Shown: positions 1-64,000 of the stretch, in pieces
How the letters are laid out: the number at the start of each line of letters is the position of its first letter
How positions within the stretch are numbered: position 1 is the first letter of the stretch
NCBI RefSeq assembly: GCF_027409185.1
Contig: NC_084462.1
Coordinates: forward strand, 184,688,071-184,752,070
From: Cynocephalus volans
Lineage: Eukaryota; Chordata; Mammalia; Dermoptera; Cynocephalidae
Length of the DNA stretch: 64,000 nucleotides
Direction: 5' to 3'
Translations under genes and position numbers: made by a program
Notes under the pieces: generated by a model
What the model saw: the letters and a program-made list of their open reading frames with translations, nothing else
The model's database searches: none
Told to the model about the DNA's origin: nothing

Positions 1-3000
1 AGATTTTTCACCTAGGATAAATTTATTTTTAGGTATTTTATTTCATTTTATTTTTTTCTATTGTAAATGGGATAGATTTATTGATTTCTTTTTATGCAAG
101 TTTGTTGTTGGTGAATAGAAATGCTACTGATTTTTATATGTTGATTTTGCATCCTGCAACTTTACTGAATTTGTTTATCAGGTCTAGAAGTGTTTTGGTA
201 GAGTCTTTAGGTTTCTCTCTATATAAGATCATGTCATCTGCAAACAGGGACAACTTGACTTTCTTGTTTCCAATTTGGATGCCCTTTATTTCTTTCTCTT
301 GCCTGATTGTTCTGGCTAGGACTTCCAGTAATATGTTGGAAAGAAGTGGTGAGAATGGGCATCCTTGTCTTTTTCCAGTTCTTAGGGGGAAAGCTTTCAG
401 CTTTTTCCTGTTCAGTATGATGTTATCCGTGGGTTTGTTATATATAGCCTTTATTGTATTAAGATAATTTCCTCCTATACCTAATTTGTTGAGTCTTTAT
501 CATGAAGGGATGTTGTTGGGGTGCTCTCTCGGTCAGCCAGGCCCGGGCTCTGGATTTCCCTGGCCGTGGCCACCCAGTGATCCCGGGCAGACTCCCTATC
601 CCCCCAGGCAGGACCAGATAAGTTGCCCTCTGCAGTGTAAGCCAAAGAAGGATCCCCGAAGGTGGGTGAGTGCACCGCCTGCCTATTCAGCCCGCAAAGG
701 AACACTCAGATGTGGCCGGGGTTCCATCAAGCAGTTCCATTTATTGTCTTTTAAGCACTTGTATTTATATCTAAGCAAGTGGGGATTTCCACACTGAGAG
801 CCAATCACTGGAAAGGTCACATGTGCATGCGCCTTACTTTCCTACCTTAGCCTACTGATCACGCACTGATCACGAGTGCGGAAAAGCGCAACTACCAATA
901 AAAATTTTTGCGGAACTAAAAGTGACGTTCTCCCTTTGCTTCCTCTAAGCGCCATCTTGTGTGGACCATGTGGGTGGGGAACTTAAACAGCCGCCATTTG
1001 GTGTGGCCTCCTTTCACCCTAGCAATTGCTATGGCAAGTGGAGCGGTTGCAGCCCAACAGGATGTTGAATTTTATCAAATGCTTTTTCTGCAACTATCGA
1101 GATGATCATATGGTTTTCTTTCATTTTGTTGATGGTGTGTATTACATTAATTGAATTGCATATGTTGAACCATCCTTGTATACCTGGTATAAATCACACT
1201 TGGGCATCATGTAAATCTTCTTGATGTGCTGTTGTATTCAATTTGTACTATTTTATGGAGGATTTTTGCATATGTTTTCATTAGGGATACTGGTCTATAG
1301 TTTCCTTTTTTTTATTGTTGTGTTCTTACATTGTTTTGGCATCTGGGTAATACTGGCCTTGTAGTATGAGTTTGTAAGAATTCTGTCCACTTCTATTTTT
1401 TGAAATAGTTTACAAATTATTGGTATTAGTTTTTCTTTAAATGTTTGGTAGAATTCAGCAGTAAAGCTATCTGGTCTTGGACTTTTCTTTGTTGGGAGAC
1501 TTTTTATTACTAATTCAATTTTATTACTTGTTATTGGCTGATTTATGTTTTCTATTTCTTTTTGATTCTGTCTTGGTAGGTAATAGTGCCCAGGAATTTA
1601 TCTATTTCCTCTCAATTTTCATATTTCTTGGTGTATAGTTGTTCATAACAGTCTCTGATGATCCTTTGTATTTCCATGCTATCTTTTGTAATGTTTCCAT
1701 TTGCATTTCTGATTTTATTTATTTGGATGTTTTCTCTTTTATTCTTGGTTAGTCTTGCTAGTGTTTTGTCAATTTTATTTATCATTTTAAAGATCATCTT
1801 TTGGTTTGATCTTTTGTGTTATACTTTTAGTCTCATTTTCATTTTCATATATTTCGGTTCTGATTTTTATTATCTCTTTTCTTCTGCTTATTTTGGGTTC
1901 AGTTTATTCCTGATTTTCTAGTTCTTTGAGGTGCATTTTAAGGCGGTTTATTTAAAATCTTTCTTTTCCTTTTCTTTTTCTTTTTAAAAAAATTTTGATG
2001 TAGGAATTTATTACTATAAATTTTCCTTTTTATTCTATATGTATATACACGCACACACACCATATATATAATATTTTTATACTGCCTTGGCTATATCTCA
2101 TAGGTTTTGATATGTTGTTTTTCTGTCTTCATTAGTTTTGAGAAACTTTTTGATTTCCTTCTTCATCTCTTTTTTGACCCATTGGTCATTCAAGAGTATG
2201 TTGTTCAATTTCCATGTATTTGCGTAGTTTCACAAATTCCTCTTGTTATTGTTTTCAAGGTTTATTCCATTATGGTCAGAAAAAAAACCTTGATATGATT
2301 TTGATTTTTCTGAACTTGTTGAGACTGGTTTTGCGGCCTGACATATGGTCAGTCCTAGAGAATGTCCCATGTACTGATGAAAAGAATGTGTATTCTGCAG
2401 CTGTTGGATGAAATACTCTGTATATATCTGTTAGGTCCACTGGTCTGTGGTGCCATTTAAATGTTTCCTGCTTGAGTTTCTGTCTGAATGATCTGTCCAC
2501 TGCTGAGAGTGGGGTGTGAAAGTCTCCAACTGTTATTGTGCTGGCATCTATCTCTCCCTTTAGATCTGATAATAATTGCTTTATATATCTGGGTGCTCTG
2601 GTGTTGGGTTCATATATATTTATAACTGTCATATCTTCTTGCTGTATTGATCCCTTTATCATTATATAGTGCCTTTCTTTGTCTCTTAGTACAGATTTTG
2701 ATTGAATGTCTGTTTTATCTGATATAAGTATAGTTACTTCTCACTTCCCCCCACCCATTTGCATGGAAAAACTTCTTCCATTCCTTCACTTTCAGTCTAT
2801 GTGAGTCTTTGCAAGTAAAGTGTGTTTCTTGTAGACAGCATATGGATGGGTCTTGCTTTTTTTTTTTTTTTTTAAAATCCTTTTAGCCAGACTATGTCTT
2901 CTAATTGGGGCATTTAATCTGTTTACATTCAAAGTTATTATTGCTATGTGATGCCTTACTCCTGTCATTTTGGATGTTCATATCTTTCCCAAGACTAGGG

Positions 3001-5447
3001 AAGTTTTCAGCTATTATTTCATTCAATATGTTTTCAATATTATTATTATTATTTTTTGTTTTCACCTCTTTATGGAATGCCCATAATTTGAATATTTGTT
3101 TGCTTAATAGTTCCCCATAAATCTTGTAAGCCGTGTTCATTCTTTTTATTTCTTTTTTTGTCTTCCCATATCATTTCAAAACTGCTATCTTCAAGATTAG
3201 AAATTCTTTCTTCTGCTCAATATAGTCTGTTGTTGAGACTCTCATTTTTAAATGTATTTTTAAAATTTCATTCAATGAATTCCTCCAGTCTGAGATTTCT
3301 GATTGATTTTTTAAATGATATGTATCCCTTTATTGAATTTCTCATTCAGATAGTGAATTGTTTTTGTGATTTTATTGAAATTTTTGTCTGTATTCTCTTG
3401 TATCTCAGTGAGTTTCCTTAAAATCATTCATTTGAATTCCTGTTCTGGCAAGTCAACAATTTTCATTTCTTCGGGATCAGTTACTGCAGCATTCTTATGA
3501 TTTTTTTTTGGTGGTTTCATGTTACCTTGTTTTTTCATGTTTCTTGTTTCTCTGCCTTGATATCTGTACATCTAGTAAAACAGTTACTTCTTTGAGTTTT
3601 CTGGAGTGGCATGTGTGGGTAAAGACTTTCATCTGCAAATGTATCTATCATAGGGTGTTGATTGGGTAGAATGCAATGGCTTTGCTCAGGATGGATGCAG
3701 TAGTGTAGACTCTGTGTAATTTCTTCAGCTGTAACCCACTTTTGCTGTATCTGCAAGTGACTCAGTAACCTGTGCTTTTGAGGTCTGTGGCAGTGGTGGC
3801 ACAGCTTTGCTGCAAGAGGTATTGCTGGGTTGGTTCAGAGGCCTGTGTTGGGCACGTACACCCTGTGGGTCAGTCATCTTGGGAGCTGGCTCACTGGGGA
3901 TGTGGTTGCTGGATTTATTCTCAGGATGTGGGTGTGAGCATATGTCATGTCAGGGTCTCTGGGACTTGTTTGCCTGTGGCAGGGTCACTGTGCTGCTTTT
4001 CTGAGTGGGGTGGGCATGCTAGGGGCACATCAGCTCTTTCACACTTGAATGCATGTGCATGTGATGGGTCAAAGACTCAGGAGTGGTTCTTCTTGAGGAA
4101 TGACAGATGAGCTTTTTCTCTGAGCCAGGGGCATGGGTGTTCTTTGGCTCACTTGCTGAGTGCGGGTCTGCCACTGGCTGTTCTGGTGTGCCACTTCTTG
4201 GGGTCTGATGTGAGGTTTTGCTTTTCCCAGTGGTTCAGGAGCAGGTCTGCCAAGGGTGGAGCTGCAGAGATGTTTCTCAGAAAGTAGGCAAGACCACTAG
4301 GCAGGCCCACAGTGAGGGGGCCCATGCAGCTGTTTCTTGGACTTTTGGCAAGGCCGCTAAGCAGGCCTGCAGTGAGGTGGTCTGTCCAGTAGCTTCTAAG
4401 TGGTGGGTGGGGCTGCGAGGCAGGCCTGCAGTGAAGTGACCCATTCAGCTGCTTTTGGGTGATAGATGGGGCCAGGCAAGTCTGCAATGGGAGGGTCTAT
4501 TTAGCTGTTTCTGGGACCGTTGGCAAGGCCACCAGGTGGGACTGTTCAGGACAGAACTGCCTGAGTGCTTCTCCAGGAGGGCTGGATACACTTTATTTCC
4601 AGTGGCCCGAGGACATATTCATTAGGGTACAGACCTGTGAGTTGTTTTTCAGATTTGAGGGCTCAGGAGCACACAACTCAGTCAGCTGGCAGGGCTGGGG
4701 GTTAGGGGAAGGAATAGGGAGGTGATTTGCCTGGAGAGGGTCTGACTGTCTGATCTCTGGCCAGGGATGTGGGCTTGTATCACATCAGTTCAGCTGGATT
4801 ATGGTTGTCTTCCCGGACTGCAGAACTACAGTCATGGCTGTTGCAAGCCCAGGCTTCGAGCCACCACGATCAGGACACTGTAGTCTCTTCTGTGAGGGTG
4901 CTGGGAGGAGGACAGAGCCTTTAGGCTGGGGAAGCATGACGGCTACTGGCCCCAGGGCAGGACTGGCTCCTGTAACAGCTCTGGATTCCAGATCATACTG
5001 TCCTCTATCAACGGAGTGAAGGTCAACTGGGTGGGTGTGGGGACTGCAGTTTGTGCTACTGTTCTCGAGTGATGCAGACTGTGTGTTTGGGCTGCTCCCT
5101 GCACTTGGCTCTCGACTTGTCCTGATGAAGAATCTGCTGGCCTCCATGGTGAAGGTGCAGGTTGGTGTGGGTCCTCTGCCTACCTTTTCTTTGCAAGGGA
5201 AAATTCCTCCTGGGCTGATTCTGGTGTCAGAGAAGTGGTGGCTGAGGCCATGTGCCTCTCTCTCCTCTTTGTTTTGCCATCCTGGGCTTTTGTGCTCTGT
5301 AGCGATACCACCAGTCTCTTGGGCACTCCTATGCTCTACCACACATGCTCCTATCAATATTTAGCTGTCTGTTAGTTGTTCTGGTCCTTTTCTATGGGAG
5401 GAACATGCCCCAGGCACCTCTGGTCCACCATTTTGCTCTACTTATGA
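1..5447 (-). mobile_element. L1 LINE (L1-A), degenerate, interrupted by an LTR
   Basis: Read on the minus strand this is one L1, entering the window from the left within ORF2. The reverse-transcriptase segment (motif LRTGTRQGC-like, here GKAFSF/LRG on the complementary reading) lies at 80-470. The endonuclease segment with the VGDF...PLS motif lies at 2276-2662. ORF1-like sequence lies at about 2880-3480 and a GC-richer 5' UTR runs to about 5447, where the text ends with a typical L1 5' end (GTAGAGCAAAATGGTGGACC on the minus strand). Stops and frameshifts break both ORFs, so it is dead. A solo LTR splits it at 514-1059. The boundaries are by eye. Confidence 0.85.
514..1059 (-). mobile_element. 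Solo retroviral LTR inserted in L1-A
   Basis: The segment begins TGTTGGG and ends CCCAACA, a perfect terminal inverted repeat of the TG...CA type. It is flanked by a 6-bp direct repeat GGATGT (508-513 and 1060-1065). Removing it and one repeat restores continuous L1 sequence, so the ends are precise. On the minus strand there is a TATA box (TATAAATA, 762-769) followed about 20 bases later by AATAAA (740-745), the normal U3-R order, which sets the orientation. No internal viral genes are present, so this is a recombined solo LTR. A 6-bp target duplication fits class II (beta-like) endogenous retroviruses best. The family was not identified. Confidence 0.85.
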
Positions 5448-6875
5448 GGACCTTTTTGGACTTGTTTGGAGATTTTTGAGGTTCTTGGATTGGGAAGTCC
5501 ATATCTTTCCCAGTACTTGGGAAGTTTTCAGCTGATATTTAATTAAATAGGTTTTCGATGTCTTTTCCCTTCTCTTTCCCTTTTGGGACACTCATAATAC
5601 AAATGTTGGTATGCTTAAGTTGTCTCATATATCTTGTAAGCTTTCCTCATTCTTTTTTCTTTTTCTTTTGTCTGACATGGTTATTCAAGAGTTGTCTTTG
5701 AGTTCAGAAATTCTTTTTTTCTGCTTGATCTTGCTGATTACTTAAATTCTCGGTTGTATTTTTTATTTTACTTGATTGATTTTTCAGTTCCAAGATTTCT
5801 GCTTGATTATTTTCTATGATATCTATCTCTTGCCGAATTTCTTTTTCAGATCATGAATTGTTTTTCTGATTTCATTGTATTATCTATCTGTATTCTCTTG
5901 CATGTCATTGTTTCCTTAACATTATTATTTGGAATTGCTTCTCAGGCATTTCATCGATTTCCTTTTCTTTGGTGTCAGGTTCTGAAGAATCTATAGCTCC
6001 CCAGCTGAAGTGGGTGGCCCTGGGTGGGCTCAGTGGAGCTACAGGTGGGACTCTGTGCCCCTGGGAGAAATTTTCAGAGGCTCTCCAGCTTCCCAGGGGG
6101 AGTGGGAAGTTCTGGGTGGGTTTGCTGGAGCTGTGGTGGAATTCTGTACTCCTGGGAGAGATGCACAAGTGTTCCACTGAAGAGAGCAGGGCTGTTGGTG
6201 GTGGCAGAGGGCCCTGATAAGTTGGTTCTCAGTCTCCAGAAAGTGCATGCACTCTCTCCCTCTCTGTCTTGGAGACGGCCTCAACACTGAGCTGGACTGC
6301 CTGTTCCTAGGGGTGCAGGCTGCTGTGTGGGCTTGGTAGCTGGAGTCACAGTGTGAAGGAATCTGAGGGCTGTGAAGATGCCAGGGCTATTGGGCTTCAG
6401 GGAAAAATGCACTCTGGTGTTGTCTCTGATCCCAAAATGTCCTCATGGTGCTGTGCCCTGGACTTGGGGGATGAGGGGGGCCCATTGTGGACTCCCTCTC
6501 TGCAATGTCAGTCACATGTGCACTCAGCAGCTCCCCAGACTGAGCTCGTGGTCTGCAAGGGCCATGGAACTCCCTTGTAGCTTGGATTGCAGGCATCCAC
6601 AGAGTGAGCTTGGACCATTGGGGATTCCCCTCTTTCCCATACCGCAAGAAGTCTCTCCTCCAAGCTGAGGTTGGCCGGGTTCTTCAGTTGTCTTTCTATG
6701 CTGCTGTCTTAAGCTTCTGAACTTCAGGGGGTCTTCCTCACCTGTTTGCTGATTTCCAGTGTTTTCTCTCTGACACCCTATTCCACGTGTGACTTTATAC
6801 TTGTTTTGGTTTCTTTCTGTCAGAGGTGAGAGCTGGGCACCTCTAGTCACCATCTTAGACCTGCCCCTACCTACA
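5448..6875 (-). mobile_element. L1 5' portion (L1-B)
   Basis: A second L1 5' half abuts L1-A. The minus strand reads ORF1-like coiled-coil sequence (about 5450-5980, with the EKQFQ..I.RK motif near 5910) and then a 5' UTR ending near 6875. No ORF2 belongs to it, so L1-A probably inserted into it or truncated it. ORF1 is broken. Confidence 0.7.
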
Positions 6876-7830
6876 GCAGGTTCTTTAAAGCCCTTGTCTG
6901 ATAATTGAGTCTGCGTACGGGTCATCATGGGATTAATCTCTATTGACTGCTTTTTCTTCTGACTGTCGGTTACATCTTCATACTTCTTTGCGTATCTGGT
7001 GGTTTTTGAGTGTCTGCTGGATGTTGTGGATCATGAGTCGTACAGACCGTGGATGCTGCACTCTTCTTTGGCACAGTAGTGATTGTTTTATGTTAGGAGG
7101 CAGTTAGCTTGACTGGACTCAAACTCTAAAGTCTGTCTGCCCTGTAGCTGGCAGCAGCTGAAATCTCAGTTTGTTCAACTTCACAGGGGTTGCTTTCTGC
7201 TGGGCCCTTTGGAGTTTTCCCTACAGATGCACACTGAAGGGATCAGCCAGGAACTGGAGTGGAGATTCCTTCTGTGGCTCCCTCTTTTTATGGACATCTC
7301 CCCTTAATTTCCAGCTACTCTTGAAGTACAGCCCTGAATCCCATTCCTCTAGCCAGGAAGGCTGCAGTTACCTGCTTGAATTCTAGTTGCACATGTTGCA
7401 TGCGCTGAGGTGTGCCTGCAGATAAATATTTCAAGGAAAGAACCCAGTGTTGGACTGCTTTTGTTCATGGTCACATGCCTTCAAATCATTGTTTGTTTTA
7501 AAACAGTTTTCCAGTGTTTATACCTACTGTCTGCTGAAGGGTTGGTCTGACACAACTGCTCCACTATTGCTGGAATCGAAATTACTTTCTCTCATGTGGT
7601 TTTTCATTTCATTTCCCTGATGGCTGGTGTTATTCAGTATCATTTTCATACGTTTAATGGCTCTTTGGCTATCTTTTGTGAAACATCTGTTCAATTCTCT
7701 TGCCTATTTGTCTGTTGAATTTATTCTAATTTATTTACAGTAGTTCTGTATATATTCTGCATATACTTCTGTCAGTTATGTGTGTTTGTAGGAAAAATCG
7801 TGAAAATGGAAATGGAAGAAAAGATTACTA
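6876..7830 (-). mobile_element. Degenerate old repeat sequence, partly L1 ORF2
   Basis: About 7590-7790 reads on the minus strand like the 3' end of an old L1 ORF2. The part at 6880-7580 looks like ancient L1 3' UTR material but is too decayed to name. No gene is visible. Confidence 0.4.
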
Positions 7831-8165
7831 GGGGTCTTCAGTGGAGAGCCGGGCACGGTCTTGACGGTGTTCTTTCAGGATGTCTGATTCTGCGGAGCTC
7901 TACAATTTTCACTGTTTTTGAGCTATCTTACAACTCTAGAAATTGTAAATAACTGACAGCAATACGAATTCTCTTCTTTGGCAGGACAATTGATTCCTTC
8001 CCATCTCCAGTGGGTCAAACAAGTTTTGTATCTATTTATAAACTTATTTTAGCTTTCCTGACTCAATTAGATAAGTGTAGTATTTTGAATTCTACTCTGA
8101 ACTGGTTGTAACACCTTAAATCAATGTGTTCATTATATGTCTATATGAGATTTATGATCATACCA
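7831..8165. other. Left edge of tandem duplication unit 1
   Basis: This stretch aligns by eye with 41200-41530, for example ACAATTGATTCCTTCCCAT against ACAATCGATTTCTTCCCAT and a shared GAACTGGTTG.AACACCTTA. Identity is moderate, visibly lower than around the IgG genes. To the left the two copies differ: old L1 here, plus-strand L1-D before 41200. The duplication edge therefore lies near here. No coding sequence is seen. Confidence 0.6.
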
Positions 8166-8169
8166 TTTT

Positions 8170-8410
8170 TAGAAATTTATTTTTTATTGTGGTAAAATAT
8201 ATATAACATGAATTTCCATTTCTAGCATTTTAAAATGTACAATTGCATGGAATTAACTACGTTCACAGCACTGTGTGACCACCACCTCTATTTATTTCCA
8301 AAACTTTTTCGTCATCCTAAGCATAAACTCTGTGCCCATTAATCAGTAACTTCTCATTATTTCTTCTGTGCTGTTTCTGGTAACCTCTAATCTACTTCTG
8401 TCACTGAAAA
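8170..8410 (-). mobile_element. Old L1 3' end fragment
   Basis: On the minus strand this matches the well-known tail of old mammalian L1 elements, ending in TTTTACCACAATAAAAAA-like sequence at about 8185-8205. It is a short isolated remnant, absent from the matching place near 41530. Confidence 0.6.
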
Positions 8411-9039
8411 ATTTTTTCTTTTTAATTTAATTTTTTTAACTGACCCATGGTAACTGTGTGTGTGTGTCACGTGAAGGATCTGTGCGGTCAGGCGTGTGTG
8501 TGTCATAAGACCATCCCATGCTGTGGTAGGCATGTGTGTCTCATCTGACTGTCCTCATTGGACAGGTGTATGTGTCACCTGTGTGCCTGTCTGGCCCTGG
8601 TGTCTGTCTCCTTTGGGCCTGGCCAAGGTCTTGCTCGCTATAGCCCCTGCCCTGCCCGCCGCAGGCTCTGGTGTGGCTGTCCCTGTGCCCCTGCACTGCC
8701 TCCCTGGGCCCTCCCACTGCACCTCCTCCTCAGCCTTTCCTGTCCCTGGACAGTGGCTAGGTCCCTCTGCCTCCTCACCTCACTGAGCACACAGCGAGGG
8801 CGTGAGGAGCACTCTTGTGCTGGGCGGGGGCCCAGATCACAGAATGGGTCTCATGTGTCCTCACCCCATGGTGACAGGTCCTTCCTCTGGACTAACCAGA
8901 GTCCTGCTTGCTGCTGTGAGCACACCTATGTTATATGGGGGTGGGGGTATCCAGCAGGGTAGGGTTCGAGGTCTTGAGGGTCACTGATCCTCCAGGTCAA
9001 CATGCCCAGGTGGCTCCACTGTCCTCTTTCCTCTGTCCA
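8411..9039. other. Unassigned intergenic sequence
   Basis: Short TG-rich runs (8455-8510) are followed by GC-rich sequence. Open frames here have no recognisable motif. I see no gene or repeat family. Confidence 0.4.
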
Positions 9040-10130
9040 CAGTGAACATTTTATACTTGTGCCCACCACAGATGTCCCCCTATAGAGGTAACACCATGGA
9101 CATCACCCCTCGTCACACCACAAACCTCACAGGTGCGATGTCATCCCATGTCACAATGTACGTGTCACACCATGGACATCACAACATAAACATCACACCA
9201 CATCATACCACAAGTGTTACATCATGTCAAATCACAAATGTGACCCCATGTCACAACATGGATACCACATAGCAAACATCACACAATGTTACACAAAAGA
9301 TGTCATCCCATGTCACACAATGTCACATCACAAAAGTCACACCTCCAATGTCACCTCATGTCACAGCACTAACATCACACCACAAACATCACCCCAGGTC
9401 ACACCACAAATGTCTCACCATAGACATCACCCCATGTCACACTTTGGATTCATACCACAAACACCATATCATGTCATGCTATGAACATCACACCAAGTCA
9501 CACCACAAATGTGACCCCATGTCACACAATGGATTCCATATCACAAACATCACCCCATGTCACACCATGAATGTCATACCTCAGGTGTCATCCTATGTCA
9601 CACCATGAATGTCACACCATGGACATCAGCCCATGTCACCCCACGATGTCAAACTACAAATGTCATACCATTACACACCATGAACATCACCCCAAGTTGC
9701 ACCAAAATGTCACTCCACAAATGTCACCCCATATGACACCTCAGATGTTACCACATGTCATGCCACAGGCATCACCCCATGTTACACCATAACGTCACAC
9801 CTGGGACATCGTGCCATGACACACCATTGTCATCACCCCATGTGACACCATGAACATCACCCCACGTCACACGGGATGTCACACCACAAACACTATACCC
9901 CGTCATGCCACGAACATCACACCATGTCAGAAAACAAATGTGACCTCATGTCATACCATGAGTACCACACTACAAATGTCACACCATGGGTGTCAAACCA
10001 CAAACATCACAACATATCATACCATGCAAGTCACCCTATGTCACACCAAAACATCACACTATGGCTGTCACCCCGGTCACACCATGGATGTCACCCCATG
10101 TCACACTATGGACATCACACCTCAGAGGGA
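9040..10130. repeat. Degenerate minisatellite of CACCCCATGTCACACCATG-like units
   Basis: About 1.1 kb is built from variants of ACATCACCCCATGTCACACC joined to CATGA, CACAA or CATGG. The arrangement is tandem with irregular unit lengths in the twenties. Frames stay open in places only because the motif is stop-poor. It lies about 2 kb downstream of the M2 exon of the downstream IgG gene. No comparable array is present near 42900-43340 in unit 2, so it expanded or was lost in one copy. Confidence 0.85.
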
Positions 10131-12049
10131 GAGTGTGGGTGACCCAGAGTTCCTGGGTCCTGAGTGTGTGGGTAGGACTCTGGAGGAGGAATGGTGTGGG
10201 AAGCAGGACTTTGGTACCGGCCTGCCCAGACAAATCTGGCCTCACCATGTGGACACGGGCCAGTCTTGGTCATTTTCCACAACCTGACTCTGCTGGGATC
10301 CCGACCACCCCTCCCTCCGCTCTCGCTCTCCGTTTCAAAAACCACTCATCTCTGCACAAATCAGAGTTGAGTTCACTTCATGATAGGCTCTTTATTTTAA
10401 CAGTGTGTCACTGTTTAAAACCTGTCCTTGCTCCTTTAACTAGTGCCCAGCTTTGTTTTTCTCTGAAAAGCCCTGTGTCCACCTCTACCCTTTCGACTTG
10501 ATCTTCATTCCTGAAATCCAACATGGGATGGGGTGGTGGAAGTTTCCAGGGCTGTGAGCCGGTGCAGGAGCCCCCGATGCATGCTTGGTCCCATCTCTAC
10601 TGACCCCAAGGGTGTTGACTTAGGAAGACTTTTCCCACAGTGAGGCAGAGAAGTTTTTAAGAGTGATTTATTGTCATTAAAAAAAGAGAAACATTAAAGA
10701 CAATGAGCTCCAGAAAATGAAAAAGTAGAAACAAAGCTACCAGAGCTGGAACTGTGGCGTTTTCTTTGAATAATCTCTGGGACATGTCCCCCACAGTCAC
10801 GGCGGGCGATGGCTTCTCCCCAGCTCGCGTCTTCCTTCCTGAGTGGAGGTCCTGACGTGGCACCTGCCCAGAACTGTGGTGGGAGGAACGGGACGTGGAG
10901 GCCTGTGTCCGGCGTCTGTGGCCAGCCTGCCCCGGGTCGCCAAGGCACCAACTCTCTCCTCAGTCTTCTGGTCTCTGAACCCCTGGTCCAAGCGTGCCGC
11001 TCGCTCCTGCTGTGGGGGACTCAGGGCCAGATCTCGGCCTCCAGCACTCTGCCACCACTGCCTGACACGCCACCTCCTCCACGCCCTCCCTGCATGGCTC
11101 CTTGGCCGCCTCCTTCCATCGCCCACTGAGGCCGAGCCGCCGCCTGGGACCATCCCCTTCTCAGACGGTCCCTGCCCTTGTGCCCTCGGGCTCTGCAGTG
11201 TCCCTGTGGCCCAGGCCCTTGTCCGATTGTCCCGGGCTGGCCCTCGTCTCCCTCAGTGTAGTCAGAGTTGCGGGTCATCTGTCCCCGTGGATTGAACCCA
11301 CCTCTGGGAACCCAGTGGGGTGGGCAGGGTGGGCCAGGAGGAGGTGCCGGCACACGGAGACCCCAGCGTGGAGGCTCCTTCCCGGGAGCCAGAGGAAGAC
11401 GTTCTCTGCTTGAAGTGAAAACAAGCCTGTTCCTCCAGCCAGGGCTTCATAGAGGGGCCCAGGATGGAGCCTGGCTGGGCGAGGGCTGGACGAGGGTGAT
11501 CGAGTGAGTGTCAGCAGCACTTCCAGAAGCTTCCCTGGTGGCTTCCCAGCCCTGGTGGCAGATGTTCCCACTTGGTGATTGAAACGATGAGCCTGTCTTG
11601 GAAACCCTGCATTCAGGAGGCCGGTGTGCACGGGGTCAGCTCAAGGCTGGTGCCTGCCCCGGTGGACACCCGGGAATGCCGGCCTGGCCTCCTCTCTGGT
11701 GACGGCACCCAGCTGACCCCAGGGCAGGGCTGTCCTGGTGAGGGGACACACAGTCCTGGTGGCCTCTGGCCGGCACCATGGCAGTTGCCGTGGAGGGTCC
11801 AGCAGGCGTCCAGGCAGCTGAGGTTTGGGGTAGAACCTACCACCCTCAGGGTTCTCCAAAGGGGGAAGGGTCAGGGGGCCGCAGGGTCAGAGGGTGGGGT
11901 GGCAGCTTGGGGCGGCGGCGAGACCGGAGAGCTGTGGGGTTAGAAGGTGGATGTCAGAGGTCAGGGTGCCCTGAGCAGCAGGGTGAGCCGCAGGCTGGAT
12001 GGGGTCCTGGATGGGGAGGGGGCCCTGGACGCCCTCTCTGGATGGTGCT
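10131..12049 (-). other. 3' flank and membrane 3' UTR of the downstream IGHG gene
   Basis: No coding sequence. From about 10562 to 12049 it is nearly identical to 44319-45807, and 10250-10525 matches 43340-43642 less well. The strip from M2 to the AATAAA at 10667-10672 (about 1.4 kb) is the expected 3' UTR of membrane-form mRNA. Several open frames on both strands are shadows of GC-rich sequence and occur identically in the other copy. Confidence 0.65.
10667..10672 (-). promoter_or_regulatory. Candidate poly(A) signal of the membrane IgG mRNA
   Basis: AATAAA on the minus strand, 1.38 kb beyond the M2 stop, about where membrane gamma transcripts are cleaved in other mammals. It is embedded in sequence conserved between the two gene copies. 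The matching hexamer in the other gene is GATAAA (44425-44430). Confidence 0.6.
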
Positions 12050-12133
12050 CTAAGCCCCCTGCCCGATCATGTTCCTGTAGTCGGGGACGATGGTATGCTT
12101 CAGCTCCACGACCGAGGAGAAGATCCACTTCAC
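12050..12133 (-). CDS. IGHG: IGHG downstream copy, M2 exon (cytoplasmic tail)
   Basis: The exon follows CTGCAG and reads [19 protein letters not shown] then RNMIGQGA and TAG. This is the 27-residue cytoplasmic tail of membrane IgG. The DYRNM stretch is the immunoglobulin tail tyrosine motif that recruits Grb2 and boosts signalling in class-switched B cells, by family knowledge. It joins M1 in phase 0. The protein sequence is identical to that of the other gene (45808-45891). Confidence 0.95.
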
Positions 12134-15100
12134 CTGCAGGGGACAGTGCAGGGTGAGCAGGGCCAGGACCCCCAGACCAGACCACCCATCAGCCCACCGC
12201 CAAGAGCCGAGCTGCTGCCTGTAGCAGAACTGGACACAGAGAGAAAGGCCTGGGCAGGGCCAGTAAGGGAGAAATGTTAGGGACGGCATGGGGACAGAGT
12301 AGGGACAGTGTGGGATCAGCATGGCGACAGGATGGGGACAGAGTGGAGACTGTATGGGGACGGTGTGGGGCAGTGTGAGGACAGCTTTGGGACAGACTAG
12401 GGACATTTTGGGGACAGTGTAGGGACAGTTTGGGAATAATATGACAGTGTGGTGTCAGGGTGGGGACTCTGTGGGAGACTGCTTGGGGACAGAGTGGGAA
12501 CGATGTTGGGAAGAGTATAGGAGACAGCATAGGGCCAGCGTGGGGACAACGTGGCCCACCTTGAAGAGGGTGACGGTGGCGCTGTAGCACACGCTGAGCA
12601 GGAAGAGCGTGATGAAGATGGTGATGGTCGTCCACAGCCCGTCCAGCTCCCCGTCCTGGGCCTCGGCACAGCTCTCGTCGGGTTGCAGCGCTGGACAGGG
12701 AGGGGGTGGTCAGTGCTGTGTCCTCCCCCGTGGGGCCTCTGGGGGGCGTGTCTGTCTGTGGCGGGGCAGGGGCATGGCGGGAGGCCCAGGAGGAAGGGCC
12801 CCGGCTGGGCTGGGCCACAGCACCCTGAGGTCAGCTGTCCTCAGCCATCCCCCCGAGCACCAGCCTCAGCTCCCCAACTCCTCCAGCTTGTGCCCCCGGG
12901 ATCTGCCAGACACCCCTGGCCATGGATGGTGGCCCGGCCAGCCTTGAGGCCCACTCCCTCTCTCCACACCCTGGTGCTGAGGCTGGTCAGGGCAGCATAA
13001 GCACCTTTGACCCCTGCAGGGCAGTGGTGCTGCAGCATGCTCCAGCTGGTGACCTGGCACAGAGGGCAGAGCCCGTCCTGGCAGGACCCTGGTGCAGGGA
13101 AGGGCAGTACACACCAGAAAGGGAGCCAGGGCCACAGCAGGGACAAGGCTGTGTCCTCTTGTGTGAGGGTCAGTGTGGGTGTGGGGGACTTGTGTGCGTT
13201 GGAGGGCATGTAGGTGCCCCCTTGTAAGAGCGGGGCTGCGTGTGTCTGAGCTGGTAACGTGTGGACCCTCTGCTGAGCAGCCACAGGTCACTGAGGTGCA
13301 CGTGGAGATGTGGGGTAGGCTAGTGTCCAGGACAGTGTCCATGTGACCAAGGGCTTGCTGTGCTCTGGCACCATGCAGTGCGCCCCATGTGATGCTCCAG
13401 TACGGTGGGTGTGTGCAACTGTGTGTGTATGTCTGTGTGTGCCAAGTGCGTGTGTGCAACTGTGTGTGTATGTCTGTGTGTGCCAAGTGCGTGTGTGCAA
13501 CTGTGTGTGCATGTCTGTGTGTGCCAAGTGCGTGTGTGCGGCCCTGGGCCGGGTGATGCTCAGGAGGACGGGCTTGTCTTCATGGGTCTGGAATCAGTGT
13601 CCTTGTGGGTGTGTGGGACAGTCCCTCTTAGGGGGTAGAAAGGCCCACTTGCCTTTGCCTCTCTGGTGCACAGGAGTGAGTGTCCCAATCTGTGGGCATC
13701 TCTGTCCCCACTCAAGGGCAGAGCTGCCTGAGCTGTGTTGTGAGGGGCAAAGGAGGGCCTATCCCTACACTCATGGGCCAGGTGTGCATCTTGAGGGGAC
13801 AAAGAGTGACCCTGTGGACAGAGAATTGGGGTGGGGGGCAAGGACAGGCTATTACAGAGGTGAGAACTGAGTGCTGGTTTCCCTCAGGGGCTCCTAGGGG
13901 CTTCTCATTGCCCAGCCCAGAGCTGCTGCTGGCTGCAGAGAGGGCTAGTGACAGGAGCCATGTGTGAAATGCCCCCTCCTTGGCAGAGAACAACCCGCAG
14001 GCACACCCCTTCCTGCATGGCATGGGCACTGCACACTGTGGATCCGCCCCACGTGGGACCCGCTCTCCCCCCCATGAGGACCCCCCCCAGGCCATAGCCT
14101 CGGAAAGAACCATGACAGTCTTGCAGGGTCCCAGGGCAGCGCTGGGTGCTTTATTTCCATGCTGGGGCACCCGGAAGTATGTACGGGGTGGATGGGTGGG
14201 CGCTGAGAGTCCTCGCAGGACCCCGAGAGCCTGCGGGGGAGCGAGGGGCTTGCCGGGCGCTGCGCTCATTTACCCGGAGGCATGGAGATGGACTCCTGCG
14301 TGCTGTGGTTTTTCAGGGCCTCGTGCAGGACGTGGCAGGTGAATTCGTCTTTATTCTGCCACTGCCTCTTGTCCACCATGAGCTTGCTGTAGACGAAGTA
14401 GGTGCCGTCATCGTCCAGCACAGACGGCGTGGTCTTGTAGTTCTCAACTGGCTGCTTGTTGTGCTTCCACTCGACGTAGATGTCATCAGGGTAGAAGCCT
14501 TTGGCCAAGCAGGTGACACTGACCTTGCTGTTCACCATCTCCTTTGCGGATGGGGCCAAGACGTACACCTGCGGCTCCATGGGCTGCCCTGTGGAGACAG
14601 AGGTCAGCACAGATGGTCACCCCCAGGGTGGAGGGATGGCCAAGCCAGTGTCTGATGGTGTGGCTATGGCAGCCCCACAAGCCCCACAAGCCCCACCTGC
14701 CCCGCCAGCCCCACTGCTCCCACCTTTGGTTTTGGAGATGGTTCTCTCGACAGGGGCTGGGAGGGCTTTGTTCTGGACCTTGCACTTGAATTCCTTGCCC
14801 TTCAGCCAGTCCTGGTGCTGGATGGGCAGGACGCTGACCACGCGTAACGTGCTGTTGAACTGCTCCTCCCTGGAAGTCTTCTGGGCTGTGTGCACCTGCT
14901 CACCATCCACGTACCAGCTGATCTCAACATTGGGGTCATCCTTGCTCACGTCCACTACCACGCAAGTGACCTTGGGGGTGAGGGACATCATGAGGGTGTC
15001 CTTGGGTTTTGGCGGGAAGAGGAAGACTGAAGGTCCTACCAGTGGGCAATCCCATTTTTGGCCTTTGAGCTCTGCAGAGAGAGAAGATTGGGGGTTGCTG

Positions 15101-15734
15101 GGGTCTAGGAGGAGAGGAGAGTCCAGCTGAGGGAGGGAGAGTTTGGCCCTTGGGGTGGACTTAGGACTGGGTCAGGCACCTTTCAGAGGTGGCTCTCAGC
15201 AGGTCTGAGTCCAATGCCCACCTCTGTGCCTGGTGGAAACACCAAGAGGACCCTCTCCCCTAGCTGGAGAGGTGGAGACAGAGACCTCCAGGTGGAGAAA
15301 CAGACAGGAGCCTCCCTCACTGTCCTGGGCTGGGGTCACCGACCAGGGCCAGGTTGCCAGGATGAAGTATGTCCAGGCAGGAGGGCTGACCCCAACCCTG
15401 TCTTCCAGTGGACATCCCTCCCTGAGGCCCATCCTCTCACCAATGGTCTTGTCCACCTTGGTGTTGGTGGCTGGGTGGGCTACGTTGCATGTGGCTTTAC
15501 GGCTGGGCAAGCTGCTGGCGGGCACGGTCACCATGCTGCTGAGGGAGTAGAGCCCGGAGGAGTGCAGGACGGACGGGAAGGTGTGCACACCGCTGGACAG
15601 GGCGCCTTTGTTCCAAGACACGGTCACCGGCTCTGGGAAGTAGCCCTTCACCAGGCAGCCCATGGTCACCATTTGGCCGGATGAGCCTCCACTGCAGGGT
15701 GCCATGGGGAAGACTGAGGGGGCTTTGGGGCTGG
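12050..15734 (-). CDS. IGHG: Immunoglobulin gamma heavy-chain constant gene, downstream copy (secreted and membrane forms)
   Basis: Exons on the minus strand are CH1 15441-15734, fused hinge+CH2 14724-15071, CH3 14266-14588, M1 12560-12690 and M2 12050-12133. All exons start after AG, all donors are GT, the exons join in phase 1 as usual for Ig domains, and no stop or frameshift is seen. The secreted constant part is 321 codons, against 331 in the neighbouring gene. The gene has no start codon of its own because it is spliced to a rearranged VDJ exon, as is normal. It encodes the heavy-chain constant region of secreted IgG or of the B-cell receptor. Two features are odd: the separate hinge exon is missing, with a one-cysteine hinge now inside the CH2 exon, and CH3 is strongly diverged. 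Expression is inferred, not shown. Confidence 0.93.
12280..12550. repeat. Minisatellite in the M1-M2 intron
   Basis: Tandem variants of TGGGGACAGTG, roughly 11 bp plus longer variants, fill most of the intron. The other gene has a longer and cleaner version at 46020-46460. On the transcribed (minus) strand it is C-rich. Confidence 0.85.
12560..12690 (-). CDS. IGHG: IGHG downstream copy, M1 exon (extracellular spacer and transmembrane helix)
   Basis: This 131-bp exon has the usual M1 length. It begins after TCCAG and ends AAG|gtg. It encodes an acidic linker ([17 protein letters not shown]) and then a transmembrane helix starting [16 protein letters not shown] and ending [10 protein letters not shown]. 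The linker cysteine is typical of membrane gamma chains. It is spliced from the cryptic donor inside CH3 (CCGG|GTAAATGA at 14273-14272). Confidence 0.95.
12691..14149 (-). other. Intron between CH3 and M1, downstream copy
   Basis: Non-coding. It is about 340 bp longer than in the other gene (46606-47838), partly because of the TG-rich repeat at 13404-13540. Parts are clearly homologous between the copies. Open frames in it are not supported by any family. Confidence 0.6.
13404..13540. repeat. Three copies of a 41-bp TG-rich repeat
   Basis: The unit GTGTGCAACTGTGTGTGTAT...GTGCCAAGTGC recurs with GCAAC at 13415, 13456 and 13497, a period of exactly 41 bp. It is absent from the matching intron of the other gene. 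Confidence 0.85.
14150..14155 (-). promoter_or_regulatory. Poly(A) signal of secreted IgG mRNA
   Basis: AATAAA on the minus strand, followed by GCACCCAGCGCTGCC, lies about 110 bp after the CH3 stop. This sequence and spacing match the secreted poly(A) site of other mammalian IGHG genes. Competition between its use and splicing to M1 sets the secreted to membrane ratio. Confidence 0.93.
14266..14588 (-). CDS. IGHG: IGHG downstream copy, CH3 domain with secreted tail
   Basis: This 323-bp exon runs from CCACAG|GGCAGCCC to the TGA at 14268-14266, the standard length. It has the domain cysteines (TCLAKGFYP and FTCHV), the VEW tryptophan and TTPSVLD. It ends [18 protein letters not shown] hand alignment with the other gene's CH3 gives 63 identities in 107 residues, far below the rest of the gene. 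At the FcRn and protein A face EU 433 is K instead of H, H435 is kept and Y436 is S. The change at 436 makes N434-H435-S436 an N-glycosylation sequon (14302-14310). The internal donor CCGG|GTAAATGA is intact for the membrane form. The frame is open and the fold residues are kept, so it looks functional rather than decayed. Confidence 0.95.
14724..15071 (-). CDS. IGHG: IGHG downstream copy, fused hinge+CH2 exon
   Basis: The acceptor TCTCTGCAG (ending 15072) is the hinge acceptor of the other gene, but no hinge intron follows. The exon reads straight from a short hinge, [10 protein letters not shown] (E spans the CH1 junction), through LV into [15 protein letters not shown] and the rest of CH2, ending at KTK|gtggga (14724). 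The length is 348 bp (116 codons). CH2 keeps both domain cysteines, the Fc glycan site FNST, HQDW, KCKV and ALPAP. EU 253 is M, not the usual I, in DTLMMSLT. The lower hinge has PLVGP in place of human LLGGP. The hinge has one cysteine, so a single inter-heavy-chain disulfide is expected. A hinge encoded within CH2 is the IGHA layout and is unusual for IGHG. Confidence 0.9.
15441..15734 (-). CDS. IGHG: IGHG downstream copy, CH1 domain
   Basis: The exon runs from CTTGCAG|CCAGCCCC to ACCATTG|gtgaga, 294 bp or 98 codons. It encodes [17 protein letters not shown], then the [15 protein letters not shown] core, GVHTFPSVL and [16 protein letters not shown]. Domain cysteines and tryptophan are present. 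The cysteine in MAPC sits where human IgG2, IgG3 and IgG4 bond to the light chain; the other gene has it one residue later (APSC). About 78% of residues match the other copy by hand count. Confidence 0.95.
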
Positions 15735-17330
15735 CTGCAAGAGAGGAGGGCCCGTGTGACCATAGAATCCCACAAAGGGGACCAGGCCCCGGAGGCTCCT
15801 CCATTCTTGGCTTTCCCAGGGCCTGGTCCCTCTGCAGGGATCCAGTGCTGGGCTCCTGGGTGTCAGGTGCCCACCTGGCTGGACCCACCTACCTCTCCTC
15901 AGCCCCCTCCCTACCCCAGGAGGCTCCAGGACAGGCCCCGTCCCCAATGTGCTTCAGGACGTCCGCAGGCCAGCTGCTCAGCTGTGGCTCTCTGCTGCCC
16001 AGGGCCTGGTGTCCTGCAGCCTCAGACACTGGGCTCCTCAGCCCGGTCAGCACATGATTCTGCCTGGAGCCAGCACAGTCCTGGGCCTCCAGCCCCTTTC
16101 CCGGCTCGGCTCACCCGTGCCACCTCGGGCATGGCTTGCCTGGGCACACAGCCCCTCACCCCTGCTCCTGCCTCTGGTGGTTGCCCGGCCAGATGGTGGC
16201 ACCAGGTCTTGGCCAGCTTCTGGCTGATGCCCCAGTCCCTGGCCCTGTCTCCACAGGCTGGCCCTGCCCTGCCCGAGCTGGCACCTCCCCAGTAGATGGT
16301 GCTTGGCCACTTTCTGGCCCTGCTCTGCTCCCTGCCCCTCTGCCCAGAGCTAGGTCACGGCTGCTCTCTGCCTCTGGGTCCTGAGTCTTCTGGAGGTGGC
16401 TCTGCAGGCAAGGAGCCCAGGCCCTAACTCTGGTCGGGTCAGTGTTACGCATCCCTGGACCCAGCACCACCGTCCCTGCCCTGAATCAGCCCACACTCCT
16501 CAGACTCCCCACCAACCCGTGTACCTCTGCTCTCTGTGGGTCTCACCCACCCCATGCCAGCCCAGGATCCCACATCTGTGCTACGGCCCCGAGCTCCTGG
16601 CCGCAGTCCCTCCTGGGGTCTTCCTTGAATCCTTTCCTGTGGTTCACCCAGAGCCCCTCCCTCCAGCAGCCCTGCCTTCCACCCTTCCTGCTCCTGGGCG
16701 GGCTGTGGCCTGTCCTGTCCTTCCTGGCCTACTATCCAGCTCCTGTGTGATCCAGAACCTTCCTCCTGGTGGGGACCCTGATGAGCTCGGCCCAGGACCC
16801 CTGCCCACCCCCCCTTCAAGCATAGGTAGAGACCTTGCTCCTGCCCTGACTCTCTTCTATTCTACGTGGAGCCAGCACCCCCAGGCCAAAGGGAGGTCCC
16901 TCATCTTACTCTGATGCTGGCCCAGACACTCTAGGACTTCGTGATGGGCTGGGGTGCAGCTCCTACCCCCGAATAAGCTAAGCCTGCACCTGCCAGTCCT
17001 ATGCCCTCTGACCCCTGTCCCTACTTCTCATCTACAGGCCCCAGCCTGACTCCCTCCTCTGCCTTGACCTGCACCTCAGGCTTGGACAGCCCATGCTCAG
17101 CCCTGAATGGGCCCCTTCTAGCTTTAGGCACCTGTTCTCTGCAACTGCACCTGTCCGTGCAGGTGACCTCAGCCCCGAGCCCCTTCCCTATCCATCCCAG
17201 CACCTTGGAGCCGCTCACTGGGCTCAGCTCACGCTGTCCCTCGTGCACATGGAGGCTCACCTGAGCGCTCCTCAGACCTCAGCTGTCCCTGCTGCCTGCA
17301 CCTGGTCGGCTCACACCAGAGCCCAGGGCT
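15735..17330 (-). other. Intron between switch region and CH1, downstream copy
   Basis: GC-rich non-coding sequence, very similar to 49521-51100 in the other unit, with a few small indels. It forms the 3' part of the S-CH1 intron. Open frames on both strands are shadows. Confidence 0.7.
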
Positions 17331-19600
17331 CCCTGCAGCTCAGCACTCTGTCCCCTGAGCTTTTGGGCTGCTCCTGCCCCTCCTGCAGCTGCTCACCTGT
17401 GACTGCTCTGCCCCAGTGCCTTGAGTTCTTGGGGCTCCCCCTTTCCATCTGGCTACTGTTACCTGAGGCTGCTCTGCCCTTGTCTCCTGATGGATTGAAG
17501 CTTTCCCTGTCTGTCTTGCATCTGCTCACCTGTGCCTGCTTTGCCCCTGTCTCCAGAGCTTCTGGGGCTCCCCCTGCCCTTCCTGTCCCTGCAAACCTGT
17601 GGTGCTCTGTCCCTGTCCCTTGAGCTCCTGGAGCTCTCCCTGCCTGGCCTTCCCCTGCTCACCTGTGGATAACGTGTTCTTGTCCTCTGAGCTCCTGGGA
17701 CTGTTTCTGCCTGTCCTGCCCCTGCTCACCTGTGCCTGTCCTGTCCCTATGCCCTGAGCTCCTCAGATTAACCCTGCCAGCCCTGTACTGCTCAACAGTG
17801 GCTGCCCTGTCCCTGCCCTCTGAGCTCCTGTGGTTCTTCTTGCATGCCCTGCCCCTACTCATCTGTGGCTGCTCTGTCCCTGTCTCCTGAACTCCTGGAG
17901 CTCCCCATGCCCCTCCTGCATCTGCCTACCTGTGGCTGCTCTGCTCTTGTCCGCGGAGCTTCTGGGCCTGCTTCTGCCTTTTCCTGCCCCTGCTCACCTG
18001 TGGCTGCCCGGGCCCTGTGACCTGAGCTCCTGGAGCTCCCACTGCCCATCCCACTGCTGCTCGCTTGTGGCTACTCTGTCCCTGTCCCCTGACTTCCCAG
18101 AGCTCCCTCTGCCTGTCCTGCCCCTGCTCACCTGTGGCTATTCTGCAGCTGTCCCCTGAGCTGCTGTGGCTGCCCTGCCCATCCTTCCCTTGCTCACCTG
18201 AAGCTGCTCTGTCCCAGTCCCCTGAGCTGCTGTGGCTGTCCTGCCCTTCCTGCCACTGCTCACCTGAGGCTGCTCTGTCCCAGTCCCCTGAGCTGCTGTG
18301 GCTGCCCTGCCCATCCTGCCCCTGTTCACCTGAGGCTGCTCTGTCCCTGTCCCCTGAGCTGCTGTGGCTGTCCTGCTCTTCCTGCCCCTGCTCACCTGAG
18401 GCTGCTCTGTCCCTGTCCCCTGAGCTGCTGTGGCTGTCCTGCCCTTCCTGCCACTGCTCACCTGGGGCTGCTCTGTCCCTGTCCCCTGAGCTGCTGTGGC
18501 TGTCCTGCTCTTCTTGCCCCTGCTCACCTGAGGCTGCTCTGCCCCTGTTCCCTGAGCTGCTGTGGCTGTACTGCCCTTCCTGCCACTGCTCACCTGAGGC
18601 TGCTCTGTCCCTGTCCCCTGAGCTGCTGTGGCTGTCCTGCCCTTCCTGCCACTGCTCACCTGAGGCTGCTCTGTCCCTGTCCCCTGAGCTGCTGTGGCTG
18701 TCCTGCCCTTCCTGCCCTTGCTCACCTGAGGCTGCTTTGTCCCTGTCCCCTGAGCCGCTGTGGCTGCCCTGCCCATCCTGCCCCTGTTCACCTGAGGCTG
18801 CTCTGTCCCTGTCCCCTGAGCTGCTGTGGCTGTCCTGCCCTTCCTGCCCTTGCTCACCTGAGGCTGCTCTGTCCCTGTCCCCTGAGCTGCTGTGGCTGTC
18901 CTGCCCTTCCTGCCCCTGCTCACCTGAGGCTGCTCTGTCCCTGTCCCTTGAGCCTCTGTGACTGCCCTGCCCATCCTGCCCCTGCTCGCCTGAGGCTGCT
19001 CTGTCTCTGTCCCCTGAGCCGCTGTGGCTGTCCTGCCCATCCTGCCCCTGCTCACCTGAGGCTGCTCTGTCCCTGTCCCCTGAGCCGCTGTGGCTGCCCA
19101 GCCCATCCTGCCCCTGCTCACCTGAGGCAGCTCTGTCCCTGTCCCCTGAGCTGCTGTGGCTGTCCTGCTCTTCTTGCCCCTGCTCACCTGAGGCTGCTCT
19201 GCCCCTGTCCCCTGAGCTGCTGTGGCTGTCCTGCCCATCCTGCCCCTGCTCACCTGAGGCTGCTCTGTCCCTGTCCCCTGAGCTGCTGTGGCTGTCCTGC
19301 CTTTCCTGCCCTTGCTCACCTGAAGCTGCTCTGTCCCTGTCCTCTGAGCTGCTGTGGCTGCCCTGCCCATCCTGCCCCTGCTCACCTGAGGCTGCTCTGT
19401 CCCTGTCCCCTGAGCTGCTGTGGCTGTCCTGCCCATCTTGCCCCTGCTCACCTGAGGCTGCTCTGTCCCTGTCCTCTGAGCTGCTGTGGCTGCCCTGCCC
19501 ATCCTTCCCTTGCTCACCTGAGGCGGCTTTGTCTCTGTCCCCTGAGCCACTGTGGCTGCCCTGCCCATCCTGCCCCTGCTCACCTGTGGCCTGTTTTGCT
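17331..19600 (-). repeat. Switch region S-gamma of the downstream IGHG gene
   Basis: Tandem repeats fill this stretch about 1.6 kb upstream of CH1. 17331-18130 has diverged units of about 67 bp. 18130-19600 has about 22 very similar 66-bp units. On the sense (minus) strand the core is G-rich with GGGGCAGGATGGGCAGG and CAGCTCAGGGGACAGGGACA. Each unit carries AGCT, the palindromic AID hotspot. G-rich non-template strand, position between the I region and CH1, and AGCT density all fit an S region used for class-switch recombination. Because 66 is a multiple of three, a stop-free frame of 514 codons exists, but it is an artefact. Confidence 0.92.
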
Positions 19601-21650
19601 TGTCAAGACTGGAAGTGCTCTCCGCTGTCTCCTGGTTCCGGCTCCCACTTTCTTGCATCTTCTCCTCTGTGTCTGGCCTCACTCACTGAGGTGGGGTGCA
19701 TGGGGGACCCCTTGGCAATTGCGTCTTGGATGTCGTTGAGCTGCTCGTCGTGTGGTTGTGCTGTGTTAAAGCAGTTCAGGCTTCCTGGGGGTGGGCAGTT
19801 CGGTGTCCTTCACATGTGAGCTTTCCCACAGCCCAGCCCCCAGCAGAGTCAGAACGGGATTGAAACCAGGTCACGGCTTATTTCCTAAAGTTCCTTTTTC
19901 TTCTCCTATTTTCTGTGTCAGAGTGCGTGGGAGAGTCCAGTATGCTGAGGCTGCCTCATGTGGGTGGGTGCATGGGGGTGGGGTTGGTGGGTCCTGGGAC
20001 CCCCTGCACAGGTTGGGATGCTCGGCCACCATGAGCTGCTCTTCACTCTCTGCCTCCAATAGTCCCTGGGCCAGCCTGAGCCTGTTCCCAACTTGGCCTG
20101 CTCCACCCTGACGCCTCCTCCAGGGCTCAGGTCTCTGGGTAGCTGGGCCTCTCACCTAAGCCCTTTGGCTCCACCTAACCCAGTGGCTGCAGCGACAACA
20201 GGTGCCCAAGTTCAGGAGGACCCAGAGGTGGCAAAGAGAGGGAACCCTGGACAGGGACAGCCTTTTGGGCTGGCAGTCCTGAAGGAACCAGATGGGCCTC
20301 AGTTCTCGGGGCCGGGGGTTCAAGTTCTGTTCCTGGGGTCAAGGGGACATGCGACAGAGGGTGAACGTGGCAAAGCAGAGTGTGTGTGGCACAGGGCCAT
20401 CAACCCTGCAGAGGGGAGAACCAGGGGCCCATTCAGAGCCAGGGCTGAGCAGGGGCTTTCGAGCCTGGGCTGCAGGTCAGGGGAGAGGAGGTGGTGGGGC
20501 AGGGCCCTGAGTCTGAAAAGAGGGGACCAGCTACAGAGAGGGGAGGCCAGGCAGCGGCGGGCTTAGCTTTTTCAGGAGTAGGGGCTGCACCCTGAATTGC
20601 ACCAAGGTCCTAGGGTCGCTGGGCCAGCACCAGAGAGAGAACAGGGGCCTCCGTGGGGCATGGCGGTGCTGGCTCCATGCAGAGGAGGGGTGGGTCAGGG
20701 GTGGAGCAAGACCCCTTCCTGCGCTAGGGGTGGAGGGGGGAGGTGGTAGGGAGAGCTTGGACTTAGTTCAGCAGGGCCCTCACTAGGAGAGCAGGTCTGG
20801 AGGGAGCAGGAGCTGGGCAGGTGGCCTGAAGGGCAGGTTAGAGGATGGCCTGGTGGAGGGAGGTGACAGGGGAGAAGGGGAGGAAGAGAGACAGACCCCA
20901 AGGGCCCGAGGATGCGTCCTGGTGGAAGTGACCGCGATGGCATCTTGGGGAGGTGGGTCTTGGTCCTGGGGTCCCTGGAGGGAGCAGTCTCAGGGCTGCA
21001 GGTTGGCCTGGAGCTTGTGTGGGGTAGTGGTCACGGTCATCTCGTGGCCTCTGGGTCCAAATCATGCTCCCCCCGGGAAACACACACTCCACCAGGACGT
21101 CCCTAGGCCCCTGTGTCCCTGCTGGTTCTGGAGCTGCCCAAGGCCTGAGCCCCAGCCTGGCCCTGAAGGGGTGAATGTCCCAGAGAGAGCTGGATGCGCA
21201 CACGTGGCTCCAGTGGGGTCCATCCCTGCAGCCGAGGCTCCGGCATCGTTCAGAACTGGCTGAGCTTCTTGCATCTACGTGTAGATTGATGTTTTCACCG
21301 CATTGGGAAAGTTTGGTCTTTGTTTCTTTAAAGACTTCATCCCCATTTTGTCTTTTCTCCTCTCCTGGGATTTCAGTTTCACATATTTTGGAAGCTGCTC
21401 AGTGTCCTAGAGGACATTGAACCTCCCCCCCTGCAATTCTCTCTCTGTTCTTTGGGTTGGATTCAGCGGATTTCTGTGGATATTTCTCTAAGTTCGCTGA
21501 CCTTTCTCATGCCGTCTCCAACCTGCTGTTAAGCTCCTAAGTGATTTTTATCCTTTGAGAATTGTACTTTTTAGTCCTGAATTTGTATTTAGTCCTTGTA
21601 AATATTTTTGATTTTTCTGTAGAGATTCCCATCTATTTACTCATTATGAT
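19601..21650 (-). promoter_or_regulatory. Conserved region upstream of S-gamma, expected I-gamma promoter/exon
   Basis: This 2-kb non-repetitive stretch is almost identical to 54656-56700. By its place just 5' of the switch repeats it should hold the I-gamma germline-transcript promoter and exon that open the S region to AID. I could not locate a convincing STAT6 or NF-kB site or the exon borders by eye, so the sub-features are not given. No protein-coding gene is supported. Confidence 0.55.
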
Positions 21651-21659
21651 CATTTAAAA

Positions 21660-22300
21660 AAATCTTTAATCATATTTAAATTAGTTTTTAAATTTATTTT
21701 TTAAGAGTTTGTTTATTTATTTATTGTTCTTTGATTATTTATTTGTAAAATTTTAGGCCAGAAAACCAGTCTCAATACATTAAAAAAGACCTAGAAAATG
21801 TGTTCTCTAACCACAGTAGCTGAAGTAAACTTAGAAAATTCACAAATATGTGCAAATTAAAAACTTTCCTTAGTAAACAATGGATCAAAAGGAACATCAC
21901 AGGGACATTAAAGAGGACGTTGAGATAAAGATCAAAGCCCAGCACGTCAACGTCTGTAGGATGCAGGGCTCGCGCCGTGCTGAGGTGAACATCTGCACTT
22001 GTAAACACGTATATGAAAAATAAAAATCCCAAGTCAGTAATGTAAACTTCTACCTTAAGAAAACAGAAAAAGAAGAGCGAAGTAAATCAAAACAATTATA
22101 CGTAGGGAATAAGAAAGATCACAACAGAAATATATGAAATAGGGAATTGAAAAACAGTTGAGAAAATCAACAAAACCAAAAGCTGATTCTTTAAAAAGAT
22201 CAACAAAATTTGCAAACCTTTGTGCAGAGTGACCAAGGATCAAAGTGAGACGACGGAAACTACTAAAATCAGAACTACAGCAGGGGCAGCGCTACATTGT
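21660..22300 (+). mobile_element. L1 ORF2 fragment, plus strand
   Basis: AT-rich sequence reads on the plus strand like degenerate L1 ORF2 between endonuclease and reverse transcriptase. It includes the GAAAATTCACAAATATGTG and AGCTGATTCTTTAAAAAGAT landmarks common in L1. Many stops. A near-identical copy is at 56720-57360. Confidence 0.7.
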
Positions 22301-24010
22301 CACTATGGTTTTCTTGTGGTGGTAGATTTAGTTTCTTTCTCTTTCTCATTTGCATTTTTGTTCTACCTGTGGGTTTTGTTTTTTCTTGTGTATTCATGGT
22401 AGTGATTATTGTTTTTGGACTCCAGGTGCAGGACTTCCTTGAGGATTTCATGTAGGTCTGGTCAGGTGGTGGCGAACTCCCACAGCTTTTAACTGTCTGG
22501 AAAATTCACTATATTTCCCTTGTTTCTGAAGGATAGCCTTAGTATTCTTGGCTGGCAGTTTTTTACTTTTAGTAGTTTGAATATATCATCCCATTTTCTC
22601 CTGACATGTAGAGCTTCCATTGAAAAATCTGCTGTTAGTCTGATAGGGCTCCCTTACAGGTGACCTGATGCTTTTCTCTTGCTTCTTTTGAGATTCTCTC
22701 TTTGTCTTTGAGCTTTGCCAATTTGACTCTAATGTGTCTCACAGGATATTTTTGGGTTGAATCTGTGTGAGGAAAATAGAAGAGTTTAATCAGGCCCCCT
22801 TGCCTCAGGCCCAGTTGGGGGTGGTGCAGCACATTCTTTGAAAAGAAATTGTGTGGGGGTGGAGTTAGTTCGCATGCCAGCACATGTATCTTTTTAGTTT
22901 TGTTGCTATTGTTGTGTGTTCCTCAGAGTTTGTGAAGCAGTGCTGGAGGCAGAGCTTGTGTCTAAAAATAGAGCATGTTTACTTTGCTGGCAGCTGGTCA
23001 GTTTTTCTTTAAACTTTGCCAGTAGCAGTTGAGTTTCTCTTAGGGCTCCCTAGCTCTTAGATGTGTGTGTGCTGAATAAAGTCTAGTACTTTTTCAACCA
23101 AGACTCCAAGAACCTTTTTTTCCAGTTAACTTAGCTTGTAGACCAGAATGTGAAGGGTTTGTGAACCAGTCTGGACAATAGGCTGGAGGAGTCTGTGAGC
23201 TCTAGACCCAGCCCCAGCTCTATAATCTGTCAGGGGATCTTCGAGCCTCCTGGATCTGAAGGTCCATCTCTCTCCCTATACCTGGGAACTTTTCCATTAT
23301 TATTTCGTTGAATAGAGTTTCCATGTCTTTCCCTTTCTCCTCCCTTTCTGAAACACACATGATTTGAGTGTTTGTGCACCTGTGTTATTTTGAAAAGACT
23401 GTCTTCAAGGCCAGATATTCTTTCGTCTGCTTATTCCAGCCAAGTTATCGGTTGTGTTTTTCATTTTGTTGAGTGAACCTTTCAGTTCCACGAGTTCATC
23501 TACCTTCTTTTTTAAGGTATTAATCTCTTTGTAAACTTACTTTTTTATATCCTGGAATTTTTTTTTCTCATTTCATTATGTTGTGTAACTGAATTTTCTC
23601 ATACCTCAGTGAGTTTCCTTGCGATTGTGGCCTGGAATTCCTTTTCAGCCATTTCAAGGGTTTCCTGCTCTACAGGTTCTGGTACTTGAGAATTACTGTC
23701 TTCTTTTGGTGGTGTCATATTTTCTTGGGTTTTCATAGTTGTAGTATCTGTATGTTGATATCTGGTCAGCTGGTAGACGGTTGCTTCTTCTATTACTCTG
23801 GAGTGAGCTTTGAGGAGAGAGACTTCTTCTTCTTTTCTGGTCTCCACTGGTGGCTCTTTGTGTCAATGCAGTTGATTGTCTGATGGGCCACCTGCACAGT
23901 GGCAGTGGTTATGGTGGACCACCTGTGCAGAAGTAGTGATTTTGGCATGCTCCTTGCCTGCTTCCAGGTGGGGGATGCTGCCCTCGGCTCCTGCCTGGGA
24001 CCCTGGGCTC
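22300..24010 (-). mobile_element. L1 5' part (ORF1 and 5' UTR), minus strand, with LTR insertion
   Basis: On the minus strand this is L1 ORF1-region sequence with the AEKEFQATIARKLTEV motif near 23600, followed by 5' UTR to about 24010. The other unit has it uninterrupted at 57360-58615. Here an LTR-like insert splits it at 22766-23223. Confidence 0.7.
22766..23223 (+). mobile_element. LTR-like insertion specific to unit 1
   Basis: About 460 bp interrupt L1 sequence that is continuous in unit 2 (near 57830). AATCTG flanks both sides (22760-22765 and 23224-23229), a candidate 6-bp target duplication. The insert starts TGTGAGGAAAATAG and holds GCTGAATAAAGTCTAGTA followed by TTTCAACCAAGACTCC, which resembles the R/U5 of gammaretrovirus-type LTRs on the plus strand. 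The right end does not read a clean CA, so the exact end is uncertain by a few bases. No viral genes. Confidence 0.6.
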
Positions 24011-24351
24011 GCTCTATTTCTTTGAGTTCATTTATTTTATATTGGACATGTACTGATTTTATTTATGGAGTACGGAGTTATATTTCAATATATATACACA
24101 ATGTGTGATGATGAAATCATTGTAATTAGCATATTCATTATCACAAAACTTTCATTTCTTTATGAGAACATTTGATCTCCTCTCTTCTAGCCATTTGAGA
24201 AAAAGCCAACCCCTCCCTGTCCCAGCCTTCATTAACCACAGTTTTACTCTCTACTTCTAAAAGTTCACCTTATTATTTTTCATTGACAGATATGAATCAG
24301 AATGTGCAGTATTTATCTTTATGTATCTGACTTATTTCACTTAACCTAATG

Positions 24352-24755
24352 TGTTAGTCCATTTGTGTTGCTATAACAGAAATACCTGAGACTGGGTAAT
24401 TTATAAAGAACAGAGGTTTATTTGGCTGACGATTCTGGGACAGCTGCATCTGGCACAGACCTCAGGCTGCTTCTACTCATGGTGGAAAGTGGCAGGCAGC
24501 CAGCAGGTACAAGCAGATCACATGGTGAGAGGAAGCAAGAGAGGGACAGAGAGGAGGTGCCAGGGTCCTTTAAACAGTCAAGTCTCGCTGGAGCTAATAG
24601 AGCGAGAACTCACTCATTAATTCCCCCACCTAGGGAGAGCATTAATCCATTCATGAGGGATGTGCCCCCGTGACTCAATCAGTTTCCAACACTGCCACAT
24701 TGGGGATCGGATTTCTATGAATTCTGGGAGGACAATACATCCAAACTCCATCACA
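24352..24755 (-). mobile_element. MaLR-type solo LTR (MST/THE1-like), unit 1 only
   Basis: TG...CA ends with a 5-bp target duplication TAATG (24347-24351 and 24756-24760). Unit 2 shows the empty site near 58940 with a single TAATG. The plus strand reads TTAGTCCATTTGTGTTGCTATAACAG and GACTGGGTAATTTATAAAG, landmarks of MST/THE1 LTRs in reverse. Five-base duplications are typical of ERVL-MaLR elements. Confidence 0.88.
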
Positions 24756-25138
24756 TAATGTCTTCCAGTCTCATCCGTGTTGCTGCAGTGACAGGATTTC
24801 ACTCTTTTTCATGACTGTGTGCTATTCCCTTGTGTGTATATACCACATCTCGTTTATCCTCTCATCTGTTGATGGACACCTAGGATGATTGAATGTCTTG
24901 GCTGTTGTGAATCGTGCTGCAATAAATATAACAATGCAGATATCTCTTTCTTATGCTGATTTCTTTTCCTTTGGATAAATACCCAACAGTGTGATTGCTG
25001 GAAATAGAACAGTAGTTCTATTTCTACTTTTCTGAGGAGCCTGCACCCTGTTTTCCATAATGGTTGTTGTAATTTTCATTCCCACCAGCAGTGTACAAGA
25101 ATTCCCTTTTCTCCACATCCTCAACATCATTTGTCATT

Positions 25139-26289
25139 AAAATTTTTTTTATTGAATAATAATTGATTATACTTAATTTTGGGGTTCAACATTGATATAT
25201 GTCAATCAATTCAATATCACTAGCATATATATTGTTACAAATCATCACACATCATCATCATAATCACACAAAGTTAAGAGGTGATGTTTTTGGCATGCTC
25301 CTCGGCACTGGCAGTGTGCCTGGTTGTGAGAGGGGTTCTGGTCCCTGGCTCCAAGCCTCTGGACCCTGGGCAAGCCCCGAGGTGCTGGTGGTGTGCCTGG
25401 TTGTGGGAGGGGGTTTGGTCCCCAATTTCATGCCTCAGGACCCCAGGCAGGGCTGGAATTAATTTTGTGTCCTTTGCTTACTTCTAAAATGGGGGAACTT
25501 CCTGTGGGGACCAGTAATTGAGCTGTGTGGTTGACCTAAATTGCTGCTTTGCTGCTGATTCCCTAGGGAAGGCTTTTTGTGCAGCTCAGGTTTTAATGGT
25601 TGACTCTATAGGTACTTCCAGTTCTCCAGAGACCCAGTGCATCTGAGTTGTGTAGAAACTCTGATCTGGCCCTAAGTCTTTTCATCAAACTGCACCACAT
25701 GCAATTTAACATTCCTGACTCATCTCCTCTGAGTGGTCCTTCACTGACTGGGGTATCAGTCAGCTGTCCTTGCTATGCCCCAGTGTTCCCCCAGTGGGCC
25801 TGTCTCCCCCACACCCATGCTGAAAACACTTCCCATGGGATGGGCCATGTGCTGGTCCCTTGCAATGACTCACCGGCCTCTGAGCACTTCTTTTTTTCAG
25901 TTGCTGTGGCTCCTCATTCCTATGTGGGTCCATAGGAACACTATTAGTGTTCTTCCTGTCCTGGGGGCCACCAACGCCCTCTTCTCCCCTGCCACCTCCA
26001 AGCATCTTCATCTGAAGGGCACAGCTGTGGCTTTTGTTGGCTTCCAGTCTGTGTGCTCAGCAGCTCCTGCCTTAAAGCAGCCATGGCAGGAAATGTTCAG
26101 AGCAGATTTTTCTTTCTCTCATCGTGGCTTCTCCTGCCTTCCTGCACTCTGTAAGTCTCTCCTTCTCTTCCCCCAAGCTCCTTCAGCCCCAGCTTGGCTG
26201 TTGTTGCTTTTTTAAAAGTGTAAATTGGTTTATTTGTGGGAGAGATTGACACTGGGTACTGTCTATTCTGCCATTTTGACCAGAAGCCA
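25139..26289 (-). mobile_element. Short internally deleted L1, unit 1 only
   Basis: An 11-bp direct repeat CATTTGTCATT flanks it (25128-25138 and 26290-26300). The left end carries a T-run and L1 3' UTR sequence, and the right end is an L1 5' end (CAAAATGGCAGAATAGACAG on the minus strand). Only about 1.15 kb lies between, so ORF1/ORF2 are missing: 3' UTR is joined to 5' UTR. The matching place in unit 2 (near 59310) is empty. Confidence 0.75.
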
Positions 26290-28535
26290 CATTTGTCATT
26301 TTTTGACTTGTTGATAATAGCCATTCGAACTGGGATGAGATGTTATCTCATTGTGGTTTTGATTTGCATTTCTCTGATGATTAGTGATGTTGAGCATATT
26401 TTCCTGTTGGTCATCCGTATCTGTTCTTTTGAGAAATGCCTGTTCAGGTCATTGCCCATTTTAAAATCAGATTATTTGTTTATTTGTGTCATTGAGTTGC
26501 TGAAGTTCCTTGCATATTCTGGATCTTAATTCCTTGTCAGATAAATCAATTGCAAATCTTTTCTCCCATTATCCTGGTTGGCTCTTTGCTCTGTTGGTTA
26601 TTTCTTTTACTGTGCAGAAGCTTTTTAGTTTGATGCAGTCCCATATGTCTATTTGTTCTTCTTTTGCCTGTGCTTTAGAAGTCTTTTCTGTAAAAATTTT
26701 ACACTAGCCAATGAAGGTTTCCCCTATGTTTTCTTTTAGTAGTTTACAGTATCAAGTCCTAACTGAAAGCCTTTAATCCATTTTGAGTTGGTTTTGGCAT
26801 ATGATGAGTGCCAGGGGTCTATTTTGTTTCTCTGCATATGTATATCCATGTTTTCCAGCATCCTTTATTGAAGAGACCATAATTTCCCCAGCATATGTTC
26901 TTGGCATTTTTGTCAATAATCAGTTGGATGTAGATACATGGATTTATTTCTGAGTTCTCTATTCTGTTCCATTGGTTTTTGTGTCTGTTTTTATGTCAGT
27001 CCCGTGCTGTTTTGGTTACTATGGCTTTGTAGTATATTTTGAAGTCAGGTGGTGTGATGCTTCCAGCTTTGTTGTTTTTGCTCAGAATTGTTTTGTGTAT
27101 TCAGGGTCATTGGTGGTTTCATATGAATGTTTGGATTGTTTTTTCTATTTCTGTGAAGAATGTCATTAGTATTTTGATAAGAATGGATTGAATCTGTAGA
27201 TCACTTTGGTAGTATGATCATTTTTACAATATTAATTCTTTCAGTTTATGATTATGGAATGTCTTTCTACTTTTGTTTCCTCTTTAATTTCTTTCATCAC
27301 CATTTTGTAATTTTCAATGTAGAGATCATTCAACTCTCTGGTTAAATTTATGTCTAGGTATTTTATTTTTTGGTAGCTATTGTAAATGAAATTGCTTTCT
27401 TGATTGCTTTTTCAACTAGATCATTGCTGGTGTATAGAAATACTACTGATTTTTGTATGTTTGGAAGAATACCCTGTGCTTTGATATTAATTTTTTAGAA
27501 GTGTGGTGGAATTCAGCAGTGAAGCCATCAGGTCCTGGGCTTTTCTCTTTTGGGAGACTGCTCATTACTGACTCGATCTGGTTACTGTTAATTGATCTAA
27601 TGAGATGTCTATTATTTCTTGGTGTCATCTTGGCAGATTGTATATGTCCAGAAATTTATCCACTTTCTCTAGGTTTTCCAATTTGTTGGCATATAGTTGT
27701 TCATAAGAGTCTTTAAAGGTTCTCTGTATTTCTGTGGTACCAGCTGTAATGTCTCCTTTTTCATTTCTGATTTTCTTTTTTTGGGTCTTTTCTCTTCTTA
27801 GTTAGGCTAACTAAAGGCTTATCAATTTTGTTTTCCATTTGAAAAAAACCAACTTTTCATTTTGTCAATGTTTTGTAATTTTCTGGTCACTAATTCATAC
27901 AGCTTTGCTCGAATCTTTATTATTTCTTCTGGTCTACTAACATCGGGATTTGGTTGTTCTTGTTTTCCACTTCTTTAAGGTGCACCATTAGGTATTTTAT
28001 TTGAAATCTTTTTATGTTTTTGATGTAAACACATATTACAATAAATTTGTCCATTAGTACTGCTTTTGTAGTAAGTCATAGGTTTTGGTATGTTGTATTT
28101 TGCTTTTTGTTTTGAAGAAGTTTTAAATTTCTTGATTAACATCTTCTTTGACCCATTGGTTGTACAGGAGCGTATTATGTAACTTTTAAGTATTTTAAGA
28201 GTTTCCAAAGTTCCATGTATTTGTTTTGTGGCCCAGAAAGATAGTTGAATGCTTTTAATTTTTAAATGCCTATCCTTTGGCATATCCTGGAGAATAATCC
28301 ATGTCATGATGAGAAGAATGTGTATTCTGCACTTATAGTATGACATGATCTGCAAATGTCCATCAGGTCGATTTGGTCTATAGTGCCATTTAAATCCAAT
28401 GTTTCTTTGTTGACTTTTTTTTGTCTATATGATCTGGCCAATGAGCAGAGACAGGTGTTGACATCCCCAACTATTATCCTACGGGGGTCTATCTCTCCTT
28501 TTAGATCCAGTATTTTCTATTATTTCTTTTTTTAT

Positions 28536-31500
28536 CAGGAGTTTTAAAATTATTGAAACATAATTGATTGTACATATCTGTGGAGTACAGAGTTGCTTAT
28601 CAATATCTATGTTCAATATGTGATGCTCAAATCAGGATAATTGGTATACTTAATATTGTACAGAGTTCTTTCTTCATAGCCTTTTATGGATTCCTCCCTT
28701 ACCCACCTCCTCTGTCGCCTTTTCCACCTCTGGTAACCTCAGTTCTGTTCTCTCATTTTGAAAGTTCAACATATTGTTTTGATCGTTGTGTCTTTCTTTT
28801 TTTGTTGTATGTTTGTGTTGTGTTGGTATCAGGGTGATGCTGGCCTCATAGAATGGGTCTGGGAGGGTGGCCTCTGTTTCAATATTTTGGAATTTTTTGA
28901 AGATAATTGGTATTCATTCCTTTTTAAAGGTTTGGTAGCATTCAGCATTAAAACTGTCCAATCGTGGGTTTTTCTTTGGAGACTGCTGATTACTGCTTCA
29001 ATCTCATTGCTTGTTCCTGTTTTCTGTCTATTCTTGGTGCAGTTTTGGTAGTTTGTATGTTTTCAGAAATTTATCCATTTCCTCCAGGTTTTCAAATTTG
29101 TTGGCATAGAGTTGTTTATAATACTCTCTAATGATTCTTTGTATTTCTGTGGTATTGGTTGTAATGTCTCCTGTATCATTTCTGATTTTTGTCGTTTGGG
29201 TCTTCTCTTTTCTTTTTGTTGTTAGCCTGGGTAATGGTTGGTCTGTTTTGTTTATCTTCTCAAAAAGCCAACATTTTGCTCCATTGATCTTTTGTATCAT
29301 TTTTGGGGTCTCTATTTCATTTAGTTCTGCTCTGATCTTAATTATTTATTTCCCTCTACTAATTTTGGGCTTGAATTGTTTTTGCTTTTCTAGTTGTTTG
29401 AAGTGTTGTGTTAGGTTGTTTATTTTATATCTTTGTGTTGTTTTGATGTAAGCCTTTATTGAAATAAACTTCCTTCTTAAGAGTGCTTTTGCAGTATCCC
29501 ATAGGTTTTGGTGTGATGTGTCCTTATTTTCATTAGTTTCAAGAGTTTTTAAAATTTCCTGCTTAATTTCTTCTTGGACCCATAAGTCAATCAGGAGCAT
29601 GTTGTTTAACTTCCATGTGTTTGTATAGTTTCTAGAGTTTCTCTTGTTATTGATACCTAGTTTTAATCCATTGTGGTCTGAAAAGATATTTGAAATGATT
29701 TCAGTTTTAAAAATTTTGTAGAGACTTGATTTGTGACTTTACATGTGGTTTATCCTGGAGAACGTTCTATGTGCTGATGAGAAGAATGTGTTTCTGTGGT
29801 TGTTGGATGAGATATTCTGTAGATACCTGCCAGGTCCAATTAAAGTTTGGTTTAAATTCTGTGCCTCTTTGTTGTTTTGTTGCCTAGATAATGTGTCCAA
29901 TCTTGAGAAAGGGATGTTCAGGTCCCCAACTATTATTGTATTTGGGTCTATGTCTTTCTTTAGGTCTAATAGTGTTTGCTTTATATAACTGGTTGCTGTG
30001 GTGTTGGGTGCCTATGTATTTATGATTGTTATGTCTTCTTGCTGGATAGATAACTTACCCTTATATAGGGACCTTCTTTGTCTCTTTTTATGATTTTTGG
30101 TTTAAAGTCTATTTTAACCAATGTAAGAATAGCTATTCTTGCTCGTTTTTCATTTGCATTGGTGTGGCATATCTGTTTCCATCTATTCAGTATTAATCTC
30201 TGTTTGTCTTTACATGTGAGATGAATCTCTTGTAGACAGCATATAGTTGGGTCTGATTTTTTTAATCCAATCAGCCACTCTGTGTCTTTTGAGTGGGGAA
30301 TTTAATCCATTTACAATTAGAGTTGTTATTAAAAGTTATTGTTTTACTTGTGACATTTAATTGCTTTTTTATGGTTGACTGAAATTTCTTTTTCTCATTT
30401 CCTCCCCTTTTATTGTTTAGTCTTTGGTGTTCATTGGTTTTTTGAGGTGTTATGGTATCGTTTCTTTTTCTCATTTGCCTATTTGGTCCACAAATGGTGT
30501 TTGTTCTTTCCCATGTAATCATTGTGGTGATTATTGTTTCTTGGGTTCCAGGTACAGGAAGCCTTTAAGGATTTCTTGTAGAGCTGGTCATGATGTGGTG
30601 AAGTCTTGTAGCTTTTGTTTGTCTGAGAAATACACTGTTCCCCTTCATGACTGAAGGATAGCCTTGCTGGGTGTATCAGTCCATTCTTTTTTTGTTTGTT
30701 TGTTTCTTTTCATTCTGTTTGTTAATTAATTAATGAATAAATTAATTGGTTACAAATATTCGTTAGATACAAAGCTGATTGTCACCCCTCATGCCCATGA
30801 TGTTCTTGTGTTACTATAACAGGATTCCTGAGACTAGGTAATTTATCTAGAACAGAAGTTTGTTTGGATTACAAGGTTTACAATTCTGGGACAGCTGCAT
30901 CTGGCGTGGGCTTCAGGCTGCTTCTACTCATGGTGGAAATTGGCAGGCATCTGGAGGGTAAAAGCAGATCACATGGTGATATGAAGCAAGAGGGAGAGAA
31001 AGGGGAGGTTCCAGGGTCTTTTAAACAATCAGTTCTCATGGGAACAAATAAAGAGAGAACTCACTCACTACCCCCCTCCCCCAGGGAGAGCATGAATCCA
31101 TTCATGAGGGATCCACCCCCATGACTCCAACAGCTCCCAACACTGCCACATTGGGGATCAGATTACCACATGAGTTTTGGGGGGGACAGAGCATTCAAAC
31201 TCTGTTGTGTTGCCCCTGGCCTCCCAAAACTCATGTCATTCTCACAGACAAAATACAATCATTCCTTTCAACAGTCCCCAAATTCTTAGCTTGTTCCAGC
31301 ACCATCTTAAAAGTCCAAAGTCCAAAGTCTCATCTGAGACCAAAGTCAAAATTCCTTCCAGCTATGAACCTCTAAAAATCAAAACCAAATTTATCTACTT
31401 CCTAGATATAATGGTGGAACAGACATTGGGTGCACATTCCCATTCCAAAAGGGAGGACTGGGCCAGAAGAAAGGAGAAACAGGCCCCAAACAAGTCTGAA

Positions 31501-34262
31501 ACCCAGAAGGGCAGGTATTAAATCTTAAAGCTCCAAAATAATGTTTTTTTCACTCCAAGTCCTAAGTCCTGGGCACAATCGGGCATCTGGTCCCCAAAGC
31601 CCCAGGGAGCCCTGCCCCAACAGCTCTGCTGGGCACAGCCCATTGTATTGGTGCCTGCAGCTTTCCGAGTTCAGCATTGCCCTACAGTTCTAGGGTCCTG
31701 GCAGCAGCCCCACTCCCTTGGCTCTGCTAGACATTTCCCTGTTGGGTGCTCTCTGTGGGGGCTCCAACCCCACTTTCCTGCTTGGCACTGCTCCAGTAGA
31801 TGGCCTCTGCAGTGGCTCTGCCCCTGTGGCAGGTCTCTGCCTGGGCCCCCAGGCTTTTCCATACATACTCTGAAATGTGGGTGGAGGCTGCCACACGTCC
31901 ACTTCTCTCATGTTCTGCTGACATGCAAAAAAACACCACCAGGGTTTCCAGCTTGTGCTCTCCAGAACTGCTGCAGGAGCCACACTTGGGACCACTTGAG
32001 GCAGGGATGATCCAGCCAGAGGATCTGGGATGCAGGGAGCAGGTTCCCAAGAGCAGTTGTGTCCCAGGTCTGTCCTCTGGAACAACTCAGGTTGCTTCTA
32101 CTCATGGCAGAAAGCAGCAGGCAGCTGGCAGGGACAAGTAGATCACATGGCAAGAGAAAGCAGGAGAGAGACAGAGGGGAATTGCCAGGTTCTTTTAAAC
32201 CGGCAGCTCTCCCTGGAACTAATAATGTGATAACTCATTCACTACCCCCACCCCCCAGGCAGCGCATTGGTCTGTTTATGAGGGATCCACTCCCATGACT
32301 CAAACAAATCCGAACACTGCCACATTGGGGATCAGATTTCCACATGAGTTTAGGGGGAACAACACATTCAGACTTTATCACTGGGTATAGTATTCTTGGC
32401 TGGCAGTTTTTCTCTTTTAGGACTTTCAATATGTCATCCCATTCTCTTCTGGCCTATAGGGTTTCGGCTGAGAAATCGGCTGTTAGTCTAATGAGGACTC
32501 CCTTATCAGTGACTTGATGCTTTTCTCTTGCATTTTAAAAAGATTCTGTCTTTGTCTTTTGGCAGTTTGTCTACAAAGTGTCTTGGAGAGAACCTTTTTG
32601 GATGGAATCTGTTTGGAGATCTTTGAGCCTCCTGGATCCTGAAGTCTGTATCTCTATCAATATCTGAGAAGTTTCCCCCTATTATTTCATTGAGTATTTT
32701 TCAATGACTCTTCTTTCCTCTTCCCTTCTGAAACACCCATGAATTGGAAGTTTGTGCACTTATGATGGTCATCTAGCTCTCTTGCCTTTTCATTTTTGGA
32801 TTCCTTTTTCTTTTTCTTTTCTTTTGTGTGCTTGGATTATTTTGAAAATATCTTCCAGGTCACTAATTCTTTCTTCTGCTTGCTCTACTCTGCTGCTTAG
32901 GCTCTCAACTGTAGTTTTTTATTTTGTTGAATGAGTCTTTCAGTTCTAGGGGTTCTGCCACATTCTTTTTTATGGTATTTATCTCTGAAATTTCCTTCTT
33001 CATGTCCTGGACTGATTTTCTCATTCCGTTGTTTTGTCTAGCTGAGTCTTCTTGTATCTCACTGAGTTTCTTTAAGATTGTTACTTGGAAATCCCTTTCA
33101 GACATATCAAGGGTTTCCTGTTGTATGGGATATGGTCCGTGAGAATCATAGTGTTCCTTTGGTGGGTCATATTTTCTTTTCTTTCATTTTTTTGTGTATT
33201 TCTAATAACCCTGTGTTGGTGCCTAGTCATCTGTGGTTGCTCCTTCTGTTACTCTGGGGTGGCTTTTGAAGAGAAAGACTGTTCTATAGATTTGTTATAT
33301 ATCGCCTGTTGTTTGGGTATTTTAGTTTTGGTTCTTGGTAGTTCTGGGTAGAGTCAGTTGGTCTGGAAAAACTCAGTGGTTCTAAATAGACTCAGCATTT
33401 CCAGGTGATGCTGGCAACTATGTCTGTGGCTGGGGCTGTGCTCATGGCTGGGCTCATGCAAGTGGGTGAGGGCTGTGTGGGCAGATAGGGCAGTTGGGGC
33501 TCGGAACTCGTGTGTTAGTAGAGTCACTAGGGTGGCTGTGGCAGCTGGGAGTCTATGGGTGACTATGTCTGGGTTACAGGGGAGGCCATGGTGGCTGGAA
33601 CCATACAGGTGGCTTGATGGCTGGGCCCATGCATGTTGTGGGGCTGCATGGGTGGGTGGGTGGTTGGGGTCACATGGGTGTGTGGAGCTATGTGTGTGGC
33701 CAGGTGGGTGGGGCTGCAAAGGCAGCTAGATGGCTGGGCCCATGCAGACGGGTGGGACAGCTGGTTCTGGGCAGTTGGGGTCATATGGGCTGCCAGGGCC
33801 ATGCAGGTGGCTGGAAGGATGGAACCATGCAGGTAACATTGGCCATGTGGTGGGCTATGCTGTGCAGGTTAGTCTCCCGTGGAGGGACAAGGACCACATC
33901 TCTGGGTAGACAATGGCACATGCAACTGCAGTGGTTGCAGGGTCAGGTTGGGGCAGGAGCAGGAGGGGGGTTACCAGTAGGAAGTGCTCACAGCCACACA
34001 GATTCCTTCTGCCAAAAAGAAGTGTTCCTCCTGGCTGATTCTTGTTTGGTAGACATGATGGCAGCTGAAGACATATGCCTCTTTCTCCTCTATAACATCC
34101 TGCTTGGATTTTGTGATCCACAGAGTCCTCACCAGGCTTCTGCTGACTTCCCAGGCTCTTCCACCAAGGCTCTGCCCCCGACTTCGCTGTTTTTTCCCTG
34201 ATCTGGTGACTTGCTATAGGAGGATCATGTGTTGGCACCTCCAGTCTGCCATCTTGCTCCAC
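28536..34262 (-). mobile_element. L1 LINE (L1-C), internally deleted, split by a MaLR element
   Basis: The minus strand holds 3' UTR (28536-28790), then a jump directly to mid ORF2 (from about 28800, with [20 protein letters not shown] near 29150), endonuclease sequence (29740-30000), ORF1 (32390-33110) and a 5' UTR with GC-rich repeats to the 5' end at about 34262. A MaLR element interrupts it (30672-32380). Unit 2 keeps the 3' ORF2 part that is missing here (62000-64000). Both ORFs are dead. Confidence 0.8.
30672..32380 (-). mobile_element. MaLR endogenous retrotransposon (LTR-internal-LTR), degenerate
   Basis: The ends are TG...CA with a 5-bp duplication CTGGG (30667-30671 and 32381-32385), and the L1 reads continuously across it. 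Two LTRs in the same (minus) orientation lie at about 30672-31210 and 32085-32380; they share CTTCTACTCATGG, AGCAGATCACATGG or AGTAGATCACATGG, and GCCACATTGGGGATCAGATT. Between them is THE1/MST-type internal sequence with no open gene. The left LTR itself holds an insert of about 115 bp (about 30688-30801) with a T-run and TTAATTAATTAATG, splitting CCATTC from TTCTTGTGTTACTATAAC. Confidence 0.85.
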
Positions 34263-34424
34263 CTCTCCTAACTAATAATATTTTCTTTATATGTCTGGTT
34301 GCTCCAATGTTGGGTGCATATATATTTACAAGTGTTATATCCACTTGATGAACAGATTCCTTTATCCTTATATAATAACCTTCTTTGTCTCTTTTTATAG
34401 TTTTCAGTTTAAAGTCATGTATGT
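34263..34424 (-). mobile_element. Rest of L1-E beyond the L1-C insertion
   Basis: ORF2 endonuclease-region sequence (minus strand) continues from where L1-E stopped at about 28520. It is cut at the right by the 5' end of the plus-strand L1-D. Confidence 0.65.
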
Positions 34425-37400
34425 GAAGAGAATGGAAGAAGATGGCTGATAGTGTTCTCTGGTGCTTGTTCACCCCCCCGAAAAGAGACAAAAACAACCA
34501 ATAAACAACTATATTTTGACCAGAATAACAAGAAATATGCTGCAGAGCACCAGGAAAGTGGTCAAATCCTTGTGGAGCATAGAAGACCAAGATAGCACCA
34601 TGGAGGGCAGAGTAAGGCATCCTGCCTCTGCCTGTGTATGTCTCTGCAGGGACCAGCTTGGAGCCAGGCAGAGAGAAGGTCAGCTAAGGAACCTCAGCTG
34701 TGTCCACTGTCACCGCAAATGCCAGCAATCCCTGCCTCTCTGGGGAGAGGTGCCCAGGCTTCACAGTCTCCAGACCCAGTTTGGTGAGTAGCTGGGAGTG
34801 TGTGCAGCTTCACAGCCTCAGTGGAGAAGCTAAGGCAGAGCAAATCCTACCCTCCAAAACTATGTGGCTATAGCACAGCACCATCTTTGAAGTGAACTCA
34901 CTGCTCATGTGCATCCTGCATGGTTGGCTGGTAGAAACTGACTCCCTATGTCCTGAGGCCCTACCTCCATTCTGCTACATTTACACAGGTGCCTGCATGA
35001 CTGTGGCCCCGTTGGCCGAAAGCCTATGCCAGACAGAAAGACAGACACCAGCATCTGAACTCACAGAGTACTCATCCCTGCCCAGGCAGACCTGCTCAGT
35101 GGGGAAGCCACCAACAAGTGGCAGTCCACCACATTCATGTACATCCACCTGGCACAAGTCCCTGACGCTCTGAGCCTAAAGTGCCCATGCCAGACTGTCA
35201 GCTGGTCCACTGGTAGCTCTGCTTTCCTCTGCATCACTAATGTATACCTGCTCCCTGACTGACAGAAAATGGGCAGCAGATTTGCCTCCCCATGGCAGGC
35301 CTCTACAGAAGTGCCTGGCTGTACCCTTGTAGGCTTGCTCCAACCTCAACAGCTGATCTTGCAGGTCAACATTGTATGGCTGGGCCATATGGCACCTGTG
35401 TATACCTACCCTTTGCCTGATAGTGGGTTGGGCAGCAGCATTGCCTTTACTCAGAGGCCTTTTACTCAGAGGGCCTCTGTGAAGCTTCTGGATACTGCTG
35501 CAATCTTGCAGGCCTGCTCCAGGGTTACGGCTGACCTGGCAGTCCTCCATGGAGCTGCCAGGCCCTGCTGTACCAGGGCATGACCACACCTTGATAAACA
35601 GTGAGGAGGGTGGTGGGTCTGCTCCCACCTCGGGGTTCTTTATGAACGTGATGTGCCCTGCTTCAGCTGTGCATGCCACTTCTTGGCCAGGCAGTGTCAT
35701 CCCTCCTCTGACAGGGTTTTAAAGAGCTGCATGAACTCCCCACCTTGCACCCAGCATACTTGTATCAAGCTTACAAGCTGGTGAGGCAGCAAACCATTCC
35801 CCAGCAGAAAGAACCTCAGAGCTGCATGCCCATACCTGGCATGGCAGACAGGCAATGACTCTATCTCAGAGGGATTATCAACCAGCTGGTTGTCCCTCTC
35901 TGACTGCACGTCGATGTTCCAACAAACAGCCTGGAGTCTCTGACTGAAGAAAGCAGAGCAAATGTTGGCACAAAATTCTGCAGGCCAGGCCACTGAGGCA
36001 TTTGCAGACAGTTCTAGAGAGGACTACCAGCAAAGAAACTGCACCAAGATAACACTGCTGAGTCCACTGAAAACCAAAGCCAGTGCAACATTTCCAATAG
36101 ATACCATATGACCCACATACAGGAATAAGTCATTTGTACATAATCTGCTCCATAAAATTGGGAAAAGCAAGTACTCTATCAGATGCACAGATACCAATGA
36201 AAGGATGCAAAAATCATGAAAAAGATAGCAAAGATGATACCACAGAGGAACATAAAACGTCTACAGGAAGAGATGCCAAAGAAAAGGACAGTTGTGAAAT
36301 ACCTGTAAAAACTTTCCAAGTAGTGATCTTAAGGAAACTCAGTGAGATAGAAGAGAACACAGACTAACAATTCAACAAAATCTGGAAGTCAATTTATGTT
36401 CTGAATGAGAAATTTGTCAAGAGATCAATATCATAAATAAGGACCCAATAGAAATACTGGAGTTGAAGAATTCAACAAATGATGTAAAAAAAAAAATGCA
36501 GTTGAGAACCTCAACAACAGACTAGATGAAGCAGAAGAGAGAATTTCAGACCTTGAAAACAGATCTTCTGAAATTTCCCAGTAAGAGGAAAAAAGAAATA
36601 AGAATGAAAAGGAACGACAAAAGCCCATGAGATGTGTAGGACAGCATTTAGCAAAGAAATGTTGGAATAATAGTTGTTCCAGTGGGAGAAGAAATGGAGA
36701 AAGGCATGGACACCCTATTTAATGAAATAGTAGTTGTAAACTTCCCATGTAGTGGGATAGATGTGGGCATTCGGATTCAGGAGGTTCAAATGTCTTCACT
36801 TAGGTTCAACCCCAAAGATTCTTTGCAAGGCACATCATAATAAAACTGTCAAAAGTTAAAAAGAAAAAGAGAATTGTAAAAGCTGCAAGAGAAAAGCATC
36901 CAGTCACCTACAAAGTATACCCACTAGACTATCAAATGGCTTCTCAACAGAAACCTTGCAAGCCAGGAGAGAATAGGATGATATATTCAAAGTGTTGAAA
37001 GAAAAAAAATGTCAGGCAAGAATGTCTTTTCCAGCAAAACTATCCTTCAGATATGAGGGAGAGATAAAGACCTTCCCAGGCAAGAAAGAAATGAGGGAAT
37101 TCATTACTGTTAGACCAGCCTTATAAGAAATGCTTAAGGGAGTGGTATAACTGAAAGTGAAAAAAACCAATAATTACCATCATGAAAACTTGAAAAAGTA
37201 CAAAACTCACCTGTATAGGTAAATTCACAATTGAAACCCAAACACCCTTGTGAAGTAGTGGTTATATGTAAATCTTTAATCATCTAATATAAAGGTTTAA
37301 AGTTAAAATGGTCAAAAAACAACAGCTAAAATTAGTGACTAAGAAACAAACAAATGATTCAAACATAAATTAAGGCAAGAAAAATATAATTTGTGCATGT

Positions 37401-40400
37401 GTGGGGAAATCTAGAGTATTTTCATGTGACCCAAATTAAGTGGCTATCAGCTTAAAAGAGTTTAGTATAACTGCCAGCCTCCTTACATAGTACTAAATTA
37501 ACCACGTAAAATAAAATTACAGCAGATATGCAAATGAGAAAGAGAAAGTAAGCAAAGATTAGCACCAATCCACAGAGGTAAATAACAAGAGAAAAAGAGA
37601 GGTACTAAGGATCTACAGAACAACTGGAAAACAATTAACAAAATGACAGGAATATATTTCCACATATGAAAAATAACCTTAAATGTACATGAATTATACT
37701 CTCCAATTAAAGATATAGAGTGGGTGATGAATGAAAACAAAACAAGACCCAATGATATACTACCTACAAGAGACTCACCTAAGTATTAGAGTCAAACATA
37801 GACTAAAATTGAAGGGCTGGAAAAAGATATTTCATGTAAATGGAAACCAAAAGTGAGCAGGAGTAGTCACACATATATCAGATAAAATAGACTTTAAATC
37901 AAAAACTGTAGAAGGGACAAAGAAGATCATTATATAATGATAAGGGGACGAATTCAATGAGACATGATAACACTTGTTAATATACATGTACCCAACATTG
38001 GAGCACCAAGATGTATAAAGAAAATATTATTAGACCTAAAGGGAGAGATAGATTGCAATTTAGTAAGTGTAGGGGACTTCAACACCCTGCCTTCAACAAT
38101 GAACAGATCATTTAAAGAGAAAATAAACAAAGAAAATCTGACAATAACTGTACCATAGAACAAATGGACCTTACAGATATTTATAGAACATTCCATATAA
38201 TAGTTGCAGAGTCCACATTTTTCTTAGCTGCACATGGAACATTCTCCAGGATAGATCATATGTTAGGTAACAAAACAAGTCTACACAAATTAAAAAAGAT
38301 AGAGATCATATCAAGTATCTTTTCTGACCACAATGATATAAAACTGGAAATGATCAACAAGAAAAACTTTGGAAATTTTACGAACACATGGAAGTTAAAC
38401 AACCCACTCCTAAACAACCAATGGGCTAATGAAGAAATTAAATTGGAAACTAAAAACTTCCTTGAGATAAATGAGAATGGAAGCACCTCATACCAAAACC
38501 TATGGGACATGGCAAAAGCAGTTCTAAGATGAAAGTCTATTGTAATAAATGCCAACATCAAAAAAGAAGAAAGATTTCTACTATACAACCCAGTGATGCA
38601 TGTAAAGTAGGAAAACAATAACAAACTAAAATGAAAAGTGGCAGAAGGAAATGATTAATGAGAGCAGAAATAAATGAAAAAGACACAATATCAATTAAAA
38701 AGATTGTTTAAGTGAAGAGTTGATTTCTTGAAAAGATGAGCAAGATTAACCAATATTCAGCTAGACTAACCAAAAAAAAAAGACTAAAATCAATAAAATC
38801 AGAAATGAAAAAGGAGATAGTATAACTGATGCCACAGAAATAGAAAGCATCATAGAGACTATTTGAACAATTATATGCCAACAACATTGGTAATATAGTA
38901 AAAATTGATAAATTGCTGCATGTATACCATCTACCAAGATCAAATTATGAAGATATAGAAGATCTGAAATATAAATAATGAGTGAGGAAATCAAATCAGT
39001 ATTCCATCAAACAAAAACTTAGGACCTGATGGCTTCACTGCTGAATTCTACAAAACACTTAAAGAAGAACTAATACCAATTGTCTGCAATTATTTGGAAA
39101 AATCAAGGAGGAGGGAATACTTCTTAACTAATTTTATGAGGTCAGCATCACTCTGATTCTACAAGCTGACAAGGACAAATGACAATGACAAAAAAGAAAA
39201 TTCCTGGCTAATATCACTGATGGACATAGATACAAAAAGTCTCAACATGATACTAGCAAACAGATTCCAACAGCACATTTAAAAGTTCTTTCAATACGAT
39301 CAAGTGGGATTTACCGAAGGGATGCAAGGATGGTTTAACATACACAAAGCGATAAAACTGACACATCACATTGGCAGAAACAAAGACAAAAACCATGTGA
39401 TCATTTCAATTGATGCAGAAATTCATTTGACAAAATTCAACATTCATTTATAATAAAACTCTTAAGAAAGTACATATTGAAGATATGAACTTCAATACAA
39501 TAAAGCCCACATATGACAAACCCACAGGTAACATCATACTGAATGGGGAAAAGCTGAAAGCTTTCCCTCTTAGGTCAGGAACAAGACAAGGATGTTCACT
39601 TTCACCACATCTATTCAACATAGTACTGGAAATCATAGACAGAGCAATTAGACAAGAGAAAAAAATAAAAGTCATCAAAATTGGAAAGGAGGAAGTCATA
39701 CTGTTTGCAGACAACATGATCTTATAACTAGAAAACCCTAAAGACTCCATTAAAAAACTGTTAGAACTAATAAATTAATTCAGTAAATTTGCAGGATACA
39801 AAATCAACCTATGAAAGTCAGTAGCATTTCTATAAACTAGTAGCAAACTATCTGAAAAAGAAATCGAGAAAACAATACCGTTTACAATAATTAAAACAAA
39901 ATTACATGCATAGGAATAAACATAACCAAGGAGGTGAAAGAACTCTACACTGAAAACTATGAAAGTTTGAGGAAAGCAATTGAAGGGGACATAAATAAAT
40001 GGAAAGATATCCCATGTTCATGGATTGGAAGAATTAAAATTAATGAAATGGTCATTGTTCACCGAGTGATCTACAGATATAATGCAATCCCTATCAAATT
40101 ATCAATGACATTCCTCACTGAAATAGAAAATATAATCCTAAAGTTCATATGGAACAAAAAAAGACCCCAATAGCCAAAGCAATCCTGAAAACAACCAAAC
40201 AAAACTAAGGCATCACATGACCTGATATCAAATTATGCTACAAAGCTATAGTAACCAAAACTTTATGGTACTGGCATAAAAATGGGCATATAGACCAATG
40301 GAGCAGAATAGAGAGCCCCCAAATAAATCATGCACATACAGCCAACTGATATTGGAGTAAGGTGCCAAGAATACATATGGAGAAAAAGAAAGTCTCTTTG

Positions 40401-41195
40401 GTGAATGGTGCTGGGAAAACTGGATACCCACCTGTACACGAATGACACTAGACCCCTACCTTTCATTAAATATGAAAGTCAATTCAAAATGGATTAAATA
40501 TTTAAAGTATACAGCCCCAAACTATGAAACTAGTAGAAGAAATCATAGAGGAAGAAATCCATGACAGAGGACTGGCCAAGGATTTTTAAAATAAGCCTTC
40601 CAAAGCACCAGCAGTAAAAGCAAAAGTAGACAAGCAGGATTACATCAGACTAAAAAGCTTTTGCACATCAAAGGAAAGTGTTAGCAGAGTGAATCGACAA
40701 CCTACAGAATGGGAGAAAATATTTTCAAAAGTACATCTGAGAAGGGGTTAATAGCAAGAATATATGAGGAACTTAACAGCAGCAACCAAATAACCCAATA
40801 GAGAAATGGGCAAAGAACTTTAATAGGCATTTCTCAAAAGAAAGACATACAAATGGCCAAGAGGCATATGGAAAAATGCTCAACATCACTAATGGTCAGG
40901 GAAACGCAAATCAAAACCACAATGAGACACCATCTTACTCCGGTTGGAATGGCTACTATCAAAAACAGAGAAGAAAACAATTGTCGGTGAGGATGTGGAG
41001 AAAGGGAGCCCTTGCACACTCTTGGCGGGAGAGGAACCTGCACAGCCCGTATGGAAAACAGTACAGAGGTTCCTCAAAACATTAAAAAGAGAACTACCGG
41101 ATGATCCAGCGATCCTACCGCTGGATTTATACCCAAAGGAAATGAATTCCGTATGTCGAGGAGGTATCCGCACTCTCATGTTCACTGCAGCACAA
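34425..41195 (+). mobile_element. Long L1 LINE (L1-D), nearly full length, inactive
   Basis: The 5' end (AGAAGATGGCTGATAGTG) starts at about 34425. The 5' UTR runs to about 36130, ORF1 lies at 36134-37150 (FQVVILRKLSEIEENTD near 36310), and ORF2 from about 37700 contains endonuclease (VGDFNTLPS, 38060-38110; SRIDHMLG near 38245), reverse transcriptase ([14 protein letters not shown], 39580-39615) and a C-terminal part to about 41195. The catalytic FADD box reads FADN (39705-39716) and many stops break the frames, so it cannot move. The 3' end is truncated where duplication unit 2 begins. It stands head-to-head with the minus-strand L1s at its left. Confidence 0.85.
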
Positions 41196-41199
41196 GGGA

Positions 41200-41530
41200 A
41201 CAACAGATTAGCAGGGGTCATTGGTGGAAAGCCAGGCATCGTCCTGCACGGCTGTCTTCCGGGGTGCCTGACTCCACGAGGCTCCACAGCTTTCACTGTG
41301 TTGGGCTCTCCTACAATTGTAGAAACTGTAGTAATGGAGAGCAACTCAAATGCTCTTCTCTGGAAGGACAATCGATTTCTTCCCATTGCCCACGGAAAAA
41401 AACAGTGTTGCATTGACTTCTCAGCTCATTTCAGCATTCCTGATTCAACTCTGCAAGTGTGGTAGTTTGAATGCTCCTCTGAACTGGTTGCAACACCTTA
41501 GATGAATGTGTTTAGGACGTGTCTGTGTGA
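41200..41530. other. Left edge of tandem duplication unit 2
   Basis: Homologous to 7831-8165 at moderate identity. To its left is L1-D, which has no counterpart left of 7831. No gene. Confidence 0.6.
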
Positions 41531-42183
41531 GAGTCATGGTCACACCGTCTTTTGAGAACAGTCCTTTGATATGTTGTGACTGTGTTCTTCCACATGGCCC
41601 CACCCAACCTCAGTGTCCAGGAAGAGCAAGTGTTGATGGGCAGCCCCGAGGTCAGCTTCAAGACCTCCTTCAGATGCCTCTGCCAGCCCCACTTATGTCC
41701 CGATGGCCAGGGTGTGCTCGGCACCTGGTGGTGTCTGGCGCCGAGTCGCCCTCTGAGAAGTATTTGTTGAACAGAGAAATGGGTGCATCTTCACAGGTCT
41801 TCTCGGTCTTCTGTCCTCTGTGAACATCTCAGGACTCAAGGAACCTCCTCAGGGCCTTTGGGAGGTGGGGCAGGACCCCTGGTAGCAGGAGGTGACCTCT
41901 TCCCGAGGGCAGGAATGAGATAAGGATGGTGTTCTGGACTCTCCCTAAGAGGCAGGGTTTGGAGTAGAAAGAGCCTGAGCTTTGGGGTCAGAAGATATGG
42001 GTTCCAGCCCTGGCCTTATCCCTTTGTGTCTCCCGGTGGTGAGATTTCGGCAGTGTCCCCAGCCCCTTAAGGCATCACGATTGTCAGTCTTACTGTCTAC
42101 TATGCCGGACCATGGTGCCTGAAACACACACTGATGTAGGTGTTGCTGCGAAGGTGTTCTGTATTTGGGGTTCATATCTAGTA
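41531..42183. other. Unassigned intergenic sequence
   Basis: Mixed-composition sequence without recognisable gene, repeat or RNA. Not clearly alignable to unit 1. Confidence 0.4.
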
Positions 42184-42260
42184 GGCTGGCTGTTGGTTCA
42201 GTTGGTTAGAGCTCAGCCTTATAACACCAAGCTCATGGGGTCGGATCCCCAAACTGGCCA
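42184..42260 (+). mobile_element. tRNA-Ile-derived SINE monomer (not a working tRNA)
   Basis: GGCTGGCTGTTGGTTCAGTTGGTTAGAGC is followed by TTATAACACCAAG, GGGGTCGGATCCCC and GGCCA. It follows tRNA-Ile along its whole length, with a TAT anticodon position, box A (TGGTTCAGTTGG) and box B (GGTCGGATCC). The anticodon stem no longer pairs, so it is a SINE or tRNA pseudogene. The same family occurs as a dimer at 61211-61388. Confidence 0.7.
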
Positions 42261-42529
42261 CCGACCCCCCCGAAAGTGTTGGGGTTCGCTTGTAGAGTCA
42301 GCTGATGTAGAGCAGAGCAGATTTCCTTCTGCAATGTGGGTGGACCTCACCCACTCAGTTGAAGGCCGTAAGAGCAAAAACTGCGCTTTCTCAGAGGGGA
42401 GGAATTCTGCCTGGAGCTGCTCCATGAGCTTCTCCCTGTGTTCGGGACCCGCGGCTTGCCCTTTAGGTCTCAGACGTGCCACCGCATTCTTGCCCAACTG
42501 CCCGAGCCAGTTCCTTAGAGGAAATCTCT

Positions 42530-42825
42530 CTCCCCTTCTCTGTCTATATCTGTGTGAGTCTCTGTATCTACCACGTATGTCTACATCACCTGGCTGTAGC
42601 TGTAGGTATAGCGACAGCGACATCTCTAGTCTACCACGTCCGTCTGTCATAGACCTTTACATCCATCGTCTATGCACGTACCATCATCTGTGTGTCTATC
42701 TGCTTGTCACCTACACGCAGCTATGAGTATTGTACGCATCCATCTCCTCATTATCTACGTACGTCTGTCTGTCTGTCATTATTCTATCTACCTACCTACC
42801 ATCTACGTCTATCTATCATCTCCTA
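42530..42825. repeat. Degenerate TCTA/TCTG microsatellite
   Basis: Runs of TCTGTCTGTCTGTC, CTACCTACCTACC and CTATCTATC are mixed with CACGT/ACGTC variants. It is unit 2 specific. Confidence 0.75.
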
Positions 42826-43339
42826 TTGCTCTGCTTTTCTGGAGAACCCTGAGTAATAATCTCCGCAAACTCCGTGAGGGTCGAATCACTGGATGCACGT
42901 TGATTGTGACTATGAGCACATTTTATTCAGGTGGTGGCCAGCACGTTGGTGGCTGTCTCAGTCAGGTTTGCCAGGGGAGGCTGTGATAACAAACAGCCCC
43001 TGGGGAGTAGATTCAGCACATCAGGGGCTTATTTCTCTGTCACTCCTGTGCCTGCTGCAGCTTGCCTGAGCCTCTCCTTTCTGGGATCCAGGACAGGGGA
43101 GTGGGTGTTTTCTGGAACACCCCACCCTTGGGGCAGAGGAGCAGAGCTGCGGTGGACCACGGCACGGGTGCCCACACGCTCATTTGTCTGGCTGAGGCTG
43201 GTGTCAGTGGGTGGAGAGCAGTCCCCTTCAACCAGCAGCGTGGATCTGGGGTGGCCAATGACAGTGGGGAACAGACATCTGACCATCAGGCATCTGCTCA
43301 GTGAGTCCAGACCAGCTGCCTGAGGGCGAAGTGCCCCAT
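42826..43339. other. Intergenic sequence, no gene seen
   Basis: Holds short phrases common in old LTR/DNA repeats (for example CTGGAGAACCCTGAGTAATA and GATAACAAACAGCCCC), too little to name. No coding evidence. Confidence 0.35.
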
Positions 43340-43642
43340 CCCCTGCCCTGCACCTTCCCGGCTCTGTCTCTGTGCCCCTGTAGCTGTCATTTTCCACCTT
43401 CCTGACCCTCCTGAGCCCCCGGCCACCCCTCCCTCCTCCCTTACTGTCCCTTTCAAAGGCCTCTCCCCTCTGCACACATCAGAGTTGAGTTCAGTTCATG
43501 CTGGACTCTTTACTGCAACAGTGTGTCGCTGTTTAAAACCTGTCCTTGCTCCTCTAACTAGTGTCCGACTTTGTTTTTCTCTGAAAAGCCCTCTGTCCAC
43601 CTCTGTCCCTCCCACCTGATCCTCATTCCTGGAACCCGACAT
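43340..43642. other. Duplicated 3' flank, diverged part
   Basis: Matches 10250-10525 with visibly more substitutions than the gene body (shared CAGAGTTGAGTTCA, CTGTTTAAAACCTGTCCTTGCTCC, GACTTTGTTTTTCTCTGAAAAGCCCT-like phrases). The match breaks at about 43642, where unit 2 gained the MaLR-type repeat. Confidence 0.6.
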
Positions 43643-43644
43643 GC

Positions 43645-44150
43645 CTATAGTGGGCTGAATTTTACCCCAGAATGGCTCATGCCCCAAGTCTCAGCCATAC
43701 CTGATCAGTGGGCTATATAGATGAGATTTTGGGTTATGACTTTTGGGGATGTTGAGATGGGATGAACGCATTTTGCATGTGAGGAGGACATGAATATTTG
43801 GGGGCCACAGGGTGAACTGCCACTGGTTGAATTATGTCCCCTACAAATTCATATATTGAAGTCTTAACCCTCTGGACTTCAGCTCATGATCTTATTTGGA
43901 GACAGGGTCTTTAAGGAGGTAAGTTAGAATAGGGTCACTGGGGTGGGCCCTAATCCGTTATGACCAGTGGCTTTATAAATCAATAGGGCTAGGACACAGA
44001 CAGGCACAGAGGGATGACCATGTGAGGACAAGGGGGAGACTGTCATCTACAAGCCAAGGAGAGAGGCCTCAGGAGGAACCAGCCCTGCCAGACCTTGATC
44101 TCGAAGCTCAGCCTGCAGACGGTGAGCAAATGAATGTGTGTGGTTGATGC
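43645..44150 (+). mobile_element. MaLR-type LTR sequence (MLT1-like), unit 2 only
   Basis: The plus strand carries GGTTGAATTATGTCCCCTAC, ATTCATATATTGAAG, GGAGACAGGGTCTTTAAGGA, GGGTGGGCCCTAATCC and ATCTACAAGCCAAGGAGAGA in the order of MLT1-family LTRs (about 43823-44140). The preceding 180 bp look like part of a related element. It has no counterpart in unit 1 (near 10525). Insert borders are approximate. Confidence 0.7.
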
Positions 44151-44280
44151 TGCCCGGTGTGTGGCCTGAGCGGACCCAGAGACCTCACACGCCTCTCAGG
44201 TCTGGCTGGTGTGGGGAGTTCCTCCTGCACACGTCCGCTGCGTGGCTCTGAGCAGGGGCTCGGGGTGGTCACGAGGGCAG

Positions 44281-45807
44281 TCAGTGTAGGCTGTGGGGGT
44301 GGGAGGGGGCTGTGAGCAGGTGCAGGAGCCCCCGATGCATGCTTGGTCCCATCTCTACTGACCCCACGGGTTTTGACTTAGGAAGACTTTTCCCACAGTG
44401 AGGCAGAGAAGTTTTTAAGAGTGATTTATCGTCATTAAAAAAAGAGAAACATTAAAGACAATGAGCTCCAGAAAATGAAAAAGTAGAAACAAAGCTACCA
44501 AAGCTGGAACTGTGGCGTTTCCTTTGAATAATCTCTGGGACATGTCCCCCATAGTCACGGCAGGCGATGGCTTCTCCCCAGCTCGCGCCTTCCTTCCTGA
44601 GTGGAGGTCCTGACGTGGCACCTGCCCAGAACTGTGGTGGGAGGAACGGGACGTGGAGGCCTGTGTCCAGCGTCTGTGGCCAGCCTGCCCCGGGTCGCCA
44701 AGGCCCCGGCTCTCTCCTCAGTCTTCTGGTCTCTGAACCCCTGGTCCAAGCGTGCCACTCGCTCCTGCTGTGGGGGACTCAGGGCCAGATCTCGGCCTCC
44801 AGGACTCTGCCACCACTGCCTGACACGCCACCTCCTCCACGCCCTCCCTGCGTGGCTCCTTGGCCACCTCCTTCCATCGCCCACTGAGGCCGAGCCGCCG
44901 CCTGGGACCATCCCCTTCTCAGACGGTCCCTGCCCTTGTGCCCTCGGGCTCTGCAGTGTCCCTGTGGCCCAGGCCCTTGTCCGATTGTCCCGGGCTGGCC
45001 CTCGTCTCCCTCAGTGTAGTCAGAGTTGCGGGTCATCTGTCCCCGTGGGAAGAATGCACCTCTGGGAACCCAGCGGGGTGGGCAGGGCGGGCCAGGAGGA
45101 GGTGCCGGCACACGGAGACCCCGGCGTGGAGGCTCCTTCCCGGGAGCCAGAGGAAGATGTTCTCTGCTTGAAGTGAAAACAAGCCTGTTCCTCCAGCCAG
45201 GGCTTCATAGAGGGGCCCAGGATGGAGCCTGGCTGGGCGAGGGCTGGACGAGGGTGATCGAGTGAGTGTCAGCAGCACTTCCAGAAGCTTCCCTGGTGGC
45301 TTCCCAGCCCTGGTGGCAGATGTTCCCACTCAGTGATTGAAACGATGAGTCTGTCTTGGAAACCCTGCATTCAGGAGGCCGGTGTGCACGGGGTCAGCTC
45401 AAGGCTGGTGCCTGCCCCGGTGGACACCCGGGAATGCCGGCCTGGCCTCCTCCCTGGTGACGGCACCCAGCTGACCCCAGGGCAGGGCTGTCCTGGTGAG
45501 GGGACACACAGTCCTGGTGGCCTCTGGCCGGCACCATGGCAGCTGCCGTGGAGGGTCCAGCAGGCGTCCAGGCAGCTGAGGTTTGGGGTAGAACCTACCA
45601 CCCTCAGGGTTCTCCAAAGGGGGAAGGGTCAGGGGGCCGCAGGGTCAGAGGGTGGGGTGCCAGCTTGGGGCGGCGGCGAGACCGGAGAGCTGTGGGGTTA
45701 GAAGGTGGATGTCAGAGGTCAGGGTGCCCTGAGCAGCAGGCTGAGCCGCAGGCTGGATGGGGTCCTGGATGGGGAGGGGGCCCTGGACGTCCTCTCTGGA
45801 TGGTGCT
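44281..45807 (-). other. 3' flank and membrane 3' UTR of the upstream IGHG gene
   Basis: Nearly identical to 10540-12049. No coding sequence. Differs at the expected membrane poly(A) hexamer (GATAAA here). Confidence 0.65.
44425..44430 (-). promoter_or_regulatory. Altered membrane poly(A) hexamer (GATAAA)
   Basis: At the place of the AATAAA of the downstream gene (10667-10672) the minus strand reads GATAAA. GATAAA is a known weak variant of the hexamer. No closer AATAAA or ATTAAA is seen on this strand nearby. Confidence 0.5.
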
Positions 45808-45891
45808 CTAAGCCCCCTGCCCGATCATGTTCCTGTAGTCGGGGACGATGGTATGCTTCAGCTCCACGACCGAGGAGAAGATCCACTTCAC
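45808..45891 (-). CDS. IGHG: IGHG upstream copy, M2 exon (cytoplasmic tail)
   Basis: Begins after CTGCAG and reads [30 protein letters not shown]. Same protein as the downstream copy, with the tail tyrosine motif. Confidence 0.95.
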
Positions 45892-48800
45892 CTGCAGGGG
45901 ACAGTGCAGGGTGAGCAGGGCCAGGACCCCCAGACCAGACCACCCATCAGCCCACCGCCAAGAGCCGAGCTGCTGCCTGTAGCAGAACTGGACACACAGA
46001 GAAAGGCCTGGAGCCTAGTGAGTGGGAAATGTTGGCGACAACATAGGGACTGCATGTGGACAAAATTGGGACAGTGTGGCAACAGCATGGGGACAGTGTG
46101 GGGGACAGTATGGGGACAGTGTGGGGACAGTATGGGGGACCGCATGGGAAATGAGTAGGGGCATCATGGGTACAGTGTGCAGCGAGAGTGAGAACATTAC
46201 GGGGACTGTGTGTGGAAAGATTGGGGACAGTGTGTGGACAGTGTGGGGATACTGTGGGGACTTTGTTGGGGACAGCATGAGGACAGTGTGGGGACAGTGT
46301 GGGGGGAGAGTGAGGACAGTGTGGGGACAAAGGGAGACAAATGGGGACATTGGGGGGAACTCTATGAAGTACAGTGTGCAGACTGTGTGGAGACTGCGTG
46401 GGGACAGAGTGGGAGCGATGTTGGGGGCAGAGCGGGAGACAGCATAGGGCCAGCGTGGGGACAGCGTGGCCCACCTTGAAGACGGTGACAGTGGCGCTGT
46501 AGCACACGCTGAGCAGGAAGAGCGTGATGAAGATGGTGATGGTCGTCCACAGCCCGTCCAGCTCCCCGTCCTGGGCCTCGGCACAGCTCTCGTCGGGTTG
46601 CAGCGCTGGACAGGGAGGGGGTGGTCAGTGCTGTGTCCTCCCCCATGGGGCCTCTGGGGGGCGTGTCTCTCTGTGGCGGGGCAGGGGCATGGCGGGAGGC
46701 CCAGGAGGAAGGGCCCCGGCTGGGCTGGGCCACAGCACCCTGAGGTCAGCTGTCCTTGGCCGTCCCCGTTGGGCACCAACCTCAGCTCCCCCAACTCTTC
46801 CAGCTTGTGACCCTGGGATCTGCCAGACACCCCTGGCCATGGAAGGTGGCCTGGCCAGCCTTGAGGTCCACTCCCTCTCTCCACACCCTGGCCTTGCGGC
46901 TGGCAAGGGCAGCGTAAAGACTTCTGCCCCCCTGCAGGGCAGTGGCTCTGCAGTGGCCTCCCCCTGGTGACCTGGCACAGAGGGCAGAGCACGTCCTAGG
47001 ATGACCCTGGTACAAGGAAGGGCACTACTGGAAAAGGGGCCATGGTCAGGGCAGGGACAGTGCGGTGTCTCTGTGTGTGAGGGTCCGTGTGGGTGTGGGG
47101 ACTTGTGTGCGTTGGAGGGTGTGTAGGTGCGTCCTCGTAAGAGCGGGGCTGCGTGTGTCTGAGCTGGTAGCGTGTGGACCTGCTGTTGAGCGGCCACAGG
47201 GTGCTGAGGTGCATGTGGAGGTGTGGGGTAGACTAGCGTCCAGGACAGTGTCCATGTGACTGGGGCCTTGCTGTGCTGTGTCACCATGCAGTGTGCCCTG
47301 TGAGGCATCCCTGTGTGCTGGGCATGTGCACATGTGAGGTGTCCCCATGAGTGGGCAGTGTCCCCATGAATGGGCGGCCATGGCCCTGAGTCTGGGCAGA
47401 GCTGTTGTGCGGGGCAAAGCAGGGCCTGTCCTTACATCCATGGGCCAGGCATGCCTCCTGAGGGGACACAGAGTGACCCCGTGGACGGGGCACTGGGGGG
47501 CAAGGACAGGCTGGGACAGAAGTGGGAACTGAGTGCTGGTTTTCGTCAGGGGCTCCTAGGGGTTTCCTGCTGCCCGGCCCATCCTGCATGGCCTGGGCAC
47601 TGCACACTGGATCCGCCCCACGTGGGACCCGCTCTCCCTCCCTCATGACGACCACTCAGGCCGTAGCCTTGAAAAGAACCATGACAGTCTTGCAGGGTCC
47701 CAGGGCAGCGCTGGGTGCTTTATTTCCTTGCTGGGACGCCTGGAAGTATGTACAGGGGGAGTGGGTGGGTGGGCGCTGAGAGTCCTTGCAGGACCCCGAG
47801 AGCCTGCGGGGGAGCGAGGGGCTTGCCGGGCGCTGCGCTCATTTACCCGGATTGTGGGAGAGGGGCTTCTGCACATAGTGGTTGTGCAGGGCCTCGTGCA
47901 TGACAGAGCATGTGTAGACACTCCTACTCAGCCACGAGCTCTTGTCCACTGTGAGCTTGCTGTAGAGGAAGTAGGTGCCGTCGCTGTCCAGCACGGATGG
48001 GGTGGTCTTGTAGTTGTTCTGTGGCTTTCCTTCACTCTCCCACTCGACGAGGATTTCATCGGGGTAGAAGTTTTTGACCAGGCAGGTCAAGCTGACAGTT
48101 CTCTGGGTCATCTCCTCCCGGGGTGGGGCCATGACGTACACCTGTGGACTCCGGGCCTGCCCTGTGGGGACAGAGGTCAGCAAAGACAGTCACCCCCAGG
48201 GTGGAGGGATGGCCAAGCCAGTGTCTGCTGGTGTGGCTATGACAGCCCCATGAGCCCCGCCTGCCCCTCCAACCCCACCGGCCCCTCTGCTCCCACCTGC
48301 CCCACCGCTCCCACCTTTAGCTTTGGAGATGGTTCTCTCGACGGGGGCTGGGAGGGCTTTGTTCTGGACCTTGCACTTGAATTCCTTGCCCTTCAGCCAG
48401 TCCTGGTGCCGGATGGGCAGGACGCTGACCACGCGTATCGTGCTGTTGAACTGCTCCTCCCTGGAAGTCTGGGCCGTGTGCACCTGCTCACCGTCCATGT
48501 ACCAGCTGATCTGGACATCAGGGTCATCCTGGCTCACGTCCACCACCACGCATGTGACCTCAGGGGTGAGGGAGATCATGAGGGTGTCCTTGGGTTTTGG
48601 GGGAAAGATGAAGACCGAAGGTCCTCCCTGGTTATCAGAACCTGGTGTGGAGAGACCGAGGCAGGGTGGTCAGCACATGGTGGAGCCTGTCCTTGTGCTC
48701 AGATGCTGCTCTCAGACTCCCATCCCCCCTTGGGATTAAGGGGAGTCCTGGGCTGACTTACATTTGCACTTGGGACACGTGGTGCCGGAGTCAGGTTTGG

Positions 48801-49520
48801 AGGCACGGGGCTCTGCAGAGAGAGAAAATTGGGGCTTATTGAATTCTGGAAGGAGAGTAGAGTCCAGCTGAGGGAGGGAGAGTTTGGCCCTTGGATGGAC
48901 TTAAGGTGGGGCCAGGCTCATTTCAGAGCTGGCTCCCAGCCGTTCTGAGTCCAGTGCCCACCTCTGTGCGCAGAGGTAAGCACACAGGGGGCATCCATCC
49001 TGTGCCACCTTGTGCCTGGTGGAAACACAAAGAGGACCCTTTCCCTTAGCTGGAGAGATGGAGACAGAGACGTCTAGGTGGAGAAACAGACAGGAGCCTC
49101 CCTCACTGTCCTGGGCTGGGGTCACTGACCCCGGCCGGGTTGCCAAGATGAGGTATGTCCTGGCAGGAGGGCTGACCCCGAGCCTACCTTCTGGTGCATG
49201 ATCCTCCCTGTGGCCTGTCCTCTCACCAATCATCTTGTCCACCTTGGTGCTGCTGGCCGGGTGGGCTACATTGCAGGTGACTTTCTGGCTGGGCCAGGTG
49301 CTGGTGGGCACGGTCACCATGCTGCTGAGGGAGTAGAGCCCCGAGGACTGCAGGACAGACGGGAAGGTGTGCACACCGCTGGACAGGGCGCCTTGGTTCC
49401 AGGACACGGTCACTGGCTCAGGGAAATAGCCCTTCACCAGGCAGCCCAGAGTCACCGTGGAGCCCTCCGTGCTCTTGCAGCTGGGTGCCAGGGGGAAGAC
49501 TGAGGGGGCCTTGGTGCTGG
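45808..49520 (-). CDS. IGHG: Immunoglobulin gamma heavy-chain constant gene, upstream copy (secreted and membrane forms)
   Basis: Exons on the minus strand are CH1 49227-49520, hinge 48762-48812, CH2 48315-48641, CH3 47839-48161, M1 46475-46605 and M2 45808-45891. All have AG acceptors and GT donors, join in the standard phases and are free of stops. The secreted part is 331 codons, like human IgG1 (330). This is the conventional gene of the pair: separate hinge exon with CPKCK, FcRn residues I253, H310, H433, N434, H435 and Y436 present, and Fc glycan FNST. One codon is missing in CH2 next to the glycan loop. It lies 5' of the other IgG gene, so class switching reaches it first. It encodes secreted IgG and membrane IgG of the B-cell receptor. 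Confidence 0.95.
46020..46460. repeat. Minisatellite in the M1-M2 intron (TGGGGACAGTG units)
   Basis: Tandem units of about 11 bp with insertions; longer than the version in the downstream gene (12280-12550). The sharp length difference shows rapid turnover. Confidence 0.85.
46475..46605 (-). CDS. IGHG: IGHG upstream copy, M1 exon
   Basis: 131-bp exon after TCCAG, ending AAG|gtg. It encodes the acidic linker [17 protein letters not shown] and the transmembrane helix ending [10 protein letters not shown]. One residue (V for L near the end) differs from the downstream copy. Confidence 0.95.
46606..47718 (-). other. Intron between CH3 and M1, upstream copy
   Basis: Non-coding, homologous to 12691-14149 but shorter. 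No gene seen. Confidence 0.6.
47719..47724 (-). promoter_or_regulatory. Poly(A) signal of secreted IgG mRNA, upstream copy
   Basis: AATAAAGCACCCAGCGCTGCC on the minus strand, about 115 bp after the CH3 stop, the usual secreted site. Confidence 0.93.
47839..48161 (-). CDS. IGHG: IGHG upstream copy, CH3 domain with secreted tail
   Basis: 323-bp exon from CCACAG|GGCAGGCC to the TGA at 47841-47839. It has [31 protein letters not shown] and YTCSV, and ends [20 protein letters not shown]. The H433-N434-H435-Y436 set is the usual FcRn and protein A contact. The internal donor CCGG|GTAAATGA (47846-47845) is present for splicing to M1. It is close to typical placental IgG, unlike the CH3 of the downstream gene. 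Confidence 0.96.
48315..48641 (-). CDS. IGHG: IGHG upstream copy, CH2 domain
   Basis: 327-bp exon from CACACCAG|GTTCTG to GCTAAAG|gtggga. The lower hinge reads [11 protein letters not shown], so the human L234-L235 pair is [15 protein letters not shown] keeps I253 but has L255 for R. Glycan site FNST, HQDW, KCKV and ALPAP are kept. Compared with the downstream gene and human it lacks one codon in the loop before REEQFNST (TAQTS against TAQKTS). It is otherwise about 90% identical to the downstream CH2. Confidence 0.95.
48762..48812 (-). CDS. IGHG: IGHG upstream copy, hinge exon
   Basis: 51-bp exon between TCTCTGCAG and gtaagt. With the split codons it reads [18 protein letters not shown], the last cysteine being formed across the hinge-CH2 junction (T|GT). 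Three cysteines, two in a CPKC core, should give inter-heavy-chain disulfides. The 120-bp intron that follows is missing in the downstream gene. Confidence 0.93.
49227..49520 (-). CDS. IGHG: IGHG upstream copy, CH1 domain
   Basis: 294-bp exon from CTTGCAG|CCAGCACC to ATGATTG|gtgaga. It encodes [20 protein letters not shown], then [28 protein letters not shown] and [16 protein letters not shown]. The extra cysteine in APSC is one residue after its place in the downstream copy (APC) and is the likely light-chain partner. Confidence 0.96.
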
Positions 49521-51100
49521 CTGCAAGAGAGGAGGCCCCGTGTGAACAGGACATCAGACACAAGGGACAAAGCCCTGTAGACCACTTCGTTTTCAGCTCT
49601 CCAAGGGCCTGGTCCCTCTGCAGGGATCCAGTGCTGGGCTCCTGGGTGTCAGGTGCCCACCTGACTGGACCCACCTACCTCTCCTCAGCCCCCTCCCTGC
49701 CCAGGAGGCTCCAGGACAGGCCCCGTCCCCAATGTGCTTCAGGACGTCCACAGGCCAGCTGCTCAGCTGTGGCTCTCTGCTGCCCAGGGCCTGGTGTCCT
49801 GCAGCCTCAGACACTGGGCTCCTCAGCCCGGTCAGCACATGATTCTGCCTGGAGCCAGCACAGTCCTGGGCCTCCAGCCCCTTTCCCGGCTCGGCTCACC
49901 CGTGCCACCTCGGGCATGGCTTGCCTGGGCACACAGCCCCTCACCCCTGCTCCTGCCTCTGGTGGTTGCCCGGCCAGATGGTGGTCCCAGGTCTTGGCCA
50001 GCTTCTGGCTGATGCCCCAGTCCCTGGCCCTGTCTCCACAAGCTGGCCCTGCCCTGCCCTAGCTGGCACCTCCCCAGTAGGTGGGGCTCGGCCACTTTCT
50101 GGCCCTGCTCTGCTCCCTGCCCCTCTGCCCAGAGCTAGGTCACGGCTGCTCTCTGCCTCTGGGTCTCGAGTCTTCAGGAGGTGGCTCTGCGGGCAAGGAG
50201 CCCAGGCCCTGTCTCTAGTCAGGTCAGCATCACCCATCCCTGGACCCAGTACCACCGTCCCTGCCCTGAATCAGCCCACACTCCTCAGACTCCCCACCAA
50301 CCCTTGTACCTCTGCTCTCTGTGGGTCTCACGCACCCCATGCCAGCCCAGGATCCCACATCTGTGCTATGGCCCCGAGTTCCTGGCCGCAGTCCCTCCTG
50401 GGGTCTTCCTTGAATCCTTTCCTGTGATTCACCGAGAGCCCCTCCCTCCAGCAGCCCTGCCTTCCACCCTTCCTGCTCCTGGGCGGGCTGTGGCCTGTCC
50501 TGTCCTTCCTGGCTCCCACCCAGCTCCTGCTTGATCTTGAACCTTCCTCCTGGTGGGGACCCTGATGAGCTCGGCCCAGGCTCCCCAAACTCATAGCCCT
50601 TCCCCGCCGAGCACTGGTAGGAGTCTTGCTCCTGCCCTGCCCTTTCCTCTCCTGCATGGAGCCAGCACCCCCAAGCCTCAGGGAGGCCCCTTTCATTTCT
50701 CTGGTGCTGGCCTAGTGACACTAGGACCTTGGTGTGTGGGTCAGGTGCAGCCCCGACCTCCAAGGAAGCTAAGCCTGTACCTGCCAGACCTGTCCCCTTT
50801 GACCCCTGTCCCTACTTCTCATCTTTACGGCCCAGCCTGGCCTCCTGCTCTCCTGTGACCTGCATCCCAGGCTTGGGCAGCTTCTGCTCAGCCCTGATTG
50901 GGCCCCTCCGGGACCTGGGCACCTGTTCTCTGCAAGCACACCTGTCCGTGCAGGTGACCTCAGCCCCGAGCCCCTTCCCTATCCATCCCAGCACCTTGGA
51001 GCCGCTCACTGGGCTCAGCTCACACTGTCCCCCGTGCAAATGGAGGCTCACCTGAGCGCTCCTCAGACCTCAGCTGTCCCTGCTGCCTGCACCTGGTCGG
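49521..51100 (-). other. Intron between switch region and CH1, upstream copy
   Basis: Non-coding GC-rich sequence, highly similar to 15735-17330. Confidence 0.7.
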
Positions 51101-54100
51101 CTCACACCAGAGCCCAGGGCTCCCTGCAGCTCAGCACTCTGTCCCCTGAGCTTTTGGGCTGCTCCTGCCCCTCCTGCAGCTGCTCACCTGTGACTGCTCT
51201 GCCCCAGTGCCTTGAGTTCTTGGGGCTCTCCCTTTCCATCCGGGACTGTTACGTGAGGCTGCTCTGCCCTTGTCTCCTGAGCTAAAGTGGCTATCCATGC
51301 CCATCCTGCCCCTGCTCACCTGTGGCTGCTCTGCTCCTGTACCCTGAGCTCCCAGACATCCCCCTGCCCATCCTGCCCCTGTGCACATGTGGCCCATCTG
51401 TACCTTTTCTCCCTAGCTCCTGGAGGTCCCCGTAACTGTCCTGCCTCTGCTCACCTGTGACTTCTCTGTCCCTGTCCCCTGAGTTCCTGGGACTGCTTCT
51501 GCCTGTCCTGCCCCTGCTCAGTGCTGGCTGTTCAAGTCCTGTCCCCTGAACGCCTGAAGTTCCCCCTGCCTATCCTGCCCCTATACCTGTGGCTGCTCAG
51601 TTCCTGTCCCTGAGTTCCTGGAGCTGCCCTTGCCCATCCTGCCCCTGCTCATCTGTGGCTGCTGTGTCCCTGTCAACTGAGCTCTTGGAGCTCCCCCTGC
51701 ACATCCTGTTTGTGCTCACCTGTGGCTGCTCTGCTCTTGTCCCCTGAGCTCCTGCAGCTCCTCCTCCCCATCCTTCCCTTGCTCACCTGTGGCTGCTCTG
51801 CCCCTGTCCCCTGAGCTCCTGGGGCAACCCCTACCCACCCTGCCCCAGCTCAGTTGTGGCTGCTCAGCTCTTGTTCCCTGAGCACCCGGAGCTCCCACTG
51901 CCTGTTCTGCGCTTGCTCAGCTGTGACTGCTCTATCTCTGTCCCCTGAGCTCCTGGAGCTCTCCTTGCCGGTCCTGCCCCTGGTCACCTGTGGCTGCTCT
52001 GGTCCTGTCCCCTGAGCTCCTGGGGCAACCCCTACCCACCCTGCCCCAGCTCAGTTGTGGCTGCTCTGCTCTTGTCCCCTGAGCTCCTGCAGCTCCTCCT
52101 CCCCATCCTTCCCTTGCTCACCTGTGGCTGCTCTGCCCCTGTCCCCTGAGCTCCTGGGGCAACCCCTACCCACCCTGCCCCAGCTCAGTTGTGGCTGCTC
52201 TGCTCTTGTCCCCTGAGCTCCTGCAGCTCCTCCTCCCCATCCTTCCCTTGCTCACCTGTGGCTGCTCTGCCCCTGTCCCCTGAGCTCCTGGGGCAAGCCC
52301 TACCCACCCTGCCCCAGCTCAGTTGTGGCTGCTCAGCTCTTGTTCCCTGAGCGCCCGGAGCTCCCACTGCCTGTTCTGCGCTTGCTCAGCTGTGACTGCT
52401 CTGTCTCTGTCCCCTGAGCTCCTGGAGCTCTCCTTGCCGGTCCTGCCCCTGGTCACCTGTGGCTGCTCTGGTCCTGTCTCCTGAGCTCCTGGGGCAACCC
52501 CTACCCACCCTGCCCCAGCTCAGTTGTGGCTGCTCTGCTCTTGTCCCCTGAGCTCCTGCAGCTCCTCCTCCCCATCCTTCCTTTGCTCACCTGTGGCTGC
52601 TCTGCCCCTGTCCCCTGAGCTCCTGGGGCAACCCCTACCCACCCTGCCCCAGCTCAGTTGTGGCTGCTCAGCTCTTGTTCCCTGAGCGCCCAGAGCTCCC
52701 ACTGCCTGTTCTGCGCTTGCACAACTGTAACTGCTCTGTCTCTGTCTCCTGAGCTCCTGGAGCTCTCCTTGCCGGTCCTGCCCCTGGTCACCTGTGGCTG
52801 CTCTGGTCCTGTCCCCTGAGCTCCTGGAGCTCCCCTTACCCATCCTGCATGTGCTCACCTGTTTCTCCTCTGCTCCCCGAGCTCCTCCTGACTGGTCTAC
52901 CCCTGCTAACCTGTGGCTGCTCTGGTCCTGTCCCCTGAGCTCCTGGAGCTCCCCTTACCCATCCTGCATGTGCTCACCTGTTTCTCCTCTGCTCCCCGAG
53001 CTCCTCCTGACTGGTCTACCCCTGCTAACCTGTGGCTGCTCTGCCCCTGTCCCCTGAGCTCCTGCTGCAAGCCCTGCGCATCCTGCCCCTGCTCACCTAT
53101 GGCTGCTCTGCTCCTGTACCTTGAGATCTTGGAGCTCCCCATGCCTGTTCTGCCCCTGGTCACCTGTGGCTACTCTAGTTCTGTCCCTTGAGCTAGTGGT
53201 GATGCCTTTGCCTTTCCTGCCCCTGCTAAACTGTGTCTTCTCTGTCCCTGTCCCCTGACTTCCTTCAGCTGCATTTACCTGTCCTGTACCTGCTTCCCTG
53301 ATGCTGCTCGTGAGTGCCTGCCTGGACCCCCCACTGCCTGTCCTGCCTCCGCTCTTCTGTGGCTGCTCTGTCCCTGTCCCCTGAGCTCCCAGGCCTTCCC
53401 CTGTATGTCCTGCCCCTGCATACCTGTGGCTGCCCTGCCCCTGTACCCTGATCTTGGAGCTCCCCAAGTTCTGCTCCCGGTCATGTGTGGCTGCTCTGCC
53501 CCTGTCCCCTGAGCTCCTGAGGCTACCCCTGCCCATCCTGCCCCTGCTCAGTTGCAGCTACTCAGCTCCTGTTCCCTGAGTGCCTGGAGGTCCCACTGCC
53601 TGTTTTGCCCTTGCTCACCTGTGACTGCCCTGTCCCTGTGGAGCTCTCCTTGTTGGTCCTGACCCTGGTCAACTGTGGCTACTCTATTCCTGTTCCCTGA
53701 GCACCTGAAGCTCCCCTTGCCTGTCTTGTCTCTGCTCTTCTGTGGCTACTCTGTCTCTTTCCCCTGAGCTCACAGACCTTCCCCTGCATGTCTAGCCCCA
53801 GCTCACCTTTGGCTGTTCTGCTCCTGTACCCTGAGATCTTGGAGCTCCCCATGCCTGTCCTGTACCCCGGTCACCTGTGGCTGCTCTAGTCCTGTCCCCT
53901 GAGCTCCTGTAGCTCCCCTTGCATGTCCTGCCCCTGCCCACTTGTGGCTACTCTACCCTTGTCCCGTGAGCTACTGGGGATGCCTCTGCCTTTCCTGCCC
54001 TTGCTCACCTGTGGCTGCTCTACCCCTCTCTTCTTAGATCCTGGAGGTCCCCTTGTCCATCCTGCATATGCTCACCTGTTTCTCCCTTGCTCTTGTCCCC

Positions 54101-54655
54101 TGAGCTCCTGGAACTCCTCCTGTCCATCATGCCCCTACTCAGTTGTGGCTGCTCTGCTCGTATCCTTTGACCTCCTGGAGCTCTCCTGCTGGTCTTGTCC
54201 ATGGTCACATTTGGCTGCTCTAGTCCCGTCCCCTGAGCTCATGGAGCTCCCACTGCCCATCCTGTTCCTGCTCACTTGTGGCTGCTCAGTTCCTGAACCC
54301 TGACCTCCTGGGGCTTCACCTGGTCATCCTGCCCCTGCTCACCAGTGGCTATTCTGCTGCTGTCCCCTGAGCTCACAGAGCTCCTTCTGCCTCTCCTGCC
54401 CCTGAGCCGCTGTGGCTGCCCTGCCCATCCTGCCCCTGCTCGCCTGAGGCTGCTCTGTCCCTGTCCCCTGAGCTGTTGTGGCTGTCCTGCCCTTCCTGCC
54501 CTTGCTCACCTGAGGCTGCTCTGTCCTTGTCCCCTGAGCTGTTGTGGCTGTCCTGCCCTTCCTGCCCTTGCTCACCTGAGGCTGCTCTGTCCTTGTCCCC
54601 TGAGCCGCTGTGGCTGCCCTGCCCATCCTGCCCTTGCTCACCTGTGGCCTGTTTT
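51101..54655 (-). repeat. Switch region S-gamma of the upstream IGHG gene
   Basis: About 3.5 kb of diverged tandem units of about 67 bp, G-rich on the sense (minus) strand, with AGCT in most units (for example CAGGAGCTCAGGGGACAG). A higher-order repeat of seven units (469 bp) is visible: 51716-51898 recurs at 52185-52367, and again 335 bp (five units) on, from 52520. A 119-bp direct duplication sits at 52794-53031. Only the 5' end (about 54400-54650) has the 66-bp type that dominates the other gene. Position and motifs fit class-switch recombination. Confidence 0.92.
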
Positions 54656-56700
54656 GCGCATCAAGACTGGAAGTGCTCTCCGCTGTCTCCTGGTTCCGGC
54701 TCCCACTTTCTTGCATCTTCTCCTCTGTGTCTGGCCTCACTCACTGAGGTGGGGTTCATGGGGGACCCCTTGGCAATTGCGTCTTGGATGTCGTTGAGCT
54801 GCTCGTCGTGTGGTTGTGCTGTGTTAAAGCAGTTCAGGCTTCCTGGGGGTGGGCAGTTCAGTGTCCTTCACATGTGAGCTTTCCCACAGCCCAGCCCCCA
54901 GCAGAGTCAGAACGGGATTGAAACCAGGTCACGGCTTATTTCCTGAGGTTCCTTTTTCTTCTCGTATTTTCTGTGTCAGTGTATGTGGGGAAGTCCAGTA
55001 TGCTGAGGCTGCCTCATGTGGGTGGGTGCTTGGGGGTGGGGTTGGTGGGTCCTGGGACCCCCTGCACAGGTTGGGATGCTCGGCCACCATGAGCTGCTCT
55101 TCACTCTCTGCCTCCAATAGTCCCTGGGCCAGCCTGAGCCTGTTCCCAACTTGGCCTGCTCCACCCTGACGCCTCCTCCAGGGCTCAGGTCTCTGGGTAG
55201 CTGGGCCTCTCACCTAAGCCCTTTGGCTCCACCTAACCCAGTGGCTGCAGCGACAACAGGTGCCCAAGGTCAGGAGGACCCAGAGGTGGCAAAGAGAGGG
55301 AACCCTGGACAGGGACAGCCTTTTGGGCTGGCAGTCCTGAAGGAACCAGATGGGCCTCAGTTCTCGGGGCTGGGGGTTCAAGTTCTGTTCCTGGGGTCAA
55401 GGGGACATGCGACAGAGGGTGAACGTGGCAAAGCAGAGTGTGTGTGGCACAGGGCCATCAACCCTGCAGAGGGGAGAACCAGGGGCCCATTCAGAGCCAG
55501 GGCTGAGCAGGGGCTTTCGAGCCTGGGCTGCAGGTCAGGGGAGAGGAGGTGGTGGGGCAGGGCCCTGAGTCTGAAAAGAGGGGACCAGCTACAGAGAGGG
55601 GAGGCCAGGCAGCGGCGGGCTTAGCTTTTTCAGGAGTAGGGGCTGCACCCTGAATTGCACCAAGGTCCTAGGGTCGCTGGGCCAGCACCAGAGAGAGAAC
55701 AGGGGCCTCCGTGGGGCATGGCGGTGCTGGCTCCATGCAGAGGAGGGGTGGGTCAGGGGTGGAGCAAGACCCCTTCCTGCGCTGGGGGTGGAGGGGGGAG
55801 GTGGTAGGGAGAGCTTGGACTTAGTTCAGCAGGGCCCTCACTAGGAGAGCAGGTCTGGAGGGAGCAGGAGCTGGGCAGGTGGCCTGAAGGGCAGGTTAGA
55901 GGATGGCCTGGTGGAGGGAGGTGACAGGGGAGAAGGGGAGGAAGACAGACAGACCCCAAGGGCCCGAGGATGCGTCCTGGTGGAAGTGACCGCGATGGCA
56001 TCTTGGGGAGGTGGGTCTTGGTCCTGGGGTCCCTGGAGGGAGCAGTCTCAGGGCTGCAGGTTGGCCTGGAGCTCGTGTGGGGCAGTGGTCACGGTCATCT
56101 CGGGGCCTCTGGGTCCAAATCATGCTCCCCCCGGGAAACACACACTCCACCAGGACGTCCCCAGGCCCCTGTGTCCCTGCTGGTTCTGGAGCTGCCCAAG
56201 GCCTGAGCCCCAGCCTGGCCCTGACGGGGTGAATTTCCCAGAGAGAGCTGGATGCGCACACGTGGCTCCAGTGGGGTCCATCCCTGCAGCTGAGGCTCCG
56301 GCATCGTTCAGAACTGGCTGAGCTTCTTGTATCTACGTGTAGATTGATGTTTTCACCGCATTGGGAAAGTTTGGTCTTTGTTTCTTTAAAGACTTCATCC
56401 CCATTATGTCTTTTCTCCTCTCCTGGGATTTCAGTTTCACATATTTTGGAAGCTGCTCAGTGTCCTAGAGGACATTGAATCTCCCCCCTGCAATTCTCTC
56501 TCTGTTCTTTGGGTTGGATTCAGCGGATTTCTGTGGATATTTCTCTAAGTTCGCTGACCTTTCTCATGCCGTCTCCAACCTGCTGTTAAGCTCCTAAGTG
56601 ATTTTTATCCTTTGAGAATTGTACTTTTTAGTCCTGAATTTGTATTTAGTCCTTGTAAATATTTTTGATTTTTCTGTAGAGATTCCCATCTATTTACTCA
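54656..56700 (-). promoter_or_regulatory. Conserved region upstream of S-gamma, expected I-gamma promoter/exon
   Basis: Counterpart of 19601-21650 with very few differences. By position it should hold the germline-transcript promoter and I exon of the upstream gene. No sub-feature could be fixed by eye. Confidence 0.55.
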
Positions 56701-57360
56701 TTATGATCATTTAAAAAAATCTTTAATCATATTTAAAATAGTTTTTAAATTTATTTTTAAAGAGTTTGTTTATTTATTTATTGTTCTTTGATTATTTATT
56801 TGTAAAATTTTAGGCCAGAAAACCAGTCTCAATACATTAAAAAAGACCTAGAAAATGTGTTCTCTAACCACAGTAGCTGAAGTAAACTTAGAAAATTCAC
56901 AAATATGTGCAAATTAAAAACTTTCCTTAGTAAACAATGGATCAAAAGGAACATCACAGGGACATTAAAGAGGATGTTGAGATAAAGATCAAAGCCCAGC
57001 ACGTCAACGTCTGTAGGATGCAGGGCTCGCGCTGTGCTGAGGTGAACATCTGCACTTGTAAACACCTATATGAAAAATACAAATCCCAAGTCAGTAATGT
57101 AAACTTCTACCTTAAGAAAACAGAAAAAGAAGAGCGAAGTAAATCAAAACAATTATACGTAGGGAATAAGAAAGATCACAACAGAAATATATGAAATAAG
57201 GAATTGAAAAACAGTAGAGAAAATCAACAAAACCAAAAGCTGATTCTTTAAAAAGATCAACAAAATTTGCAAACCTTTGTGCAGAGTGACCAAGGATCAA
57301 AGTGAGACGACCGAAACTACTAAAATCAGAACTACAGCAGGGGCAGCGCTACATTGTCAT
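56701..57360 (+). mobile_element. L1 ORF2 fragment, plus strand (unit 2)
   Basis: Near-identical copy of 21660-22300. It predates the duplication or was homogenised with it. Confidence 0.7.
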
Positions 57361-58615
57361 TATGGTTTTCTTGTGGTGGTAGATTTAGTTTCTTTCTCTT
57401 TCTCATTTGCATTTTTGTTCTACCTGTGGGTTTTGTTCTTTCTTGTGTATTCATGGTAGTGATTATTGTTTTTGGACTCCAGGTGCAGGACTTCCTTGAG
57501 GATTTCTTGCATGGGTGGTTGTGTGGTAATGAACTCCCGCAGCTTTTGTCTGTCTGGAAAATACACTATTTTTCCCTTGTTTCTGAAGGATAGCCTTGCT
57601 GGATATAGTACTCTTGGCTGGCGGTATTTTACTTTTACTATTTTGAATATATCATCCCATTTTCTTTGGGCCTGTGGCGTTTCTGTTGAGAAGTCTGCTG
57701 TTAGCCTGATTGGGGCGCCCTTATAGGTGACCTGATGCTTTTCTCTTGCTGCTTTTGAGATTCTCTCTTTGTCTTTGAGCTTTGCCAGTCTGACTATAAT
57801 GTGACTTGAAGAGGATTAATGGATTGAATCTGTTTGGGGAGTTTTGAGCCTCCTGGATCTGAAGGTCCTTGTCTCTCCCTATACCTGGGAACTTTTCCAT
57901 TATTATTTCATTGAATATGTTTTCCATGTCTTTTCCTTTCTCCTCCCGTCTGGAACACCAACGTTTGAGTGTTTGTGCACCTGTGTTATTTTGAAAAGAC
58001 TGTCTTCAAGGCCAGAAATTCTTTCGTCTGCTTATTCCAGCCAAGTTATCGGTTGTGTTTTTCATTTTGTTGAGTGAACCTTTCAGTTCCACGAGTTCAT
58101 CTACCTTCTTTTTTAAGGTACTAATCTTTTTGTAAACTTACTTTTTTATATCCTGGAATTTTTTTTTTCTCATTTCATTATGTTGTGTAACTGAGTTTTC
58201 TCATACCTCAGTGAGTTTCCTTGCGATTGTGGCCTGGAATTCCTTTTCAGCCATTTCAAGGGTTTCCTGCTCTACAGGTTCTGGTACTTGAGAATTACTG
58301 TCTTCTTTTGGTGGTGTCATATTTTCTTGGGTTTTCATAGTTGTAGTATCTGTATGTTGATATCTGGTCAGCTGGTAGACGGTTGCTTCTTCTATTACTC
58401 TGGAGTGGGCTTTGAGGAGAGAGACTTCTTCTTTTCTGGTCTCCACTGGTGGCTCTTTGTGTCAATGCAGTTGATTGTCTGATGGGCCACCTGCACAGTG
58501 GCAGTGGTTATGGTGGACCACCTGTGCAGAAGTAGTGATTTTGGCATGCTCCTTGCCTGCTTCCAGGTGGGGGATGCTGCCCTCGGCTCCTGCCTGGGAC
58601 CCTGGGCTTGCTCTA
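57361..58615 (-). mobile_element. L1 5' part, minus strand (unit 2, uninterrupted)
   Basis: Counterpart of 22300-24010 without the LTR insert. ORF1 motif AEKEFQATIARKLTEV near 58205. Confidence 0.7.
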
Positions 58616-61600
58616 TTTCTTCAAGTTCATTTAATTTTTATTTGAAATGTATTGATTGTACGTATTTATGGAGTACAGAGTTCTATTTCAATATATTACA
58701 CAATGTGTGATGATGAAATCATGGTAATTAGCATATTCATTATCACAAAACTTTCATTTCTTTGTGATGAGAACATTTGATCTCTCTTTTAGCCATTTGA
58801 GAAAAAAACAACCCCTCCCCTTCCATTAACCACAGGTTTACTGTGTACTTCTAAAAGTTCAACTTATTATTTTTGGTTGCCACATATGAGTGAGAACATG
58901 CAGTATTTATCTTTCTGTACCTGACTCATGTCACTTAACATAATGTCTTCCAGTCTCATCCGTGTTGCTGCAGTGACAGGATTTCACTCTTTTTCATGAC
59001 TGTGTGCTATTCCATTGTGTGTATATACCACATCTCGTTTATCCTCTCATCTGTTGATGGACACCTAGGATGATTGAATGTCTTAGCTGTTGTGAATAGT
59101 GCTGCAATAAATATGACAATGTGGACATCTCTTTGAATGCTAATTTCTTTTCCTTTGGATAAATTCCCAGCAGTGAGATTGCTGGATCATAGAGTTGTTC
59201 TATTTTTACTTATCTGAGGAGTCTGTATGCTATTTTCCATAATGTTTGTAGTAATTTACATTCCCATCAGCCGTGCACAAGAGTTCCCTTTTCTTCGCAT
59301 CTTCACCAGCATTTGTTACTTTTTGTCTTGTCAATAATAGACATTCTGATGAGATGATATCTCATTGTGGTTTTGATTTGCATTTTCCTGATGATTAGTG
59401 ATGTTGAGCATATTTTCCTGTCAGTCATTTACATGTGTTCTTTTGAGAAATATCCGTTCAGGTCATTTGCCCATTTTTGAATCAGATTATTTGTGTGTTT
59501 TTGTTGTTGAGTTGTTGAAATTCCTTGTATACTCTGAATCTTAATCCTTTGTCAGATAAATCATTTGCCAATCTTTTCTCTCCTTATCCTGGTTGCCTCT
59601 TTGCTCTGTTGGTTATTTCTTTTACTGTGTAGAAGCTTTTTAGTTTGATGCAGTCCCATATGTCTATTTTTTCTTCTTTGGCCTGTGCTTTAGAAGTCTT
59701 CTCTAAAATTTTTACCCTGGCCAATGTTTTGAAGGTTTCCCCTATGTTTTCTTTTAGTAGTTTACAGTTTCAAGTCTTAACTGAAAGCGTTTAATCCATT
59801 TTGAGTTGGTGATGAGTGCCAGGGGTCTATTTTGCATGTGATGAGTGCCAGGGGTCTATTTTGTTTCTCTGCATACGTATATCCATGTTTTCCTGCATCA
59901 TTTATTGAAGAGACTGTCATTTCCCCTGCATATGTTCTTGGCACCTTTGTCTATAATCAGTTGGATATAGATACATGGTTTTATTTCTGAGTTCTCCATT
60001 CTTTTCCATTGGTTTATGTGTCTGTTTTTATGTCAGTCCCATGCTGTTTTGACTACTATAGCTTTGTAGTATATTTTGAAGTCAGGGAGTGTGATGCCTC
60101 CAGCTTGTTGTTTTTGCTCAGGATCGCTTTGTGTATTCAGGGTCATTTGTGGTTTCATATGAATGTTCAGACTCTTTCTATTTCTGTGAAAAACGTCATT
60201 CATATTTTGATAGGGATTGCCTTGAATCTGTAGATCACTTTGGTAGTATGATCATTTGTACAATATTAATTCTTTCAGTTTATGAATATGGAATGTCTTT
60301 CTACTTTTGTTTCCTCTTTAATTTCTTTCATCACTGTTTTGTAATTTTCAATGTAGAGATCTTTCAACTCTCTAGTTAAATTTATCTCTAGGTATTTTTT
60401 TTTTGGCAGCTATTGTAAATGAAATTTCTTTCTTGATTGATTTTTCAACTAGGTCATCATTGATGTATAGAAATACTGATTTTTGTATGTTTGGGAGAAT
60501 ATTCTGTGCATTGATATTAATTCTTTAGAAGTTTGTTAGAATTCATTACTGAACCCATCAGGTTCTGGGATTTTCTTTGTTAGGAGACTTCTCATTACTG
60601 ATTCAATCTGGTTACTGTTTATTGATCTATGCAAGTCTCTATTTCTTCCTGGTGTCATCTTGGCAGGATGTACGTGTCCATCAATTTATCCATTTTCTCT
60701 AGGTTTTCCAACACGTTGGCATATAGTTGTTCATGATAGTCTCTAATGGTTCTCTGAATTTCTGTGTTATCAGCTGTAATGTCTCCTTTTTCATGTCTGA
60801 TTTTCTTTTTTGGGGTCTTCTCTCTTCTTAGGTAGTCTAACTAAAGGTTTATCAATTTTGTTTACCATTTAAAAAAACAGCCTTTCATTTTGTCAATGTT
60901 TTGTAATTTTTTGGTCACTAATTCATGCAGCTTTGCTCTAATCTTTATTACTTCTGGTCTGCTAATATTGGGATTTGGTTGTTCTTGTTTTTCCAGTTCT
61001 TTAAGGTGTACCATTTGGATTTTCTTTGAAATCTTTCTGCACTTTTGATGTAAACACTTATTGCAATAAACTTGTCTGTTAGTACTGCTTTTGTAGTAAG
61101 TTTTGGTATATTGCTTTTCGTTTTGAAGAATTTTTCAGTTTCCTGGTTAATATCTTCTTTGACCCATTGGTTGTATAGGAGCATGTTGCGTAATTTAAAA
61201 GTATTTTTAGGGCTGACCCTGTGGCTCACTCGGGAGAGTGCCGTGCTGGGAGCGTGGCAGCGCTGGGAGCACCTAGGCCACGGGTTCGGATCCTATATAG
61301 GGCTGGCCGGTGCACTCACTGGCTAAGTGTGGTGTGGGCAACACCAAGGCAAGGGTTAATGATCCCCTTACTGGTCACACACACACAAAAAAGTATTTTT
61401 AGAGTTTCCAAAATTCTGCTTGTTATTGAGTTCTATATTTATTTTTTTGTGCCCTGAAAGATACTTGAATTGCTTTCAATTTTTAAAAGTTGGTTGAGAC
61501 TTGATTTGTGGCCTAACTTCTGGTATATCTTGGAGAATAATTTATGGGCTTATGAGAAGAATGTGTATTCTGCACTTGTATGAAATGATTTGTAAATGTC

Positions 61601-61770
61601 TATCAATTCTATTTGGTCTATAGTGCAGTTTAAATCCAAAGTTTCTTTGTTGATTTTTTTTGTCTATATGATCTGGCCAATGAGTAGAAACTGGTGTTGC
61701 TGTCCCCAAGTATTATCATATGGGGATCAGTCTCTCCTTTTAGATCCAATATTTCTATTATTTATTTTTT
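58616..61770 (-). mobile_element. L1-E copy in unit 2
   Basis: Same L1 as 24011-28535, without the MaLR LTR and the short L1, but with a SINE at 61211-61388. Frames are broken. Identity to unit 1 drops here to roughly the high eighties by eye. Confidence 0.8.
61211..61388 (+). mobile_element. Dimeric tRNA-Ile-derived SINE (colugo CYN-like)
   Basis: A 14-bp target duplication AAAAGTATTTTTAG (61197-61210 and 61389-61402) flanks it; unit 1 has the empty site near 28190. Two tRNA-like halves start GGCTGACCC (61211) and GGCTGGCCGG (61301), each with AACACC/GCACCTAGG-type anticodon arm remnants. The first has an intact box B (GGGTTCGGATCC) and the second a GGGTTAATGATCC variant. It ends in CACACACACAAAAA. 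SINEs made only of tRNA-Ile units are described from colugos. Confidence 0.85.
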
Positions 61771-64000
61771 TAATAGGGTTTTTAATTATTGAAACATGAT
61801 TGTACATATCAGTGGGGTGCAGAGTTCCTTATCAATATCTATGTGCAATATGTGATGCTCAAATCAAGGTAATTAGTATACTCAATATTATACAATGTTA
61901 TCTTTCTTCATGGCCCTTTATGGATTCCTTCCTTACTGCCCTCCCCTTCCCCTTTTCCCATCTCTGGTACCTCAGTTCTGTTCTCTCATTTTGAAAGTTC
62001 AGTATATTATGTTGATTGTTCTACCTTTCTTTTTTATTTATTCATTAGTTTATTTTTTATTATTATATTTTAGCTCACACATATGAGTGAGGACATGTGG
62101 TATTTCTCTTTCTGTGCCTGGTTCATTTCATTTAACATAATTTTCTCCAAGCTCATCCATGTTGCTGTGAATGGCAGGATTTATTTATTTTTTTAATGGT
62201 AGACTAGTATTTCATTGTGTAAATGTACCACATTTTCCTTATTGAGTTGTCCAACAGTGGTCATTTACGTTGGTTCCAACTCTTGGCTACCGTAAATAGA
62301 GCTGTGATAAACACAGGTATTCAGGTGTCCCTTTAACATGATGATTTCCATACCTTTGGGTATATGCGCAGCAATGGGATTGCTGGTTCATATGGGAGTT
62401 TTATCTGTAGTTGCTTGAGGAGCCTCCATATGCTTTTTCAATAAAAGCTTCACAAGTTTAAGGTCCTACCAACAGTGTAGGAGGGGTCCCCTTTCTGCAC
62501 ATTCTCACCAGCATTTGTTATTCTCAGTCTTTTTGACAATAGCTAATTTAACTGGAGTGAGATGGTATCTCAAAGTGGATTTGATTTGCGTTTCCTTGAT
62601 GCTGAATGATATTGAGCCTTTTTTTCACATGTCTCTTGGCCATTTGTATACATTCCCTTGAGAAACATCTATTTAACTCCTTTTCCCATTTTTTAATTGG
62701 GTTACTTTTTTTTTTTTTTACTGTTGTTTGTGTTACTTGTGCATTCTTGATATTTTCCCTTGTCAGATGCACAATTTGCAAATATCTTCTCCCATCTGTA
62801 GGTTTTCTTTTCGTTCTTTTAATTGTTTCTTTTACTGTGCAGAAGCTTTTCAATTGGACATAATCCCATTAATTTATTTTTTCTTTTGTTGCCCATGGTT
62901 TTGGGGTCTTATCCACAAAGTGTTTGCCCAGTCCTACATCCTGAAGTGTTTCCTCTATGTTTTCTCTTAGGAGTTTTATAGTTTCAGGTCTTGTACTTAA
63001 GTGTTTGTTTCATTTTGAGTTGATTTTGGTATATGGTGAATGGTAGGGGTCTAGTCTTATTCTTCTACATGTGGATGTCCAGTTTTCTCAGCACTATTTA
63101 TAGAAGAGGCAGTGCTTTTCCCAATGCATGTTCTTGTTGTCTTTGTCAAAGATCAGTTGGCTGCAAACATATGGGTTGATTATTGGTTCTCTATTCTGTT
63201 CCATTCGTGGGAGTGTCTGTTTTCATGCCAGTACCATGCTGTTTTGGTTATCACAACTTTGTAGTATAGTTTGAAGTCAGGGAGTGTTATGCCTCTGACT
63301 TTTTTTTGTTGTTGTTCATGTTTGCTTTGGCAATTTGCAGTCTTCTGTTATTTCGTATGAATGTGAGGATTGTTTTTTTCTATTTCTGTGAAGAATGTCT
63401 TTGGTATCTTGGTGGGGATTGCATTGAACCTGTAGATCACTTTGGGTAGCATGGACATTTTCACAATGTTAACTCTTCCATCTTTTCATGTCCTCTTTAA
63501 TTTCCTTCAACTGTGATTTTTAGTTCTTGTAGATATCTTCCATCTCCCTGGTTAAGTTTGTTTCTAGATTTATTATTTTTCAGTTGACTTTTGTAAATGG
63601 GGTAGTTTTCTTGGATTGTTTTTCTTACAGTTCATTGTTGGAGCGTAAAAACACTACTGATTTTATGTGTTAATTTTGTATCCCGCAACTTTACTGAAAT
63701 TTTTTATCAATAGCAAGGGTTTGTTGGTAGAGCTTTTAGGTTCTACTATATATAGGATCATGTTATCTGCAAGCAGGGACAATTTGGCTTTGTCTTTTAC
63801 AATATGGATACTCTTTATTTCTTTCTCTTGCCTGATTGCTCTGGCTAGTACTTTTAATACTATGTTAAATAGGAGTGGTGAAAATGGGCTTCCTTGTCTT
63901 TTTCTTGTTCTTAATGGGATAGCTTTTAGCTTTTCCCCATTCGGGATGATATTGATGGTGAGTTTGTGTTGAAATACTTTCCTTATACACTTAATTTGCT
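61771..64000 (-). mobile_element. L1-C copy in unit 2, 3' UTR and ORF2, cut by the window end
   Basis: Starts at the same junction inside L1-E as L1-C at 28536. It keeps the ORF2 C-terminal and reverse-transcriptase sequence (62000-64000) that is deleted in unit 1. Frames are broken. Confidence 0.8.

Follow-up and report, generated by a model that had tools for sequence, protein, structure and literature searches.

An IGHG gene of Cynocephalus volans in which the hinge and CH2 are encoded by a single exon

One of the four IGHG genes found in the genome of Cynocephalus volans carries its hinge at the start of the CH2 exon. The exon at 14724-15071 (348 nt, minus strand) encodes a hinge of 10 residues that runs directly into CH2 (LVGPSVF), and, as read from the genome, this is a real and derived change of exon layout, limited to a single gene, in an IGHG that is otherwise intact. 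The best explanation, and probably the right one, is that the hinge-CH2 intron was lost through a genomic deletion that kept the reading frame, so that an otherwise complete IgG is still encoded. The window, that is the whole stretch of 64,000 nucleotides that was analysed, corresponds to C3:184688071-184752070 and belongs to a 187-Mb contig of an assembly of 2,814,384,482 bases (2.81 Gb) in 130 contigs. The features of the fused gene and of the neighbouring upstream gene are given below in window positions; in all splice sites the slash marks the exon-intron border.

Fused gene:
19603..22773, minus strand: region 5' of the switch-like array, matching the corresponding region of the upstream gene at 96.9% identity
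17348..19590, minus strand: switch-like array, 33.8 copies of a 66-bp unit
15441..15734, minus strand: CH1 exon, 294 nt, donor ATTG/GTGAGAGG
15072..15440, minus strand: CH1-hinge intron, 369 nt, alignable with its counterpart in the upstream gene as far as the hinge acceptor (86% alike)
14724..15071, minus strand: fused hinge-CH2 exon, 348 nt
15043..15071, minus strand: hinge-derived part of the fused exon, 10 residues, the first base of the E codon lying in CH1
14724..15042, minus strand: CH2-derived part of the fused exon, starting with LVGPSVF and keeping the FNST glycosylation site
14266..14588, minus strand: CH3 exon with the secretory stop and an internal donor, CGG/GTAAAT
14150..14155, minus strand: AATAAA poly(A) signal, 3' of CH3
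12560..12690, minus strand: membrane exon M1, open
12050..12133, minus strand: membrane exon M2, open up to its own stop
Upstream gene:
51139-54648: switch array, mostly of 67-bp units, GAGCT 17.2 per kb
48762..48812, minus strand: separate hinge exon, 51 nt, 17 residues + (C)
48642..48761, minus strand: hinge-CH2 intron, 120 bp, GTAAGT...CCAG
48315..48641, minus strand: CH2 exon, used for comparison

A C1-set family search of this genome detected four IGHG CH3 exons on the contig of the window. Following the direction of transcription, the genes were ordered IGHM - Ga - upstream gene - fused gene - Gd - IGHE - IGHA, where Ga and Gd designate the 5'-most and the 3'-most IGHG, and the fused gene is the third of the four; IGHM, IGHE and IGHA were assigned from their sequence.

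The fused exon is bordered by the acceptor TTCTCTCTCTGCAG/AGCTC and the donor CCAAAG/GTGGGA and its reading frame is open; within it, the border between hinge and CH2 was placed by CTGG(T)AGGACC, which is common to the CH2 of two sister genes. The splice sites of the gene looked standard, and among the acceptors listed for it the one of the hinge scored highest (12.3, computed from base frequencies). When spliced together, CH1, the hinge-CH2 exon and CH3 gave 321 residues followed by a stop, and the alignment showed that the domains retained the IgG landmarks, including FNST in CH2. An earlier note on this DNA had placed the fused exon at 14724-15071 and the intron of the upstream gene at 48642-48761, in both cases exactly to the base, and its statement that the other exons were intact was confirmed by reading CH1, CH3, M1 and M2 with the frame open. 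The short hinge with a single cysteine that it described was also found: 12 residues precede GPSVF in the fused gene, as compared with 23 in the upstream gene, 23 in Ga and 22 in Gd, and the hinge contains one cysteine and no CxxC. In a mostly human sample of 162 proteins, of which 17 were unmeasurable, the stretch from CH1 to PSVF, 15 residues long in the fused gene, was longer in 142 of the 145 measurable proteins and shorter in three, all of them gene models without a hinge.

Both sequence and position identified the fused gene as an IGHG. Its CH1, CH2 and CH3 were closest to IgG constant domains, its M1 and M2 showed 93% and 89% identity, respectively, to the human gamma membrane peptides used as queries, and it sits between IGHM and IGHE with switch-like repeats upstream. 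A full-length protein search gave 3234 matches; among the 120 listed, 118 had an identity of 65-68%, the two that scored highest had 62% and 47%, and the matches with source names were largely IgG heavy chains, the others being generic or unnamed. No close database match was detected, the best identity being 68% among these 120 listed of the 3234 full-length matches; with the hinge-CH2 region as query it was 76% (among 120 listed of 234 matches), and the search with CH3 yielded six candidates, none of them significant. At the curated thresholds of Rfam there were 0 matches; the 10 that lay beneath them (best E 0.017) fell well short of the family cut-offs.

In the passages of the IMGT description that deal with hinge exons (PMC7555362), the gamma hinge has an exon, or several exons, of its own and that of alpha is fused in 5' to CH2, and the guinea pig paper, where it treats this point, likewise describes the eutherian IgA hinge as joined to CH2 (PMC3382241). 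The separate hinge exon typical of IGHG was absent from the fused gene and present in 3/3 sister genes. Of the features of IGHA, the hinge fused to the 5'-end of the CH2 exon was found in the fused gene; the single membrane exon and the IgA domains were not, since there are two gamma-type membrane exons and CH3 ends in PPGK followed by a stop. The suggestion that the gene is an IGHG by sequence, with an IGHA-type hinge carried on its CH2 exon, was in agreement with both our exon reading and the layouts given in those passages of PMC7555362.

In the three sister genes the hinge is a separate exon. That of Ga has 51 nt, EPSDSKSGSSTTCPECE(C), and is followed by an intron of 120 bp, and that of Gd has 48 nt, VPRDSNPEIPTCPKCS, and is followed by an intron of 118 bp; the 120-bp intron that the earlier note assigned to the upstream gene was borne out, together with its 51-nt hinge exon. 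The hinge-CH2 intron was 96.6-99.2% identical among the three intron-bearing genes. The hinge is thus separate in 3/4 of the IGHG genes of this genome and fused in 1/4, and because 3/3 sister genes retain the intron, its loss is derived. Judged from these four genes, the fusion is a derived state confined to one of them.

The switch-like array of the fused gene contained AGCT at 15.6 per kb (over 17300-19600) and GAGCT at 4.8 per kb, and 3.9 units of 66 bp were also present in the switch array of the upstream gene, at 54395-54648. The region at 19603..22773 is, from its position, probably the I-exon region. Two other repeats were observed in the window. A tRNA-derived dimeric SINE at 61210-61377, which may resemble the CYN family of colugos, was also present in 4/8 sampled 10-kb stretches; nineteen SINE fragments used as queries had no match. 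A degenerate repeat at 9092-10009, with His- and Thr-rich open frames, is probably a simple minisatellite.

The fused gene was compared with its sisters at the junction. Homology to the upstream gene was continuous through the CH1-hinge intron up to the acceptor and resumed in CH2, with no trace of an intron between them. The colinear BLAST pieces flanking the junction ended at 15040/48628 and 15069/48810, with 28 nt of the fused gene and 181 nt of the upstream gene between them. The net shortening of the fused gene was 148 nt with respect to Gd and 153 nt with respect to both Ga and the upstream gene (35 vs 183, 188 and 188). On the CH2 side of the junction the fused gene has CTGGTAGGACC where Gd and Ga have CTGGGAGGACC, with one base different, and this match indicates that Leu-Val-Gly-Pro is CH2 sequence and that approximately 11 nt were lost from the start of the CH2 exon. 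In EU numbering these four residues are 235-238, with Gly236 changed to Val, and 231-234 are absent. On the hinge side, 29 nt are left.

The single deletion proposed in the earlier note fitted these data at its CH2 end (CTGG[T]AGGACC), but the hinge side could be aligned convincingly with no sister gene. We infer that one deletion, beginning after Cys-Pro and ending in CH2, is the simplest account, although the hinge letters are too diverged for proof. It would have extended from just past the hinge Cys-Pro, across the intron, to about 11 nt into the CH2 exon without closing the frame, and the normal hinge acceptor would then open a single hinge-CH2 exon. An alternative course, possible although unlikely, is that the hinge itself was replaced or rebuilt at the outset, by an insertion, by conversion from an unsampled IGHG or by several small indels, and that the intron was lost separately. 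Such a history would fit the behaviour of the hinge core (~26 nt), which matched the upstream gene no better than shuffled sequences did (334/500 and 729/1000 shuffles scored as well) and gave the same result with Ga (477/1000). It would also fit the 35-nt junction piece, no exact 12-nt word of which recurs elsewhere in the window, and the loss from the fused gene (near 15229) of 46 nt of CH1-hinge intron that the upstream gene (near 48970-49011) and Ga have in common. However, IgG hinges evolve fast and a poor alignment of them is to be expected, and there was a weak similarity between the hinge core and the hinge of Gd (29/1000 shuffles scored as well), both of which speak against a rebuilt hinge.

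We also considered whether the fused gene is still functional. In CH2, the changes private to the fused gene amounted to five synonymous nucleotides and three non-synonymous codons, and the chance of so few non-synonymous changes under neutrality was P 0.02 (assumed neutral share 0.76). The comparison of CH2 between the fused and the upstream gene gave dN 0.043 and dS 0.202, and the corresponding pair test gave P 0.0009 if both genes were neutral and a borderline P 0.02-0.06 if only the other gene was constrained. In CH1 (15441-15734) there were 12 private non-synonymous codons and two synonymous nucleotides, including S13C and C14S, by which the cysteine that should bind the light chain is moved by one residue. 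Constraint on the gene's own branch thus appeared in CH2 and not in CH1, where the 12 vs 2 changes may reflect relaxed constraint. The open frame survived in 8.7-40% of simulated neutral copies (substitutions only), and taken alone it argues weakly for function.

The CH3 of the fused gene was identical to that of Gd at 323/323 nt, within an identical tract of 386 nt (window 14260-14645). Elsewhere the two genes were 87% identical in CH2, 86% in the CH2-CH3 intron, 84% in the first 700 nt of the 3' flank and 80% in the CH1-hinge intron, and the four IGHG genes carried two CH3 types, ~75% identical to each other. Because CH3 is identical and the other parts compared are only 80-87% so, the fused gene and Gd have exchanged sequence recently, in a pattern suggestive of gene conversion, and this counts among the arguments for a gene that is still alive.

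These observations bear on the idea that the fused gene is a dying copy, damaged by the fusion and hardly or not expressed, whose frame is a leftover or has been kept by conversion with its neighbour. The private CH1 changes, the fraction of neutral simulations that stayed open and the CH3 shared whole with Gd are all compatible with decay, as is the lower density of GAGCT in its switch array as compared with that of the upstream gene (4.8 vs 17.2 per kb). On the other hand, the changes of CH2 on its own branch were mostly synonymous, and the splice sites, both membrane exons, AATAAA and the switch-like array are present, so that decay seems rather improbable. From the substitutions and signals described here, a functional gene appears the more likely state.

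The earlier note also stated that the hinge enters CH2 without any splice site. The hinge does read openly into CH2, but the junction contains a donor-like sequence, CCACTG/GTAGGA, at 15039, with a score of 6.3 (the donors of real exons in both genes scored 6.6-8.9). Its in-frame partners among the listed acceptors had exon starts at 14970, 14817 and 14811 and scores of 5.9, 5.9 and 5.1, and splicing to them would drop 23, 74 and 76 residues of CH2, respectively. A further proposal is that the transcript includes a small extra exon from the CH1-hinge intron, which would make the real hinge longer than the fused exon suggests. A candidate is found at 15222-15263 (42 nt, 14 residues), in phase and open, with an acceptor of 9.3 and a donor of 7.6, and it was created by the absence of the 46-nt intronic stretch mentioned above. 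Nevertheless, it has no cysteine and does not resemble a hinge, and the upstream gene, despite its normal hinge exon, has two such in-phase candidates, showing that this one does not exceed the chance level; we regard its use as very improbable. Least probable of all is an assembly error or collapse at the junction: there is no N anywhere in the window, the contig around it measures 187 Mb, the junction piece keeps the frame and does not result from simply joining sister sequences, and ~26 nt at the junction have no counterpart of that form in any sister gene.

Much of the flexibility and the effector strength of IgG depends on the hinge. The deletion proposed above would yield an otherwise complete IgG in which 12 residues lie between CH1 and GPSVF, the hinge has a single cysteine and EU 231-234 are missing. 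The short link would limit the movement of the Fab arms, and the heavy chains would be joined by one hinge cysteine adjoining CH2, or by none with exchange of half-molecules, as occurs in human IgG4. EU 231-234 includes residues that touch Fc-gamma receptors, and because these positions are removed effector function should be weak; the loss of E233-L234 and the Val at 236 would weaken receptor binding and give a neutralising, poorly inflammatory subclass. Unusual residues were also seen at positions 253 and 433-436, at the FcRn / protein A face. In EU numbering, the fused gene has Met253 (window 14986-14988), where the other 9/10 aligned sequences have Ile, and Lys433 (433-436 being window 14299-14313), where the other 9/10 have His, and its Met253, Lys433 and Ser436 are all common to Gd. 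If the gene is used, its product is probably a stiffer and less inflammatory antibody. That it represents a functional, effector-poor IgG subclass, whose IGHA-like layout evolved independently and which still exchanges CH3 with its neighbour, is a tentative proposal that we would place slightly below even probability.

The loss of the exon boundary in one gene of four, with three sisters that kept it, allows a single species to be used for comparing hinge length, disulfides and lower hinge, and it offers an example of an IGHA-like layout arising from an IGHG-like one. Human IgG2 and IgG4 have weaker effector function and an altered lower hinge, and the lower hinge is altered in the fused gene too. 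In contrast to it, they have two or more hinge cysteines and, in the passages of PMC7555362 on human genes, a separate hinge exon. Those IGHG genes whose hinge exon is separate (human IGHG1/2/4 in the same passages of PMC7555362, and the three sisters) share with the fused gene the CH1-CH2-CH3 order and the splice phases, and the sisters also share the position between IGHM and IGHE and the IgG-type membrane exons (M1 was read in all three, M2 in the upstream gene and in Ga). They differ from it in that the fused gene has hinge and CH2 as one exon and a shorter hinge. The H-CH2 exon of IGHA, as laid out in PMC7555362, has the same organisation as the fused exon, and the CH2 exon of the IGHA of this genome, read by eye, also opens with a hinge-like stretch. 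However, IGHA has one membrane exon according to that layout, and the fused gene has two together with IgG domains, so the likeness is one of layout only.

Among the papers listed from the largely open-access literature searched, no IGHG with a fused hinge-CH2 exon was found, and six peptide strings of these genes had no match in that literature. The part of the elephant study that concerns the hinge (PMC3045440) reports that hinge exons could not be identified, which makes that species uninformative as a precedent. In leporid IgG, according to the relevant part of PMC4185434, the hinge is 11 residues long and CH3 varies more than any other domain. A further comparison was provided by the Egyptian rousette, whose IgG2, IgG3 and IgG4 have no hinge CxxC and carry Leu234Pro according to a passage of a review (PMC11329927, citing Larson 2021), indicating that a hinge of similar effect was already described at the protein level. 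CxxC is absent there as in the fused gene, which would also have Pro at 234 if aligned gap-free; the likeness taken from that passage of PMC11329927 holds at the protein level. Since this genome measures 2.81 Gb and those of fruit bats are near 2 Gb, the resemblance of the fused gene to the rousette hinge is probably a parallel.
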